Below the pieces are notes generated by a model that was not told the origin of the DNA, searched no databases, and saw nothing but the letters and a program-made list of their open reading frames with translations. Below are positions 1 through 64,000 of a DNA stretch of 64,000 nucleotides, in pieces. A program made the translations under genes and the position numbers. Source of the DNA: Gossypium raimondii (lineage: Eukaryota; Streptophyta; Magnoliopsida; Malvales; Malvaceae); contig NC_068567.1 of assembly GCF_025698545.1 (NCBI RefSeq), positions 1,054,001 to 1,118,000 on the forward strand. Direction: 5' to 3'. Positions within the stretch are counted from its first letter, which is position 1; each line of letters begins with the position of its first letter.

Positions 1-509
1 CACAAATTTAACGTAGAAAAACCACTTCAAAGAGGATAAAAAATCACAAGCAAATATAATTTTACTATAATGGCAAAAGAACAAAGAGTACAAAAGATAG
101 AGATAAAAACTAAACCCCGAAAACAAAGAACCCTTAAAACGCAAATACAAAATTCTCTAAAAGTGTTATGAGTTCTAATCTCTAATGGGTGTATTTTCTA
201 ATGTTGTAAAAGAGCCTATTTATAGGCTAAATCCATAGATCAAATAATAATAAAATAATCTAGACTAATCAGAGTTTGATTGAAATAAATAAACAAAGTT
301 TAACTGGAAGATTATTTCTCAAATTTGACTAAAATAGAAGTCATACTTAACAAATCTCTACATTGACTCATATTTCCACAACGTCATCTTTGCCAAAACC
401 AGCCACGAACCTATCTTGAACTATGCAGGGAATTAATTGAGTCGAATCTATGCTTAGAAGCTGGAAGACTTCTAGCTTTCGACTTATGCATTGCGAAATC
501 AAAACTAAC
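1..509. other. No gene seen; flank of a copia relic
   Basis: No coding sequence is recognised. The stretch is AT-rich and includes a 'gcctatttataggc' TATA-like palindrome near 215. It lies on the 3' side of the minus-strand copia relic, so it may be decayed copia internal or LTR sequence. I found no paired LTR or target duplication. Confidence 0.4.
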
Positions 510-1110
510 TCAAGTTTGATTTTCACAAACACAGTGCCCTAACTTTTTAAAACCTGCATCCAAAAGAGAACATCTATTCAACGAAATAGTCATACATTTT
601 TCCCTCCTATGACCAAGTTGTCTCCGCTCCAAATGAGTTGACTCTAACTCCATAACAGACGAGAGATGTCTGGTTTCACCCGTCATTGTAGAACTTTCTA
701 TAATATAAATATTGTCAGTCATTTTACCTTTTAACAAAATGGAAGCCCCACGAGACACCTTAATGCCGCTCGACTCAATGTTGATTCTGCAACCTTTTGA
801 GTCTAAAATACTCAAGGAGATGTGATTCTTTCGTAAATCAGGTACATACTTGACATTTGAGAATGTCCTAATTGTCTCATCGTGCATTCTAATTTAACAA
901 TACCAACACCAATTACCTTACTGGATGAAACGTTTCTTATGTACACAACTCAACCTTTAATCAAACTATATGTGGAAAACCATTTTATGTTGGGACACTT
1001 GTGGAAAAAACATCCCGAATCTAATATCTACTCGGACATAAGCTCGAAGCTATCGCTCATTGACACTAACAAGAAATCATCATCGATTTTATCAGCCAAA
1101 TTAGCGCCAC
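510..1110 (-). pseudogene. Ty1/copia pol relic (protease to pre-integrase)
   Basis: Read on the minus strand, about 1040-980 gives an 'ILDSGC' aspartic-protease motif followed by 'KCPN..WFSTY', typical of copia protease. About 960-510 gives 'TFSNVKYVPDLRKN.ISL' and a GAG-pre-integrase-like tail. At least one frameshift (near 890) and in-frame stops break the frame. No integrase, RT or LTR remains, so this is a fragment of a dead element. The family call rests on these motifs only. Confidence 0.7.
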
Positions 1111-1111
1111 C

Positions 1112-3937
1112 TCTAAGATAGGCCTTGAAACACAAAAAAAGATTCATGTTTTTCCATACGCAGCATGCTAACAAACCAAATAACGTGGACCAAGGGACCC
1201 TATTCCTTTCCAACCACCCAGAATTTCCAAAATTTATCCTAACCCATTCTAAGAGATTTCTTCAAAAAAACTGCGCTTGGCGGTTTTTTGGCACAAAGTA
1301 CTTCTAAACATCTTTGATAGTCGGGCAGTCCTTACGGACATGTAAAATATCTTTTATCTCATGCTGATATATTGGACATGACATACTCTATCCAATGCCC
1401 CTTCGAACACGCTCTTGGTTGGTAAGCAATTTTTGTATGCAAACTAACCATAAGAAGAAACGAACACGGTATTGTCCTTGATATTTCCAAACAGCCCTCC
1501 ATTTGGTATCTTTCTCGTCCCATGTAACTGCTTTTAATATATGGTACGCACTTTTAATCGAGAAACATCCATTTGTTGTACATATCGAAAAGATTTTATC
1601 AAGGCCGGCTAGATTTTATCAGGGCATTCTTTAAAGGCCTCAAGATTCCAAGCTCCATCCTCTGTTTCCATATCCTTAAGGAAATAACCTCTGATCGGCC
1701 TATCCGTGGAAGATACATATGTTTTTAACGGCCCTATTTTTGGGACCCAATAGTCCTCCCAACACCGAACCGGTACTCCTACTCCTATGGACTAACATAG
1801 ATTTTCTCTCAACAATGGCCAAACCTTTGCTATCACTCCCCATACAGTTGAGCAATTCTGTTTCTTAATGTCTTCGAGAATCCTCTCTCTTATCGTATAT
1901 TTTGAGCGCAAGATCCTAACCCGTAAGTTTTCTTCCTTGGTGACGAGATTATACCCTAATTTTAACAAGAATGAGGTATTTTGGTCTTTCAGGTGTCGAA
2001 GGCCTAAGCCACTACACAAACGTGGTTAACATATAGAGCCCCAATCAACCAATGTCATTTTACGCTTTCCTGTATTGGATCCCAAGATGAATTGCCTTGC
2101 TAAGTGTTCAATTTCCTCACATACCCCTTTCGGGATTCGCATAGACTGCCTAAAGTAATTCAAGATGGACAGGAGTACTAACTGCACCAATGTGAATCTT
2201 TCTACCAAAGAAATTTGTTTAGCATCCTAATTACATAATTTAGATCTAACCTTCATACTTACAAATCTTAAGGTAGCATTAGTGAGTCGTTTGTGGAAGA
2301 ATGAGATTCTTAGATATGATCCTAAGTTCTGGACTTTTTGAAAATCCAATAGCCTATTCAGGTTATTCCTAAGATTATCATCCACCCCTTGAGAGAAGAA
2401 TACATTAGTTTTCCGTGCGTTAACCTGATGCCTAAAGAAGCTGCAAAATTGATCCATAATACTTTTAAGCAATAAGTCGTGCTTTATATGTGCTTTATCA
2501 AAAATCACCAAATAATTTACAAAAAATAAGTGGGATAAATGTGGTCCTACTCGTGCAAGCTTTATAGGCCTCCATTCGCCGGATGACTTAGTCACTTTAA
2601 TGCTATGCCCTAACTATTCCATACATAAGATAAATAAACACGGTGATAAGGGACATCTTTAACATACTCCTCTTTCGGGTTTAAACTTTGTTGTAGGAAC
2701 ACCATTCCACAGTTTCTACATGGTAGACGTTAAGATAGCGGATAAAATCACTCTTCGTAAAAAAATATGGTATTCTTGCTGCTTGGATAGAGCATGCAAT
2801 GAAGTCTCAACAAATCCGATCATAGGTTTTTTCTAAGTCCATTTTGACAGACATCTATTTTTTACTTTTCTTTCGCATAGAGTGGATTGCTTCTTAGGAA
2901 ATAATGATATTATCAGAGATATTTCAACCCATGATGAACCCAGCCTGCTCTTACGCAATGATGTTGGGAACACTACTTTGAATCTATTGGTAATGAATTT
3001 CATACCTAATTTATAAAGAACGGAGCATAGGCTAATAGGCCGAAACTGTGAAATCTCTTTAGGTTGGGAAATCTTCGGAATAAGAACAATGAGTGTGTTA
3101 TTTAAATATTGGTTAATGGGCCATCCATTAAAGACTTCTTTAACCCACTCACATACTGTGCCTCCAATGTTGTCCCACTGATTTTGAAAAAAGATAGCAT
3201 GGTATCAATCACTTCCAGGGGCTTTTAATGGGGCCATGTCAAATAATGTTGTTTTAATTTCATCATTTGAGACTTCTTTCCCCAGAAAATCAATATTTTT
3301 TTGCTCCAATTGAGGAAAATAGTTAGGAGGTAAACCCATCATTAAACTTGGTTTTCTACTATATAGATTTTAAAAATAGTTAACAGCTTTTAACTGAATT
3401 TCATCCAAGTCATACAACCATTCTCTATTCCAGTTACACAAGGCATTGATGCGATTTACTTTCCTTTTATGCATTGTGTGATTATGAAAAAACTGTGTTT
3501 CTGTCTCCCAATTTGAGCCAATCGCACCTTGATTTTTGTTTCTATAGTAATTCTTCATGATTTAGTACTTCTTCGAGCTACTTTCTTATTTCTATTTCTT
3601 TTCTAGATATTATTCTTGAGTTTGACTGCTCCATTTCCTTTTGTACTTGGTTTAAAGATTGTATTAATCTTCATTTAGAAGTCCCAATATGTCTATATAC
3701 CCTTTTATTCCACTCTTTAAGGCTGATGGTGAGTTTTTCAAAGGTATCAGTCATACTCTTATTATAATGCCACAAGTCTTTGACAGTTCTTAAGAAGTTC
3801 TGATGTTGTATCCACCTAGCTAGGAAGAAAAATGGGCATTCTTTTGGTAGGTTAACCTCTGGGCAGAAGCTAATGAGCAAATGTATCATTACTAAGTGTG
3901 TCATGAAGCACTTTGAGAACGTTTGGATCTAAGAAGC
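1112..3937 (-). pseudogene. Dead L1-type LINE, 3' part (RT to C-terminal region)
   Basis: Minus-strand frames in order carry known plant L1 landmarks. 3904-3671 has 'LKEWNKRVY' (linker before RT). 3558-3370 has 'QFFHNHTMHKRKVNRI'. 2595-2227 has 'GPHLSHLFF' followed by the RT core. 2019-1792 has 'VRILRSKY' and 'KVWPLLREN' of the zf-RVT part. The catalytic F-A-D-D is read as F-V-N-Y, so this copy is catalytically dead, and many frameshifts separate the pieces. The LINE continues at 10232-11253 and 13823-14113 after removal of two LTR insertions, about 4.1 kb in all. Its 3' end abuts the copia relic, with no poly(A) tract or target duplication visible. Confidence 0.8.
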
Positions 3938-5378
3938 TGATTAAATACTAAAGTTACATATTTTATGTAATTAATTTGGTATATTTATGAGAATGCATCA
4001 CTAATTTTGCCATATTTATTGAATTTTGTGCAGGAATGCAATTTAGGGCTAAATAGAAGAAAAAGGAAACAATTGGGCCAAATTAAAGAAAGAAGCAAAG
4101 AAGGAGGGCCAAAATAGAATCTTTCCAATATTAATTAGCTGAAAATTTTGTTGACTTAGTGGGGGAGATTATTTTGGGATATTTTTTGTCATGGAATATT
4201 TATATTTTTATTTTTCCTTGATTTTCTAGACTAGTTGGCTCCTAAATTAGTAAATCCTCTAGTATAAATAGAGCATGTATTGTTCATCAATTCATCAATA
4301 AAAAAATATTTAGCTTTTATCTCTCAATTCTCTCCTTCCTACGTAGCCTTTGTTGTTTCTTTAGTTTCCTTTCCTTCAAATTTTAATTTCCAGTAGCTAA
4401 TCACCATTTGCAATTCCTTTTTCAATTTTTTTTCCAAATAGTCAACCACCCCACTTTAATATATTCCAACTCCCATACTCAATCACATCACCCACCTTTT
4501 CACCCATTTACCTTAATTAATTTATCAAATACCAACATGTCCCAAACCTTAGCCAACTAAACCCATTTTCAGCTTTAGGCCGAAATTAACCTCGTCAAAA
4601 CCCGTGAGTTACGAACCCGAGCCCATTTAACTCCTAAAATTCCAGTACTTATTACTTCTCCGGATTAAGAGTATGATTTTGTCAGCTCATAAAGTCAGAT
4701 CAACACTAAGTCAAAAAAGACGTCGTTTGATTTAGTGTGATTAGACGTACAGTTGGAATTCCGAAAGGAACGTTTCTAATCGGTTTTCTGTGAACACATT
4801 GGCGTGCCAAGTGGAGATAGTTGTTTGGTTCCGTCAAGGGAAGTAGTAACTGGATTTGAATGCCCCACACGGTTGAGGGCACTGGTTCGAGCTAGGCTCT
4901 TCTAGAACGCAAAGCTGTCGGAGTTCTAAATCACGAACGTTTCGTGGTTGTTCGATCCGTAAGAGTTAGTTATTGGACGTTCCATAACTAATTTACACAA
5001 GGAAGAGTTGGTGTCCGAGGCGTCCTTGGTAGCTATAACTAGCTTATTGGAAAAGAGGAGTTCATCCAATTTCGAGGATCGGTTCAAAGACGAGGGAAAT
5101 CCGTGCCTAAAGCTGAGCTTATTCTAATTAAATTTTCTTAATATTTATTTCACGCTTTTATTATTCATTTTCAACTTTTACTTTTGACGTTATTTTTCAT
5201 TAATTTCGTGTTTTCAATTTTTATCCCCGAACGTCTTGGGCACGACAATTTGCCCGACATAAATCTGGTCAAGAGAGCAACAATTTGATAAACCGGTCTC
5301 GAGGATCGACCCTACCCCTATACTGCATAATTTGCAAACTAAGGCGTAGGTTTATTTTGGTGGATTCGACACCCATCA
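3938..5378 (+). repeat. 5' LTR of the Athila-like element
   Basis: This 1441-bp LTR begins TGATTAAATAC and ends ACACCCATCA. A TATAAATA box at 4263-4270 marks the likely Pol II promoter. The near-identical partner lies at 8792-10231. Confidence 0.9.
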
Positions 5379-5382
5379 GTTT

Positions 5383-5400
5383 TGGCGCCGTTGTCGGGGA
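5383..5400 (+). other. Primer-binding site, tRNA-Asp type
   Basis: TGGCGCCGTTGTCGGGGA lies 4 nt downstream of the 5' LTR. It matches the primer-site form of Athila-type plant elements, complementary to the 3' end of tRNA-Asp including CCA. Confidence 0.8.
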
Positions 5401-5434
5401 CTGGCAACACTTACAGATTGTTTAGATTATCTTC

Positions 5435-7492
5435 ATGACCAGATCTTCATCCGGAGATCTCGAATACGACCCAGAGATTGAAAAATCCGCACGAGCGCAA
5501 CATAAAGAGACGAAAGTTCTTAAACGTGTAGAAGCAATTGAACGTGGAAAACAAGTCGAAGTGGTTAAACTTGAGACCGAACCACTTCCTGAAACAAAAG
5601 AAGCAAAAGACAACCTCGGTGAACCAGAAAGGATGGCGAACCGAACCATTCGTCAGCTAGCCGCTGCTCCTAATGAGCAAACACCGTTGTGCATCAACTA
5701 TCCAGCTGGAGAAACCCCATTCGAGTTGAAGTCAGGCCTAATTCACCTTTTGCCCACTTTTCGAGGCTTGAAGAATGAAAATCCACATACCCACTTGAGA
5801 GAATTCCACATGGTCTACTCAAGCATGAAACCACAGGGAGTAACCGAAGATGAAATGAAACTTCGGGCCTTTCCTTTTTCTTTAGTTGATACAGCAAGAG
5901 AATGGTTATTTTACTTACCACAAGGTTCTATTACAACGTGGGATGACTTATCTCGTGTTTTTCTTGACAGATTTTTTCCAGCATCGCGAGTAGCTGAACT
6001 TAGGAGAGACATAGTGGGAATTCGACAAATGGAGAGTGAATCGCTCTACGACTATTGGGAGCGATACAAAAAACTGTGTGCAAGTTGTCCTAAATACGGT
6101 TTGACCGAGCAATCACTTTTTCAGTATTTCTACGAGGGTTTGCTCCCTATGGAAATGGAAATGATTGACGCTGCTAGTGGAGGGGCGCTTGTCAATATGA
6201 CTCCTCAAAGGGCAAGAGAACTGATATCCACCATGGCAGCAAATTCTCAACAGTATCAGCCGGATTCAGAACCCACAAGACGGGTTAATGGGGTAAACGT
6301 TTCATCCTTAGAAGATAAATTGGATAAGCTCACTAATATTGTTCAATCTATGCTTACAGAAAAGAAGAATCAGACCCAACTGTGTGGAATTTGTACTACA
6401 TCTGAACATCCGACGGATTTGTGCCCAATCCTTAACGAAAATTCAACGGCACATGTTGACGATGTCGGAGGTTTTTCGAGACCTCCGCAAAGACGCTATG
6501 ATTCTTTCTCCAACACCTACAATCCCGGGTGGAAGGATCATCCCAACTTGAATTACGAAGCTAATCCCCGATATAATCCGTCATACCAACGGAGACCTTT
6601 GCAACCACCGCAACTGCCACCCAAGCCAAGCACATCTCTAGAAGCTATTGTGGAAAGACTTGCCGTCGATGCTGCAAAATACCAACAAAGGACAGATGCA
6701 TCAATACAGGAGTTAACTAATCAAGTTAGTAAACTCTTGATGGCAGTTAATCGTTTAGAGTCTCAAGGTAAATTACCTTCCCAGATAGAGCCGAATCCTA
6801 AGCAGAATGTAAGTGCAATAACTCTTCGTAGCGGAAAAGTTTTGGAAATAGTTTCAGACAAAAGTCATTGGCAAGACAACAAACGGGAAAAGCAGATCTC
6901 TGATCCAAAAGTCAGAATGGAATCAGAAATCCAGAAATCGTTGGATGCGGAAATGATATACCCGATCTCTGACAGTGATTGGGTTAGCCCGGTTCATGTC
7001 GTGCCCAAGAAAACTGGCGTGACAGTGGTGAAAAATTTGTCAGGAGAGCTAGTTCCTACCCGAGTCCAGAATGGATGGAGGGTTCGCATCGATTATAGGA
7101 AGTTGAATGCAGCTACCCGGAAAGACCATTTTCCACTTCCTTTCATCGATCAAATGCTCTAGCGATTAGCTGGTAAGACTCATTATTATTGTCTCGATGG
7201 ATATTCAGGATTTTTCCAAATTTCGGTGGCGCTTGAGGATCAAGACAAAACAACTTTCACGTGCCCTTTCGGAACGTTTGCGTATAGACGAATGATGTCT
7301 GGACTCTATAATGCTCCGACCACTTTCCAGAGATGCATGTCTAGCAAATTCTCCAATTATGTCAAGAAAATCATTGAAGTTTTCATGAATGACTTCACGG
7401 TGTACGGATCTTATAGACGATTCATAAAAGACTTATTGAAGATCATGCAACCGCTTTGCAGTCTATTACAAAAGGATAAAGAATTTGAATAA
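5435..7492 (+). pseudogene. Broken gag-RT frame of the Athila-like element
   Basis: The frame opens with ATG at 5435, 35 nt after the primer site. Residues about 70-280 are a retrotransposon gag ('AREWLFYLPQGSITTWDDL', 'FFPASRVAELRRDI'). A zinc knuckle C-x2-C-x4-H-x4-C follows near residue 315 ('CGICTTSEHPTDLC'). The frame then runs straight into RT ('WVSPVHVVPKK', 'RVRIDYRKLN') with no protease in between. A TAG at 7160-7162 interrupts it, and the same frame continues to TAA at 7490-7492 with 'LDGYSGFFQI' and 'FGTFAYRRM'. The expected F-M-D-D active site is read as F-M-N-D and is followed by a deletion; RNase H and integrase are absent. Gag might still be made; polymerase activity is not expected. 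Confidence 0.88.
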
Positions 7493-8777
7493 CACAGGTC
7501 GTCGAGCTTAACGACGTTAAACAAAGCGCTGTTGGGAGGTAACCCAAATTTTCTTTTCCTTTATGCAAATAATTTTTTTTTTTTGTAAAATGGAAAATGA
7601 AAATGCATGTCAGGGATTAGTTCTGTCTAAGGAAAGACTTGGTACTTAAGTATGTCCATTATGACTCACCTCTCTTTCCTGGGAACTTACTTGGTGCATT
7701 TATCACGACTGTTTTACCAAATCTCGTAATCTTGGTTTTTAATAATTTATTTCTCGAGTTTATAGCCTAGCTAATAAATTTGAAAATTTTTCCTATTATT
7801 ATTATTATTTATTCTTACTATTTTATTTTATTTTTGTAGGAAAACATTCCAAGACAAAATTAAATTCTACATGTCAACCCACAAAATTCTTTTTATTTCA
7901 GCCAAGGCCCACTCTACCTACGAGACCAACCTCCACGACATTGAAATACATGGGGAGTTTCTTTTTCTCTCTTTCTCCTACTTATCTTTACTTTTTTTTA
8001 AATTACATTGGGACAATGTAAAATAAGTAGGGGGAGGAAAATATAAATTGATTCTAATTTGCTTATCTGTCATCGCTATTTTTGCATGCTTTCGGTAAAA
8101 GTTAAAATTTTTCTTTTGATAAATTGGGATGGTACACTTATGGTTTGACCTATTTAGCTATTTAATTTTTACACATGAAACTTTTTAATAACCTAGACTT
8201 AGTGGGTAAGAAATTTTTGGGAATTATGAGTTTGCTTGACTGCTTACCTTTTATCATATGTTAAATCTTTTCAACAAAAAAAAATAAGAAAAATAAAAAA
8301 TAAAAAAATACTCCTCTGATACGAATGTTAAGAGTGAAAAATTGGGGTTGTACATCGGGCTGAGTAACCGGAACGTGGTGCTTGGGTTGTCATTACATCT
8401 CGCGTAAAAAGGTTCGTGTGGCTACCCAATTTCTTTGCACTCACTCTGCTAACAAGTTATCATGAGTACGGCGAAATAACCCGCTTAGAGATGTCCGAAT
8501 TGAGTAACCGGAACATGGTGCTTAGGTTGTCATCATGTCTCGCGTCAAAAAATTCGAAAATGCCCTAAGTACAAAAATAATAAAATGAAAGGTAAGCCTA
8601 TCAAGCTCTCATAAATTCTGAAATATATTTACTTACTTCTTAGGTTAGGTTATTTGAGATGTTAATGTGCTAGGATTAAATTGTTGAATTGTGCAAATCA
8701 TGGGGGTCAAGTCCTATTTCGGAGAAAATTTTTCCTTTTACAGATACATACAAAATGCTCGAGGACTAGCATAAGCT
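7493..8777 (+). other. Non-coding 3' internal region of the Athila-like element
   Basis: No ORF of note. It opens with a 'ttaacgacgttaaacaaagcgctgt'-type segment ending 'gggaggtaaccc', seen downstream of pol in related plant elements. It holds a short palindrome ACATTGGGACAATGT (about 8005-8019), an internal purine tract AAGTAGGGGGAGGAAAA near 8025-8041 and a 56-bp direct repeat (listed separately). Confidence 0.6.
8361..8556 (+). repeat. Two 56-bp direct repeats 140 bp apart
   Basis: Copies at 8361-8416 and 8501-8556 both begin TGAGTAACCGGAAC and contain GGTTGTCAT and TCTCGCGT. They differ at a handful of positions. They lie in the untranslated 3' region of the Athila-like element; function is not known. 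Confidence 0.75.
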
Positions 8778-8791
8778 AAGTAGGGGGGATT
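8778..8791 (+). other. Polypurine tract
   Basis: AAGTAGGGGGGATT directly precedes the 3' LTR, the position and composition expected of the plus-strand primer. Confidence 0.8.
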
Positions 8792-10231
8792 TGATTAAAT
8801 ACTAAAGTTACATATTTTATGTAATTAATTTGGTATATTTATGAGAATGCATCACTAATTTTGCCATATTTATTGAATTTTGTGCAGGAATGCAATTTGG
8901 GGCTAAATAGAAGAAAAAGGAAACAATTGGGCCAAATTAAAGAAAGAAGCAAAGAAGGAGGGCCAAAATAGAATCTTTCCAATATTAATTAGCTGAAAAT
9001 TTTGTTGACTTAGTGGGGGAGATTATTTTGGGATATTTTTTGTCATGGAATATTTATATTTTTATTTTTCCTTGATTTTCTAGACTAGTTGGCTCCTAAA
9101 TTAGTAAATCCTCTAATATAAATAGAGCATGTATTGTTCATCAATTCATCAATAAAAAATATTTAGCTTTTATCTCTCAATTCTCTCCTTCCTACGTAGC
9201 CTTTGTTGTTTCTTTAGTTTCCTTTCCTTCAAATTTTAATTTCCAGTAGCTAATCACCATTTGCAATTCCTTTTTCAATTTTTTTTCCAAATAGTCAACC
9301 ACCCCACTTTAATATATTCCAACTCCCATACTCAATCACATCACCCACCTTTTCACCCATTTACCTTAATTAATTTATCAAATACCAACATGTCCCAAAC
9401 CTTAGCCAACTAAACCCATTTTCAGCTTTAGGCCGAAATTAACCTCGTCAAAACCCATGAGTTACGAACCCGAGCCCATTTAACTCCTAAAATTCCAGTA
9501 CTTATTACTTCTCCGGATTAAGAGTATGATTTTGTCAGCTCATAAAGTCAGATCAACACTAAGTCAAAAAAGACGTCATTTGATTTAGTGTGATTAGACG
9601 TACAGTTGGAATTCCGAAAGGAACGTTTCTAATCGGTTTTCTGTGAACACATTGGCGTGCCAAGTGGAGATAGCTGTTTGGTTCCGTGAAGGGAAGTAGT
9701 AACCGGATTTGAATGCCCCACGCGGTTGAGGGCACTGGTTCGAGCTAGGCTCTTCTAGAACGCAAAGCTGCCGGAGTTCTAAATCACGAACGTTTCGTGG
9801 TTGTTCGATCCGTAAGAGTTAGTTATTGGACGTTCCATAACTAATTTACACAAGGAAGAGTTGGTGTCCGAGGCGTCCTTGGTAGCTATAACTAGCTTAT
9901 TGGAAAAGAGGAGTTCATCCAATTTCGAGGATCGGTTCAAAGACGAGGGAAATTCGTGCCTAAAGCTGAGCTTATTCTAATTAAATTTTTCTTAATATTT
10001 ATTTCACAGTTTTTATTATTCTTTTCAACTTTTACTTTTGACGTTATTTTTCATTAATTTGGTTTTCAATTTTTATCCCCGAACGTCTTGGGCACGACAA
10101 TTGCCCGACATAATCTGGTCAAGAGAGCAACAATTTCTGATAAACCGGTCTCGAGGATCGACCCTACTCCCTATACTGCATAATTTGCAAACTAAGGCGT
10201 AGGTTTATATTGGTGGATTCGACACCCATCA
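8792..10231 (+). repeat. 3' LTR of the Athila-like element
   Basis: This 1440-bp LTR begins TGATTAAATAC and ends ACACCCATCA. It is about 99% like the 5' LTR by visual comparison, and most indels cluster in its last 300 bp. It is followed by GAAGT, the right target duplication. Confidence 0.9.
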
Positions 10232-11038
10232 GAAGTATTCCCCAACACTCTATTAAATCATTCAAAGATCCTCTCTTTCTGCCATGTGAATGATAGCCCT
10301 CTAAATCTTAGATCATAGAGATCATTTGTTTCAACAAAATCACCAAAGAATGTGCATTGTTTTCCAACAGTACTACCCTCTTTTTTTTAATCACTTTTTG
10401 AAATAATAGCATTAAAGTCCCCTACTACCATCCAAGGGACAATGTCAGTAGGAATGGTTCTTTTTAATGCGTCCCAAAGTACTCCTCTTTTGGCTTTATT
10501 TGGGCTACCATAGACAAAACGTAATTAAAGTAATCCGTGCAAGGCACTTGAAGGAAACCTATGTCAAAATGAATTGGGGATGATTCTGGACAATCTTAAG
10601 GCGCACTAAATTTTTCCATCCAATCCAAATTTCGCTTGAAAAGCCTCTTGCCTTAACTTGATGCGAATATTGTAATCCTAATTTTGCAATTATCCCATTT
10701 GCTTTATCACCTCTAACTTTTGTTTCCATTAGACTAACGACGTCAGGTCGGTGGTCCATGTTGTACTCTGTGAAAATATGCAAAAACTTCGCGTTCACCC
10801 ACCCTTGACAATTCCAAATAAATATAGTAATTCTGAAATCATTAATGAAAATAAAAAGAGCATTCCTTTTACGTAATGTCGACCACTAGCTTGCACGACT
10901 TTAGGCTCACCCATTTCTTCTGTTGCCAAACTATATTGCAACTGGCTTTGAAGAAGCTCAGTGATATTACTAACGGACTCTACCAAAAGGACTCTAGGAG
11001 ATGTGGCCTTAAATGGACTCCCTTTCTCCTTTATGGTC

Positions 11039-11069
<31 letters not shown>

Positions 11070-11253
11070 TTTTAACTACACTATTCTTCCCCCCAACTCT
11101 TTAGGCTACTATGGTCTAATCTAAACCCCAAAATTTCAGCTCCGCTTGTTGCTGCTCTTGTCGAAAGCCTAGGTTGGCCATTTTCTTTGAAGACCACCAC
11201 CGAATGTCCTCCTAAGTCAAAGACTCCTTTTGTCAGGGTCACTATCTCCTCCT
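10232..11253 (-). pseudogene. LINE, middle part (endonuclease domain relic)
   Basis: On the minus strand 10798-10559 reads 'PDVVSLMETKVRGDKANG' and 'IWIGWKNLVRL', the EEP endonuclease region of plant L1 elements including the E-T-K motif. 10986-10795 and 11253-11081 carry weaker ORF1/ORF2-junction matches ('GHSVVVFKENGQP'). It is bounded on both sides by LTR insertions and continues the LINE whose 3' part ends at 3937. Frameshifts and stops throughout. Confidence 0.75.
11039..11065. repeat. (ATT)n microsatellite
   Basis: Eight or nine perfect ATT units lie within the LINE remnant. Confidence 0.9.
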
Positions 11254-13822
11254 TGTAACAGCCCGATTTTGAGTCTAGATGGAACAGTGGTTTCGGGACC
11301 ACAAATTCGACGAAAAAAATTATTTTAAAATTATGACATGGGTTGCATTATGATAGGAAGGTTGCATGAAAATATTGATATGAAAATTTAGTGATTAATT
11401 AAGGAAAGGACCTATTTGTATAAAATGTAGAATTTGAATTCTAGAAGCTAGAAGGGTTAACTAGCTATGAAATTGTAATACCGAAAATTACTATAGTAAG
11501 AAAGTAAGATAATATCCCGATATGGTAAATTAAGGAAATAAAGTGATAAAAGGGTAATTGAGTTATGTCAACATTGGAAAGTATATTATGACATATTAAT
11601 TCAAGAAAGGATTAAATTGCAAAAGTGAGAAAAGTTTTGTTACCCAAGAGTAAATACTCAAATTTTGAGGGGTTAAAGTGTAAATATGAAAAAGTTGAAG
11701 GACCAATAGTGTAAATATTTAAATGGTGGAATGATCTAGAAACTAAGAAAATGGATGGATTAGGACCAAATTGAAAAAGGTGAAGAAGTTTGAGGGACTA
11801 AATTATAATTTTACCAAATTAAGTAATGACTCAAGGATGGAATTTTAAAAGATCATAAAGGGCAAAATGGTCAATTAAAAGAGAGAGAAATCTAGAAGAT
11901 AATGATGATGTTGGAGATATTTTATATTAATAAATAAATAAATATTAGTTTATTAATATTTTAATCTGATTTTTTTAAATGATATCTTATTATTTTATTA
12001 TTAATTTATTTAGTATATATATATGTAGAAAGAAAAAAAAAACAACCAACCCATCATATTTCATGCATCCAACGTGAGGAGAAGAAAGAAAGAAGAAAAG
12101 TTTTGCTTTCTTTACAATTTGGTCCTTCCTCCAAAAACTTACCATTTTCACCTAGAAATCAAAAGAATTTTCATATCCATCAAGAGAGAAAGATAACAAG
12201 GAGACTATGGGGAGCTTTAATATCAAGTTAGATTCAAGAAATAGAAGCTGGAGGAGGGAGAAAATCAAGTTAAAGATTGAATTCAATGGCATAAGGTAAG
12301 AACATCAAGATTTTTATATAATTTTGAGTTTGATATTATTGAAAAAGCAGGAAATTAATGTTAAGGTAGAGTTTCATTATATAAGGTTCTATATTCTTGT
12401 TATGTTAGTAAAGGGAAATAAGAGAAAGTGATGGAAAATATTGAAGAGAAAGGAAAGGAAAGTGTTATAAATTTAGTTATCAACATTTTACACTAAAACA
12501 GTTTTGAAACAGCAGCAGTAATCTGACTTTGAAAATCTACCAAAAATCGTATAAATTGAATTGGAGGATGAAAAAAATATGAAATTAAAGCTTATTGAGT
12601 CCAGTTTCTCATAGAAGATACGGTGTAAGCAATGGAATTGTAAATTATGAGATATAATAGTGTGAGATAAGGTCAGAATGATTTCGGGTTCCCCTATACT
12701 GACTTTGGAAAATCATAAAAAACTAGAGAAAAATAATTAGAGGCTTAAATTTATATGTTTAAATCCTCAATGAGTATATTTTTAATATAAATAAACGGTA
12801 ACATCATTCAAATTCTGTACGAGGAGATAATTAATTTTTAGTGAAGAAGGGTCGGAACTGTCAGACAGCAGAACAGGGATGACTTTAAAGAATAAACTGT
12901 ACTTATTGGCTAAACCAAAAATTCTGAAAATTTTATAGTAAGAAGATATGTGAGTCTAGTTTCATAGAAAATTAACGGATCTTAATTTGAAGTTCTGTAG
13001 CTCAAGATATAAATAATTTAGTGACTATGACTCAAGTGGACAGCTTTGAATGAATGTATAAGTAAATGGTGAAATTATAGATAATGTTACCTATAAGCAT
13101 GTTATATGCATTAAGGATGTGGAATGGAGAGGAGGAGGAGGAAAATATATGATTATTCAACTAGCATGAGTTTTCATTAAAAATGACCAATTTACATGTT
13201 TTAGGTTCAGGGACTAAATTGAACAAATGTGAAACTTTATGGGTAAATTTGTAAAAAAGTCAAAAAGTGACCAAATTGCATGAAATGAATTGTTTTATTA
13301 TTTAAATTAGTAAATTGAATGAAATATTAATTTAGATCAAGATTGGGTGGAAATTTAAGAAAAATAGAAATTTTCCAAAATGTCCCTGAATTTTGCTATT
13401 TCTGCAATTTAGCCTGGTAAGTTCGTATGAACTATATTTTGTATAATTTTAATAGAAGTGAATGCTATTTGGTAATGAATATTATATATGTGTGTGTTTT
13501 ATTATTGGACTTGAATTATTATTGGTAATAGGTATAATTATTAGATGTTTTGAAATGATTATCGGAAGCTCGATTGGGTTGGAAGCTTGTTGGAGATATA
13601 TCACATTATCCATTGGTTCTATTGGAAATTTTGGATGATTTGATTCTGGTTATAATGACTTGTATAAGTTAAATTGGTTAATGTTAGCTCATAAATGTTT
13701 TGATTCTGATTTATTATAAATATGAATGCTTGATGAAATGAAATGTCAGAAAATTAATTTGTAAACTCCGGTAATGCTCTATAACCCTATTCTGGAGAAG
13801 GATACGGGTTAAGGGTGTTACA
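11254..13822. mobile_element. Solo LTR, probably Ty3/gypsy, 2569 bp
   Basis: The block begins TGTAACA and ends TGTTACA, a perfect 7-bp inverted terminus in TG..CA form. It is flanked by perfect 5-bp direct repeats CTCCT (11249-11253 and 13823-13827). No coding sequence, primer site or second LTR is seen inside. Short 'ggactaaattg' and 'ccaaattg' segments recur, as in long LTRs of plant gypsy elements. It splits the minus-strand LINE. The simplest reading is unequal recombination between the two LTRs of a full element; a non-autonomous element with no internal domain is the alternative. Confidence 0.8.
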
Positions 13823-14113
13823 CTCCTGCAGTTCCTCAAGCCCCGAGCGAGGTCTAACCAGACGAGCAACCCTCGAATAAATTTCATCGCCGCTGCCTTG
13901 ACTCCCCCGATTTCCCAGTCGTCATCTTAATGGTCGAGTGCCCATCAACTCTCGCACCCTATTGCTTCTCTTCCCTAGGCTCCGTCGAAGCAAGGGTTGT
14001 TCGCGTTGTCATCTGGAGATCATTGTTCACCGCAAGACGAAAGTCCCTTATTACCTTGACCCTAATCATCGATGGATTTGAACCTTTCTCACTCGATTCA
14101 GTTTGCAGTAGCC
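13823..14113 (-). pseudogene. LINE, 5'-most remnant
   Basis: GC-richer than its surroundings, this piece lies between the solo LTR and the AT-rich flank shared with the second copy at 22589. It is presumably ORF1 or the start of ORF2 of the same minus-strand LINE. No diagnostic motif is read; the call rests on position and on the duplication boundary near 14113. Confidence 0.5.
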
Positions 14114-14394
14114 CAACTATCTTGGACCTTTCTTGACATTAATTATTAGCCAATTTATTATTTATTCTAAAGTGATATTTTAAAAACTAAAAAATAAATA
14201 AAATACGTGATAATTTTTTTAATTTCACTTGTAAAATTTAAAAAACCACCATTAACATATTAAATAAAAAAATTTTTAGAAGAAGAAAAAAAAAAACTAG
14301 GCATGGTCTCTCAAAGTCTCTGGTGGGATAACTTATGTTTTTTTTGTTTTTTCTGCAAAAAGATTCTCCCAAGATTTACAGAGAAAGAAATTTA
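14114..14394. repeat. Duplicated flank, left of the Harbinger insertion
   Basis: Closely matches 22589-22868 ('ttattagccaatttattatttattc', then the 'catggtctct' segment). Together with 20688-21570 it is one unit of a tandem duplication that was later split by the PIF/Harbinger element. Confidence 0.8.
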
Positions 14395-14852
14395 GGGTCT
14401 GTTTGATTGGCAGTAAAATGTTTTCCGTAAAATGATTTCTGGAAAATGTTTTACTTTTCTGTAAAATGACTTCTTGGAAAATATTTTTCGGTGTTTGATT
14501 GAATCTGTAAAATATTTTCTCATTGTTTGATGATTTCAAAATATTTTCCGGAAAAGTTGGTTTTACATATATTAATATATATTAATAAATTTTATATTTT
14601 AAATTGTTTTTACATATATTGCAATGATTTATTTATAATAATACTCAATAATAAGCTACAATATTGATCGTTATAAATTGAAAAATATTATCCACAATGA
14701 GTACTAGTAAGAATATTGAATAATTATAAATTGCTTGAAACCATAATGAGTACTAGAAATAATATTATCCAAATACATAATTAGTAGTACACCACATAGT
14801 AACAACATTGTCCAAGTGCATAATATTACACCACATAAAAGTATCAATATCT

Positions 14853-15750
14853 TCAATCTTTGAGAAAATTTTTGAAGCCAAATTTTCTATGCTTCTTACT
14901 TTTAACTAAAAACATTTTGGCCTCTGATTCATGACTCCCTAGATAATCACACACAGAACACAAGAATTCATCATCAAATCCTTCTTCCTGCATCGACATC
15001 ACTTGTTCAGAAGTCATCTTTGTCTTGTCGGCGATAAATTGTTTCAAAGCATTAGCAATTTCGCCAAGTTGGTCACCCACAAATTTAATTTGTTCATCAA
15101 CGAGACTTTCTTGACCACTTTTTCTTTTACGTTTGGATGTGCCAGATGAAGATACATTTGTTCTTACCTCTTGACCTCTTCATTGTCGCGATCTACGTGC
15201 ATTGAATCTTCATTATCATCATCCAAATCTATGTCAAGAAATGTTCGCAAAACTCCTGTTGCCATATCTTTGCCAACAACCACAACCATTTCATCATAAT
15301 GATCAATGCTTTTATTCAAAATGGTTCATACTTCTTGTGTGCCTGTTGGATATTATACACAATTAGAATAACAAGTAAAAAACAATTGAAATATACTTAA
15401 CATATATATACATATATTACCATCACTGTTGCATCGTATGTCGCTCTATCACATGTGATCATTTTCATGTTATCATCCCATCCAAAACCACTTTCACCTC
15501 GAATTTTGCATATAATCTGCCACTGGTTTTTTACTGTCCTCAAATGATTTTCCACGTGCTTTGTATCGCATTGGACTTGGAATCTAAAAGAAATGGCGTC
15601 GGTAACTCGATTAATAGAAACTGATTTGAAAGTATTAGAAGGCTTATTTCCTTTTCGAGCCTCCTCTGCTAGAATTTCAAGGAAAACATGTTCCATCGGT
15701 TTTGTCCACCTGAATTGCTTGGAGGTCCCTTCTTTGTTGCCCTTACCCAT
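14853..15750 (-). pseudogene. Harbinger ORF1: Myb/SANT-like DNA-binding protein, frameshifted
   Basis: Exon 1 (15750-15421) opens MGKGNKEGTSKQFRWTKPME and carries the Myb/SANT-like fold ('HVENHLRTVKNQW', 'SGFGWDD'). A 78-bp GT-AG intron (15420-15343) follows. Exon 2 continues 'AHKKYEPF' and meets TGA at once; a one-base shift restores 'LNKSIDHYDEM' and an acidic tail with a 'KRKRK' stretch, and a second shift is needed to reach the C-terminus ending at 14853. In active PIF/Harbinger elements this protein binds the ends and works with the transposase in the nucleus. Here it is a pseudogene. Confidence 0.75.
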
Positions 15751-15984
15751 TCTACATTAAATAATTGTCATTGTCAATAATTTCAATATCCAACAAGCTT
15801 AAAACATAATAATCAATTCAATATCCAACAATGTTAAAACATAATCAATATCTAACCAATTCAAGACATATATCAAAATCCAACAATCTAAAATCTGACA
15901 ATGTTATTATCCAACCAACATTTACAAAAAAAAACATCAGTCTAAAACATACATAACATAGAAATAATAACCCTAAGCCTAAAT

Positions 15985-17045
15985 CTACCTAATATTTCTA
16001 GCCATGTAATCAGTCCACATAGTTTCTGCAATCTCATCTCTCTTAGCAGACCATTCTCTTGCTTCTTGTCTTTCTTCTCGCTCCGTGAGAGTTTGTATTA
16101 TCGAATCAAACTCAGACTCCTCGTATAATCCTTGATTAAGTAAATCACTAGGATCAACTCCCATTATATGATTATGAATGATACAACAAGCCAAAACTAT
16201 ATCTACTTGAGTTTGAAAATTCCAAAATGGTTCAGCATCTAATACACGAAACCGTTTCTTTAAAATCCCAAAAACACGTTCAACAGTGATCCGTAATGAT
16301 GAATGTCGAAGATTAAAGAGTTCCTTTGCATTTTCAGGCCCTTCAGCACCAAACTCTTTTAAATGATATCGGACACCACGATATGGGGTAATACATCCAA
16401 TTCGGATGCCATATCCAGCATCAGCAAGATAATATTTACCTATAATTTTACAATACGTAATTAATCTCGATAAACTATGAGCTTATTGGAACTATTTGTG
16501 ATAAATATTACCTTCTGGAATTCTTAATCCTCTTGGGCGTGAAAGTGCATCACTTAAGATACGAGAATCATGTGCACTACCTTCCCAACCAGCTAGAACA
16601 TAGGCAAATTTCAAATCAAATGTAATGGCGCCAATACATTTTGTGTCGTCCCCCTTTACTGCCACTGAAATCTTCCTTGCATGCTAAGTGGAGCGGATGC
16701 ACGAATATGAGTTCCATCTAATGCTCCAATACAATCTTTAAAATAAGGATAAAACCTTGGATTGTTTCTAATTTCACTAAGAGTTGACTCATCGGTAATC
16801 TAATAACTAGTCTATACAATTTCAAAATAGCTCTCAATACAACCCTAAAGTAATGGTGAACTGTTCGAATTGATCTATAATATCTAGATCCAATCACTCG
16901 AAACCTTACATTATGACCAATTATATGTAAAATATAACTACTTGCTCCCTAATATCGATGATTTAGACGATTGTAACAAATTATTCGTACTAAGAATATC
17001 ACATAAATTAAAAAAGGCGATCGGTCTCATCCTTATTATATCAAT
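15985..17045 (-). pseudogene. HARBI1-type DDE transposase (DDE_Tnp_4), decayed exon 1
   Basis: The 3' exon (16439-15985) is open: 'KYYLADAGYGIR', 'RITVERVFG', 'ACCIIHNHIMGVDPSDLL', with stop at 15985. A 72-bp GT-AG intron (16511-16440) joins it in phase to 'LAGWEGSAHDSRILSDALS'. Upstream is 'DCIGALDGTHIRAS'. The three acidic catalytic residues are visible in D-G-T-H, A-D-A-G-Y and V-E-R-V. Exon 1 holds several one-base frameshifts and a stop near 16670-16800, and the N-terminal helical part ('SRYYRSIRTVHHYF', about 16870) is also out of frame. The family normally cuts and pastes at TWA sites. Confidence 0.82.
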
Positions 17046-19335
17046 GCAATGCTGGTCACCACTATATAAAATACTATTAATATAGTTTTCTCTTTCATAA
17101 TCTCGATTCACACGAGGCGAGAAGCAATTTTCTTCCTAGTTTCTAATTTTTAATCCAAAGAGCCCCAAAAGCTAAAAGCTGAAGCCACAACTCCAAGCAA
17201 TTGCCATTTGATTTTGATTACGATCCATCTACACAAAATAACATAGGCAAATATATGATCACTACTACAAAAGATGCAAGATTTTCATAAGATCACATAA
17301 AGTTACCATGAGTAAAAAGTGCATACATACATATCAAGCTAATTGTAATTGCCCAATAATAATTTTTTAAAGTAGCACTTAAATATTGATCATAGTTAAT
17401 ACAATACTTCAATTGGTGCAAGAGTTTTAAATATATTGATCATGTATTAAAGTTACCATGACTTAAAATATCTTTCATGTATTTGTTATATATTGATCAT
17501 AGTTAATAATATGTTTTATAAAGTTATTAAAATATATTGATCATGATTTTATAAAGTTAAGATCACTTAAAATATATTGCTCAAAAGCTATAAATGTTGA
17601 TGCCTCTTTTTTAAAATATAAAAGAGTTTTAAATACTTCAATTGCTATCAAGTGTGTTTTCTTTTTTATTTCAATATAAACAAAAAATTTGACAATGTTA
17701 TAAATTTTTTATTTCTATTTTTATAATTTTTAAATTATAAATTGATTACTTTTATAAAAATAAATAATGTTTAAGTGCTTTGCTACAATTGCTATATATA
17801 CAGTTTAAAATTTGGACATAATTAACAAAAATATCAGTCTTATCATAAATATAACAGCTCATCACTGCCATTTCCCAACAAATTACAGAAAAAATGTACA
17901 TAACAACCATTTAATTCACTTGAACCGAATTATAACAACCACAAATGCATATTAGAAGGCTTATCATAAATCAAGCACACCACAAACCTCTTATGAAAAT
18001 ATCGACCAAGGCCACCAACACGAGTACGAATGCTTTGAGGTAGAGGCTAGGACAAGAAGAACTATACAAATTGGAGGTCAAGCATACAAAGAAATTAGAA
18101 CCGTTAGGAGCAATAAAAAATAGAAGCTAAGACAACATCAGTCTTGCCATCATCAATAAACAGTATCAAAATCCAAATCAATAAACATACAAAAATTGGG
18201 TCATCTTCAACAGTTTATTTTAACACAATTACATCCAACTTGTATAAATTAAAGACAACATCACATGTTTTTATCTTTTCACTTCTATAATAATTAAATT
18301 TATATCGGTATTAATTAAAAACTCCAACATTTCATCCATAATTCACGATATAATATTAACAATAATCATCCTCAACAACTCTCATTACCATATTAACAAT
18401 AATCAGAATTATGAGCTAAAACATGTGAACTTCGCTCGTGTGAATGGAAGTAAAAGAAAAATAATTATTCATAATTTATGATTAGTTTCTTTAAAAGAAT
18501 TAACTTATTTTTAAAGGCAATTATTATATAAAATATCCAAAAGCCGTAAGCAGTATCTACATATAATTCAAACTGGTTTTTACTGTCAAAACATACTAAC
18601 CCTAAATAATGAGTTCAAAGTTTAATTAACAAAACCCTTGCTAATTGATTCAGCCATTCCATGCCAATGTATTAGTGTTTGAAAGAGATAGAGACAGTTG
18701 CCACAAACAGATGTGAACTTCATTTATGCAATTTAGGATTGGAATGGAAATTAGTGGGCAAGGCCTTCTGGTGTAACCTACCAAACAAACGAATGTGCCC
18801 TAAATTTTCCCAAAATGAGAATCTATACAAATTTGATGTGGTTGTGGTTGTAGGGTTGGATTTTTTACTTGGCCAAACCAGAATGCAACCTATCAACTTC
18901 CTTCTTTCTATCTCTTTCTGACTCGTATGCAGTCAACTATGTTAAAATTTCTTAATGTATACAACATAAATACAGGAAATAACTTAACCCTAACCCATAC
19001 CCCTCCCAACTAACACAAATATGTTTGTAGCAGCAGTAGCAGTTTCTTTAGGGGATTTTGTAGGCATTTTTCAGGTATACTTGGTGTGAGACATGTATAT
19101 GCCAACTTTTCATCACACTTGCACTACCAACATTAAATTAATTCTTAGAACCATTTAAGCAAAGGGTAATCTTTAATTTGTCTACTCTCCTTTGGGTATC
19201 CCAAATTTTCTTAGAAGAAATAACTCACATGACTTTGTTCATAAATAATAACGCAATGATCCGAGCTATCCCATAGATCTGGAGTGAAAAGAAAGAGTAG
19301 AGAGAAAGAAAACTGAAGCTATCTCCTATAACAAC
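17046..19335. other. Harbinger interior, no gene recognised
   Basis: About 2.3 kb of AT-rich sequence. 17375-17570 carries about four loose copies of 'TATTGATCAT'. An 80-codon open frame at 18679-18921 has no recognisable domain. A nested insertion is possible, but no ends were found. Confidence 0.4.
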
Positions 19336-20310
19336 GAAAGTTGGAGTAGCAGGATTCGCATATATACCAGTGTATGTGAGAGTTTAACTACACATGAGAA
19401 AGGAAATGAACAACCAAACACAATCCCTGCAGATCTTGTTTTCATAATCGATGAAAAACCTCACAGCACATTCACACGCGATGGCAATGACCTGGTTGTC
19501 ACGCAAAAGATATCATTGGTCGAAGCATTAACGAGCTACACCGTTCATCTTACAACATTGGATGGAAGGAGCTTGAACATCCCCATCAACAGTGTGATCC
19601 ATCCAAACTATGAGGAGGTAGTCCCGAAGGAAGGTATGCCAATTCCCAAAGACCCATCGAAAAGAGGTAACCTCGAATCAAGTTCAACATTAAGTTCCCA
19701 ACAAGGTTAACTGCAGAGCGTAATCTGGAATCAAAAGTTATTGGGACCATCGGGTGGGCTTTGATTTAGGAAAATGAAAGATATGATCGGTAGGAACTTG
19801 GGAATACCTGCTTGTGATCATTCCACCACTCGTATGGAAAAGGATGCCGATTTCTAGTGTTTTGTTTCTTGTTAGTGTGTGGTTTTAATAGTGATGCATT
19901 TGTCATTTGAGAATAATAAAGAACTTTTAGTCTATTTTGTACTTCTGAGAAGAAAGCAAAGTTTTAAGACCATCAACGACTCTATAATTCCAACAAAGTT
20001 TGTTAATAGATGGATCTATGTTAAAGATCATGTCGTCATATTCTTTGGATTTTAACCGTGCAAATCCTCTCTTGCATGAGTATTAGGGTGAAAGAAATCT
20101 ATTAAGAACCTTTCTCCATATCGCAAGCCAGTTATTCAATTCCAAATTGAAGGAGTTTTGCTTTACATACCGACTTTTTTTATAAATATAAATGCACATT
20201 CGATAGGACTATACCTAATGACGCAAAGCAAATACATTCAGCATGTTATCAATGATAGAGGGAATCCTGCTACTCCAACTTTCACATACCTTTGGTATAT
20301 ATGCGAATCC
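19336..20310. repeat. Inverted repeat pieces flanking the captured HSP40 fragment
   Basis: 19336-19357 (GAAAGTTGGAGTAGCAGGATTC) is the exact reverse complement of 20262-20283. 19352-19368 (GGATTCGCATATATACC) is the exact reverse complement of 20294-20310. On the left the two words overlap by six bases (GGATTC). On the right they are separate and in permuted order. The HSP40 fragment lies between the arms. Confidence 0.75.
19396..19769 (+). pseudogene. Captured fragment of a type II HSP40 (DnaJ) gene, C-terminal domain
   Basis: From GAG at 19396 the frame reads 'EKGNEQPN', 'DLVFIIDEKPHSTFTRDGND', 'SYTVHLTTLDGR', 'VIHPNYEEVVP' and 'EGMPIPKDPSKRGNL', which is client-binding domain II of cytosolic DNAJB-type co-chaperones. 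A one-base deletion near 19672 breaks the frame; the other frame continues 'RIKFNIKFPTRLTAE' and ends at TAG 19767-19769. About 150 bp after it resemble a 3' UTR, with AATAAA-like signals near 19914. The J domain is missing. It lies inside the Harbinger element (14395-20687) in the opposite orientation to the transposase, so it looks like a host gene piece picked up by the transposon. Confidence 0.8.
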
Positions 20311-20687
20311 GAAAGCATACGAAACAAAAAGTAAAAGCACCGAAACAAAAGCGAAAATAAAATCCAGCATGTCTTACCTGAAATTTCCCACAGATCTGAC
20401 TGAAATGGTGATCGGAGAGAACGTATTGTGGGGGAAAATCAGTCGACAGATCTTGTGGGGGTTTGGAAATGGAAGGAAATGAAGGAATGAAGGTTTTAGA
20501 AGGCTGGAGAGAATATGGAAAATGTCTTACCGAAATGAAGGGTGTAAGACATTTTCCCCAATTTTGTAATAGCTTTTCCCGTGTCTTGGAATTGGTTTTA
20601 CAAAAGGAAAATATTTTCCTGCTATCAAACACTGGAAAATGTGTAAAACCAATTCCGGAATTGGTTTTCCCCCTATCAAACACAGCC

Positions 20688-21570
20688 TTAGTTAAAAGAC
20701 AATCTTTTAGCTATTTATAAATAATAAAAAAATTTCATGGTCCCACTTTGCATGTTCTGTTCATTTTCATTGATTTTGTTTTTGTTTATTTACATTTTTA
20801 TTAAAAAAATTATGTAAGTGGATAATTTAATTATGACCTAACATGCATCGATTAAAATTTATACCTACGGGTTATCTTTTTGCTCAACAAAATAATATTT
20901 TATTATACTTAAATAATATTATTAGTAATAATAGCATAATAGTCCCATCCTCCATGTAATATACATATTATTTTTTTGAGGTTCGATGAAATATAAATAC
21001 TTTATAAACAAAACTATTATTTTGTTGTTTCCAATTTATTATGTGGATCTTTTATAATAAAAAACCTGATCTTTTATAATAAAAATTTTTAAAATATACA
21101 ATATTATCTAAAACACATAAAAAGAATAAATCGGGATAAATGATTATTTAAATATGAAAATTTTTATTTTATTAATTTATATAATTTTAAAATTTTATAT
21201 TTATAATTTTCATGTTACATGTTGAGAGATTACTCCGTGGCACATTATTAGTACCACGTCAAACACAAATTATTGATGTTAGTGAAGAGATATCAATCTC
21301 GTTGATGGAAGATAAGTTCAAATATCAACTAGGTAAAAAATAATAAGTACCAAATAGAGATGTTCATGAACCGGGTCGAGTCAAGTTCGTGCTAGGTTTA
21401 GGCATGAAACTAATATATTTTATGTTTGCTGAAGTCCAACTTGACTCGAAATACGAGCTTAAAACTTCGATAAGATTTTTTTCTTTCGACCTAATTTTTA
21501 AATATTTTTATTTTAAATTTAATTATAATATATATTATATTAAATGATATATTTTAATATTTTATAAAGC
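20688..21570. repeat. Duplicated flank, right of the Harbinger insertion
   Basis: Matches 22866 to about 23830, from 'gttaaaagacaatctttta' through 'accgggtcgagtcaag'. Its first 270 bp also match, in reverse orientation, about 44400-44800 and 60530-60950. No gene seen. Confidence 0.75.
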
Positions 21571-22588
21571 TTCAAGATAGACCTTGAAACACAAAAAGAT
21601 TCATGTTCTTCCATACGCGGCATGCTAACAAACCAAATAACGTGGACCAAGGGACCCCATTCCTTTCAGCTACCCAGAATTTCCCAAATTTATCCTAACC
21701 AATCCTAAGAGATTTCTTGAAAAAAACCGCGCTTGGCGGTTTTTTGGCACAAAGTACTTCCAAACATCTTTGATAGTTGGGCAGTCCTTATGGACATGTA
21801 AAATATCTTTTATCTGATGCTAACATTCTGGACATAACACACTCTATCCAATGCCCCTTCGAACACGCTCCTGGTTGGTAAGCAATCTTTGTATGCAAAC
21901 TAACCATAAGAAGAAACAAACGCAGTGTGGTCATTGATATTTCCAAACAATCCTCCATTTAGTATCTTTCTCGTCCCATGTAACTGCTTTTAATATATGG
22001 TATGCACTTTTAATCGAGAAACCTCCATTTGTTGTACATATCGAAAAGATTTTATCAAGGCCAGCTAGATTTTATCAGAGCATTCTTTAAAGGCCTCAAG
22101 ATCCCAAGCTCCATCCTCTGTTGCCATATCATTAAGGAAACAACTTCTGATCGGCCTATCCGTGGGAGATACATATGTTTTTAACGATCCTATTTTCGGG
22201 ACCCAATAGTCCTCCCAACACCGAACTGATACTCCTACTCCTATGGACTAACATAGATTTTCTCTCAACAATGGCCAAACCTTTGCTATCACTCCCCATA
22301 TAGTTGAGGAATTCTGTTTCTTAATGTCTTCGAGAATCCTCTCTCTTATCCCATATTTTGAGCTTAAGATCCTAACCCATATGTTTTCTTTTCTGATGAC
22401 AAGATTATACCCTAATTTTAACAAGAATGAGGTATTTTGGTCTTTCAGGTGTCGAAGGCCTAAGCCACTACACGAACATGGTTAACATATAGAGCTCCAA
22501 TCAACCAACATCATTTTACGCTTTCCTGTATTGGATCCCCAGATGAATTGCTTTGCTAGGTGTTCAATTTCCTCACATATCCCTTTAA
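21571..22588 (-). pseudogene. Second copy of the LINE 3' part
   Basis: Closely matches 1112-2131, including the 'KVWPLLREN' region. It then jumps near 22588 to sequence matching 14113, so the LINE middle is missing in this unit. It is the second unit of the tandem duplication described at 14114 and 20688. Confidence 0.8.
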
Positions 22589-23830
22589 TTATCTTAGACC
22601 TTTCCTCGCATTAATTATTAGCCAATTTATTATTTATTCTAAAGTAATATTTTAAAAACTAAAAAATAAATAAAATACATGATATTTTTTAATTTCACTT
22701 ATAAAATTTAAAAACTACCATTAACATAGTAAATAATAATTTTTTAAAAGACAAAAAAAAAAAAAAAAAAAAACAAGGCATGGTCTCTTAAGGTCTCTAG
22801 TGGGATAACTTTTATGTTTTCTTTTTCTGCAAAAGATTCTCCCAAGATTTACAGAGAAAAAAATTAGTTAAAAGACAATCTTTTAACTATTTATAAATAA
22901 TAAAAAATTTCATGGTCCCACTTTCCATGTTCTATTTATTGTTTATTTACATTTTATTAAAAAATTAGGTAAGTGGATACTTTAATTATCACCTAACATG
23001 CATTGATTATATTTTATACCTACGGGTTATCTTTTTGCTTAACAAATTTATATTTTATTATACTTAAATAATATTATTAGTAATAATAGCATAATAATAG
23101 TTCCATCCTCCATGTAATATATATATTTTTGAGGTTCGATGAAATATAAATATTTTATAAACAAAACTATTATTTTGTTGTTTCCAATTTATTAAGTGGA
23201 TCTTTTATAAATAAATAAAAACTGATTTTTTAATAAAAAATTTAAAATATATAATATTATTTAAAACACATAAAAGAATAAATCGGGATAAATGATTATT
23301 TAAATATGATAATTTTATTTTTATTAATTTATATAATTTTAAAATTTTATATTTATGTTTTTCATGTTACATATTGAGATATTACTATATGCCACATTAT
23401 TAGTGCCACGTCAAACACAAATTATTGATGTTACTGAAGAGATATTAATCTCGTTGATGGAATACAAGTTCAAATACCAACTAGGTAAAAAAAATAGGTA
23501 TCAAATAGAGATGTTCATGAACCGGGTCGAGTCAAGTTCGTGCTAGGCTTAGACATGAAATTAATATATTTTATGTTTACCCAAGTCCACCTTGACTCCA
23601 AATACGAGCCTAAAATTTTGACCTAATCTACTCATATTTGTAAATAGTTAGCTCATTTTTTTTTTGTCCATGGATTGGATGGCTTGCCTGGCTCGACCCA
23701 ACTTCGGTAAAGATTTTTTTCTTTGGGCCTAACTTTTAAATATTTTTATTTTAAATTTAATTACAATATATATATTAATATTAAATAATATATATTAATA
23801 TTTTATAAATAGTTGTATACGTTATTTGGT
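22589..23830. repeat. Duplicated flank with empty Harbinger site
   Basis: Matches 14114-14394 joined to 20688-21570 without interruption. Around 22865-22871 the sequence runs 'acagagaaaaaaattagtta' with one TTA, the pre-insertion state of the Harbinger target. A run of about 20 A lies near 22750. No gene seen. Confidence 0.8.
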
Positions 23831-24470
23831 TGGACCAAGCTTGAGCCCAATTATTAAAAATTTTAAATTTAGGCCTTGACTTGGCCCGACCATAGACATG
23901 TTTAGTTTAAACTAAAACATTTTTTTACCAATTTTTCAAATATTAAATCTAATATACTGGTTCTAATCTTTATAAATGTTAAAATTTGTAATTCTATTTC
24001 TAAATATAGGTTCAAAACATGCATATTTTTATTATTGAAAACAAAATTTTATTTGTATTTCTCAAACATGTTTTTCAATTTCAAAAAATAAAATAATTTT
24101 GAAAATGAAAATAAAATAGAAAATATTTTTAAACCAAACAGAACCATAGTTTGGAAAATAATACACTTTTAAAAATTATTGTGACATTAATTTAAAATTT
24201 TAAGTGTTTAGTATTACTATAAAATTACAGTAAAAAATTAAAATATTCATTTTAATTGTTGTGGTAAAAACTAAAAACTAAATCATTAAGTTAGATTAAT
24301 TTTAAATTCTTTAAGTGAAAACCAATAAGTCAAAAATCAAAATCACCTAAACATGTTCATGGCACCCTTTACAATGAGTAATTCAAAACTACAATTTCTC
24401 TTCTACCAAAGAACAAACTTCAATGCTCTTAAACATGACAAAGGTATACTGCAGAAGTAAATACAATATC
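23831..24470. other. Intergenic, AT-rich
   Basis: No gene or bounded repeat recognised; it includes a 'gcttgagcccaa' / 'cttggcccgacc' segment of a kind repeated elsewhere in the window (28080-28260, 33330-33550). Confidence 0.5.
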
Positions 24471-24478
24471 AAACATGT

Positions 24479-24664
24479 TCATGCATTGTTACTGTAAGTG
24501 ACTAATTGACTAGGGATTACAAAACAATGGAAGCTTATAACTTCAATTAATGCAACACTGGCAACAGAGTATGCAAGGTCATGGCCAGCATATGCTAGAT
24601 CTTCTCCATTTTGTGGCTGGATGAATCCTTGTGCCATCCAAAACTTGATATAAGCACAATCCAT
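24479..24664 (-). pseudogene. Possible NLR (NB-ARC) relic
   Basis: The minus frame reads 'IKFWMAQGFIQPQNGEDL', which resembles the 'LWMAQGFI' stretch C-terminal to the NB-ARC core of CC-type plant resistance proteins. Only about 35 residues resemble the family; nothing upstream or downstream extends the match. A chance resemblance cannot be excluded. Confidence 0.35.
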
Positions 24665-24689
24665 GCATTAAATTGTAGGTGACAATTCA

Positions 24690-25100
24690 ATGTAATAATG
24701 GCTTCTTTAATCATCTTTTCCTTGTATAAAGGATTGATTATAGAACTAAATCTCACTACCGACTCGTTCATTCATCATATATCAAAGCAAGCTTGCCGTT
24801 TCTGTCGATTTAACTAGAAACATAATTATTTGTTTCACCACAATCTCCATGTTTTTCGAAATAAAGAACAGTAAGCACACTCCAATTATGAGTGACTCGT
24901 TAGTTCCATCATGGTAATAACTTATCCGATCCTCTTTTCCTTGCATAATGCATCGATTAAAGAAATGAAAGTCACTACATTAGGATGGACACTATTCATC
25001 ATTCTATCGAGCAAGCTTATCGCTTCTGTTCTGTCCATTTACCTTCAATCGTTTCACCCAAACAAAATGTCCCTCATAATTAAAGAGCAATAAACAAAGT
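24690..25100. repeat. Imperfect tandem repeat of about 205 bp
   Basis: 24710-24840 and 24915-25060 share 'cttttccttg', 'cattcatcat' and 'agcaagctt' followed by 'cttctgt' in the same order. No gene recognised between 24665 and 25487. Confidence 0.5.
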
Positions 25101-25487
25101 ATTATTTCAAATGCGAAGGAAGGTGATCACCAAAAGAAAAATTAAACCATCATCAAATTCATTTCCTTGGTGATGAGAAATGTGCTTCAATCTTATTCAA
25201 TTGATTTTTACTACAATTTTTAAAAACCATGCAAACATTTTTGTGCCGTACAGATATTTGTATAGACACTCGTATCCAAATCCCAGTAACATGGGAGGTA
25301 TCCCTTCACAGCAGAACCAGAATGATAATTTCAGCAATTTATAATGCTTAAATTATGAACCCAACATAACACAAGCACCAAATGACTAACAGAGCCTTCC
25401 TCGCATTGCCATTGTCCACTAAATACCCCGATGTCTTTTCAGAGACCACGTTCATTTCAAGACAAAGATTAAATCGTCCCAAGAGCT

Positions 25488-27671
25488 TCACCAGAAATCC
25501 TTGCAAGAACAAGAACCCAATTGAAAATGGTGGAACCGTTGTCCGTCTCTTACAATAAGATGCCTGCCTGTAACCTTGGAAGTAAACTTCAAAAACGAGT
25601 GACAATCACCACAAGTTTGTAGGTTCTTTATGATCGTAAGAGTAGTTCCCGGCTCAGTACCGATAAGTCCCCAAGCGACAGCCAATCGTTCGCTATGAAC
25701 CTTCATAGACTCCTCTTTCTCTTCATTTTCCAAGTCATGAACTACCATATCTGTTTCAGCAACATATCCAGCTTCTTTAAGTTTTGTATTAAGCTCATTC
25801 AACTTTTCATAGATTCCAGCAGACCGATGATGTGATCTATCTCCGGCCATAAAAACATGTACCGAGCCATTGATCTCGATCTGGCTCCAACCGGGTTCTT
25901 TAACCAATCCTTTATTCCTCATCATGCTTCTTGTTTTAGCTGCTTCCTTCCACTTACCAGCCGATGTATATATATTAGCCATCAAAACATAACTGCTGGT
26001 GTTTCCGGGATTTAAATCTAACAACTTCTTGGCTACATATTCGCCGAGTTCGATTTTACAATGTTTCCTACATGAACTAAGCAATGGAGCCCAAACTTGA
26101 GCTTGTACTTGCAGAGGCATCTCTTGGATGGTTTTCAAAGCCAAGTCAAAGTGACCAGCTCGTCCAAGGAGATCGACCAAGCAAGTATAATGCTCTATTC
26201 CGGGCTCTATTCCGTAATCGTCTTTCATGCTTTTGTAGTACTTCAACCCATCTTCTACCAACCCTGAATGACTGCAAGCCAATAATATGCTTGTGAAAAC
26301 AACATGATCTAGGCTGCACGGTTTGGTTATCTGCATCCGGTGAAATAGTTTCAGAGCCTCGTTACCCATTCCGTGAATCGCGTAACCATTTATCATGGAA
26401 CTCCAAACAGCTAAGTCTTTATGTAACACTCCTGCAAATACTTCTTCTGCCTTGTCTATCCTCCCACATTTACAGTACATGTGAATCAATGAGGTCTGAA
26501 CCTGCTGATTTGACGCCAAACCATTCAATTTCACATAATGTTCAATCTCGTTCCCGATGCTCAGTGACCCCAAATCAGCACAAGCAGAGAGTATGCTGGC
26601 AATGGTAGCTTCATTTGGTTTAAGATCGGTTCTTAATAAACTCTTGAATAAATCCAATGCTTCAGCAGGGTAACCATGCTGAGTATTCGCTGCAATCATT
26701 GATGTCCACAAGAAAATACATTTCTCGTCTACCATTTCGAAAACTCGTCGAGCCGACACAATGTCACCACATTTTGAATACATATTAAGAACCGAGTTAT
26801 CGATCGAAGCTTCACCATGAAATCCACTTTTTAGAACAAGGGAATGAACTGATGATGCCAATAACAAATTCCCAGATTTCACACAACCCGAAATGATCTT
26901 AACAAACAGCACCATATCTTGACTAACACACCCCATTTGTCTCATTCTATTAAAAAGATTGAATGCTTCCCCAACATTCCCAACACTTACATAGCCACCA
27001 ATAATAGTAGTCCATGAAAGGATCGATCTTTCATCCACTGTATCAAAAATAGAACGAGCATCATCAATTAACCCAAATTTAACATACATATTCACAACCG
27101 AATTCGCTAAAGGTATCTCGCAATGTAGCAACCCAAGCTTGAACACACAACAGTGCATTGATAAGCCTAGTCGAAGATTAGTACAAGCAGCTATAACACT
27201 AACAAAAGTGGAAGCATTCAGCTCAAAACCAATAACCCACATTTCTTTCAACAAATTCATTGCTTCCATCACACGGAAACAACGACAATAAGCAGAAATC
27301 ATAGTGTTCCAACAAACAACATTTCTCATAACCATTTCGTCGAACACATTCCGTGCAGAGGCCAAGTCAGAGCATTTCGAGTACATATCGAGAAGAGATG
27401 TTTGTACGAAGATGTCTTGTTGAAAACCAAGCTGAAGCACGTGGGCATGGAGCTTTGTACCATCATGAAGAGAATTAAGGGAAGCGCAGGCTTTGAAGAG
27501 TAATGGGAAAGTAAAGCTATTGCCATGAACAGGAGTGTCTCGTAACATTGAAGAGTAGATTTTGAGAGTGTCAGCGAAATCGCCATTGTTGGTTGAGTTT
27601 CTGATTTTCAAGTTGAACAGATAAAGTGGACGCTTCTTTGAAGTGATTGAATTCAAAGGAAAGTGTCGCAT
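25488..27671 (-). CDS. Pentatricopeptide repeat protein, DYW class (727 aa)
   Basis: Intronless 727-aa frame. The N-terminus (MRHFPLNSITSKKRPLYLFN) is rich in basic and hydroxylated residues with almost no acidic ones, fitting an organelle transit peptide. Residues about 40-590 are PLS-type PPR repeats ('LLDMYSKCSDLASARNVFDE', 'NSVLNMYSKCGDIVSARRVF'). E/E+ motifs follow, then a DYW domain that ends K-D-F-W. The deaminase signature is complete: H659-x-E661 and C687-x2-C690. The family binds organellar RNA and edits C to U; repeats choose the site and the DYW domain is the editing enzyme. The target is not predictable here. A decayed inverted paralogue lies at 40874-41640. Confidence 0.92.
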   Translation of the reverse strand: MRHFPLNSITSKKRPLYLFNLKIRNSTNNGDFADTLKIYSSMLRDTPVHGNSFTFPLLFKACASLNSLHDGTKLHAHVLQLGFQQDIFVQTSLLDMYSKCSDLASARNVFDEMVMRNVVCWNTMISAYCRCFRVMEAMNLLKEMWVIGFELNASTFVSVIAACTNLRLGLSMHCCVFKLGLLHCEIPLANSVVNMYVKFGLIDDARSIFDTVDERSILSWTTIIGGYVSVGNVGEAFNLFNRMRQMGCVSQDMVLFVKIISGCVKSGNLLLASSVHSLVLKSGFHGEASIDNSVLNMYSKCGDIVSARRVFEMVDEKCIFLWTSMIAANTQHGYPAEALDLFKSLLRTDLKPNEATIASILSACADLGSLSIGNEIEHYVKLNGLASNQQVQTSLIHMYCKCGRIDKAEEVFAGVLHKDLAVWSSMINGYAIHGMGNEALKLFHRMQITKPCSLDHVVFTSILLACSHSGLVEDGLKYYKSMKDDYGIEPGIEHYTCLVDLLGRAGHFDLALKTIQEMPLQVQAQVWAPLLSSCRKHCKIELGEYVAKKLLDLNPGNTSSYVLMANIYTSAGKWKEAAKTRSMMRNKGLVKEPGWSQIEINGSVHVFMAGDRSHHRSAGIYEKLNELNTKLKEAGYVAETDMVVHDLENEEKEESMKVHSERLAVAWGLIGTEPGTTLTIIKNLQTCGDCHSFLKFTSKVTGRHLIVRDGQRFHHFQLGSCSCKDFW

Positions 27672-28624
27672 TTACAAGTTCCAAACATTTGGTGGTTATT
27701 AGCACTAGAAAAGAAAGTCATGCAATTGACCTTAAAAAATGGAAACAATAGATATGTTGGTTTGCGGCAGACGTGATGGTCGGGGTGGTGCTTAATCAAT
27801 ATTAATATATTTCTCCAAACATAAGTTTAAATTTTTACTTTATTTTACAACTATTCATATTATTTTAAATTTTTTAATATTTATATTATATTATTTCAAT
27901 ATTTAATAAAATTATTAATTTTTTATTTATTGAAAATTTTTGTATAGTCATCTTAACGTTATTTTAATTTTTACATTAGAGCGATATTGTTTACTTTGTA
28001 TATGTTTATCTTTTTAATGTAGTTAAAATTACATAATATATAAAAATAATATAATATAAAGTATTATAAACTTAAAAACGGTCTGAGCCAAGTTCGAGTT
28101 TTAAATATTCAAGCTCGAATCCAAACCATATTTTAAATGGACCTAATTTTTGTCCAAACTTATTTTCAGACCTAATTATTTTACCCAAACTCTCTCAAAT
28201 TTCGACCAGATCTTCGGGCCTAAGTGGACAGTCCGACTCATGAACAGGTCTATTTTGAGAGTATTTTTTAAAATTTAAATTAAATATTATTTAAATAATT
28301 ATTTAAATTAAGGAAATATTAATAAAAAATGTCTTTCTTTTGTATAAAATTTGTTCTTTTAAATAAATTAAATTGATATAATATGAATTATTAAAATTAT
28401 ATAACTTAAAAATAACTTAAATACAATTATGATATTTGGGCGACCTCCAATAATATCATTTTAAATGTTCAAAATATCATTTTGATGTTTAAACTTGTGT
28501 TATTATATTGAAAGTGTAATGTGTCTTACTACACGAATATTTATTTATTGTTTAATTTTAAAACTTGTCTCAAATAGAAATACCTTTCAAGCATAAATTT
28601 TTCAATTAGTCCTCATCTTCTTAA
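27672..28624. other. Intergenic, dispersed-repeat debris
   Basis: No gene. 28080-28260 contains a 'cgggcctaagtgg' / 'atgaacaggtct' segment that also turns up near 33080 and belongs to a dispersed repeat. Confidence 0.5.
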
Positions 28625-29150
28625 TATAAGAAGGTTAAAATATGCCATTAGTTCATATATTTTAATAAAATTTAAATTTTAGTTTTTATTTTGAAAATTT
28701 TTAAATCAAGTCTCTATATTTAAAAAGCTAAAAGTTAAAATCTTTAATTTTTTATTTAAAAACTTTAGTCTAATCATTAAAATCGTAAATATTTTTGTCA
28801 AATTTTATCAACTTGACATGTTCATTAGACTATCATCATGTGATAAGGCATATGGCGGAAATTACAAACGATGATAAAAGTAGGAAGATTGGATATTTAG
28901 TTTGTTAAGTATAGGGACTAAATCTCAAATTCTATCAAAGTACAGGGACTAATAGAGAGTTAACCTAAGAAGAAGTAGAACTCTAACGTCATATAACTAT
29001 TTAACCAAGGTTAAAACAGTCAATACAATAAAATTTTCTCTAGGGTTTTTTGTGTGCACCCTATATATAGTTAAATATCGAACTTTTGTAGCGCCTTTTT
29101 GTGCTTGGGTTATAGCAAATTGAAGAATACGCTGAAATCTTCAATCCAAA
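28625..29150 (+). promoter_or_regulatory. eL38 promoter and 5' UTR
   Basis: A telo-box TAGGGTTT (29041-29048), typical of plant ribosomal protein promoters, lies 14 bp upstream of a TATATATAG box (29062-29070). The start codon is at 29151. Most of this region is copied at about 42025-42530, with both motifs kept. Confidence 0.7.
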
Positions 29151-30706
<1,556 letters not shown>

Positions 30707-31246
30707 AAATATGGCAGCCCCGGGTTTGTCACCTGATTTATAGGTGATGAAAGCTAGGTTTTTAGTTTTGGGTTTATTGTATTTCTGGTCATTCTGCAAC
30801 AGTGAGCTCAATTTTCTGTAATTGGATCTATGTTTTTTTGTTGATTAAGGATTTTAGTGATATATGCACTTTTCAATTACAATGAATGTTCTTTTTAATG
30901 AAAAACAGAAAATTTTGACGTTGCTTCTCTATATTTTCTTAGCTTTAAAGTTCAAGCAAAAAGCAGCGAATTAAGTAACAAGATATTTATAATTCTATCT
31001 ATATTTGATTAGTTTACCCTAAAAGTTGGGTGACTGATTGGGTAATTTGCCCTAATTCAAAACCATCAGACTTTTAACACTAGATCAGTATCTTATTGGC
31101 GAGAACTTGGACTTTATGGAATGGTTGTTCGGCTTTGTGCGTTAGGTTTAAATTATTCAATCAATCAATGTCTCGATTGCTGTTCCTTTTGATGAAGTAC
31201 CGAGAATTCATCGATCAACACTCAGCAGCTACAGTTTTTGCCTACG

Positions 31247-32414
31247 ATGGCCTCTTCGTCTTCTTTTTCTTCTGCTGATGCTGCTTTGGAGCTCTTAGTA
31301 TCGTGTGCTCATGCAATTGAAGATGGGAATTTGAAAACTGCCGATTCATTCCTGCACCAGATCTGGAACCTTGCTCCTGAAGAACACGGCCTCATAAGCA
31401 AACTCGTGAGATACTTTGCCGAAGCTCTAGTTCGACGAGCTTACGGTCTCCATCCTTCTTATTATACCTATTCGAATCTGCAAATACCTCATCCACTGTA
31501 TTACTATTATTATTACTCGAGGTTTGATATCAATGAAATGGTGGGAGAAGCCATCGAAAGTGCCGCGATAGGAAAGAAGGGATTTCATCTTATTGATTTC
31601 CACATTCCGCATCTCTATGGAAGGGGATACTTGTTCAAGACACTACCGAATCGCTCCAGCGATCCCTTGTCGGTCCGTATAACCGTCGTATTACCAACTT
31701 TTCTGAAAAATACCGTCGATTTCCAAGAAGAAATGGAGTATTTGACTGGAGTGGGTAAGCCATTGAAAATAGAGTTGAAGAGGGAAGATCTGAGAATTGT
31801 TTACGCTAATAGTTTGGGAGAAGTGGATGAATCTACGTTGGATTTGAGAAGAACAAACGATGATGAGGCTTTGGTGGTTTATTATAACTTCAAATTTCAT
31901 ACACTGTTGGCAGAGGCAGAAGCAATGAAGAAAGAATTGATCAAATTGAGGCAGATAAATCCAGAAATTGTGATCATGCAAGAACAATACGCTAACGATA
32001 ACGACGGGAATTTCATCAAACGCTTGGAGTACTCTTTTCGATATTACTCTAACTTTTTTCAATATTATTCTAATCTTTTCAAATCTGGGAAACCTCTGGA
32101 CTACAATACAGCTAAATATTATATGAGACAGATTCATAACATTGTGGCATGTGAAGGCAGGGATCGAATTATGCGACACCAGAGTTTGGATGAATGGCGA
32201 GATCTGTTGTTAACAGCGGGCTTTCTTCAAATTCCATTCCAGAAAGATGTTGAGAATTTACATGCTCTGTATTGGGTAGAGGAAATCAAGGAGGAAAAAG
32301 GGTGCTTGGTTTTAAGTCACAAGGATTGCCTAATCTTGTTCGTATCATGTTGGAGACCCAGAGCTGGAGAGGAGCATTTCAAATTCAATCTAAACAGCAA
32401 TAAGTTACGGCAAG
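31247..32414 (+). CDS. Gene A exon 1: GRAS domain
   Basis: GRAS landmarks in order: LHRI ('LELLVSCAHAIEDGNLKTA', then 'RYFAEALVRRAYGLHP'), the VHIID-like 'GFHLIDFHIPH', LHRII/PFYRE ('LIKLRQINPEIVIMQEQYAN'), 'IVACEGRDRIMRHQSLDEWR' and a SAW-like end ('LILFVSCWRPR'). Length about 389 aa fits a GRAS domain. GRAS proteins are plant transcription regulators of hormone and developmental pathways. Many conserved positions are altered, so this is a divergent member. The exon ends in phase 1 at CAAG|GTATTT, the same place as in copies B and D. Confidence 0.88.
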
Positions 32415-35400
32415 GTATTTTTGTTTTCCATTGTTGAATTATTGTAGTCATAGGTGAATATCCATTATTTACTTTATCTTTACTCAGTTTCTTAACAAAT
32501 AAAAAACAATTAGAATTTGTTAATATTTTGAACAAAAGAAAAGAAAAAGTGACTAAGTTAGACTTGAGGTAAAATTTTAGGTTCGTTTTTTAGATCTATG
32601 CCCAGTCTAGTTTAAAAAATAAACCTAAAATTTTACTTAAATCGAGTTAGATATAAAATACTAAACTTGGATTTGACCCGATTAGCCCATATTAAATTTT
32701 TATATAAAACAAATTTAAAAATATAATATATTAAAAACACTAAAACTTTAAAATAAATAATTCTCAACAAATTGAAAATATATTAAAAAACATTTATACT
32801 TAAATAACATTAAGATAGATGTAACTTAGCGAGTAAATGCCTTTAATGTAGTAGTAAAATTAACAATAAAATAAAAGTTATACAATATCCAAACAATAAC
32901 AACAATACGACAACAAACAACAGAAAAAAAAATTTAGGTAGATTTAGGCGGGTTGAAAGAAGTTTACTAGAGGTCTAATCTGTTTAAAAAATGTACATTA
33001 TTTTTTGTCCAAGTCCTTTTTCTGGACTTATATTTTTGCTTACATTTTTACTTTTCAAGTAAATCTTCGAACTTAAACGAGTGATTCAACTCATTATCAG
33101 GTCTATAATTAATGGTGAAAAAGTTATTTAATATAAATTTTAAATATTTTTATTAATCATATTTATTATTAGTATACCCACTTCACCTTCTCACGAATTT
33201 AACTTTTTATTAATACATATCTTCTCTCATATAATCTTTTTTTAAAAACAACCATCACATTTAACTTTTCCCAAACATTTTTTTAATTTCTATTAATCCT
33301 CATAGTAGTGTGCAATTGAGCTGTCCATGGCCATAGTTAAGTGGCCCGCCTGACTTGATTGGTCCGGCCCAACTTGAGAGTTAAACTGGGTTTGGATAAA
33401 GAGATTTTTATCCCTGGCCCAATTTAGCCTGAATTTAAATAGAATAATTTGTAAAATAATTTATTTAAATTTAATTATAAAAATATATTTTATAATTTTT
33501 AAACTTTTAGGTGGGCTGAGCAAGGGTCAGGCCTTGACTTTGGATTTTTTTTTTTAAATTCTTGATTCAAGTTATGGACACTTCATTATGATATAATCTA
33601 GTTTTAATAATTTAGTTGTATGTTTTACTTACACAAATTTATCAATTTTAATTTTAATATAGAATAAAATAATCAAATTATGGAAATTAGATTGCAAATC
33701 TTAATTCTGTTATCTTTTCACAAAATTAATTTCATTAAAATTTAAGATTAATGAAAAGAATTAAAACATATTTAATGAATGATTTTTCATTAAATTAAAA
33801 AATATATTTAAAATCGAGATTCCTCTCTTTAAATAATAATGTGGTTTTCAATGTTTGAATCTACCTTTTCTATTGGAGAGTGCAATGTATCTTACTACTA
33901 CACTCAACACTTGTTGGTAGAACGATAAATTTGAGATATACTAAATATCCATTACTCATTTCGTAGATTTTTTTTGTATTTATGTTTATATGTAAAAATT
34001 AATTTAACATAAAATTCAACATTTTTATTTAGTTATATGATTGCATTAACTAACAATAGCATTATTACCTTTCTACATTCATAGGCTTCAATCCAAGACC
34101 TTTTCAGCCATTCCCAGAGGTATCAACTTTTATTTATTAAGAGTTTCACTTTGGTTTAGCTTTAAAAAGTTATTAGTATTACTGGTTTGTATGTTTTATA
34201 AAAGATAAAATATAACAGTATGCTTTTATTTTGATTGAATGATAAAAAAAAACCATAAATTATTTTATAAGAAAAATAAAAGGTCTTTTAAACTTGCTTA
34301 GAGGATACATATTTTGAGCATTATATATATAGTTTACACATGTTTAGATGATGGATCAAATTAAGATATGTTTTTTCGACCAAAATGAAATAGGATAAAA
34401 TATTCTCGGATTCTTACAAGACAAATGTGAGCTTTAGGGCATCGGAGGTTAATAGTTTGAGACACTCTTTGATGTTTAAGTCATTAAATGGTATATTCTC
34501 ATAAAGAAAGTAAGAAGTTTCAGCTAATGAAGAAAATTTAATGGAAGAGAAAGAGCGAAGAGCATCCAAATTCATTTCATCTTCTTCGAATTCAACTTGA
34601 TACATCATTTAAAGATTCTTAAACACACACATATAACTGTACATTCTCATTTCTTGTAAAGATATACATGTATATATATATATAGGTTTTGAATTTTGGG
34701 ATATAAACTTAGAAACTGCTTATAAAATGGTCAAAACTGTTCACTTAGGGATCTTGTCATGAGTTATTTTGGATTTTCTAATTTTCTTTCTGGTAGTTCA
34801 TTGTTAAGTTAATATTTTAACAGGGTTTCATATTGAACCGGTTAGCTACTTTTGCTGAGATTTATGACATGTTGGAAGATGTATGTTTTAGATATGAGCT
34901 TCCAGTGGCTTTTACATGGGCTTGTGAGGCTAATACAGATAAAATTATGTTGGATGGCAAGAAATATACTCTATTCATGGAAAGGACTTCTTGTTATGCA
35001 AGTAATGAGGGGTCTCAATGTTTCATGGAAGCATGTGCAAAACATCATATTCAAGAAGGGCAAGCCATTGCTGGGAAAGCACTCCAATCAAGTGCTAACT
35101 TTCATTTCGAACCAAGTATTACAAAGCTTATCAAAAGTGACTACCCACTGTTTAATGCTGCACAGTTGTTTGGTAGCCATGCTGTTGTTGCAATCTGTCT
35201 ACAAAATCACTACATCATTGGTGATGTTTATGTAGTAGAATTTTATTGGCCTGAAATCGAAAGTGAGAAATCAGAATTTTTAGCACTTGATATCTTCAAT
35301 GACTTGAAAAATATGAAGAAAAAGTTTGTAACTATACGGGTTGGAAGTAATGAAGTTGGATTCGAGAGAGAAGCCATTTCAACCACTCTGCAGGGGACAA

Positions 35401-38400
35401 TGCATACGAGAAATGCTCAACCAGCTTCATCCACCAATGATTTACTAAGCTCAAACACAACATGGTCTTTGAATGCAGTTCAACCATGTGATGTTCATGA
35501 AATGGAAAGACATGGGCTTGTTGAGCAGGTATGTTATGTTATATTATTGTTATAGACTTGTAGTATTCTAGTTCATGTGTATAATGAATAACAATATTTT
35601 CTTTTAGGTTGAATCAGCTCCCTTTAGCACACCCAATCCCATGAGTTATGGAGGAGTACTACAAACACAAGGGCCTCATAAACAGGTAATCATTTCTATA
35701 TAGTTGGTCTAACACTTGAAATTTGATTAGTAGGACAAAGCCCTAGAATATATAAAGGAGAAACATATACTACCAATTATCTTGAATATTTTTTTCAAAC
35801 AACACGAATGTAACTTAACTGAATAGCATTAGAATTAGTTGCTTGCCACTTTTTTTCCTTTTTCTTTTAAAAGAAGAAGGGTTTGGTTGATAGATTGTCA
35901 ACATTTTATTAACATTGTATGCTTATATATATAATGTAGTGCTGCGTGCCTAAGCTAAGTATTCAAATGATTATATATAATTTTGAGAGCTTTAGCTATT
36001 GTAATGTGCTTTGAAGTTTTACTTATAGAGAACTTATTCTTAGTTTGTCTACTTTCTGAAAGGAAATTGGTGAGAAGGATTTCATTTCTCAGACTGTATC
36101 CATTGGTGACTATGAGATTGTGAAAGCATACATGGAGACCTGTAAAGTCCCACGAACCAAACGGAGAAAGTACTTGTCTAAAGTTTGGCTAGATTTCGAT
36201 AAGTTTGAAGTGAATGGAAAACAAGTAGCCAAATGTAAACACTGCAATAAGGATTTTACGGGGTCAAGCAAAAGTGGAACCACACACTTGAAAAACCATT
36301 TGGAAAGATGCCAAAGTAAGAAAATAAAAAATCAGGAAAGGCAGTTAATCACATCTGAAATAGGTGATTTGATCACTCGGGATAGTGATGAAAGCAACTT
36401 CACATTCGATCAAGAAAGGAGTCGCTTGGATTTTGCGAAAATGATTATCAAGCATCAATGTCCATTGGATATGGCTGAACAAGAGTTCTTTAAGATTTTC
36501 GTGAAAAATTTACAGCCAATGTTTGAGTTTCAATCAAAAGATATTTTATTATCTGACATACATCGCATCTATAAAGAAGAAAAGGAGAAACTTCAGTTAT
36601 ATTTTGATCAGCTCGCTTGTAACTTCAATTTGACAATCAGTTTGTGGAAGAACAACCTTGGAAAGACTGCATATTGCTGTTTGATAGCACACTTCATTGA
36701 TGATAATTGGGGACCAAAAATGAAGATTATTGCCTGCAAACCTTTGGAGCATATCTATGACACAAAGGCTTTAAACGAAATTATTCAGAGCTCGGTTTTG
36801 GAGTGGAATATAAGTAAGAAAGTATTTTCCATAACTATGGATAATCCTTATTTGAGTGATGATATGTTTCAGAAGATAAAGGAAACTTGTTTTAGTGACC
36901 AAGGTTCGTTTCCTTCAACTCACTGGTTCATCGGTTGCACTTTCATTAAAGATGGTTTTCGTGAGATGGATCTAATACTTTTGAAATTAAGAAAATCCAT
37001 TGAATATGTAAGTGAAATAGCACAAGGAAAACTGAAATTTGAAGTTGTAAATCAAGTGAAGCTACAAGGTGGGAAATCATGGGATGATCTTTCTTTAAGG
37101 TTGGATTCAGACTTTGGTGTGCTTCATAGTGCCTTGGAATCAAGAGAAATTTTTTGTCAACTGGAGAAAATTGATAGCAACTTTAAATTAAACCCATCAG
37201 TGGATGAATGGGAGATGATACTAGCTTGCCACAGTTGTTTGAAATGTTTTGATGATATTGAAGGAACTCAATCACTTACTGCAAATTTGTACTTCCCAAA
37301 GCTCTGCAACATATATAAGAAATTTCTTCATCTGGGTAAGAGCAACTATCCAATTGTTACATTGATGAAGAGGAAATTTGGCTACTATTGGAGCTTATGT
37401 AATTTGGCATTTGCTGTTGCAACTATTCTTGATCCAAGGTTAAAGTTTAAATTTGTGGAGTTCTCATATACTGAGATTTATGGCCATGATAGTAAGATGC
37501 ATTTGAACAGATTTCATAAAGTCCTCACAGATGTTTACTATGAATATGCCAATGAAGCCAGAAATTTGTCTAAATCCACTTCAGACTTAGATGATTCCAA
37601 TTCTTCAACAACAGAGATTGATAATGATTGTATTCTGGAATCTTTCAGTAAATTTGCACCTGCAAGCAACTTTAATGAGGTGGCCTCATGGAAGTCTGAG
37701 CTTGACTGTTACTTGGATGAGCCGTTACTTCCCTTGGATGGAGCCTTTGACATACTTTACTGGTGGCGTATTAATACTAAAAGGTTTCCTACACTAGCAA
37801 AGATGGCTCGAGATTTCCTTGCAATGCCAATATCAATACTCGCACCATGTTTGAATTTCAACGCCATGATCACAAATCCAACCTACAACAACTTGAATCC
37901 TGAGAGTATGGAAGCTTTAGTATGTAGTCAAAACTGGTTGGAAATTCCAAAAGAAAGTAAGTCTAACTTTTAATTTGTTTTAGATCCTTTCATTCTATTT
38001 TATTGCACTTCATTTGGAGGGTCTATTCTTTAGAGTTACATTATCTTATCACTTAATTGAGTTCATTTTGTTATCACAGATGATGGAGAAAATCATGGAC
38101 CCATGCAAAATATAGTAGGTATTACATATGAATTATGATTAGAAAATGATCTCGCTTGAATTCTTTTTCCTATACTATGACTAAGCTGAAGAATGAATTA
38201 CCTTAATGCATTTTCATTAAATAGTATAAAAGGAAAAGGAAGATGGAAGACCACTCTAACGTGGTAGAAGTTTCTAAAAATTGGAATCGAGAAGAAGCTA
38301 ATAGTAGTGGAGACATTGCCAAAGTATCCATCAAAAATGGTAATTGAACCATACTTACTATTGCTATCTATTGTGTTACTTGGACAAGGGTATTTCAAGA

Positions 38401-40403
38401 AGGATGAAAAGAGCTTTGTTCTTATTTAACTTGAAATGCCAAATGGTAATCCGCTTGTTGTTGAAAAAGCAGAGAACATAGAAGTTTCAGTTTGCAATCG
38501 AAATAGGTTGGAAATATCAACAGGAAGTAAGTTCCTTATTTGATCGTTTTATCACTTATCTAGTTCAGTTTTCCAACCAATTTTTTATCTACTCATCTTG
38601 AACTGAATCTAAAAGGTGTGTAAACAGTGATAAGTTGCAAAAATTGATCTTATGAAGAAATTAGCAGTGGAAACAACTTAAGTAATGTTTCCCTTTTAAC
38701 ATTGGCAATGGCTCAATCCATTATTAAGCAAAATTTCTTGATACAGAACCTAATCATGGAAGAAACATTACTGCCTTAATCGAAATTCCAAAAGATGACT
38801 CACCATTCAACAATAATAAGTCAGGTCAGTTTCAAAGCTTGTCTTCTGAGTCTGATAACGAAATAACATTGAAGGAGCAAGGATCATGGTGTAAAGAGGT
38901 TCATACTTCAATCCATTCCTTAAACACATTTCTTTGCTTTTATGCATATATTAAGGCTTTTACATCTAAAATTTTTCCTTTTTTTTTTTAATTCTTCTTT
39001 AGGATGTTCGGGCATATTTAGTCTCGAGATTTACAGGCAAGGAGAACAAACGGCTAAATAGATGGAAAACTAATGAGTTGATTGGGTATGTGCTAGCTTT
39101 GATAAGTTAATATTGGCATATGAAGTGATGATTATAATCTAACTATACATTGAAGTTTATGCTTCACAGAAAATTGATTGGACGAGATAAGGAGTTTTGC
39201 TTAATGGGTGACAAATTAGTACCTTTACTCATGGTGCCCCATGGTGATGAAACTCGAAAAGAGTATTATATTGATGATTCTGTAAGTAATTATCAATTTT
39301 TTGGAGATATGGGCATAACCTAATTTGGTAATCTATATATTCATATGATTTTCATAATTATAGAACTGTGTTGTGTATTAATTATGTATTTTCTCATGTC
39401 ATGTTCGAAGTTATCAGGTAGTATGAGTTGAAAATAAACAAATGTTGTTAATTCATTATGGTATGCAGGTCGTTAATACATTCTTCAAATTACTTAAGAA
39501 GAGATCTGATAGATTTCCAAAGGCATACATTAATCATTATTCATTCGACTCTCAAATAGCTGTAAGAAATTTTATCTTGCACGAGGAACTATATTGATAT
39601 TTCGAATTGAAATTGTTAGTATTTTATATCAAATACTATATATAGTACAGTTTAACCTATATATTTTGCAATCACTAGACTTCCTTGATACAAGGATCCA
39701 GATCAGAACATGAAGTATTAGCTTGGTTTAAAGCTGAGAAACTAAGAGGTGCTCATAAAGTAAGCTCTTCAATTTTTGCTATATGCTTTGTAATTGTGAT
39801 AAATTACATTAACTATTGCAGTAGAAAAAACCCAAATCAAAAATATCAACAGCAACTTAAATCCTTGATTGTAACTAACAAAGATGGAACCTTTTTTGCT
39901 TTCCTTTTTGTGATTGCAGTTGTTTTTACCATTGTGTTTATCAGCCCATTGGGTTCTTTTCTATGTTAATACCAAGGAGAAGAAAATTTCATGGTTGGAT
40001 TCAAATCCATCTTCTCGAATAATGTCTAATAATGTTGAACAACAAAAGATATTACTATGGTTCACGACCTTTCTACTGCCAGAGTTTGGTTATAATGATG
40101 CAAATGAATGGCCATTTGTAGTGCGTACTGATATTCCAGTGCAAAAAAAGTAAGTATTCATCTATCAAAATCTACACATTTTCTACCTTTTATTTACTTA
40201 TTATCTTACCTTTCTTTTTTCGTTTCTCTTGTACTACAATGTAAAGCTGGGTTGATTGTGGAGTATTCGTGATGAAATATGGTGATTGCCTTACGCATGG
40301 TGATTTCTTCCCTTTCACTCAAAATGACATGGTTCATTTTCGACGTCGTATCTTTCTTGATATATACTGTGGAAGATTGTATGGAAAAATTAGACAAGTT
40401 TGA
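31247..40403 (+). CDS. Mosaic gene A: GRAS + NLP GAF-like + BED/hAT + Ulp1 SUMO protease (about 1645 aa)
   Basis: Exons by splice signal and phase: 31247-32414, 34085-34119, 34824-35528, 35608-35685, 36063-37956, 38080-38114, 38225-38339, 38747-38898, 39003-39085, 39170-39281, 39469-39561, 39679-39759, 39920-40149, 40247-40403. They total 4938 nt, all GT-AG, every junction in phase, no internal stop; TGA at 40401-40403. Residues about 10-380 are GRAS, 390-401 a Pro-rich linker, 402-600 the NLP GAF-like region, 700-745 a BED finger, 750-1293 a hAT transposase body, 1306-1345 a basic NLS-like segment, 1345-1394 an acidic SIM-like segment, 1395-1645 a C48 protease. Start chosen at 31247 because paralogues open MASSFSDT there. 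Internal exons 3 and 5 lack a proper ATG, which argues against separate genes. RNA evidence is needed to prove one transcript. Confidence 0.75.
34824..35528 (+). CDS. Gene A exon 3: GAF-like region of NIN-like proteins
   Basis: Residues 402-636. Matches the N-terminal half of plant NLP proteins: 'LATFAEIYDMLEDVCFRYEL', 'RTSCYA', 'EACAKHHIQEGQAIAGKALQ', 'YPLFNAAQLFGSHAVVAICL' and 'YVVEFYWP'. In NLPs this region takes part in nitrate sensing and activates transcription. The DNA-binding RWP-RK and the PB1 domains are absent here. The open frame starts at a splice acceptor (TTTAACAG|GG), not at an ATG. Copy B has the equivalent exon at 49238-49855. Confidence 0.88.
36063..37956 (+). CDS. Gene A exon 5: BED zinc finger and domesticated hAT transposase
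   Basis: The BED finger has C-x2-C-x13-H-x3-H (C720, C723, H737, H741) after the aromatic 'SKVWLDFDKFE'. The hAT body follows with 'FSITMDNPYLSDD' (first catalytic Asp region), 'VATILDPRLKFKFVEF' and the C-terminal dimerisation part 'LYWWRINTKRFPTLAKMARD' and 'MEALVCSQNWL'. The hAT C-x-x-H motif expected after the first Asp is degraded (about 'HWFIGCTFIKDG'), so cutting activity is unlikely while DNA binding and dimerisation may persist. No terminal inverted repeats or 8-bp target duplication frame the exon, and it is spliced on both sides. This fits a domesticated transposase of the DAYSLEEPER type. Confidence 0.88.
38080..38898 (+). CDS. Gene A exons 6-8: basic and acidic linker
   Basis: Exons 38080-38114, 38225-38339 and 38747-38898. 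The second opens YKRKRKMED, an NLS-like basic run. The third carries 'ALIEIPKDD' and 'SLSSESDNEITL', a hydrophobic core followed by acidic and serine residues as in SUMO-interacting motifs. One exon present in copy B (52668-52753) is decayed here around 38620-38690, where its acceptor AG is lost. Skipping it keeps the frame, since exons 7 and 8 of A join in phase 1. Confidence 0.6.
39003..40403 (+). CDS. Gene A exons 9-14: C48 Ulp1-type SUMO protease domain
   Basis: Residues about 1395-1645. The last two exons carry the triad: H1527 in 'SAHWVLFYV', D1544 in 'ISWLDSNPSS' and C1598 in 'WVDCGVFVMKYGDCLT'. The His-Asp distance (17) equals that of yeast Ulp1 (H514, D531), and Asp-Cys (54) is close to its 49. 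The family cleaves SUMO precursors and SUMO conjugates in the nucleus. Upstream exons ('SEHEVLAWFKAEKL', 'TFFKLLKKRSDRFP') match the N-terminal lobe of plant Ulp1-like proteins. The triad is intact, so activity is plausible. Confidence 0.88.
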
Positions 40404-40873
40404 TGCCTTGTTTTTTCTAATTTTAATGCATACATGGTACTTTTATCCTCAGTTTATACTTACTTTCTACGGTTAAAGGTGAAGAACAATGTACTTGAAA
40501 ATATGACTTGACAATAGAATAGGATTTTGCCAATTTTAAAGTTGAGTTATGATCATTTTCCTTTGCATTTGAAATAATGTTTAGTTTATTGCTCCTTAAT
40601 CTCGAAGGACATTGAGCTTGAGGTGAAACAATTGATCACATTTTTTGGATGGCATTAAGTGTTTATCCAGCCACCATTAGTATTTCATGGAGATTCTATT
40701 TTCAAGTTACAAGACAAGATGATTTGGGAATTGTGGAGAGCTTAATAATGCATGATCTTGCATTGCATGCTCTGTTGCTGTGACTGAATGTTGCATCACA
40801 AGTTGACATTTTTGCTCCAGTTAAGTGGTGTTAGCTCGGATCATTGCATATGCATTCGGATATGCATCAATAC
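40404..40873. other. 3' flank of gene A
   Basis: Nothing coding recognised; presumably 3' UTR followed by spacer before the PPR relic. Confidence 0.5.
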
Positions 40874-41640
40874 AGATTCAGATCATTTCAGGTTGTGCCA
40901 AATCTAGGAATTTGGATATGATGGTGAAACTTTGATTGACAACTCAGTTCCTAGCATGTATGCAAAGTCACTGCAAAGTGTGGTGGCATTGTCTCAGCTC
41001 GATGAGTATTCGAAATGATAGACTTTCTTGTGGACATTGATGATTATTGTGTATACTCAGCATGGTTACCCTTCTGAAGCATTGGATTTATGCAATAGTT
41101 TGTTAAGAACCGATCTTAAACCAAATGAAGCTATCATTACCAGCATACTCTCTGCTTGCGCTGATTTGGGGCCGCTGAGCATTAGGAATGAGATTGAACT
41201 TTATGTGATCGACAGGTCCAGACCTCATTGGTTCACATGTACTGTAGATGTGGTACGATAGACAAGGCATAAGTACTTGGAGGAGTGCTATATAAAGATT
41301 TAGCTGTTTGGATTTCCAAGGTAAACGGTTATGCGATTCACGGAATGGGTCATCAGATGTAGATAACCGAACCTTGCAGCTTACGTCATGTTGTTTTCAT
41401 GAGTATATTATTGGCTTGCAGTCATTCAAGGTTGGTGGAGGATTGGATTGAAGAACTTCAAAAGCATGAAAAATGATTTTGGAATAAAACCCGGTGTAGA
41501 GCATTATACTTGCTTGGTCGATCTTACTTGGTAGGGTGGGTCACTTCAACTTGGCTTTGAAAATTAAAAACCATCCAAGAGATGCCCATGCAAGCTCAAG
41601 CTTGGGCTCCATTGCTTAGTGCATGTAGGAAACACCAGCA
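40874..41640 (+). pseudogene. PPR pseudogene, inverted paralogue of 25488-27671
   Basis: Reads 'QHGYPSEALDL', 'LLRTDLKPNEAIITSILSAC' and, after frameshifts, the 'YGIEPGIEHYTCLVDLL'-like and 'AWAPLLSACRKH'-like segments of the intact PPR gene. It covers roughly residues 250-520 of that protein. Stops (for example after 41261), indels and a deletion between repeats make it a dead fragment. It is in the opposite orientation to the intact gene, about 13 kb away. Confidence 0.85.
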
Positions 41641-42024
41641 GTTACTATTTTACAACGAATATTTTTAATGTATCACATTTTCTTCTTACGTAAAAAAATA
41701 ATAATTTAAATCTGCAACGTTTCACGCCGGGACGATACAACTCCTGGTTTCTGCCAATTTGGTACATATAATTCTGAAAAGTTATATCAATTTCTGTAAA
41801 TTTGAAATTGTGCCACCAACTATCAAAATAGTGCCAAGTCAGAGTTTAATAGCAATTAAACTGTCACGTAAGCTGTTAATGTTGACCATTAGTCAACTAA
41901 TGACCACGTCAGCATATCCGTCAAAAATAAATTAATGTGACAAAAAAATAAATGTTAGGGGTTAAAGTGCTCCAAAAAGGAAAGATAAAGAGTCAAAGTG
42001 ACCAAACATTCAAACATTAGGGGC
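41641..42024. other. Spacer with TE debris
   Basis: No gene. Segments such as 'aggggttaaagtg' and 'ttaggggctatttttgg' resemble ends of short non-coding repeats, but no boundaries were found. Confidence 0.35.
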
Positions 42025-42530
42025 TATTTTTGGTATTATGCCTATATTTTAATAAAATTTGAATTTTAGATTTTGTATTTTGAAAGTTTTGAAATTTAAT
42101 CTCTATACTTAAAAATTAAAAGTTAAGTCCTTTTAACTTTTTATTTAAAAATTTTGTCTATTCATTAAAATCTTAAGTATTTTCTATCAAAATTTATCAA
42201 TTTGAAATGTTGATTAGGCTATCATTATGTGATAATGCTTATGATTGATAGAAAACTGAACATGTCAAGTTGAAATATTTAAATAAAAATTACTAACGAT
42301 AATAAAAGTAGGTGATTGAATTTTTAACTTTTTAAGGATAGAGACTAAATCTCAAATTCTATTAAAGTATAGGGACTAACATCATATTTTAACCTAAGAA
42401 GAAGTAGAACTCTAACTTCATATAACTAATTAGCCAAGGTTAAAACAATCAATACAATATAAAATTTTCTCTAGGGTTTTCTCCGTGCACCATATATATA
42501 GTTAAACATCCAGCATTCGTAGTGCCTAGA
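42025..42530 (+). promoter_or_regulatory. Orphan copy of the eL38 promoter
   Basis: Matches about 28625-29095 in the same orientation, including the telo-box TAGGGTTT (42472-42479) and a TATATATAG box (42493-42501). No eL38 coding exon follows. The next recognisable coding piece is the mosaic-gene fragment starting at 42645. Confidence 0.7.
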
Positions 42531-42644
42531 CCTATCTATAGGTAAAGTCGAGTGTCCGCTCAAAAAATGGGAAAGTTTGAGTAAAAATATATGTTTGAAA
42601 GATAGATTTTGACAGAAAAATAAGGCCCATTTAAAAAATAGGTC

Positions 42645-43425
42645 ATGATCACGAATCCAGCCAACTTGAACCCCGAGAGCATGGAAGCTTTAGTATGCAG
42701 TCAAAATTTGTTGGTAATTCCCAAAGAAAGTAAGTCTTTACTCTTAATTTGTTTAGACCCTTTCATTTGATCTCCTATGCATCGCTTTCGAGAGTCTAAT
42801 CTATTCCTCAGAGGTCCATTATCTAATCACGTAACTATGTTCATTGGCTATCACAGGTGATGGAGTTCATCAACCCGTACAAACTATGGTATGCACCACA
42901 TGTGAATTATGATTGGAAGTGATGTACATTGATTTTTTTTCATACGCTATAAAGATTGAATTACCTTAATGCCTTTTTCATTTCATAGTATAAAAGGGAA
43001 AGGAAGATGGACCAGGAGGATTATTATCTGGTAAAAAAATCCAAACCTTTGAAACGCGAAGAAACTAATAATATCCAAGATATTGCCAATGATTCCAACA
43101 ACAGTGGTAATTGATCTATGCTTATTATTAATTACAATATTACTCGAACTTAAATGTCAATATTGATACGAGTATTTGACTGACCTAAATACTAAAATTA
43201 AAGTAAAATAAAGTAGAGATGAAGGAAGCTTCAGTCTGCAATTAAAATAGGTTTGAAATGTGAATAGGAGGTAAGTTCATATACTAATTTATCTACTTCA
43301 ATTTTTCGACTAGTATCTTGAAATAAATCTAAAAGAGATGGAAACAATGAAAGGTTACAAAAACTCGTATCATGGAGAAACTGGTAGTGGAGACAAATCC
43401 AAAGCTTCCAACAAAATGGTAAGAA
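42645..43425 (+). pseudogene. 3' remnant of a mosaic gene (end of hAT exon plus linker exons)
   Basis: Exon pieces match gene B: 42645-42729 (hAT C-terminus, 'NLNPESMEALVCSQN', ends AAAGAAA|GTAAGT), 42858-42889 and 42989-43106 (opens YKRERKMDQE). Their phases still join. A further exon-like stretch 43331-43420 has lost its acceptor. GRAS, NLP, BED and Ulp1 parts are missing. An ATG is present at 42645 in the hAT frame, about 145 bp after the orphan TATA box. The copy near 58480-59190 is its closest relative. Confidence 0.75.
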
Positions 43426-44820
43426 ATTAGATTATTATTTTCCGTTTAATTCAAATGTTTGATCATTGCTGCAACAATAAATTTCAATGTTTTTTAATAA
43501 ATTAGTTATAGTTATCGAGGATTGTCAAGTAACTTAATATCTTCTTTACCTTCTATTATTGACAAACAATCTCATAACGACCACTTAAGAATTTAATTTA
43601 TCAATAGTTTTAAGGAGCAAAAGAAACTTAATTCTAACAAACAAATGCATATTAAAGTTTATTTAAATTAGATTGCATGCCCACATTACACAAATTATTA
43701 TGCAATCGCCACAATTATTAGAAACTAGTTGATCAACTAATTATCTAACTCACAAAGCAATTATTCTAAGCTTTCAGATACTGGTCATATATTTAACAAA
43801 TTTGAACAATTGTAATTAAACCAAAAGACATGCCAATATCAAAGAACACAGAAAAGATTAAGAGCAATTAAGTCTCACAACCTGTAGAATTGAACGTCAA
43901 ATGTTACTTTAACTAGAAAAGAGGAATTTAGCAAGTCATAAAGAAAATAAAATGCAAAGTGAACTAAAATTGGAAATGGAGATCCTTCAGCTCTATTCTA
44001 AGATCCTATTTATAGAGTTTATGGAGTTTTAACTAACTTCAAACTAGGGTTACAAATTAGCATAGTTTCATATGGGGGGTTGAGGTGCGATGTGTTTAAC
44101 ATATTTTTTCTTTCACGTTACAATATTACTATTATATTTAATCTCACCGTCACAGTTATTTTTACACTAACGCAGGTAAACACACCGTCTATGCAAACCC
44201 ATTTACACTTAAATACTCAAAAAGACAAAAGTAACCATTCAACTTAATTTTAAAATAGCAAACAGACCCACAAGACACGGGCAATGACGTCGAGACTCGA
44301 TGAAAAGGGGTCGCGGCATGAAACTCGGGGCGCTGGCTACTGGGTTGGAGCGCCCCTTGCTTCTTTGGGCCGGCGCTAGTGAACTTGGTTTTGGATCAAG
44401 TGTGATTAGAGTTTTTTTTTTTCTTTTTACCATCGGTGATTAAAGCTTACTCCTTATAAAATTGGAAACAACAAAATAATCTTTTTTTGGAAAGAAGAAT
44501 AGCTTTAAACATTGTGAAAATAAAATGCGGTTTAAATATTTATTTTAGCCACTAATTTTTTTATAAAAAATGATATTTCATCGAGGATGGAACTATTATC
44601 TATTATTACTAATAATATTATTATTTAAGTATAATAAAATAAAAATTTGTTAAGCAAAAAAGAAACCGGTAAGTAGAAAATGTAATCAAGATTAGGTCAT
44701 AATTAAAATGTCCATTTATCTTAATTTTTAATAAAAATGCAAATAAAAGAAAGTGAATGAAAATGAATAGAAGATGGAACGGGGGAGGATGTGTAGAAAT
44801 TGACTAAACTTTCGGAGAAT
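43426..44820. repeat. Non-coding block shared with 59587-60960
   Basis: About 1.4 kb, over 90% alike by eye to 59587-60960. The first 940 bp (43460-44398) run from TGATCATTG to TTGGATCA and contain 'cctatttatagagtttatgg' and a GC-rich stretch 44270-44390. This looks like LTR sequence, but no target duplication was found. 44400-44800 is an inverted relative of 20700-20960 and 22870-23130. An open frame at 44239-44433 on the minus strand is an effect of the GC-rich part. Confidence 0.6.
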
Positions 44821-44825
44821 CTTTA

Positions 44826-45850
44826 ATTCCGCGTGGAGTTTCTCCATCAATCAATGACTCGCGCTTGCTTTTACTTTGGGATAAACTAACTTTTAATCTT
44901 TGATTTTGATATTTTTTTAATTTAGTCCTTAATTTTTTTGGTTTACTTTAGTTTTAGAATTTGATAAATTTCTTTTTTTAGTTTTAGGTCAGGTGATGAC
45001 ATGATAATATGATATTGTACTATGTTATCACTTAAAAAATATATTTTTCTTTTCGTTTTAGGAATTTTTATTTGTTCTCGTAGTATATTTTTTTAGTCTT
45101 GTTTATACAAATAACCTTAGTCTTACAAGTGGTTTTATGGATAGTTTTGTTGCCGTTCTCTCTAGTTTGATGAATGCTCTAATATTTTTTCGATTTTTAC
45201 CTACCGCTTTGGATCATCCATGGTTGATTATCTTATCGCATTAAGTGCTTGCAATCACTCTATATATATCGTGCTTGAATTGTGATAATGCCAATTGTCA
45301 ACAGGTCGGGTCATGATACTGAAGCTAAAGTTGAAACAGTGTATTCCGCGTGGGGTTTCTCCATCAAGCAATGACTCGCCATTGCTTTTACTTTGGGATA
45401 AACTAACTTTTAATCATTGATTTTGATATTTTTTTTAATTTAGTCCTTAATTTTTTTGGTTTACTTTAGTTTTAGAATTTGATAATTTTTTTTTTTTAGT
45501 TTTAGGTCAGGTGGTGACATGATAATATGATATTGTACTATGTTATCACTTTAAAAATATATTTTTCTTTCTGTTTTAGGAATTTTTATCTGTTCTTGTA
45601 GTAAGTTTTTTTAGTCTTGTTTATACAAATAACTTTAGTTTTACAAGTAGTTTTATGGATAGTTTTGTTGTCGTTCTCTCTAGTTTGATGAATACTCTAA
45701 TATTTTTTCGATTTTTACCTACCGCTTTGGATCATCCATGGTTGATTATCTTATCGCATTAAGTGCTTGCAATCACTCTATATATATCGTGCTTGAATTG
45801 TGATAATGCCATTTGTTAACGGGTCGGGTCATGATATTGAAGCTAAAGTC
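44826..45850. repeat. 517-bp tandem duplication upstream of gene B
   Basis: Units 44826-45342 and 45343 to about 45850 both open ATTCCGCGTGG and run through 'tactttgggataaactaac' to 'gaagctaaag'. Copy D has only one unit at about 60960-61395. The same 'attccgcgtg' word recurs just upstream of genes B (46152) and C (57969). Confidence 0.8.
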
Positions 45851-46289
45851 TTTGTTGTGTTGTTTGAGCTTGTCCTTCATTATTTGTTATGAGTATTTGT
45901 TATTTTTTTCTCTAAATTATATGGTTCCTTCATTAATTAATAAATTTACCTTTAAATATATATATTTCTATAAAAATTAGATAATAACATCACACCATTT
46001 TAGAATACAAAATCAGGGATCAAATTTGTGAAATTCTTGTATTAATGTAGACAAAAAAAATGAGAAGAGTAGGTTGAGATATTATTTAATTTGCAGGCAG
46101 GTAATCTGTCTGTAGGAAGCAAAAAGAAAAGTCAAAATAGAAACACTGAGTATTCCGCGTGAGTGATCAATGACGCGCTTTTCCTATTGCGTTTGCTTTT
46201 CCTGAGTGATCATCTTGCTGCTTTCACCTACTTTTCTACCATATTTCTCTTCTGCTTTACCCAAACTCTGTTGAATCTCACCTTCTTTC

Positions 46290-47421
46290 ATGGCTTCTTC
46301 TTTTTCTGACACCGTCTTGAGATTGTTACTATCCTGCGCTGAAGCTATTGAAGATGGGGATCTGAAGAGCGCCGATGGGTTCCTTCACAGCATCTTGATT
46401 CTTGCTGGTGAGAGCTGCTACTCAGATCAAAGACTGGTGAAATACTTTGCGGACGCTCTGGTTCGCCGAGCCTACGGACTGCATCCCGCTTGTTCCTCCT
46501 TCACTTTCCTTGTGGATCCTGCAGCATATTATCATAGTATCTGCTACCTTATTAATGGCGTCATAGAAAATGTCATCCATGATGCTTTGATGGGAATCAG
46601 GCGATTTCACCTCATTGATTTCTCCATCCCGTATTACTACAGTTTTGGGAATTCAGTTGTTCGTACACTACCGACCTTCTCTGGCGAACCTCTACCCGTC
46701 CGTGTAAGTTACATACTTCCACCATTTCTGAAAAAATATGTAAAATTCTCACGCCAAATGGAGTTTTTGACTAGGGATGCCAAGGAAGTTAATGTAAAGT
46801 TGGAGGATGAGTTGAAAGTGGTTTATGGCAATAGTTTGGCAGAAGTGGATGAATGTGAAATAGATTTGAAAAGAAGAAGAGATGATGAAATGGTGGTGGT
46901 TTACTATAAATTTAAACTTGAAAAGTTGGTAAGAGATGCAAAAGCAATGGAGAGAGAGTTGGTAAGATTGAAGGAGATAAATCCGACGATTGTAATCATG
47001 CTAGACTTTTATTCTAATCATGCCCACTCCAATTTCTTGACATGTTTCAAGGATTCATTTCAGTATTCCTTGAAGACTTTTGAATACTACTGGGAGGAGT
47101 TGGACCATTATATTGATGGGAAGTATGGGTGGGAGTGCAACAGAGAGGTAGGGGAAGGTAATAATATAATTAGGCGGCACCCAACTTTGACAGAATGGCA
47201 ACATCTCTTTTCAAGGGCTGGCTTTAGTCGAATTCCATTAAACCACAAGAAAGATAATCTTAGCGTTGAGGATGAACGTTGGTTAGAAATAATGGGGGAG
47301 GAAGAAGAGTGTTTGATTTTAGGTAACGAGGGATGTCCAATGTTTTTCTTATCGGCATGGAAACCCAAAGTTGAAGATGGACACTTCAATTCCATTTCCA
47401 CCAACCATAAGTTTGGACAAG
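46290..47421 (+). CDS. Gene B exon 1: GRAS domain
   Basis: Opens MASSFSDTVLRLLLSCAEAI at ATG 46290. Contains LHRI, 'RFHLIDFSIPYYY' (VHIID position), 'LVRLKEINPTIVIMLDFYSN' and 'MFFLSAWKPK' (SAW). 377 residues to the phase-1 donor CAAG|GTATTT. Open along its whole length and very similar to copy D, more so than to A. Confidence 0.87.
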
Positions 47422-48242
47422 GTATTTCTTCTTCTTCTTTTCTTTTTTTAAATTATATAATAATTTTATAATTGAATTGATGGTTGAACCACCAAATTAT
47501 CAATTTATTAATTCTATTTAAATTGACAATATATTTTTAAGTTAAAATATATATTTAGGACATGATTAGTAATAAGTTGAATTCAACAGAAAGTGACGAA
47601 ATTAATAAAAGTTGATCCATTTGACTAATTATAGCATTTTCATTGAATGGAATATCTTTGTAGGTTTCGATCCAAATCCTGCGCCTCTTCAACCTCGTCA
47701 ACCTTTTCTAGAGGTTTTACTTTAACATTTAGCTCTGTTTTCTTTTCTTTTGGTTTCATACAAAATATTTATTGTTCATTATTGATAAATTGTGTAAATA
47801 AAGTATTGATCATATTAATAGTCAAGTTTGAGCCAACTCTCAACTACTATATTTTAGTATACCAAAAATAATTACATTTTAATAAAAATATTAGTTTTAT
47901 TATTAAAAGTTTTAATTCAAATTATTTAATCCTTATTAAGATTCACGTTATGACTAACCAAATTGTCTATCTTTGTACATGTTTAAATGCATTTGGGCCA
48001 GTCGGCTTGAATTATTTTTACAATAAAAACTATAACTTTTATTTAAATTTAATTATAAAATAAAAATAAAAATACTCATATACTCATATTTGAAATATTT
48101 GAAATATTTTATTTTTAAAAATAGTAAAATTAACCCTTTTAGGTAGCTTAGACTTGACTCAGATAAGTTTTTAATTTTTTTTGGTTCAATCCAACTTTAT
48201 TTATGGATACCTATCTATGTAAGAGAAATCAAATTTATTTGA

Positions 48243-49051
48243 AGGGTAAACTACATCACTTTTGTTTACCTTAGATTACATTTCAGTCACTTATGTTTGA
48301 AATGGTACGTTTTAGTCACTTACGTTATTGTGTTGTAACATTTTAGTCACTAAGCCGTTAATTTTCGTTAATGGTGTAATGGTAAGCTGACGTGGCACGT
48401 TAAATTATCATTTCAAACAAAAACTTTAGGTTAAATTATACAATTGGTCCCCATAATTTTTCATTTTGAGCAATCTAATTCTTTTATGTTCTTTTAACTT
48501 TCTTTCTTTATTTTCTTTATTTTCCATTCTCTTCTGCTTTTCCCTCTGTTTTCCTACCTTCTTTATTTCTTTTAACATACCAGGAAGTCGAATTGGTAGT
48601 GAAGAAAGAAGCATGGTATGGGTTTATGGGTTTTGGTTATAGGGTTTTGGTTATAGGCAAATGATGATAGTCGACTTCCTACTTCTTTTTTCACTGCCAA
48701 TTCGACTTCTTAATATGTTAAAAGAAATGGGAAAGATATGAAAACAGAGGGAGAAACAAAAGAGAAGGAAAAAAAGATGAAAGTTTAAAGTACATAAAAG
48801 AAAAAAATTTAAATTACTTAAAACGAAAAAAATATGGGAATCAATTGTATAATTTAACCTAAAATTTTGTTTAAAATGATGATTTAACGTGCCACGTCAG
48901 CTTACCGTTACACCATTAACGATGATTAATGGCTTAGTGACTAAAATGTTACAATATGATAACGTAAATGACTAAAACGTAACATTTCAAACATAAGTGA
49001 CTAAAACGTAACCTAAGGTAAACAAAAGTGACCATGAGTGTAGTTTACCCT
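48243..49051. mobile_element. 809-bp foldback element in intron 2 of gene B
   Basis: Almost the whole element is an inverted repeat: arms about 48243-48610 and 48680-49051, ends AGGGTAAACTACA and its complement. Flanked by TTATTTGA on both sides (48235-48242, 49052-49059). Copy D near 63908-63925 has the same site uninterrupted, with one TTATTTGA. No coding capacity; a non-autonomous DNA transposon (MULE- or hAT-like by target size). Confidence 0.8.
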
Positions 49052-52000
49052 TTATTTGAATAAGTATAATTATGACATTATGTTTTTAATTTGTTGAAGT
49101 TTATGAATAACTAACTGAAAACAGTCACATTTCAATTTTAAATATCTTTATCAAATTAAAAGTACAATGTCAAAAGTGTTATTTCAAATTTTCAAATTTT
49201 GTTTGTGATAATTGTTTCTTATTTAATAATTTTACAGGGTTTGAAATTGAATCGATTAGCTGCACTTGCCGAGATACATGACATATCAAAATATTTATCT
49301 TGTAAATACAAGCTTTCATTGACTTTAACATTGGCTTCTAAGGTCAACAATATGAATGAAACTATTTCGGATCCAAACAAGAAACATGTTTTTTTTATCC
49401 AAGATAATTATTGTTATACGAATGATATGACATCTTATTATTTTATGCTTGATTATTCTAAAGACATGATTAGTGGCCGCCCCCTAATTATTGAGAAAGC
49501 ATTTGAATCAAGGGACGGCTACCATTTTCAACCATCTCTTTCTAAGGTAGAAGACTACAGAGATTCCACGTTACAGCGTTATAACATAGATGGTGCTGTT
49601 GCCATCTGTCTACAAAATCGTCACACAAGTGATGAAGTTTATATCGTAGAATTTTATTGGCCTCCAACTGAGAGTGAAATATCAAAATCTTTAGCTCTTC
49701 GTATCTTCGATGACTTGAAACATATGAAGACAACGTTTGTAACAGTAAAAGTTCAAGTCCCCGAAATTAAGTTACAAGAAGCCATTTCAAGCATTCCTAC
49801 ATCTGCAAACACAGCAATGCCTTTGAAAATAGCTGAAAATGCGCATATTGAGCAGGTAATTACATTACCTTATATATTGTTATATTATTTCAACACTGAA
49901 TTAATTATGGGTTAGCATTTATGGTTCTAATATGATAATAACATTTGCTCTAAGAAGGGGTGGTTCCTAATTTTGACTCTCTGATTTCTATACATTCTTC
50001 ATCAAAGGTTGTTGCAGATCCTTTTAACACACTAGAAGGGCCTTATAACAAGGTCATTATTTATTCTTCCTTGTTAATGTCATAGAGTCTCTAAACATGA
50101 AATCTATTTTTTTTTTTACCTAATCAGTTCCATAGAAACCCATAAGGAAAAACTTACATCAAGAATGCAGCTTAATAAATTAATTTCACAGTAAATCTAG
50201 TTACCTTTTTTACAATATTGGTCGAATATCTTTTCAACATCGTTTTCATATTTTCTGCTTAAATATTGTATATATATGTAGTATCAAATAGATTTTCCCT
50301 TTGGATAAAATATTGAAATCATATAAAGTAATATACATGATTTATTATTCTCATTTTTCATGGATTATTTTCAATGATGACTCTCAGATTGTGGAAACAA
50401 AACGAAACAAACAGAGAAAGTCGTGGTCAAAGGTTTGGGTGGACTTTGATAAGTTTGAAGAACATGGAAAACAAGTAGCCAAATGTAAACACTGCCCCAA
50501 GGTGTTTACAGGGTCAAGTAAGAGTGGAACCACACACTTGAATAACCACTCGAAAGTATGTCCTGGTAAGAAAAAACCAAATCAAGAAAGCCAGTTGATA
50601 CTTCCAGTTGATACCAATGAAAGAAGCTCAACGTTTGATCAAGAAAGGAGTCACTTGGATCTTGTGAAAATGGTTATTAAGCATCAGTACCCATTAGCTT
50701 TGGTTGGTCAAGAAGCCTTCAAGAATTTTGTGAAAGGTTTGCAGCCGATGTTTGAGTTTCAATCAAGAGATAAATTGTTATCTGACTTCTATAAGGAAAA
50801 GAAAAGAGAAGTTCGACAGGGTTTTGATAAACTTGCTTGTAAGTTCAATTTGAGAGTCACTTTGTGGAAGAATGGTCTTGGAAAGACTGCATATTGTTGC
50901 CTGATAGCACACTTTATTGATGATGATTGGAAACTGAAGATGAAGATTCTTGCCTTCAAAACTTTGAAGCATATATATGACACAAAGGCTTTAAGTGAAA
51001 TTATCCAGAGATCAGTTTCAGAATGGAATCTAGATGAGAAAATATATTCCATAACTATGGATGACCCTTCTTTGAACGAGGAAATGTTTCAGCAAATAAA
51101 AGAAACTTGTGTTCGTGATCAAGGCTCGCTTTCTTCAGCTCATTGGTTCATTAGTTGCAATTTTCTTGAGGATGGGTCTCGTGAGATGTATAGTATACTT
51201 CATAAGTTTAGGGAATCCATTGAATATGTCACTGAAACAACACATGGGAGACTAAAATTCCAAGAAGCTGTAGATCAAGTGAAGCTACAAGGTGGGAAAT
51301 CATTGGATGATCTTTCTTTCAAGTTGGAATCAGAATTTGACATACTTACTAGTGCTTTGAAATCAAGAGAAATCTTTTGTCAGTTGGAGCAAATTGATGG
51401 CAATTTTAAGCTAAACCCATCAATGGAGGAATGGGAAAAGGCCATAGCTCTAAAGAGTTGTTTGAAATGTTTTAATGATATCAAAGGAACTCAATCCATT
51501 AGTGTAAGTTTGTACTTTCCAATGCTTTGTGACATATACAAGAAATTTCTTCAGCTGGAAAAAAGCAATCATTCATTTCTTACATTGATGAAGAGGAAAT
51601 TTGATCGCTATTGGAGCTTATGTAATTTGGAATTAGCTGTTGCATCTGTTCTTGATCCAAGGTTAAAATTTAAAATTGTGGAGCTCTCATATAATGTGAT
51701 TTATGGCCATGACAATAAGATGCAACTGAACGAGTTTCATAAAGTTCTTACAGATGTTTACTGGAAATATACCAATGGAGCTAGAAATTCGATTGCATCC
51801 ACTTCAATATTGGGTGATTCCAATTCTTTGACAACAGAGACTGCAAATGATTGTATTTTGGACTCCTTCAATAACTTTTTACCCTCATGGAAGTCAGAGC
51901 TTGAGGATTACTTAGGTGAGTCAGAGCCTGCACTTCCCTTAGATGGAGACATACTTGGTTGGTGGCGTGCTAATTCTCTAAGGCTCCCTTCTCTTGCAAA

Positions 52001-54192
52001 GATGGCTCGTGATCACCTTGCAATGTTGGTATCAGTTTCGATGCCATGTTCGGCTGTTAGTGCCATGATCACACATTCAAGCTACAATAGGTTGGACCCT
52101 GATAGCATGGAAGCTTTGGTATGCAGTCAAAATTGGTTGGAAACTCTTAAAGAAAGTAAGTCATAACTCTTAATTTGTTTATCTGCTTTCATTTGATCTT
52201 CTACACTTCACTGAGAGAGTCCAATATATTTTTTAAAGCTGCATTATTCATCACTTAACTAAGTTCATTTACTATCACAGATGAGGGAGAAAATCATGAA
52301 CTTACACAAAATACGGTAGGCAGTGTACATGAATTATGATTAGAAGCTATCTCCATTGAACCTTTTTTTTCATACACCATGAAGACTGAACTCCCTTGAT
52401 GCATTTTCATTTCATAGGAAAAAAGGAAAAGGAAGATGGATGAGGAGGACACTTATGTGGTAAAAAGTTTCAAACCTTTGAATTGCGAAAAGGCTAATAG
52501 TACCAAAGACATTGCCAAAGATTCCAACAACAATGGTAATTTACTACACTTATTATCATTAACTATTATGGTACTCAAACTCGAATGTCAATGTTTTTAT
52601 TTAATTTGAAATTGATTAAGCTGTTGAAATATCATATGGTAATATATCTTATTTTAATTGAATCTAGAAGAGCTGCAAATAGTGAAAAGTTGCAAAAATT
52701 GGTGTAAGGAAGAAACTGACAGTGGAAACAAATACAAAGCTGCCAACAAAATGGTAAGAAATTTAGTGCTATTTTTTATTATCATTTCTATCTTTATTTA
52801 AAGAATAAATGTTGTTATTTCACTTGAACTGAAAAGATGAGAACTCTTTCTTTATAGAATGTTGGCAAAGAAGTGATATCATCAAAATCATCAGGTATTT
52901 TCAACTAAACAAACTACTTGAATTTGGTTTTCCTTAACAATGAAAATGAATTAAATTATTAAGCAAAGCTTCTTAATACAGAACTGAATCTTGGAAGAAA
53001 CACTAATGACGTAATAGAAATTTTGAGTGAAGATACGTCGATCGATACTACTCAATTAGATCAGGTCGAAAGCTCATCTTCCGAGTCTGATAATGAAACA
53101 ACATTGAAGGATCAAGGATCATGGTGTGAACAGGTTCATACTTCATTTCTTTGGTTATATATACACCTACATTCTTTTGGTTTTATGCATATATTAATGT
53201 TTTTACATCATGATTTTATTTGATTATTGTTCTTATAGGACGTTGAGGCATATTTACTCTCGAGGTTTACAAGCAAGGAGCATAAACGGCTAGATAAATG
53301 GCAAAAGAAATGTGAAAGGAATGAGTTAAATGGGTATGTTGCTAGCTTTGATGAGTTAATATTAGAATCTGAAGTGATCATCATAATTTAACTATATAAC
53401 AATGTTTATATTTTACAGAAAAATGATTGGACGAGATGTAGAGTTTAAATTGATGAGTAATGAATTGGCACCTTTATTCATGGTACCTCAAGATGATGAA
53501 ACTCGAGAAGAGTACTATATTAATGATTCGGTAAGTAATTATCAAATGTATAGTGGTCGGGCATAAATTAATTCATTAATTAGTATATTTGTATCATTTT
53601 CATAATTATATTTTGTGTCATGCATTAGTTTTCAAGTTGCGTTCAATGTTATCATGTCTACAATCTAATATGAAACTAATTAAAGATAAATCAATGATGT
53701 TAATTTTTATGTTATGATACAGGTTGTTAACGTTTTCTTGAATTGCTTAAGAAGAGATCCTATAAATTTCCAAATGCATACATCAATCACTATTCATTTA
53801 GCTCTCATTTAGTTGTAAGAACCTTTATCTTGCCAAAATCTATTGGTATTTAGAATTGAATTTGTTATTATTTTATAAACATTATATATAATGAAAGTAA
53901 CATATATTTTGCACCCATCAGACTCAATTGATAAAAGGATTCAAATCAGAACATGAAGTATTAGCTTGGTTTAAAGTTGAGAAGCTAAGGGTCTACATAA
54001 AGTAAGCTCTCTGATTTTTTTTAAAATTTTCCTTTTAGCTTTTAATTGAGATTTAAATTGTGTTTGTGAATTCAAGCGATAAATTACTTTAAATTACGAT
54101 ACGATACCGTAAATATTGAATGTTATTTAAATTTCTAACCATAACTAACAAAAACAAATATAATGTTATGTTGTTTCTTTTTGTGATCGCAG

Positions 54193-54676
54193 ATGTTTTT
54201 ACCATTGTGCATATCATCACATTGGGTTCTTTTATATGTTGATATCAAGGAAAAAATATTTTCATGGTTGGATCCAGATCCATCTTCTCAAATACTATCT
54301 TACCATTTCGAAAAACCTGTTACAGTATTACAGTGCTTTAAAAGCTTTTTACTCCCAAAGCTTGGTTATAGTGATGCAAATGAATGGCCATTTGTGGTGC
54401 GTAATAATATCCCAAAGCAAAAAAAGTAAGTACTTTTCATAATCTACAGCTTTGTAACTTTTTATTTACTTGTTATCTTACAAATTTGTCTCTTTTTTTC
54501 ATTTTTTTACTATAATGTGAAGCTCGGTTGATTGTGCGGTGTTTGTGATGAAATACGGTGATTGTCTTACGCATGGTGAATGCTTTCCTTTCAAACAAGA
54601 AGACATGGTCCATTTTCGTCGTCACATTTTTCTTGATATATATCGTGGAAGATTACATAGAAAAAATAAAGATTGA
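54193..54676 (+). CDS. Gene B terminal exons: Ulp1 catalytic core, cut off from the upstream frame
   Basis: 54193-54425 and 54523-54676 join in phase 2 and encode about 128 residues with H ('SSHW'), D ('WLDPDP', 17 residues later) and C ('VDCAVF'). The residue after the catalytic Cys is Ala where A has Gly. The first exon opens with ATG (54193) where A has TTG, so an independent short frame exists, though it lacks the N-terminal lobe of the protease. Confidence 0.6.
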
Positions 54677-55220
54677 TGCCTTGTTTAAAAACTCAAAGTC
54701 AAAAGGATGTGAATTCGAATTTTTGAAATTTGATGGAAATTATTGTTTTTTAATGCATGCATGATACTTTCACTCACACATTTTGTCAATTTTAAAGTTA
54801 AATTATGATCGTCTTCCACCGTATTTGAGGACAATATTTCATTAATTTTTATTTTTATATTTTTAATATCTTTTTTTACCCACATCATGAATATGAAAAA
54901 ATGTAGTATTTTAAATTTAATTCTACTCCAATATATTTAAGTTGATTAAGTATATTTTTTAGTTCCTCTCAAATATCAATAATTCAATTTAAATTATTTT
55001 ATTTTAGAGTCTAAATAATAATTTCATTTTTATATATTTAAAAAATCAAATTAACAATTTAATATAATATACTTTTAAATAATTTTATATTATATCAACC
55101 AAATTAAATATATATATATATGTATATGTATATATATATATCTTACATTCCATTCAAATTAACAAACAAAAATAGAACACTCGATATTATACTAAATCAT
55201 CATATATTCTAATAAAATTT
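54677..55220. other. Spacer after gene B
   Basis: AT-rich, no gene; includes a (TA)n microsatellite with TG interruptions at 55109-55141. Confidence 0.6.
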
Positions 55221-56196
55221 AGAGCAAACTATTTGGGTGGTCGCCCAATTTAAGGTAAATTCTATTTTAGTCACTCAACTTCAAAATTTTAATTTCATCA
55301 CTAAAATTTTAAATTTTAAAATTTTAGTCACCCACAGTTAAATACTTCACGAAAAGCTGATGCGGGTCTGTTTTTATTGATCTAATAACAAATTTAGCCC
55401 TCCAATGTTTATATATTTTATTAATTTGATCCTAAATTTAAAATTTTAACAAATTTAACGTTTAATGTTTACAAAAATTTTATTTAGTTCTAATTTTTTT
55501 AAAAAACCTCAATTAAGTTAGCCCTGAATATTTACAAAATTTACCAATTTAAATTTAATTCAAAAAGTTTAAAAGAAGGAAAAATATTTAAAAGTTCAAA
55601 ATATGTATGGAAGTTCAAAAATTCCATACGTTACCCAAGAGGAAAGCTTCATTAAACTTAACGTTATGATGATAGAAGGGTTTAGACTACTTATCTTTTA
55701 GCTTTTGCTTGTTGAATAAAAATCTAAGTGATTTGTATTTTGAAAGTCAAGGAGATTTTTTTTTTCTAATGTGATAACTTTCTTATTATTGGATTGAGAA
55801 TGGAGTGTCGAGGGCCGATCATAAAAAAATTTTAAATATTTTTCTTCTTTTAAATTTTTGAATTAAAATTAAGATTAACAAATTTTATACATGTTTACGG
55901 CTAATTTTATTAGTTTTTTAGAATTAGAATTAAATGAAAATTTTGTAAACATTGAGCGCTAAATTTGTTGAATTTTACATTTAGGATCAAATTAATAATG
56001 TGCAATACATTGGAGGCTTAATTTATTATTAGACCAATAAAAATAGGACTGCGTTAGCTTTCCGTTAAGTATTTAACTGTGGTGACTAAAATTTTAAAAT
56101 TTGAAAATATTGATGATGAAATTGAAAGTTTTTAAAGTTAAGTGACTAAAATAAAACCTACACAAAAATTGGATGATCACCTAAGTAATTTACCCT
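55221..56196. mobile_element. 976-bp foldback element
   Basis: Inverted-repeat arms about 55221-55585 and 55840-56196 pair over most of their length; shared segments include 'ttttagtcac', 'agttaaatactt' and 'ttaatttgatcctaaat'. Ends are AGAGCAAACTATTTGGGTGGTC and the complement of AGGGTAAATTACTTAGGTGATC. Both flanks carry AAATTT, too simple to prove a target duplication. No coding capacity. Confidence 0.65.
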
Positions 56197-56248
56197 AAAT
56201 TTTGTTAAGGTAGCCAGATATTATGTGAACCAAATAGACACCTAGAAG

Positions 56249-56964
56249 TAAGGTAATCAAGCCTCATACTAGTGTTGGGTTTGGGCGAGCCTATGTAATG
56301 TTTGAATACCATATATAGTTAGTCAAATTTAACTCGATTCACTTATATTTATAAATAATTAGTCTGAACCATTTAATCCGTCCATATTACTTTTCAAATT
56401 ACATTTATTTATTATTAAGCAATTATATATTTTTAGTATTTTTATTTTATTAAATTTTAAACATAAAAATTTAACCTATTAACAAGCATGTTCCACAAAA
56501 ATTCATTAAGCGTCATTTTAGTCATTCAAGTTATTATTAATTATAGTATATCAAATTCAGTATGTTTCATTTTCCATATTTTGTTGAGCCATTTTACACC
56601 ATCTATATGAATAGCCTATATCTATCTACTATCTTAAGCTAAAAATTGACAAAATTGAAGGAGAAGCTCTCTAACCTTGATGGATGATACATCGCCATGG
56701 ATAACACATAAAATTAAATTAATAATAATATATAATACAATTATAATGTAAATATTAAGAATGTTAATATCATTATATAGATAATTTTAATAAATAAAAA
56801 TATATAAAAATTAAAATGAATTTGAGTTTATCATTTATAAAAATAAGTGAACTTTTTATAAAATTTTAAGTTTATATTTTAAACAAAATTAAATTTGACT
56901 AACTATATATGGTATTCAAACATTACAAAGGCTCGCCCCAAACCAACGGCTTGATTACCTTATA
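56249..56964. repeat. Inverted repeat of about 100-bp arms
   Basis: 56249-56345 pairs with the complement of 56870-56964 ('aaggtaatcaagcc', 'ggcgagcct', 'accatatatagttagtcaa'). Likely a further non-autonomous element; exact ends not resolved. Confidence 0.6.
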
Positions 56965-57027
56965 TAAAATATGCTAATGTTGGACTGGTCAAAGATGCAC
57001 TTTATTACGTGTCTCGACAATCTCTCC

Positions 57028-57357
57028 ACTGAAGCTTTGCGAAGAAAGTTAACGAGGGGGGATGAATTGCTGAAAAGGTTATGCATTTTCTTCACAAAAT
57101 CGAACCATGTTGTGTGTTAGTTCCAAAATGCGTGGTAGAGCTAAAGCAATTATAGTCTATAGAGATATGATGAGATCACGGCTGATAAAGCCAAATTGGT
57201 GCTATTTAGTGACCGTCTAGTGGAGTTGCAGATGTATCAAAAGAATTCCTTTGTGGTTGAAGAAGAAATACCTGAGAGGGAGGAGAATTTTAGTAGAACA
57301 TCCATATCTGAAGAAAATGTTTCGATTGTTCCAATAATAGGAAAAATATATACTTGA
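57028..57357 (+). other. Possible unidentified coding relic
   Basis: 57170-57357 is open and reads 'EITADKAKLVLFSDRLVELQ' and 'VVEEEIPEREENFSRT' up to TGA, with a codon pattern unlike the AT-rich surroundings. The upstream 140 bp reads in another frame with stops. I do not recognise the family. Confidence 0.3.
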
Positions 57358-58125
57358 CATTCTAATAGTGGTTCAAATATATATTTAAAATTTTAATTTT
57401 AATTTAATAATATGTATTTAAAGAAATAAATATATTAATTTATTTTATATTAAATAAATATAATTATTCATATATGTAATATATAAACATAAATTAATAT
57501 TATAATAATAATTATGTTAATAATTTATAAGAATCGAATTAAATTAAATTAAATCATAATTTTATATATCAAATTACACAAAATTGAAATTTATATATAT
57601 AATTATATATTAAACTATATAATTTTAACATCGAAAGCGGGAGGAGCTGTACAATTAAAATAAACAAAACATCAAATTAAAATCTTTGGAGAATGTTTTT
57701 TGCAGAAAAAGTTATGCCACGAGTGGCCGCGCCTAGTCTTTTTTTTTTCCTTTAAAACAGAAAATTATTATTTAATATTAAATTATGAAACACACTAATA
57801 TTATGTAATTTATTTATTATAAATTGATATAAAAATAAATATAGTTTAAGATATTATATATTTGATGTTTATAATCATATTTTTTTGGTTTTTGTATAAA
57901 AAAGATGAAAAAAAAGGGTCTTAAATTATAGATATCAATGACGCAAAACGAAAAAAGAGAAACTAGAAAAAGTGAGTATTCCGCGTGAGTGATCAATGAC
58001 GCGCTACTCCAACTGCTTTTGCTTTTCCTGAATTAGTTTCATATGAGATCTTGCCGCTTTCACTTACTTTTCTACCAAATTTCTCTTCAGCTTTGCCCAA
58101 ACTGTGTTGAATCTGAGCTTGTTTC
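57358..58125. other. Upstream region of copy C
   Basis: AT-rich. 57660-57750 is an inverted relative of 14280-14375. From 57960 it matches the upstream region of gene B, with 'gtattccgcgtgagtgatca' at about 57968-57987 and 'aatgacgcgc' next to it. Confidence 0.55.
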
Positions 58126-59345
58126 ATGGATTCTTATCTTTTTGACACCGAAACCGCCTTGAGATTGTTACTATCCTGCGCTGAAGCTATTGAAGATGGG
58201 GATCTGAAAAGAGCCGATGCGTTCCTTCACAACATCTTGATTCTTGCTGATGAGAGACCCGACTCATATCAAAGCAGAGTGGTGAAATACTTTGCGGACG
58301 CTCTGGTTCGCCGAGCCTACGGACTGCATCCCGCTTCTTCCTACTTCACTTTCCTGGTGGATCCTGCACCATAATATCATTATAACAGCTACCATATTAA
58401 TGGCGTCATAAAAAAAGTTATCGATGATGCTTTGATGGGAAACAGGCGATTGCACCTCATTGATTTCTCCATCCCGTATTACGGTATGCAGTCAAAATTG
58501 TTTGGTAACTCCCAAGGAAAGTAAGTCTTTACTCTTAATTTGTTTAGACCCTTTCATTTGATCTCCTATGCATCACTTTAGAGGGCTAATCTATTCCTTA
58601 GAACTATATTATCTCATCACTTAACTAAGTTCATTAGTTATCACAGGTGATGAAGAAATTCATGAACCCGTACACACTATGGTATGCACCACATGTGAAT
58701 TATGATTGGAAGTGATGTACATTGATTTTTTTTCATACACTATAAAGATTGAATTACCTTAATGCCTTTTTCATTTCATAGTATAAAAGGGAAAGAAAGA
58801 TGGACCAGGAGGATTATTATCTGGTAAAAAAATCCAAACCTTTGAAACGTGATTGCCAATGATCCCAGCAACAGTGTTAATTGATCTATGCTTATTATTA
58901 AGTACAATATTACTCGAACTCAAATGTCAATGTTGATATGAGTATTTGACTCACCCAAATACTAAAATTAAAGTAAAATAAAGTAGAGATCAAAGAAGCT
59001 TCAGTCTGCAATTAAAATAGGTTTGAAATGTCAATGGAGGTAAGTTCATATACTAATTTATCTAGTTCAATTTTTTGACTAGTATCTTGAAATAAATCTA
59101 AAAGAGATGGAAACTATGAAAGGTTGCAAAAATTCATGTCATGGAGAAACTAGTAGTGGAGACAAATCCAAAGCTTCCAACAAAATGGTAAGAAACTAGA
59201 TTATTACCTTAATCAGGTTTTCTAACTACACAAACTACTTACATACTTATTTTCTTCAACATTAGAAATGGTTTAACTTATTAAACAAAGCTTCTTGATA
59301 CAAAACATGGAAGAAACATTAATTACAATTAATGAAGTAATGGGA
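58126..59345 (+). pseudogene. Mosaic copy C: GRAS start fused by deletion to the hAT end
   Basis: Opens MDSYLFDTETALRLLLSCAE at ATG 58126. A nonsense change (TAT to TAA, 58372-58374) stops the GRAS domain after 82 residues. At about 58482, just after the 'LIDFSIPYY' codons, sequence jumps to the last codons of the hAT exon ('GMQSKLFGNSQGK' in a shifted frame) and its GTAAGT donor. Linker exons follow near 58648-58680 and 58782-58850 (the latter truncated), then 59100-59186 and a decayed piece near 59295. NLP, BED, most of hAT and Ulp1 are gone. Confidence 0.8.
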
Positions 59346-59586
59346 ATAATGAAATGGGTCAACTTCTTGCCAAAATAAAATTTACTTTAAAAATGAATAG
59401 TAAAAGATGACAAATAGGGTTGCATCCACAAAAATCGGTAGAAATTTTATTCCTTAACTAAAATAATTAAATAAAGAGGAGGTTTTGTTTAAAGAAAAAC
59501 TTAAAATTAATATTAAGATTTGGGAAAAACAAAGAAAGCAATAACTAAAATTCTAAGGAAAATCAATGAGATAGAGCTTCAAAGGT
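59346..59586. other. Spacer after copy C
   Basis: No gene recognised; purine-rich. Confidence 0.5.
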
Positions 59587-61395
59587 TTGATGATTGATGC
59601 AAAAATAAATTCAATATTTTTTAATAAATTAGTTATAGTTATCGACAATTGTCAAATAACTTAATATCTTCTTACCTTCCATTATTGACAAACAACCTCA
59701 TAACTACCACTTAATAATTTAATTTATCAATAGTTTTAAAGAACAAAAGAAACTTAATTCTAACAAACAAATGCATACTAAAGTTTATTTAAATTAGATT
59801 GCATGCCCACATTACACAAATTATTATGCAATCGCCACAATTATTAGAAACCAATTGATCAACTAATTATCTAACTTATAAAGCAATTATTCTAAGCTTT
59901 CAGATACTGGTCATATATTTAATAAACTTGAACAATTGTAATTAAACCAAAATACATGCAAATACCAAAGAACACAAAAAAGATTAAGAGCAATTAAATC
60001 TCACAACTTGTAGAATCGAACTTCAAATGTTACTTTAACTAGAAAAGAGGAATTTAGCAAGTCATAAAGAAAATAAAACACAAAGCGAATTGAAATTGGA
60101 AACGGAGATCCTTCATCTCTATTCTAAGATCCTATTTATAGAGTTTATGGAGTTTTAACTGATTTCAAACTAGGTTACAAATTAGCATGATTTCAGATAG
60201 GGTTGAGGTGTGATGTGTTTAACTTACTTTTTCTTTCATGTTACAATATTGCTAAAGTATCTAATCTCACTGTCACGATTATTTTTATACTAATGCAGGT
60301 AAATTTATCGCCCATCTAAACCCACGTTTACACTTAAATACTCAAAAATACAAAAGTAACTATTCATCTTAATTTTAAAATAGCAAACAGACCCACAAAA
60401 CACGGGCAATGACGTCGAGACTCGATGAAAGGGGGTCGCGGCATGAAACTCGGGGCGCTGGCTATTGGGCAGGAGCACCCCTTGCTACTTGGGGCAGGCG
60501 CTGGTGAACTTGGTTTTGGATCAATGCATGATTAGAGATTTTTTTTTTCTTTTTACCATCCGTGATTAAAGCTTATTCCTTATAAAATTAGGAACAACAA
60601 AATAATATTTTTTTTTTGTAAATAAGAATAAGCTTTAAACATTGTGAAAATAAATGCGGTTTAAAATATTTTTTTTAGCCTCTAATTTTGTTTATAAAAT
60701 ATATATATATTTCCTCGAGGATGGAACTATTATCTATTATTACTAATAATAATATTATTTAAGTATAATAAAATAAAATTTTGTTAAGCAAAAAAGAAAA
60801 CCGGTAAGTAGAAAATGTAATCAAGATTAGGTCATAATTAAAATATCCATTTATCTTAATTTTTAATAAAAATGCAAATAAAAGAAAGTGAATGAAAATG
60901 AATATAAGATGGAACCTGGGAGGATGTGTAGAAATTGACTCAACTATGGGAGAATCTTTAATTCGGCGTGGAGTTTCTCCATCAATCAATGACTCGCCAT
61001 TGCTTTTACTTTGGGATAAACTAACTTTTAATCTTTGATTTTGATTTTTTTTAATTTAGTTTAGTTTTTGAATTTGATAACTTTATAATATGATATTGTA
61101 TTATGTTATCACTTAAAAAATATATTTTTCTTTCCGTTTTAAGAATTTTTATCTGTTCTTGTAGTATTTTTTAATCTTATTTATACAAGTAACATTAGTT
61201 TTACAAGTTGTTATCGTCCTCTCTAATTTAGTGAATACTCTAATCTTTTTTTTTCTATTTTTACTCGCCGCTTTGGAACATTCATGGTTGATTTCCTTAT
61301 GTCATTAAGTGCTTGCAATCACTATATATATCGTGCTTGAATTGTGATAAAACTAATTGTCAAAGGATCGGGTCATAATAGTGAGGCTAAAATCT
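59587..61395. repeat. Duplicate of 43460-45340 (spacer between mosaic copies)
   Basis: Matches the block upstream of gene B: 59587-60523 equals 43460-44398, 60524-60960 equals 44399-44826, and 60961-61395 equals one unit of the 517-bp tandem repeat. The P1 remnant plus spacer plus gene B therefore correspond as a unit to copy C plus spacer plus copy D. Confidence 0.8.
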
Positions 61396-61786
61396 TTATT
61401 GTATTATTTGAACTTATCTTTCACTATCTACAGTGAGTATTTATTATTTTTTTCTCTAAATTATATAATTCCTTCATTAATTAATAAATATATATATTTC
61501 TATAAAATTAGATAATAACATCACACCATTTTAGAATACAAAATCAGGGATCAAATTTGTGAAATTCTAGTATTAATGTAGACAAAAAAAAATGAGAGAG
61601 TTGGTTGAGATATTATTTAATTTGCAGGCTGGTAATTTGTAGGAAGCAAAAACAAAAGTCAAAATAGAAACATTGCTTTTCATACAGCTTTTGAATTGTA
61701 CATATCAATCATTGCTGCTTTCACTTACTTTTCTACTATATTTCTCTTCTGCTTTACCCAAACTCTGTTGAATCTCACCTTCTTTC

Positions 61787-64000
61787 ATGGCTTCTTCTTT
61801 TTCCGACACCGCCTTGAGATTGTTACTATCCTGCGCTGAAGCTATTGAAGATGGGGATCTGAAAAGCGCCGATGCGTTCCTTCACAACATCTTGATTCTT
61901 GCTGATGAGAGACCCTTCTGGTTTGGAAATAAAAAGAGAGTGGTAGAATACTTTGCGGACGCTCTGGTTCGCCGAGCCTACGGACTGCATCCCGCGTCTT
62001 CCTACTTCACTTTCCCGGTGGATCCTGCACCGTATTATCATTATAACAGCTACCATATTAATGGCATCATAAAAAAAGTTATCGATGATGCTTTGATGGA
62101 AAAAGGGCGATTGCACCTCATTGATTTCTCCATCCCGTATTACAGGTTTCAGAATTCAGTTCTTCGTACACTACCGAACTTCTTCGGCTATCCTCTACCC
62201 GTCCGTGTAAGTTACATACTTCCACCATTTCTGAAAGAATATGTAGAGTTCTCACGCCAAATGGAGTTTTTGACTAAGGATGCCGAGGAAGTTGATGTAA
62301 AGTTGGAGGATGAGTTGAAAGTGGTTTATGGCAATAGTTTGGCAGAAGTGGATGAATGTGAAATAGATTTCAAAAGAAGAAGAGATGATGAAATGGTGGT
62401 GGTTTACTATAAATTTAAACTTGATAAGTTGGGAAGAGATGCAAAAGCAATGGAGAGAGAGTTAGTAAGATTGAAGGAGATAAATCCGACGATTGTAATC
62501 ATGCTAGACTTTTATTCTAATCATACCCACTCCAATTTCTTGACATGTTTCAAGGATTCACTTCAGTATTCCTTGAAGACTCTTGATTACTGGGAGGCGT
62601 TGGGCCATAATCTTGGTTGGAAGTATGGGTGGGAGTGCAACATAGAGGCAGGGGAAGGTAATAATATAATTAGGCGGCACCCAAGTTTGACAGAATGGCA
62701 ACATCTCTTTTCAATGGCTGGCTTTAGTCGAATTCCATTAAACCACAGGAAAGATAATCTTAGCTTTGAGGATAATCCTAGCTTTGCGGATAATAGTTTG
62801 TTAGAAATAATGGGGGAGGAAGAAGAGTGTTTGATTTTAGGTTACAAGCAACGTCCAATGTTTTTCTTATCGGCATGGAAACCCAAAGTTGAAGATGGAC
62901 ACTTCGATTCCAATTCCACCAACCATAAGTTTGGACAAGGTATTTTTATTTTCTTCTTATTTTTTTTAATTATATAATAATTTTACAATTAAATTGATGT
63001 TTAAACCACCAAATTATCAATTTATTAATTCCATCTATCTGCTTTTGATTCTATCCAATTAAAATATATCTGCTTTTGATTCTATCCAATTAAAATAATC
63101 TTAAATTATATATCAATTATTATTTGATGCATTGAAAACTTATAAATTTCTATATTAATTGTAGACTACATGATACATCCATACTAAAATAAATTATTTT
63201 AAAATTACTAAAATAAATGAGTTAAAATAAATTATTTTAACTTTCTTATATTTTTTCCATTCAATTGAGCTTTTCAGTGTTAAAATTTCAATCAATTGAA
63301 AGATTTTTCTGCTAAAATTAAGGTCAATTGTTAAATGGTAATAGTCATTTGTCCTTTCTTTGACTTGTTGCTTTTTTTTATTTGACTAATTATAACATTT
63401 TCATTGAATGCAATATGTTTGTAGGTTTCAATCCAAATCCTCTGCCTCGTCAACCTCTTCAACCTTTTCCAGAGGTATTACTTTTACATTTACCTCTTCT
63501 TCTTTTTTTCATACAAAATATTTATTGTTCAACTAGTATATTTTAGTATACCAAAAATAATTAAATTTTAATAAAAATGTTAGCTTTATTATTAAAAGTT
63601 TTTAATTCAAATTATTTAATCCTTATTAAGATTCACGTTATCCAAGACTAGGCAATTTGTTTATCCTTTGTACATGTTTAAACGCATTTGGGGCAGTCGG
63701 CTTGAATTATTTTTTACTACAACTTTTATTTAAATTTAATTATAAAATAAAAATACTAAAATACTCATATTTGAAATATTTTAATTTTTCAAATAGTAAA
63801 ATTAACTATTTTAGGTAGCCTAGACTTGACTCAGATGAGCTTTCAATTTTTTTAGTTCAATCCAACTTTAACTTATGAATACCTATCTATGTAAGAGAAA
63901 ATCAAATTTATTTGAATAAGTATAATTATAACATTATGTTTTTAATTTTTCTAATTTATGAATAACTTACTAAAAAAAGTCACCTTTCAATTTTAATTAT
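61787..64000 (+). CDS. Mosaic copy D: GRAS exon and linker exon, continues past the window
   Basis: Exon 1 is 61787-62939 (384 residues, phase 1, donor CAAG|GTATTT), exon 2 is 63425-63474 (17 residues, 'NPNPLPRQPLQPFPE', phase 0). Both match copy B in length logic and phase. GRAS landmarks: 'LLLSCAEAIEDGDLKSADAF', 'LHLIDFSIPYY', 'LVRLKEINPTIVIML', 'RRHPSLTEWQHLF', 'MFFLSAWKPK'. Residues near 'NLSFEDNPSFADNSLL' contain a short in-frame duplication (FEDN/FADN) that B lacks. The NLP exon would be expected within about 1 kb after the window end. Nothing in the visible part is broken. Confidence 0.8.

Follow-up and report, generated by a model that had tools for sequence, protein, structure and literature searches.

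A candidate domesticated deSUMOylase joining GRAS, NLP-type GAF, BED/hAT and Ulp1-type protease domains in Gossypium raimondii

Introduction

The domain string GRAS-Zf-BED-DUF-Dimer_Tnp_hAT-Peptidase_C48 has been named as the Gossypium-only class IX, with only classes I-III being reported for G. raimondii (PMC9296551), and the identical string is mentioned in passing, its function not given, for TcGRAS22 of Theobroma cacao (PMC9858872). The available text of both papers mentions no GAF domain for class IX or TcGRAS22, and the term NLP is absent from the main text of PMC9296551. SLEEPER genes, e.g. DAYSLEEPER, are domesticated hAT genes with a BED finger and a dimer domain, having lost the residues for transposition; those of Arabidopsis, grapevine and rice have an intronless coding sequence, and the parts of the paper at hand mention no GRAS, GAF or C48 part (PMC3499209). 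On the protease side, plant ULPs and human SENP1 are SUMO proteases of the C48 kind (PMC6759571, PMC6117577). Kaonashi ULP-like genes combine a Ulp1 domain with transposon-derived sequence, as does the fusion reported here, although they are described as lying in MULE and not hAT transposons and as mobile multicopy elements (PMC6117577, PMC13317346).

We analysed a window of 64,000 nucleotides of the G. raimondii genome (NC_068567.1, positions 1,054,001 to 1,118,000 of the forward strand), for which an earlier note had described a 14-exon gene, copy A, fusing GRAS, NLP GAF-like, BED/hAT and Ulp1 protease domains. Its statement that no protein of this order had been described does not hold, with class IX and TcGRAS22 both listing the order GRAS, BED, hAT dimer and C48 of copy A, as far as the available text goes without the GAF domain (PMC9296551, PMC9858872). 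New here are the DELLA kinship of the GRAS part, the adjoining NLP gene, the loss of most hAT catalytic residues, the H-D-Q-C set of the protease and the site-model signal of positive selection on the head, i.e. the GRAS and GAF part, of seven sister copies.

Results

The 14-exon model between 31247 and 40403 was reproduced exactly, including its borders and phases (1,0,0,0,1,0,1,0,2,0,0,0,2). All 13 introns of copy A have GT-AG borders and the recomputed reading frame of 4938 nt has a single stop, which is terminal, resulting in a joined protein of 1645 aa. The features of the window are the following:

31247..32414, + strand: copy A exon 1, GRAS domain (aa 1-389), DELLA-related, without DELLA motif
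34085..34119, + strand: copy A exon 2, 35 nt linker
34824..35528, + strand: copy A exon 3, NLP-type GAF domain (aa 402-636)
35608..35685, + strand: copy A exon 4, 78 nt linker
36063..37956, + strand: copy A exon 5, BED zinc finger, hAT RNase-H remnant and hAT dimer domain (aa 663-1293)
38080..38114, + strand: copy A exon 6, 35 nt linker
38225..38339, + strand: copy A exon 7, linker with the basic run KRKRK
38473..38526, + strand: putative 54-nt in-frame cassette exon, found by eye, absent from the model of the earlier note
38747..38898, + strand: copy A exon 8, linker leading to the protease
39003..39085, + strand: copy A exon 9, conserved stretch upstream of the Pfam C48 match
39170..39281, + strand: copy A exon 10, with the Pfam C48 match beginning at its end
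39469..39561, + strand: copy A exon 11, C48
39679..39759, + strand: copy A exon 12, C48
39920..40149, + strand: copy A exon 13, C48 with His1527, Asp1544 and Gln1592
40247..40403, + strand: copy A exon 14, C48 with Cys1598, stop codon
42642..43087, + strand: remnant of a further copy, end of the hAT exon and exon 7
46284..54664, + strand: copy B, same 14-exon order, spliced alignment without stop or frameshift
58150..58485, + strand: remnant of a further copy, start of the GRAS exon, one stop in the Pfam match
61781..64000, + strand: copy C, GRAS exon (to 62939) and intron within the window

Each domain claimed for copy A scores above its Pfam cut-off in the joined protein, i.e. GRAS (aa 15-370, 1.4e-47), GAF_NLP (aa 408-552, 1.5e-33), zf-BED (aa 701-745, 5.1e-7), hAT RNase-H (aa 1064-1157, 6.9e-20), hAT dimer (aa 1208-1288, 1.9e-17) and Peptidase_C48 (aa 1455-1634, 6e-19). 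In Gossypium mustelinum the copy A orthologue, P0001 (1613 aa, annotated separately), aligns over 99% of the copy A protein at 91%, which argues against the domain order having arisen by chance. Exon 4 and the initial 25 codons of exon 5 are missing from P0001, which holds, as judged by eye, the translation of the 54-nt exon with changes. Exon 4 has weak matches or none in the sister copies of the array, and its counterpart stretch is present in the Durio homologue P0004. As P0001 differs at both exons and P0004 has the exon 4 stretch, the two may be alternative exons.

The architecture search proposed earlier found GRAS, GAF, hAT and C48 together in 13 of the 50 public homologues among the matches listed, these 13 coming from seven Malvaceae genera; the searches scored only candidates sharing most words. 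All named homologues among these matches and those of two further searches (37 and 14 rows, four of the 37 lacking an organism name) belong to Malvaceae and Salicaceae genera, the family being taken from a taxonomy lookup for Gossypium, Reevesia and Populus and presumed by us for the remaining genera. As a guess, the Populus GRAS subfamily 'Pt20' might be the same fusion group.

Eight copies with the domain order of copy A are present in the G. raimondii genome, the sequence of copy F being covered only to exon 12. Four of the eight (A, X, B and Z) are free of stops and frameshifts in all 14 exons; copy C continues beyond the window end to C3:1123294 and has one frameshift in exon 11. Recombination among the copies is evident from the dS of one copy pair varying by domain up to about 18-fold.

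The 'GRAS/NLP regulatory head' of the earlier note can be described more sharply. In a tree using 41 GRAS loci of the genome, the GRAS heads of the fusion group with the DELLA-type GRAS proteins (ultrafast bootstrap 100) as their sister and not nested within them, the clade comprising the fusion heads, L021 and L023, which carry the literal DELLA motif, and L029 and L032, which do not. The nearest GRAS protein of solved structure is the DELLA protein RGA. In contrast to DELLA proteins, copy A has neither the DELLA nor the TVHYNP N-terminal motif, only 14 residues preceding its GRAS match, and the GRAS part is joined to other domains. With NLP (NIN-like protein) transcription regulators copy A shares the GAF domain, RWP-RK and PB1 being absent from its Pfam matches. 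An NLP gene lies beside the array (GAF at C3:1011524-1012075; RWP-RK, a partial match, and PB1 in a neighbouring frame). The identity of the copy A GAF domain is 0.34-0.35 to an NLP subgroup of three including this neighbour and 0.24-0.32 to the other eight, and the GAF tree does not single out the neighbouring gene, so that a derivation from it would be suggestive only. Among solved structures the copy A GAF exon has no sequence match.

The hAT part appears domesticated, as had been proposed. Catalytic positions were transferred by alignment to what we take to be the Hermes residues, the alignment being weak for the first position, at which D is found in 7 of 51 aligned rows; the second D is found in 40, and the Glu position holds E in 1, D in 4 and a gap in 4. 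Most residues of the D, D, E catalytic set that marks an active hAT transposon are lost. Residues of the BED finger and the dimer domain are largely kept, with the dimer-domain WW being present in 47/51 rows. Copy A thus has the BED finger and hAT dimer domain of the SLEEPER family and differs from it in its 14 exons, though its BED-hAT part is a single exon.

The protease part of copy A carries the catalytic His, Asp, Gln and Cys, which we take to have the roles known for SENP1, its nearest solved relative (3e-16). Of the 51 rows aligned, 28 cover none of the four positions and 6 cover some. By its Pfam and SENP1 matches the C48 part resembles plant ULPs and SENP1; we know of no canonical ULP with a GRAS, GAF or hAT part. 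Among 14 matches no clear standalone relative of the C48 part was found, several having hAT pieces or looking partial.

GRAS dN/dS exceeds 1 in all ten pairs of five copies, against 0.21-0.50 for C48. Codon site models (our own code, not PAML) gave 2dlnL values of M2a against M1a of 51.3 for GRAS, 37.0 for GAF, 3.5 for BED-hAT and 9.4 for C48, the C48 signal resting on one site above 0.9. With gaps masked, GRAS reached 25.9 and GAF 17.7; the null values peaked at 11.5 and 10.2, respectively, in mosaic-tree simulations (only 24 per setting), which imitated recombination at the unmasked alignment length. For seven sister copies the masked values were 58.5 (GRAS), 41.9 (GAF) and 5.2 (BED-hAT), these being the three parts covered. 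Pairwise omega differs from 1 (2d >3.84) in 4/6 pairs for GRAS and 0/6 for GAF, and comparisons of head versus tail gave p values of 0.025, 1e-4 and 0.076, the X-D head ratio being just 1.01. Among X, B, C and D, GRAS dN (6-10%) exceeds dS (3.5-6.6%). A fast head is not seen in copy A itself, neither against five other copies (GRAS dN/dS 0.51-0.59) nor against the G. mustelinum orthologue, where similarity is about equal across domains (95, 96, 95, 96%). There are thus signs of positive selection on the GRAS and GAF exons of the seven sister copies and not on BED-hAT. The sister-copy head evolves as if it were a recognition surface, and we infer the head to be the recognition part.

Discussion

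The best explanation, to which we assign just short of an even chance, is that copy A is truly one gene and belongs to a rosid host-transposase fusion family, encoding a domesticated, head-guided, DNA-bound deSUMOylase. In this model, a DELLA-lineage GRAS domain that lacks the DELLA motif would have become fused, along with a GAF domain of the NLP type, to a BED/hAT transposase, and in Malvaceae the protein has a C-terminal Ulp1/SENP1-type protease in addition. The GRAS and GAF head would bind some partner protein, the BED finger together with the hAT dimer domain would put a dimer on DNA, the hAT part having lost transposition, and the C48 part would strip SUMO, or a related modifier, off the bound partner or its neighbours. 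Pairing a DELLA-like head with a C48 protease is plausible since OTS1, a C48 protease, is reported to deSUMOylate DELLA in plants (PMC6759571). The model presumes transcription of copy A as well as nuclear location, DNA binding, protease activity and a substrate of the fusion protein, and from its sequence the C48 part is predicted to act as a deSUMOylase.

GRAS-GAF, hAT and C48 might instead be separate neighbouring transcription units wrongly joined, the phase agreement being only apparent, as could be read from annotated GRAS-GAF models without a hAT Pfam domain (14/37 rows, e.g. P0051 and P0052) and from models with hAT-C48 or C48 only (P0087, P0089). However, these short models are gene predictions, part of them marked partial, the identical order recurs in eight copies in both orientations and in the 13 of 50 listed homologues from seven genera with phase-compatible junctions, and the linker exons 7-8 have dN/dS <1 in 13/15 copy pairs (the exceptions being 2.65 and a dS of zero). 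Given the eight same-order copies and the homologues in seven Malvaceae genera, we reject such mis-joining as very improbable and regard the fusion as one gene, in line with the earlier note. Similarly, an active or recent hAT transposon with captured host exons would carry BED and hAT domains, Ulp1 capture by MULE transposons is on record (PMC13317346, PMC6117577), and the longest exact inverted repeat of the 2-kb flanks (15 nt, A/T-rich) exceeds that of 35 of 36 random flank pairs (10-14, one 28). This repeat notwithstanding, a mobile element is disfavoured and seems extremely improbable because of the altered catalytic Glu position and the clustering of the family, with its GRAS and GAF matches confined to the array and one place 1.6 Mb off, the one exception being a weak GAF piece on C1.

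It is unlikely, yet to be taken seriously, that the protein is a regulator and not an enzyme, i.e. a DNA-binding protein of the SLEEPER kind whose DELLA-like head binds partners and whose C48 part at most binds SUMO. This would agree with PF02902 being absent from all 16 Salicaceae rows among the matches listed and C48 being broken by frameshifts in three of the eight copies (Y, C and D), whereas the presence of H-D-Q-C in 17/17 rows with residues at all four positions and the mean omega of C48, the lowest of the four parts tested, speak against it. The same frameshifts, the fragments at 42642-43087 and 58150-58485 and a mean GAF omega of 1.18, no different from 1, would also suit a duplicated array under relaxed constraint with drifting heads, a decaying protease and little function now, a reading we consider rather doubtful. 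That GRAS dN among X, B, C and D is close to the divergence of introns 1-2 (6-8%) raises the odds of relaxed constraint and lowers those of the best explanation. Relaxed constraint is in turn opposed by a mean GRAS omega of 1.88 (2dlnL 11.7 against omega = 1), the strong heterogeneity across sites, a GRAS match open in all eight full copies, the omega values of BED-hAT (0.58) and C48 (0.37) and the copy A orthologue P0001 representing 46 member sequences.

Starting from the head-guided deSUMOylase, the array might further be an arms-race system, a speculative and on balance unlikely extension, in which DELLA- and NLP-derived heads would serve as quickly evolving baits for a target that keeps changing, such as pathogen proteins directed against DELLA or NLP regulators, or DNA-bound proteins of foreign origin, with the hAT core and SUMO protease converting the encounter into local deSUMOylation on chromatin. 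If true, plants would have a recognition family that belongs neither to the NLRs nor to the receptor kinases. Site-level positive selection on the head together with a constrained core and protease is what one would expect where a substrate or an enemy has to be recognised. New regulators can arise through host-transposase fusions, and the fusion described here would add an enzyme to a regulator domain whose DELLA relatives are SUMO-controlled, offering a case that can be tested in a crop genus of importance and in related trees.

Architecture of the fusion gene and its homologues

We rebuilt copy A (31247-40403) from the window and obtained fourteen exons, 4938 nt and 1645 residues with a single stop at the end, all 13 introns being GT-AG with the phases given in the earlier note, and the protein carrying GRAS, NLP GAF, zf-BED, hAT RNase-H, hAT dimer domain and Peptidase_C48 in this order, all six above the Pfam curated cut-off. 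This confirms the in-phase fusion proposed there. The Gossypium mustelinum orthologue (P0001) lacks exon 4 as well as the opening 25 codons of exon 5; it also holds a stretch that an additional 54-nt in-frame exon of copy A would encode. The exon-4 stretch is present in a Durio protein; sought in the sister copies, exon 4 gave no or weak matches.

38473-38526, plus strand: putative 54-nt in-frame exon of copy A, its translation matching a stretch in the G. mustelinum orthologue

The author of the note knew of no described protein with this order, which has to be corrected. Class IX of the Zf-BED proteins (GRAS-Zf-BED-DUF-Dimer_Tnp_hAT-Peptidase_C48; PMC9296551) has the GRAS, BED, hAT dimer and C48 order of copy A and cacao TcGRAS22 (PMC9858872) has the same domains, so that the domain order is already in print, the available passages of both papers making no mention of the GAF noted in copy A. 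Class IX was given as restricted to Gossypium and absent from G. raimondii; neither holds here. The search for architecture matches among plant proteins suggested by the note returned GRAS, GAF, a hAT domain and C48 together in 13 of the 50 homologues listed, from seven genera (Gossypium, Durio, Reevesia, Hibiscus, Craigia, Diplodiscus and Corchorus). Populus or Salix contribute 16 of the 50 rows, C48 being found in none of these 16, and the remaining 21 models are without one or more of the domains. GRAS-GAF models without a hAT Pfam domain make up 14 of 37 listed rows (Reevesia, Gossypium, Pterospermum, Populus, Salix), and many of them may be partial models. In the Corchorus homologue P0036 the annotation puts a geminivirus coat protein domain next to GAF and hAT, which may be an artefact of joined annotation. 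Three Gossypium relatives named for chromosome D01 (P0093, P0094, P0097) bear C48; the N-terminal part of P0093 and P0094 appears BED-hAT-like by eye, these two having no Pfam match to GRAS or GAF.

Copies in the genome and neighbouring elements

Exon-by-exon searches found five further same-order copies close to copy A and two more, one further left and one 1.6 Mb to the right.

Minus strand: fusion copies Z, Y, X
Plus strand: fusion copies A, B, C, D, F
42642-43087 and 58150-58485: fusion-copy fragments
L047 5813-9647 = C3:1009813-1013647, minus strand: NLP gene at the left edge of the array, GAF, RWP-RK and PB1 in neighbouring frames

Sister-copy models were guided by the copy A protein and thus depend on it; public annotations are independent of it. 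In these spliced alignments copies A, X, B and Z have 14 exons with zero stops and zero frameshifts; C and D have one frameshift each and Y three, all within protease exons. Copy F, covered to exon 12 only, has one frameshift within a stretch read as a single long exon. For one and the same pair of the copies X, Y, B, C and D, dS can differ as much as about 18-fold from domain to domain (X-B: GRAS 0.040, C48 0.743), a sign of exon exchange between these copies. Elsewhere in the genome, a C48 match with five stops (C1:38752747-38753178, minus strand) and a weak GAF_NLP piece (C1:38824303-38824470, minus strand) lie less than 72 kb apart and are possibly a decayed relative of the fusion.

The window further holds an LTR retrotransposon (3938-10232; gag frame 5426-7159 flanked by the repeats), which is fairly recent because its two 1.44-kb repeats are 98.4% identical, a PPR-DYW gene with an open frame (25488-27671, minus strand), inverted pieces of this gene just 3' of copy A (41024-41524, 85-89% complementarity), and a DDE transposase fragment (DDE_Tnp_4 / Plant_tran; 15988-16482, minus strand), probably of PIF/Harbinger type.

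Kinship of the domains and state of the active sites

In a maximum-likelihood tree of 52 sequences (11 family heads and 41 GRAS loci of the G. raimondii genome) the fusion GRAS heads of Malvaceae and Salicaceae form a single clade (ultrafast bootstrap 100), sister on long branches, with support 100, to four DELLA-type GRAS loci, two of which have a literal DELLA motif. DELLA RGA is the closest solved GRAS to that of copy A, which has no DELLA motif upstream of its GRAS domain. A tree of GAF domains splits the fusions off from the eleven NLP GAFs in the genome (support 99). By identity, their closest NLPs are a subgroup of three; it includes the gene adjoining the array, which shares its strand with copy Z and lies 3' of it, and the fusion GAF may have arisen locally from this neighbour. 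The hAT exon matches the Hermes structure in its C-terminal part only.

We surveyed active sites in an alignment of copy A and the 50 listed homologues (51 rows), taking the catalytic residues of Hermes and SENP1 to mark the hAT and C48 catalytic positions. The hAT catalytic Glu position has E in 1/51 rows, D in 4/51 and a gap in 4/51, the first Asp position D in 7/51 and the second in 40/51. Of the BED residues, the cysteines and second histidine persist in 46-47 rows; at the first histidine column, 32 rows have H and 14 have N. The WW of the dimer domain is retained in 47. All four C48 catalytic positions are occupied in 17 rows, invariably by H-D-Q-C (three of these rows come from a single gene as isoforms); in 28 rows none of the four is occupied, and six rows are partly covered, two of them substituted (P0010, E for D; P0016, S for Q). 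The transposase part looks disarmed and the protease part armed.

Signs of selection on the head

In pairwise comparison of X, Y, B, C and D, dN exceeds dS in 10/10 pairs for the GRAS exon and 7/10 for the GAF exon, dN/dS being 0.37-0.70 for BED-hAT and 0.21-0.50 for C48. Site models (2dlnL, M2a-M1a) gave 51.3 for GRAS, 37.0 for GAF, 3.5 for BED-hAT and 9.4 for C48, the last with a single site >0.9. With gap neighbourhoods masked, GRAS and GAF gave 25.9 and 17.7, the maxima of 24 null simulations each being 4.4 and 8.2 under one tree and 11.5 and 10.2 under mosaic trees; seven masked copies gave 58.5, 41.9 and, for BED-hAT, 5.2. Mean GRAS omega is 1.88 and differs from 1 (2dlnL 11.7), and 4/6 pairs pass the per-pair omega test against 3.84; mean GAF omega (1.18) does not differ from 1 (2dlnL 0.54) and 0/6 pairs pass. 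Over seven masked copies mean omega is 1.47 for GRAS and 0.98 for GAF.

The case for positive selection is weakened by this GAF mean, by exon exchange, and by intron divergence, head-tail ratios and copy A values. GRAS dN among X, B, C and D (6-10%) exceeds dS (3.5-6.6%) yet roughly matches how far introns 1-2 have diverged (6-8%); between exons 3 and 5, intron divergence is 2.5-4%. Head and tail compared within pairs gave p values of 0.025, 1e-4 and 0.076 with head ratios of 1.46, 1.85 and 1.01. The rapid head is a property of copies other than A, since copy A shows about the same similarity to its orthologue in every domain and GRAS omega between A and five other copies is 0.51-0.59. A further point against is that the protease is broken in three copies and missing from the Salicaceae rows. 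Tandem expansion and positive selection are described for other GRAS groups (PMC4279901), in species that include neither cotton nor poplar.

Proposed function

OTS1 is described to remove SUMO from DELLA proteins (PMC6759571), and MULEs are known to capture Ulp1 (PMC13317346, PMC6117577). Because the selection signal sits in the head, the latter looks like the recognition part of the fusion protein. We infer each functional step: the protein would dimerise on DNA via BED and the hAT dimer domain, the DELLA/NLP-derived head would bind partner proteins, and the C48 protease would act on whatever is bound. The idea of a DNA-targeting deSUMOylase put forward in the earlier note is retained as the most likely reading.
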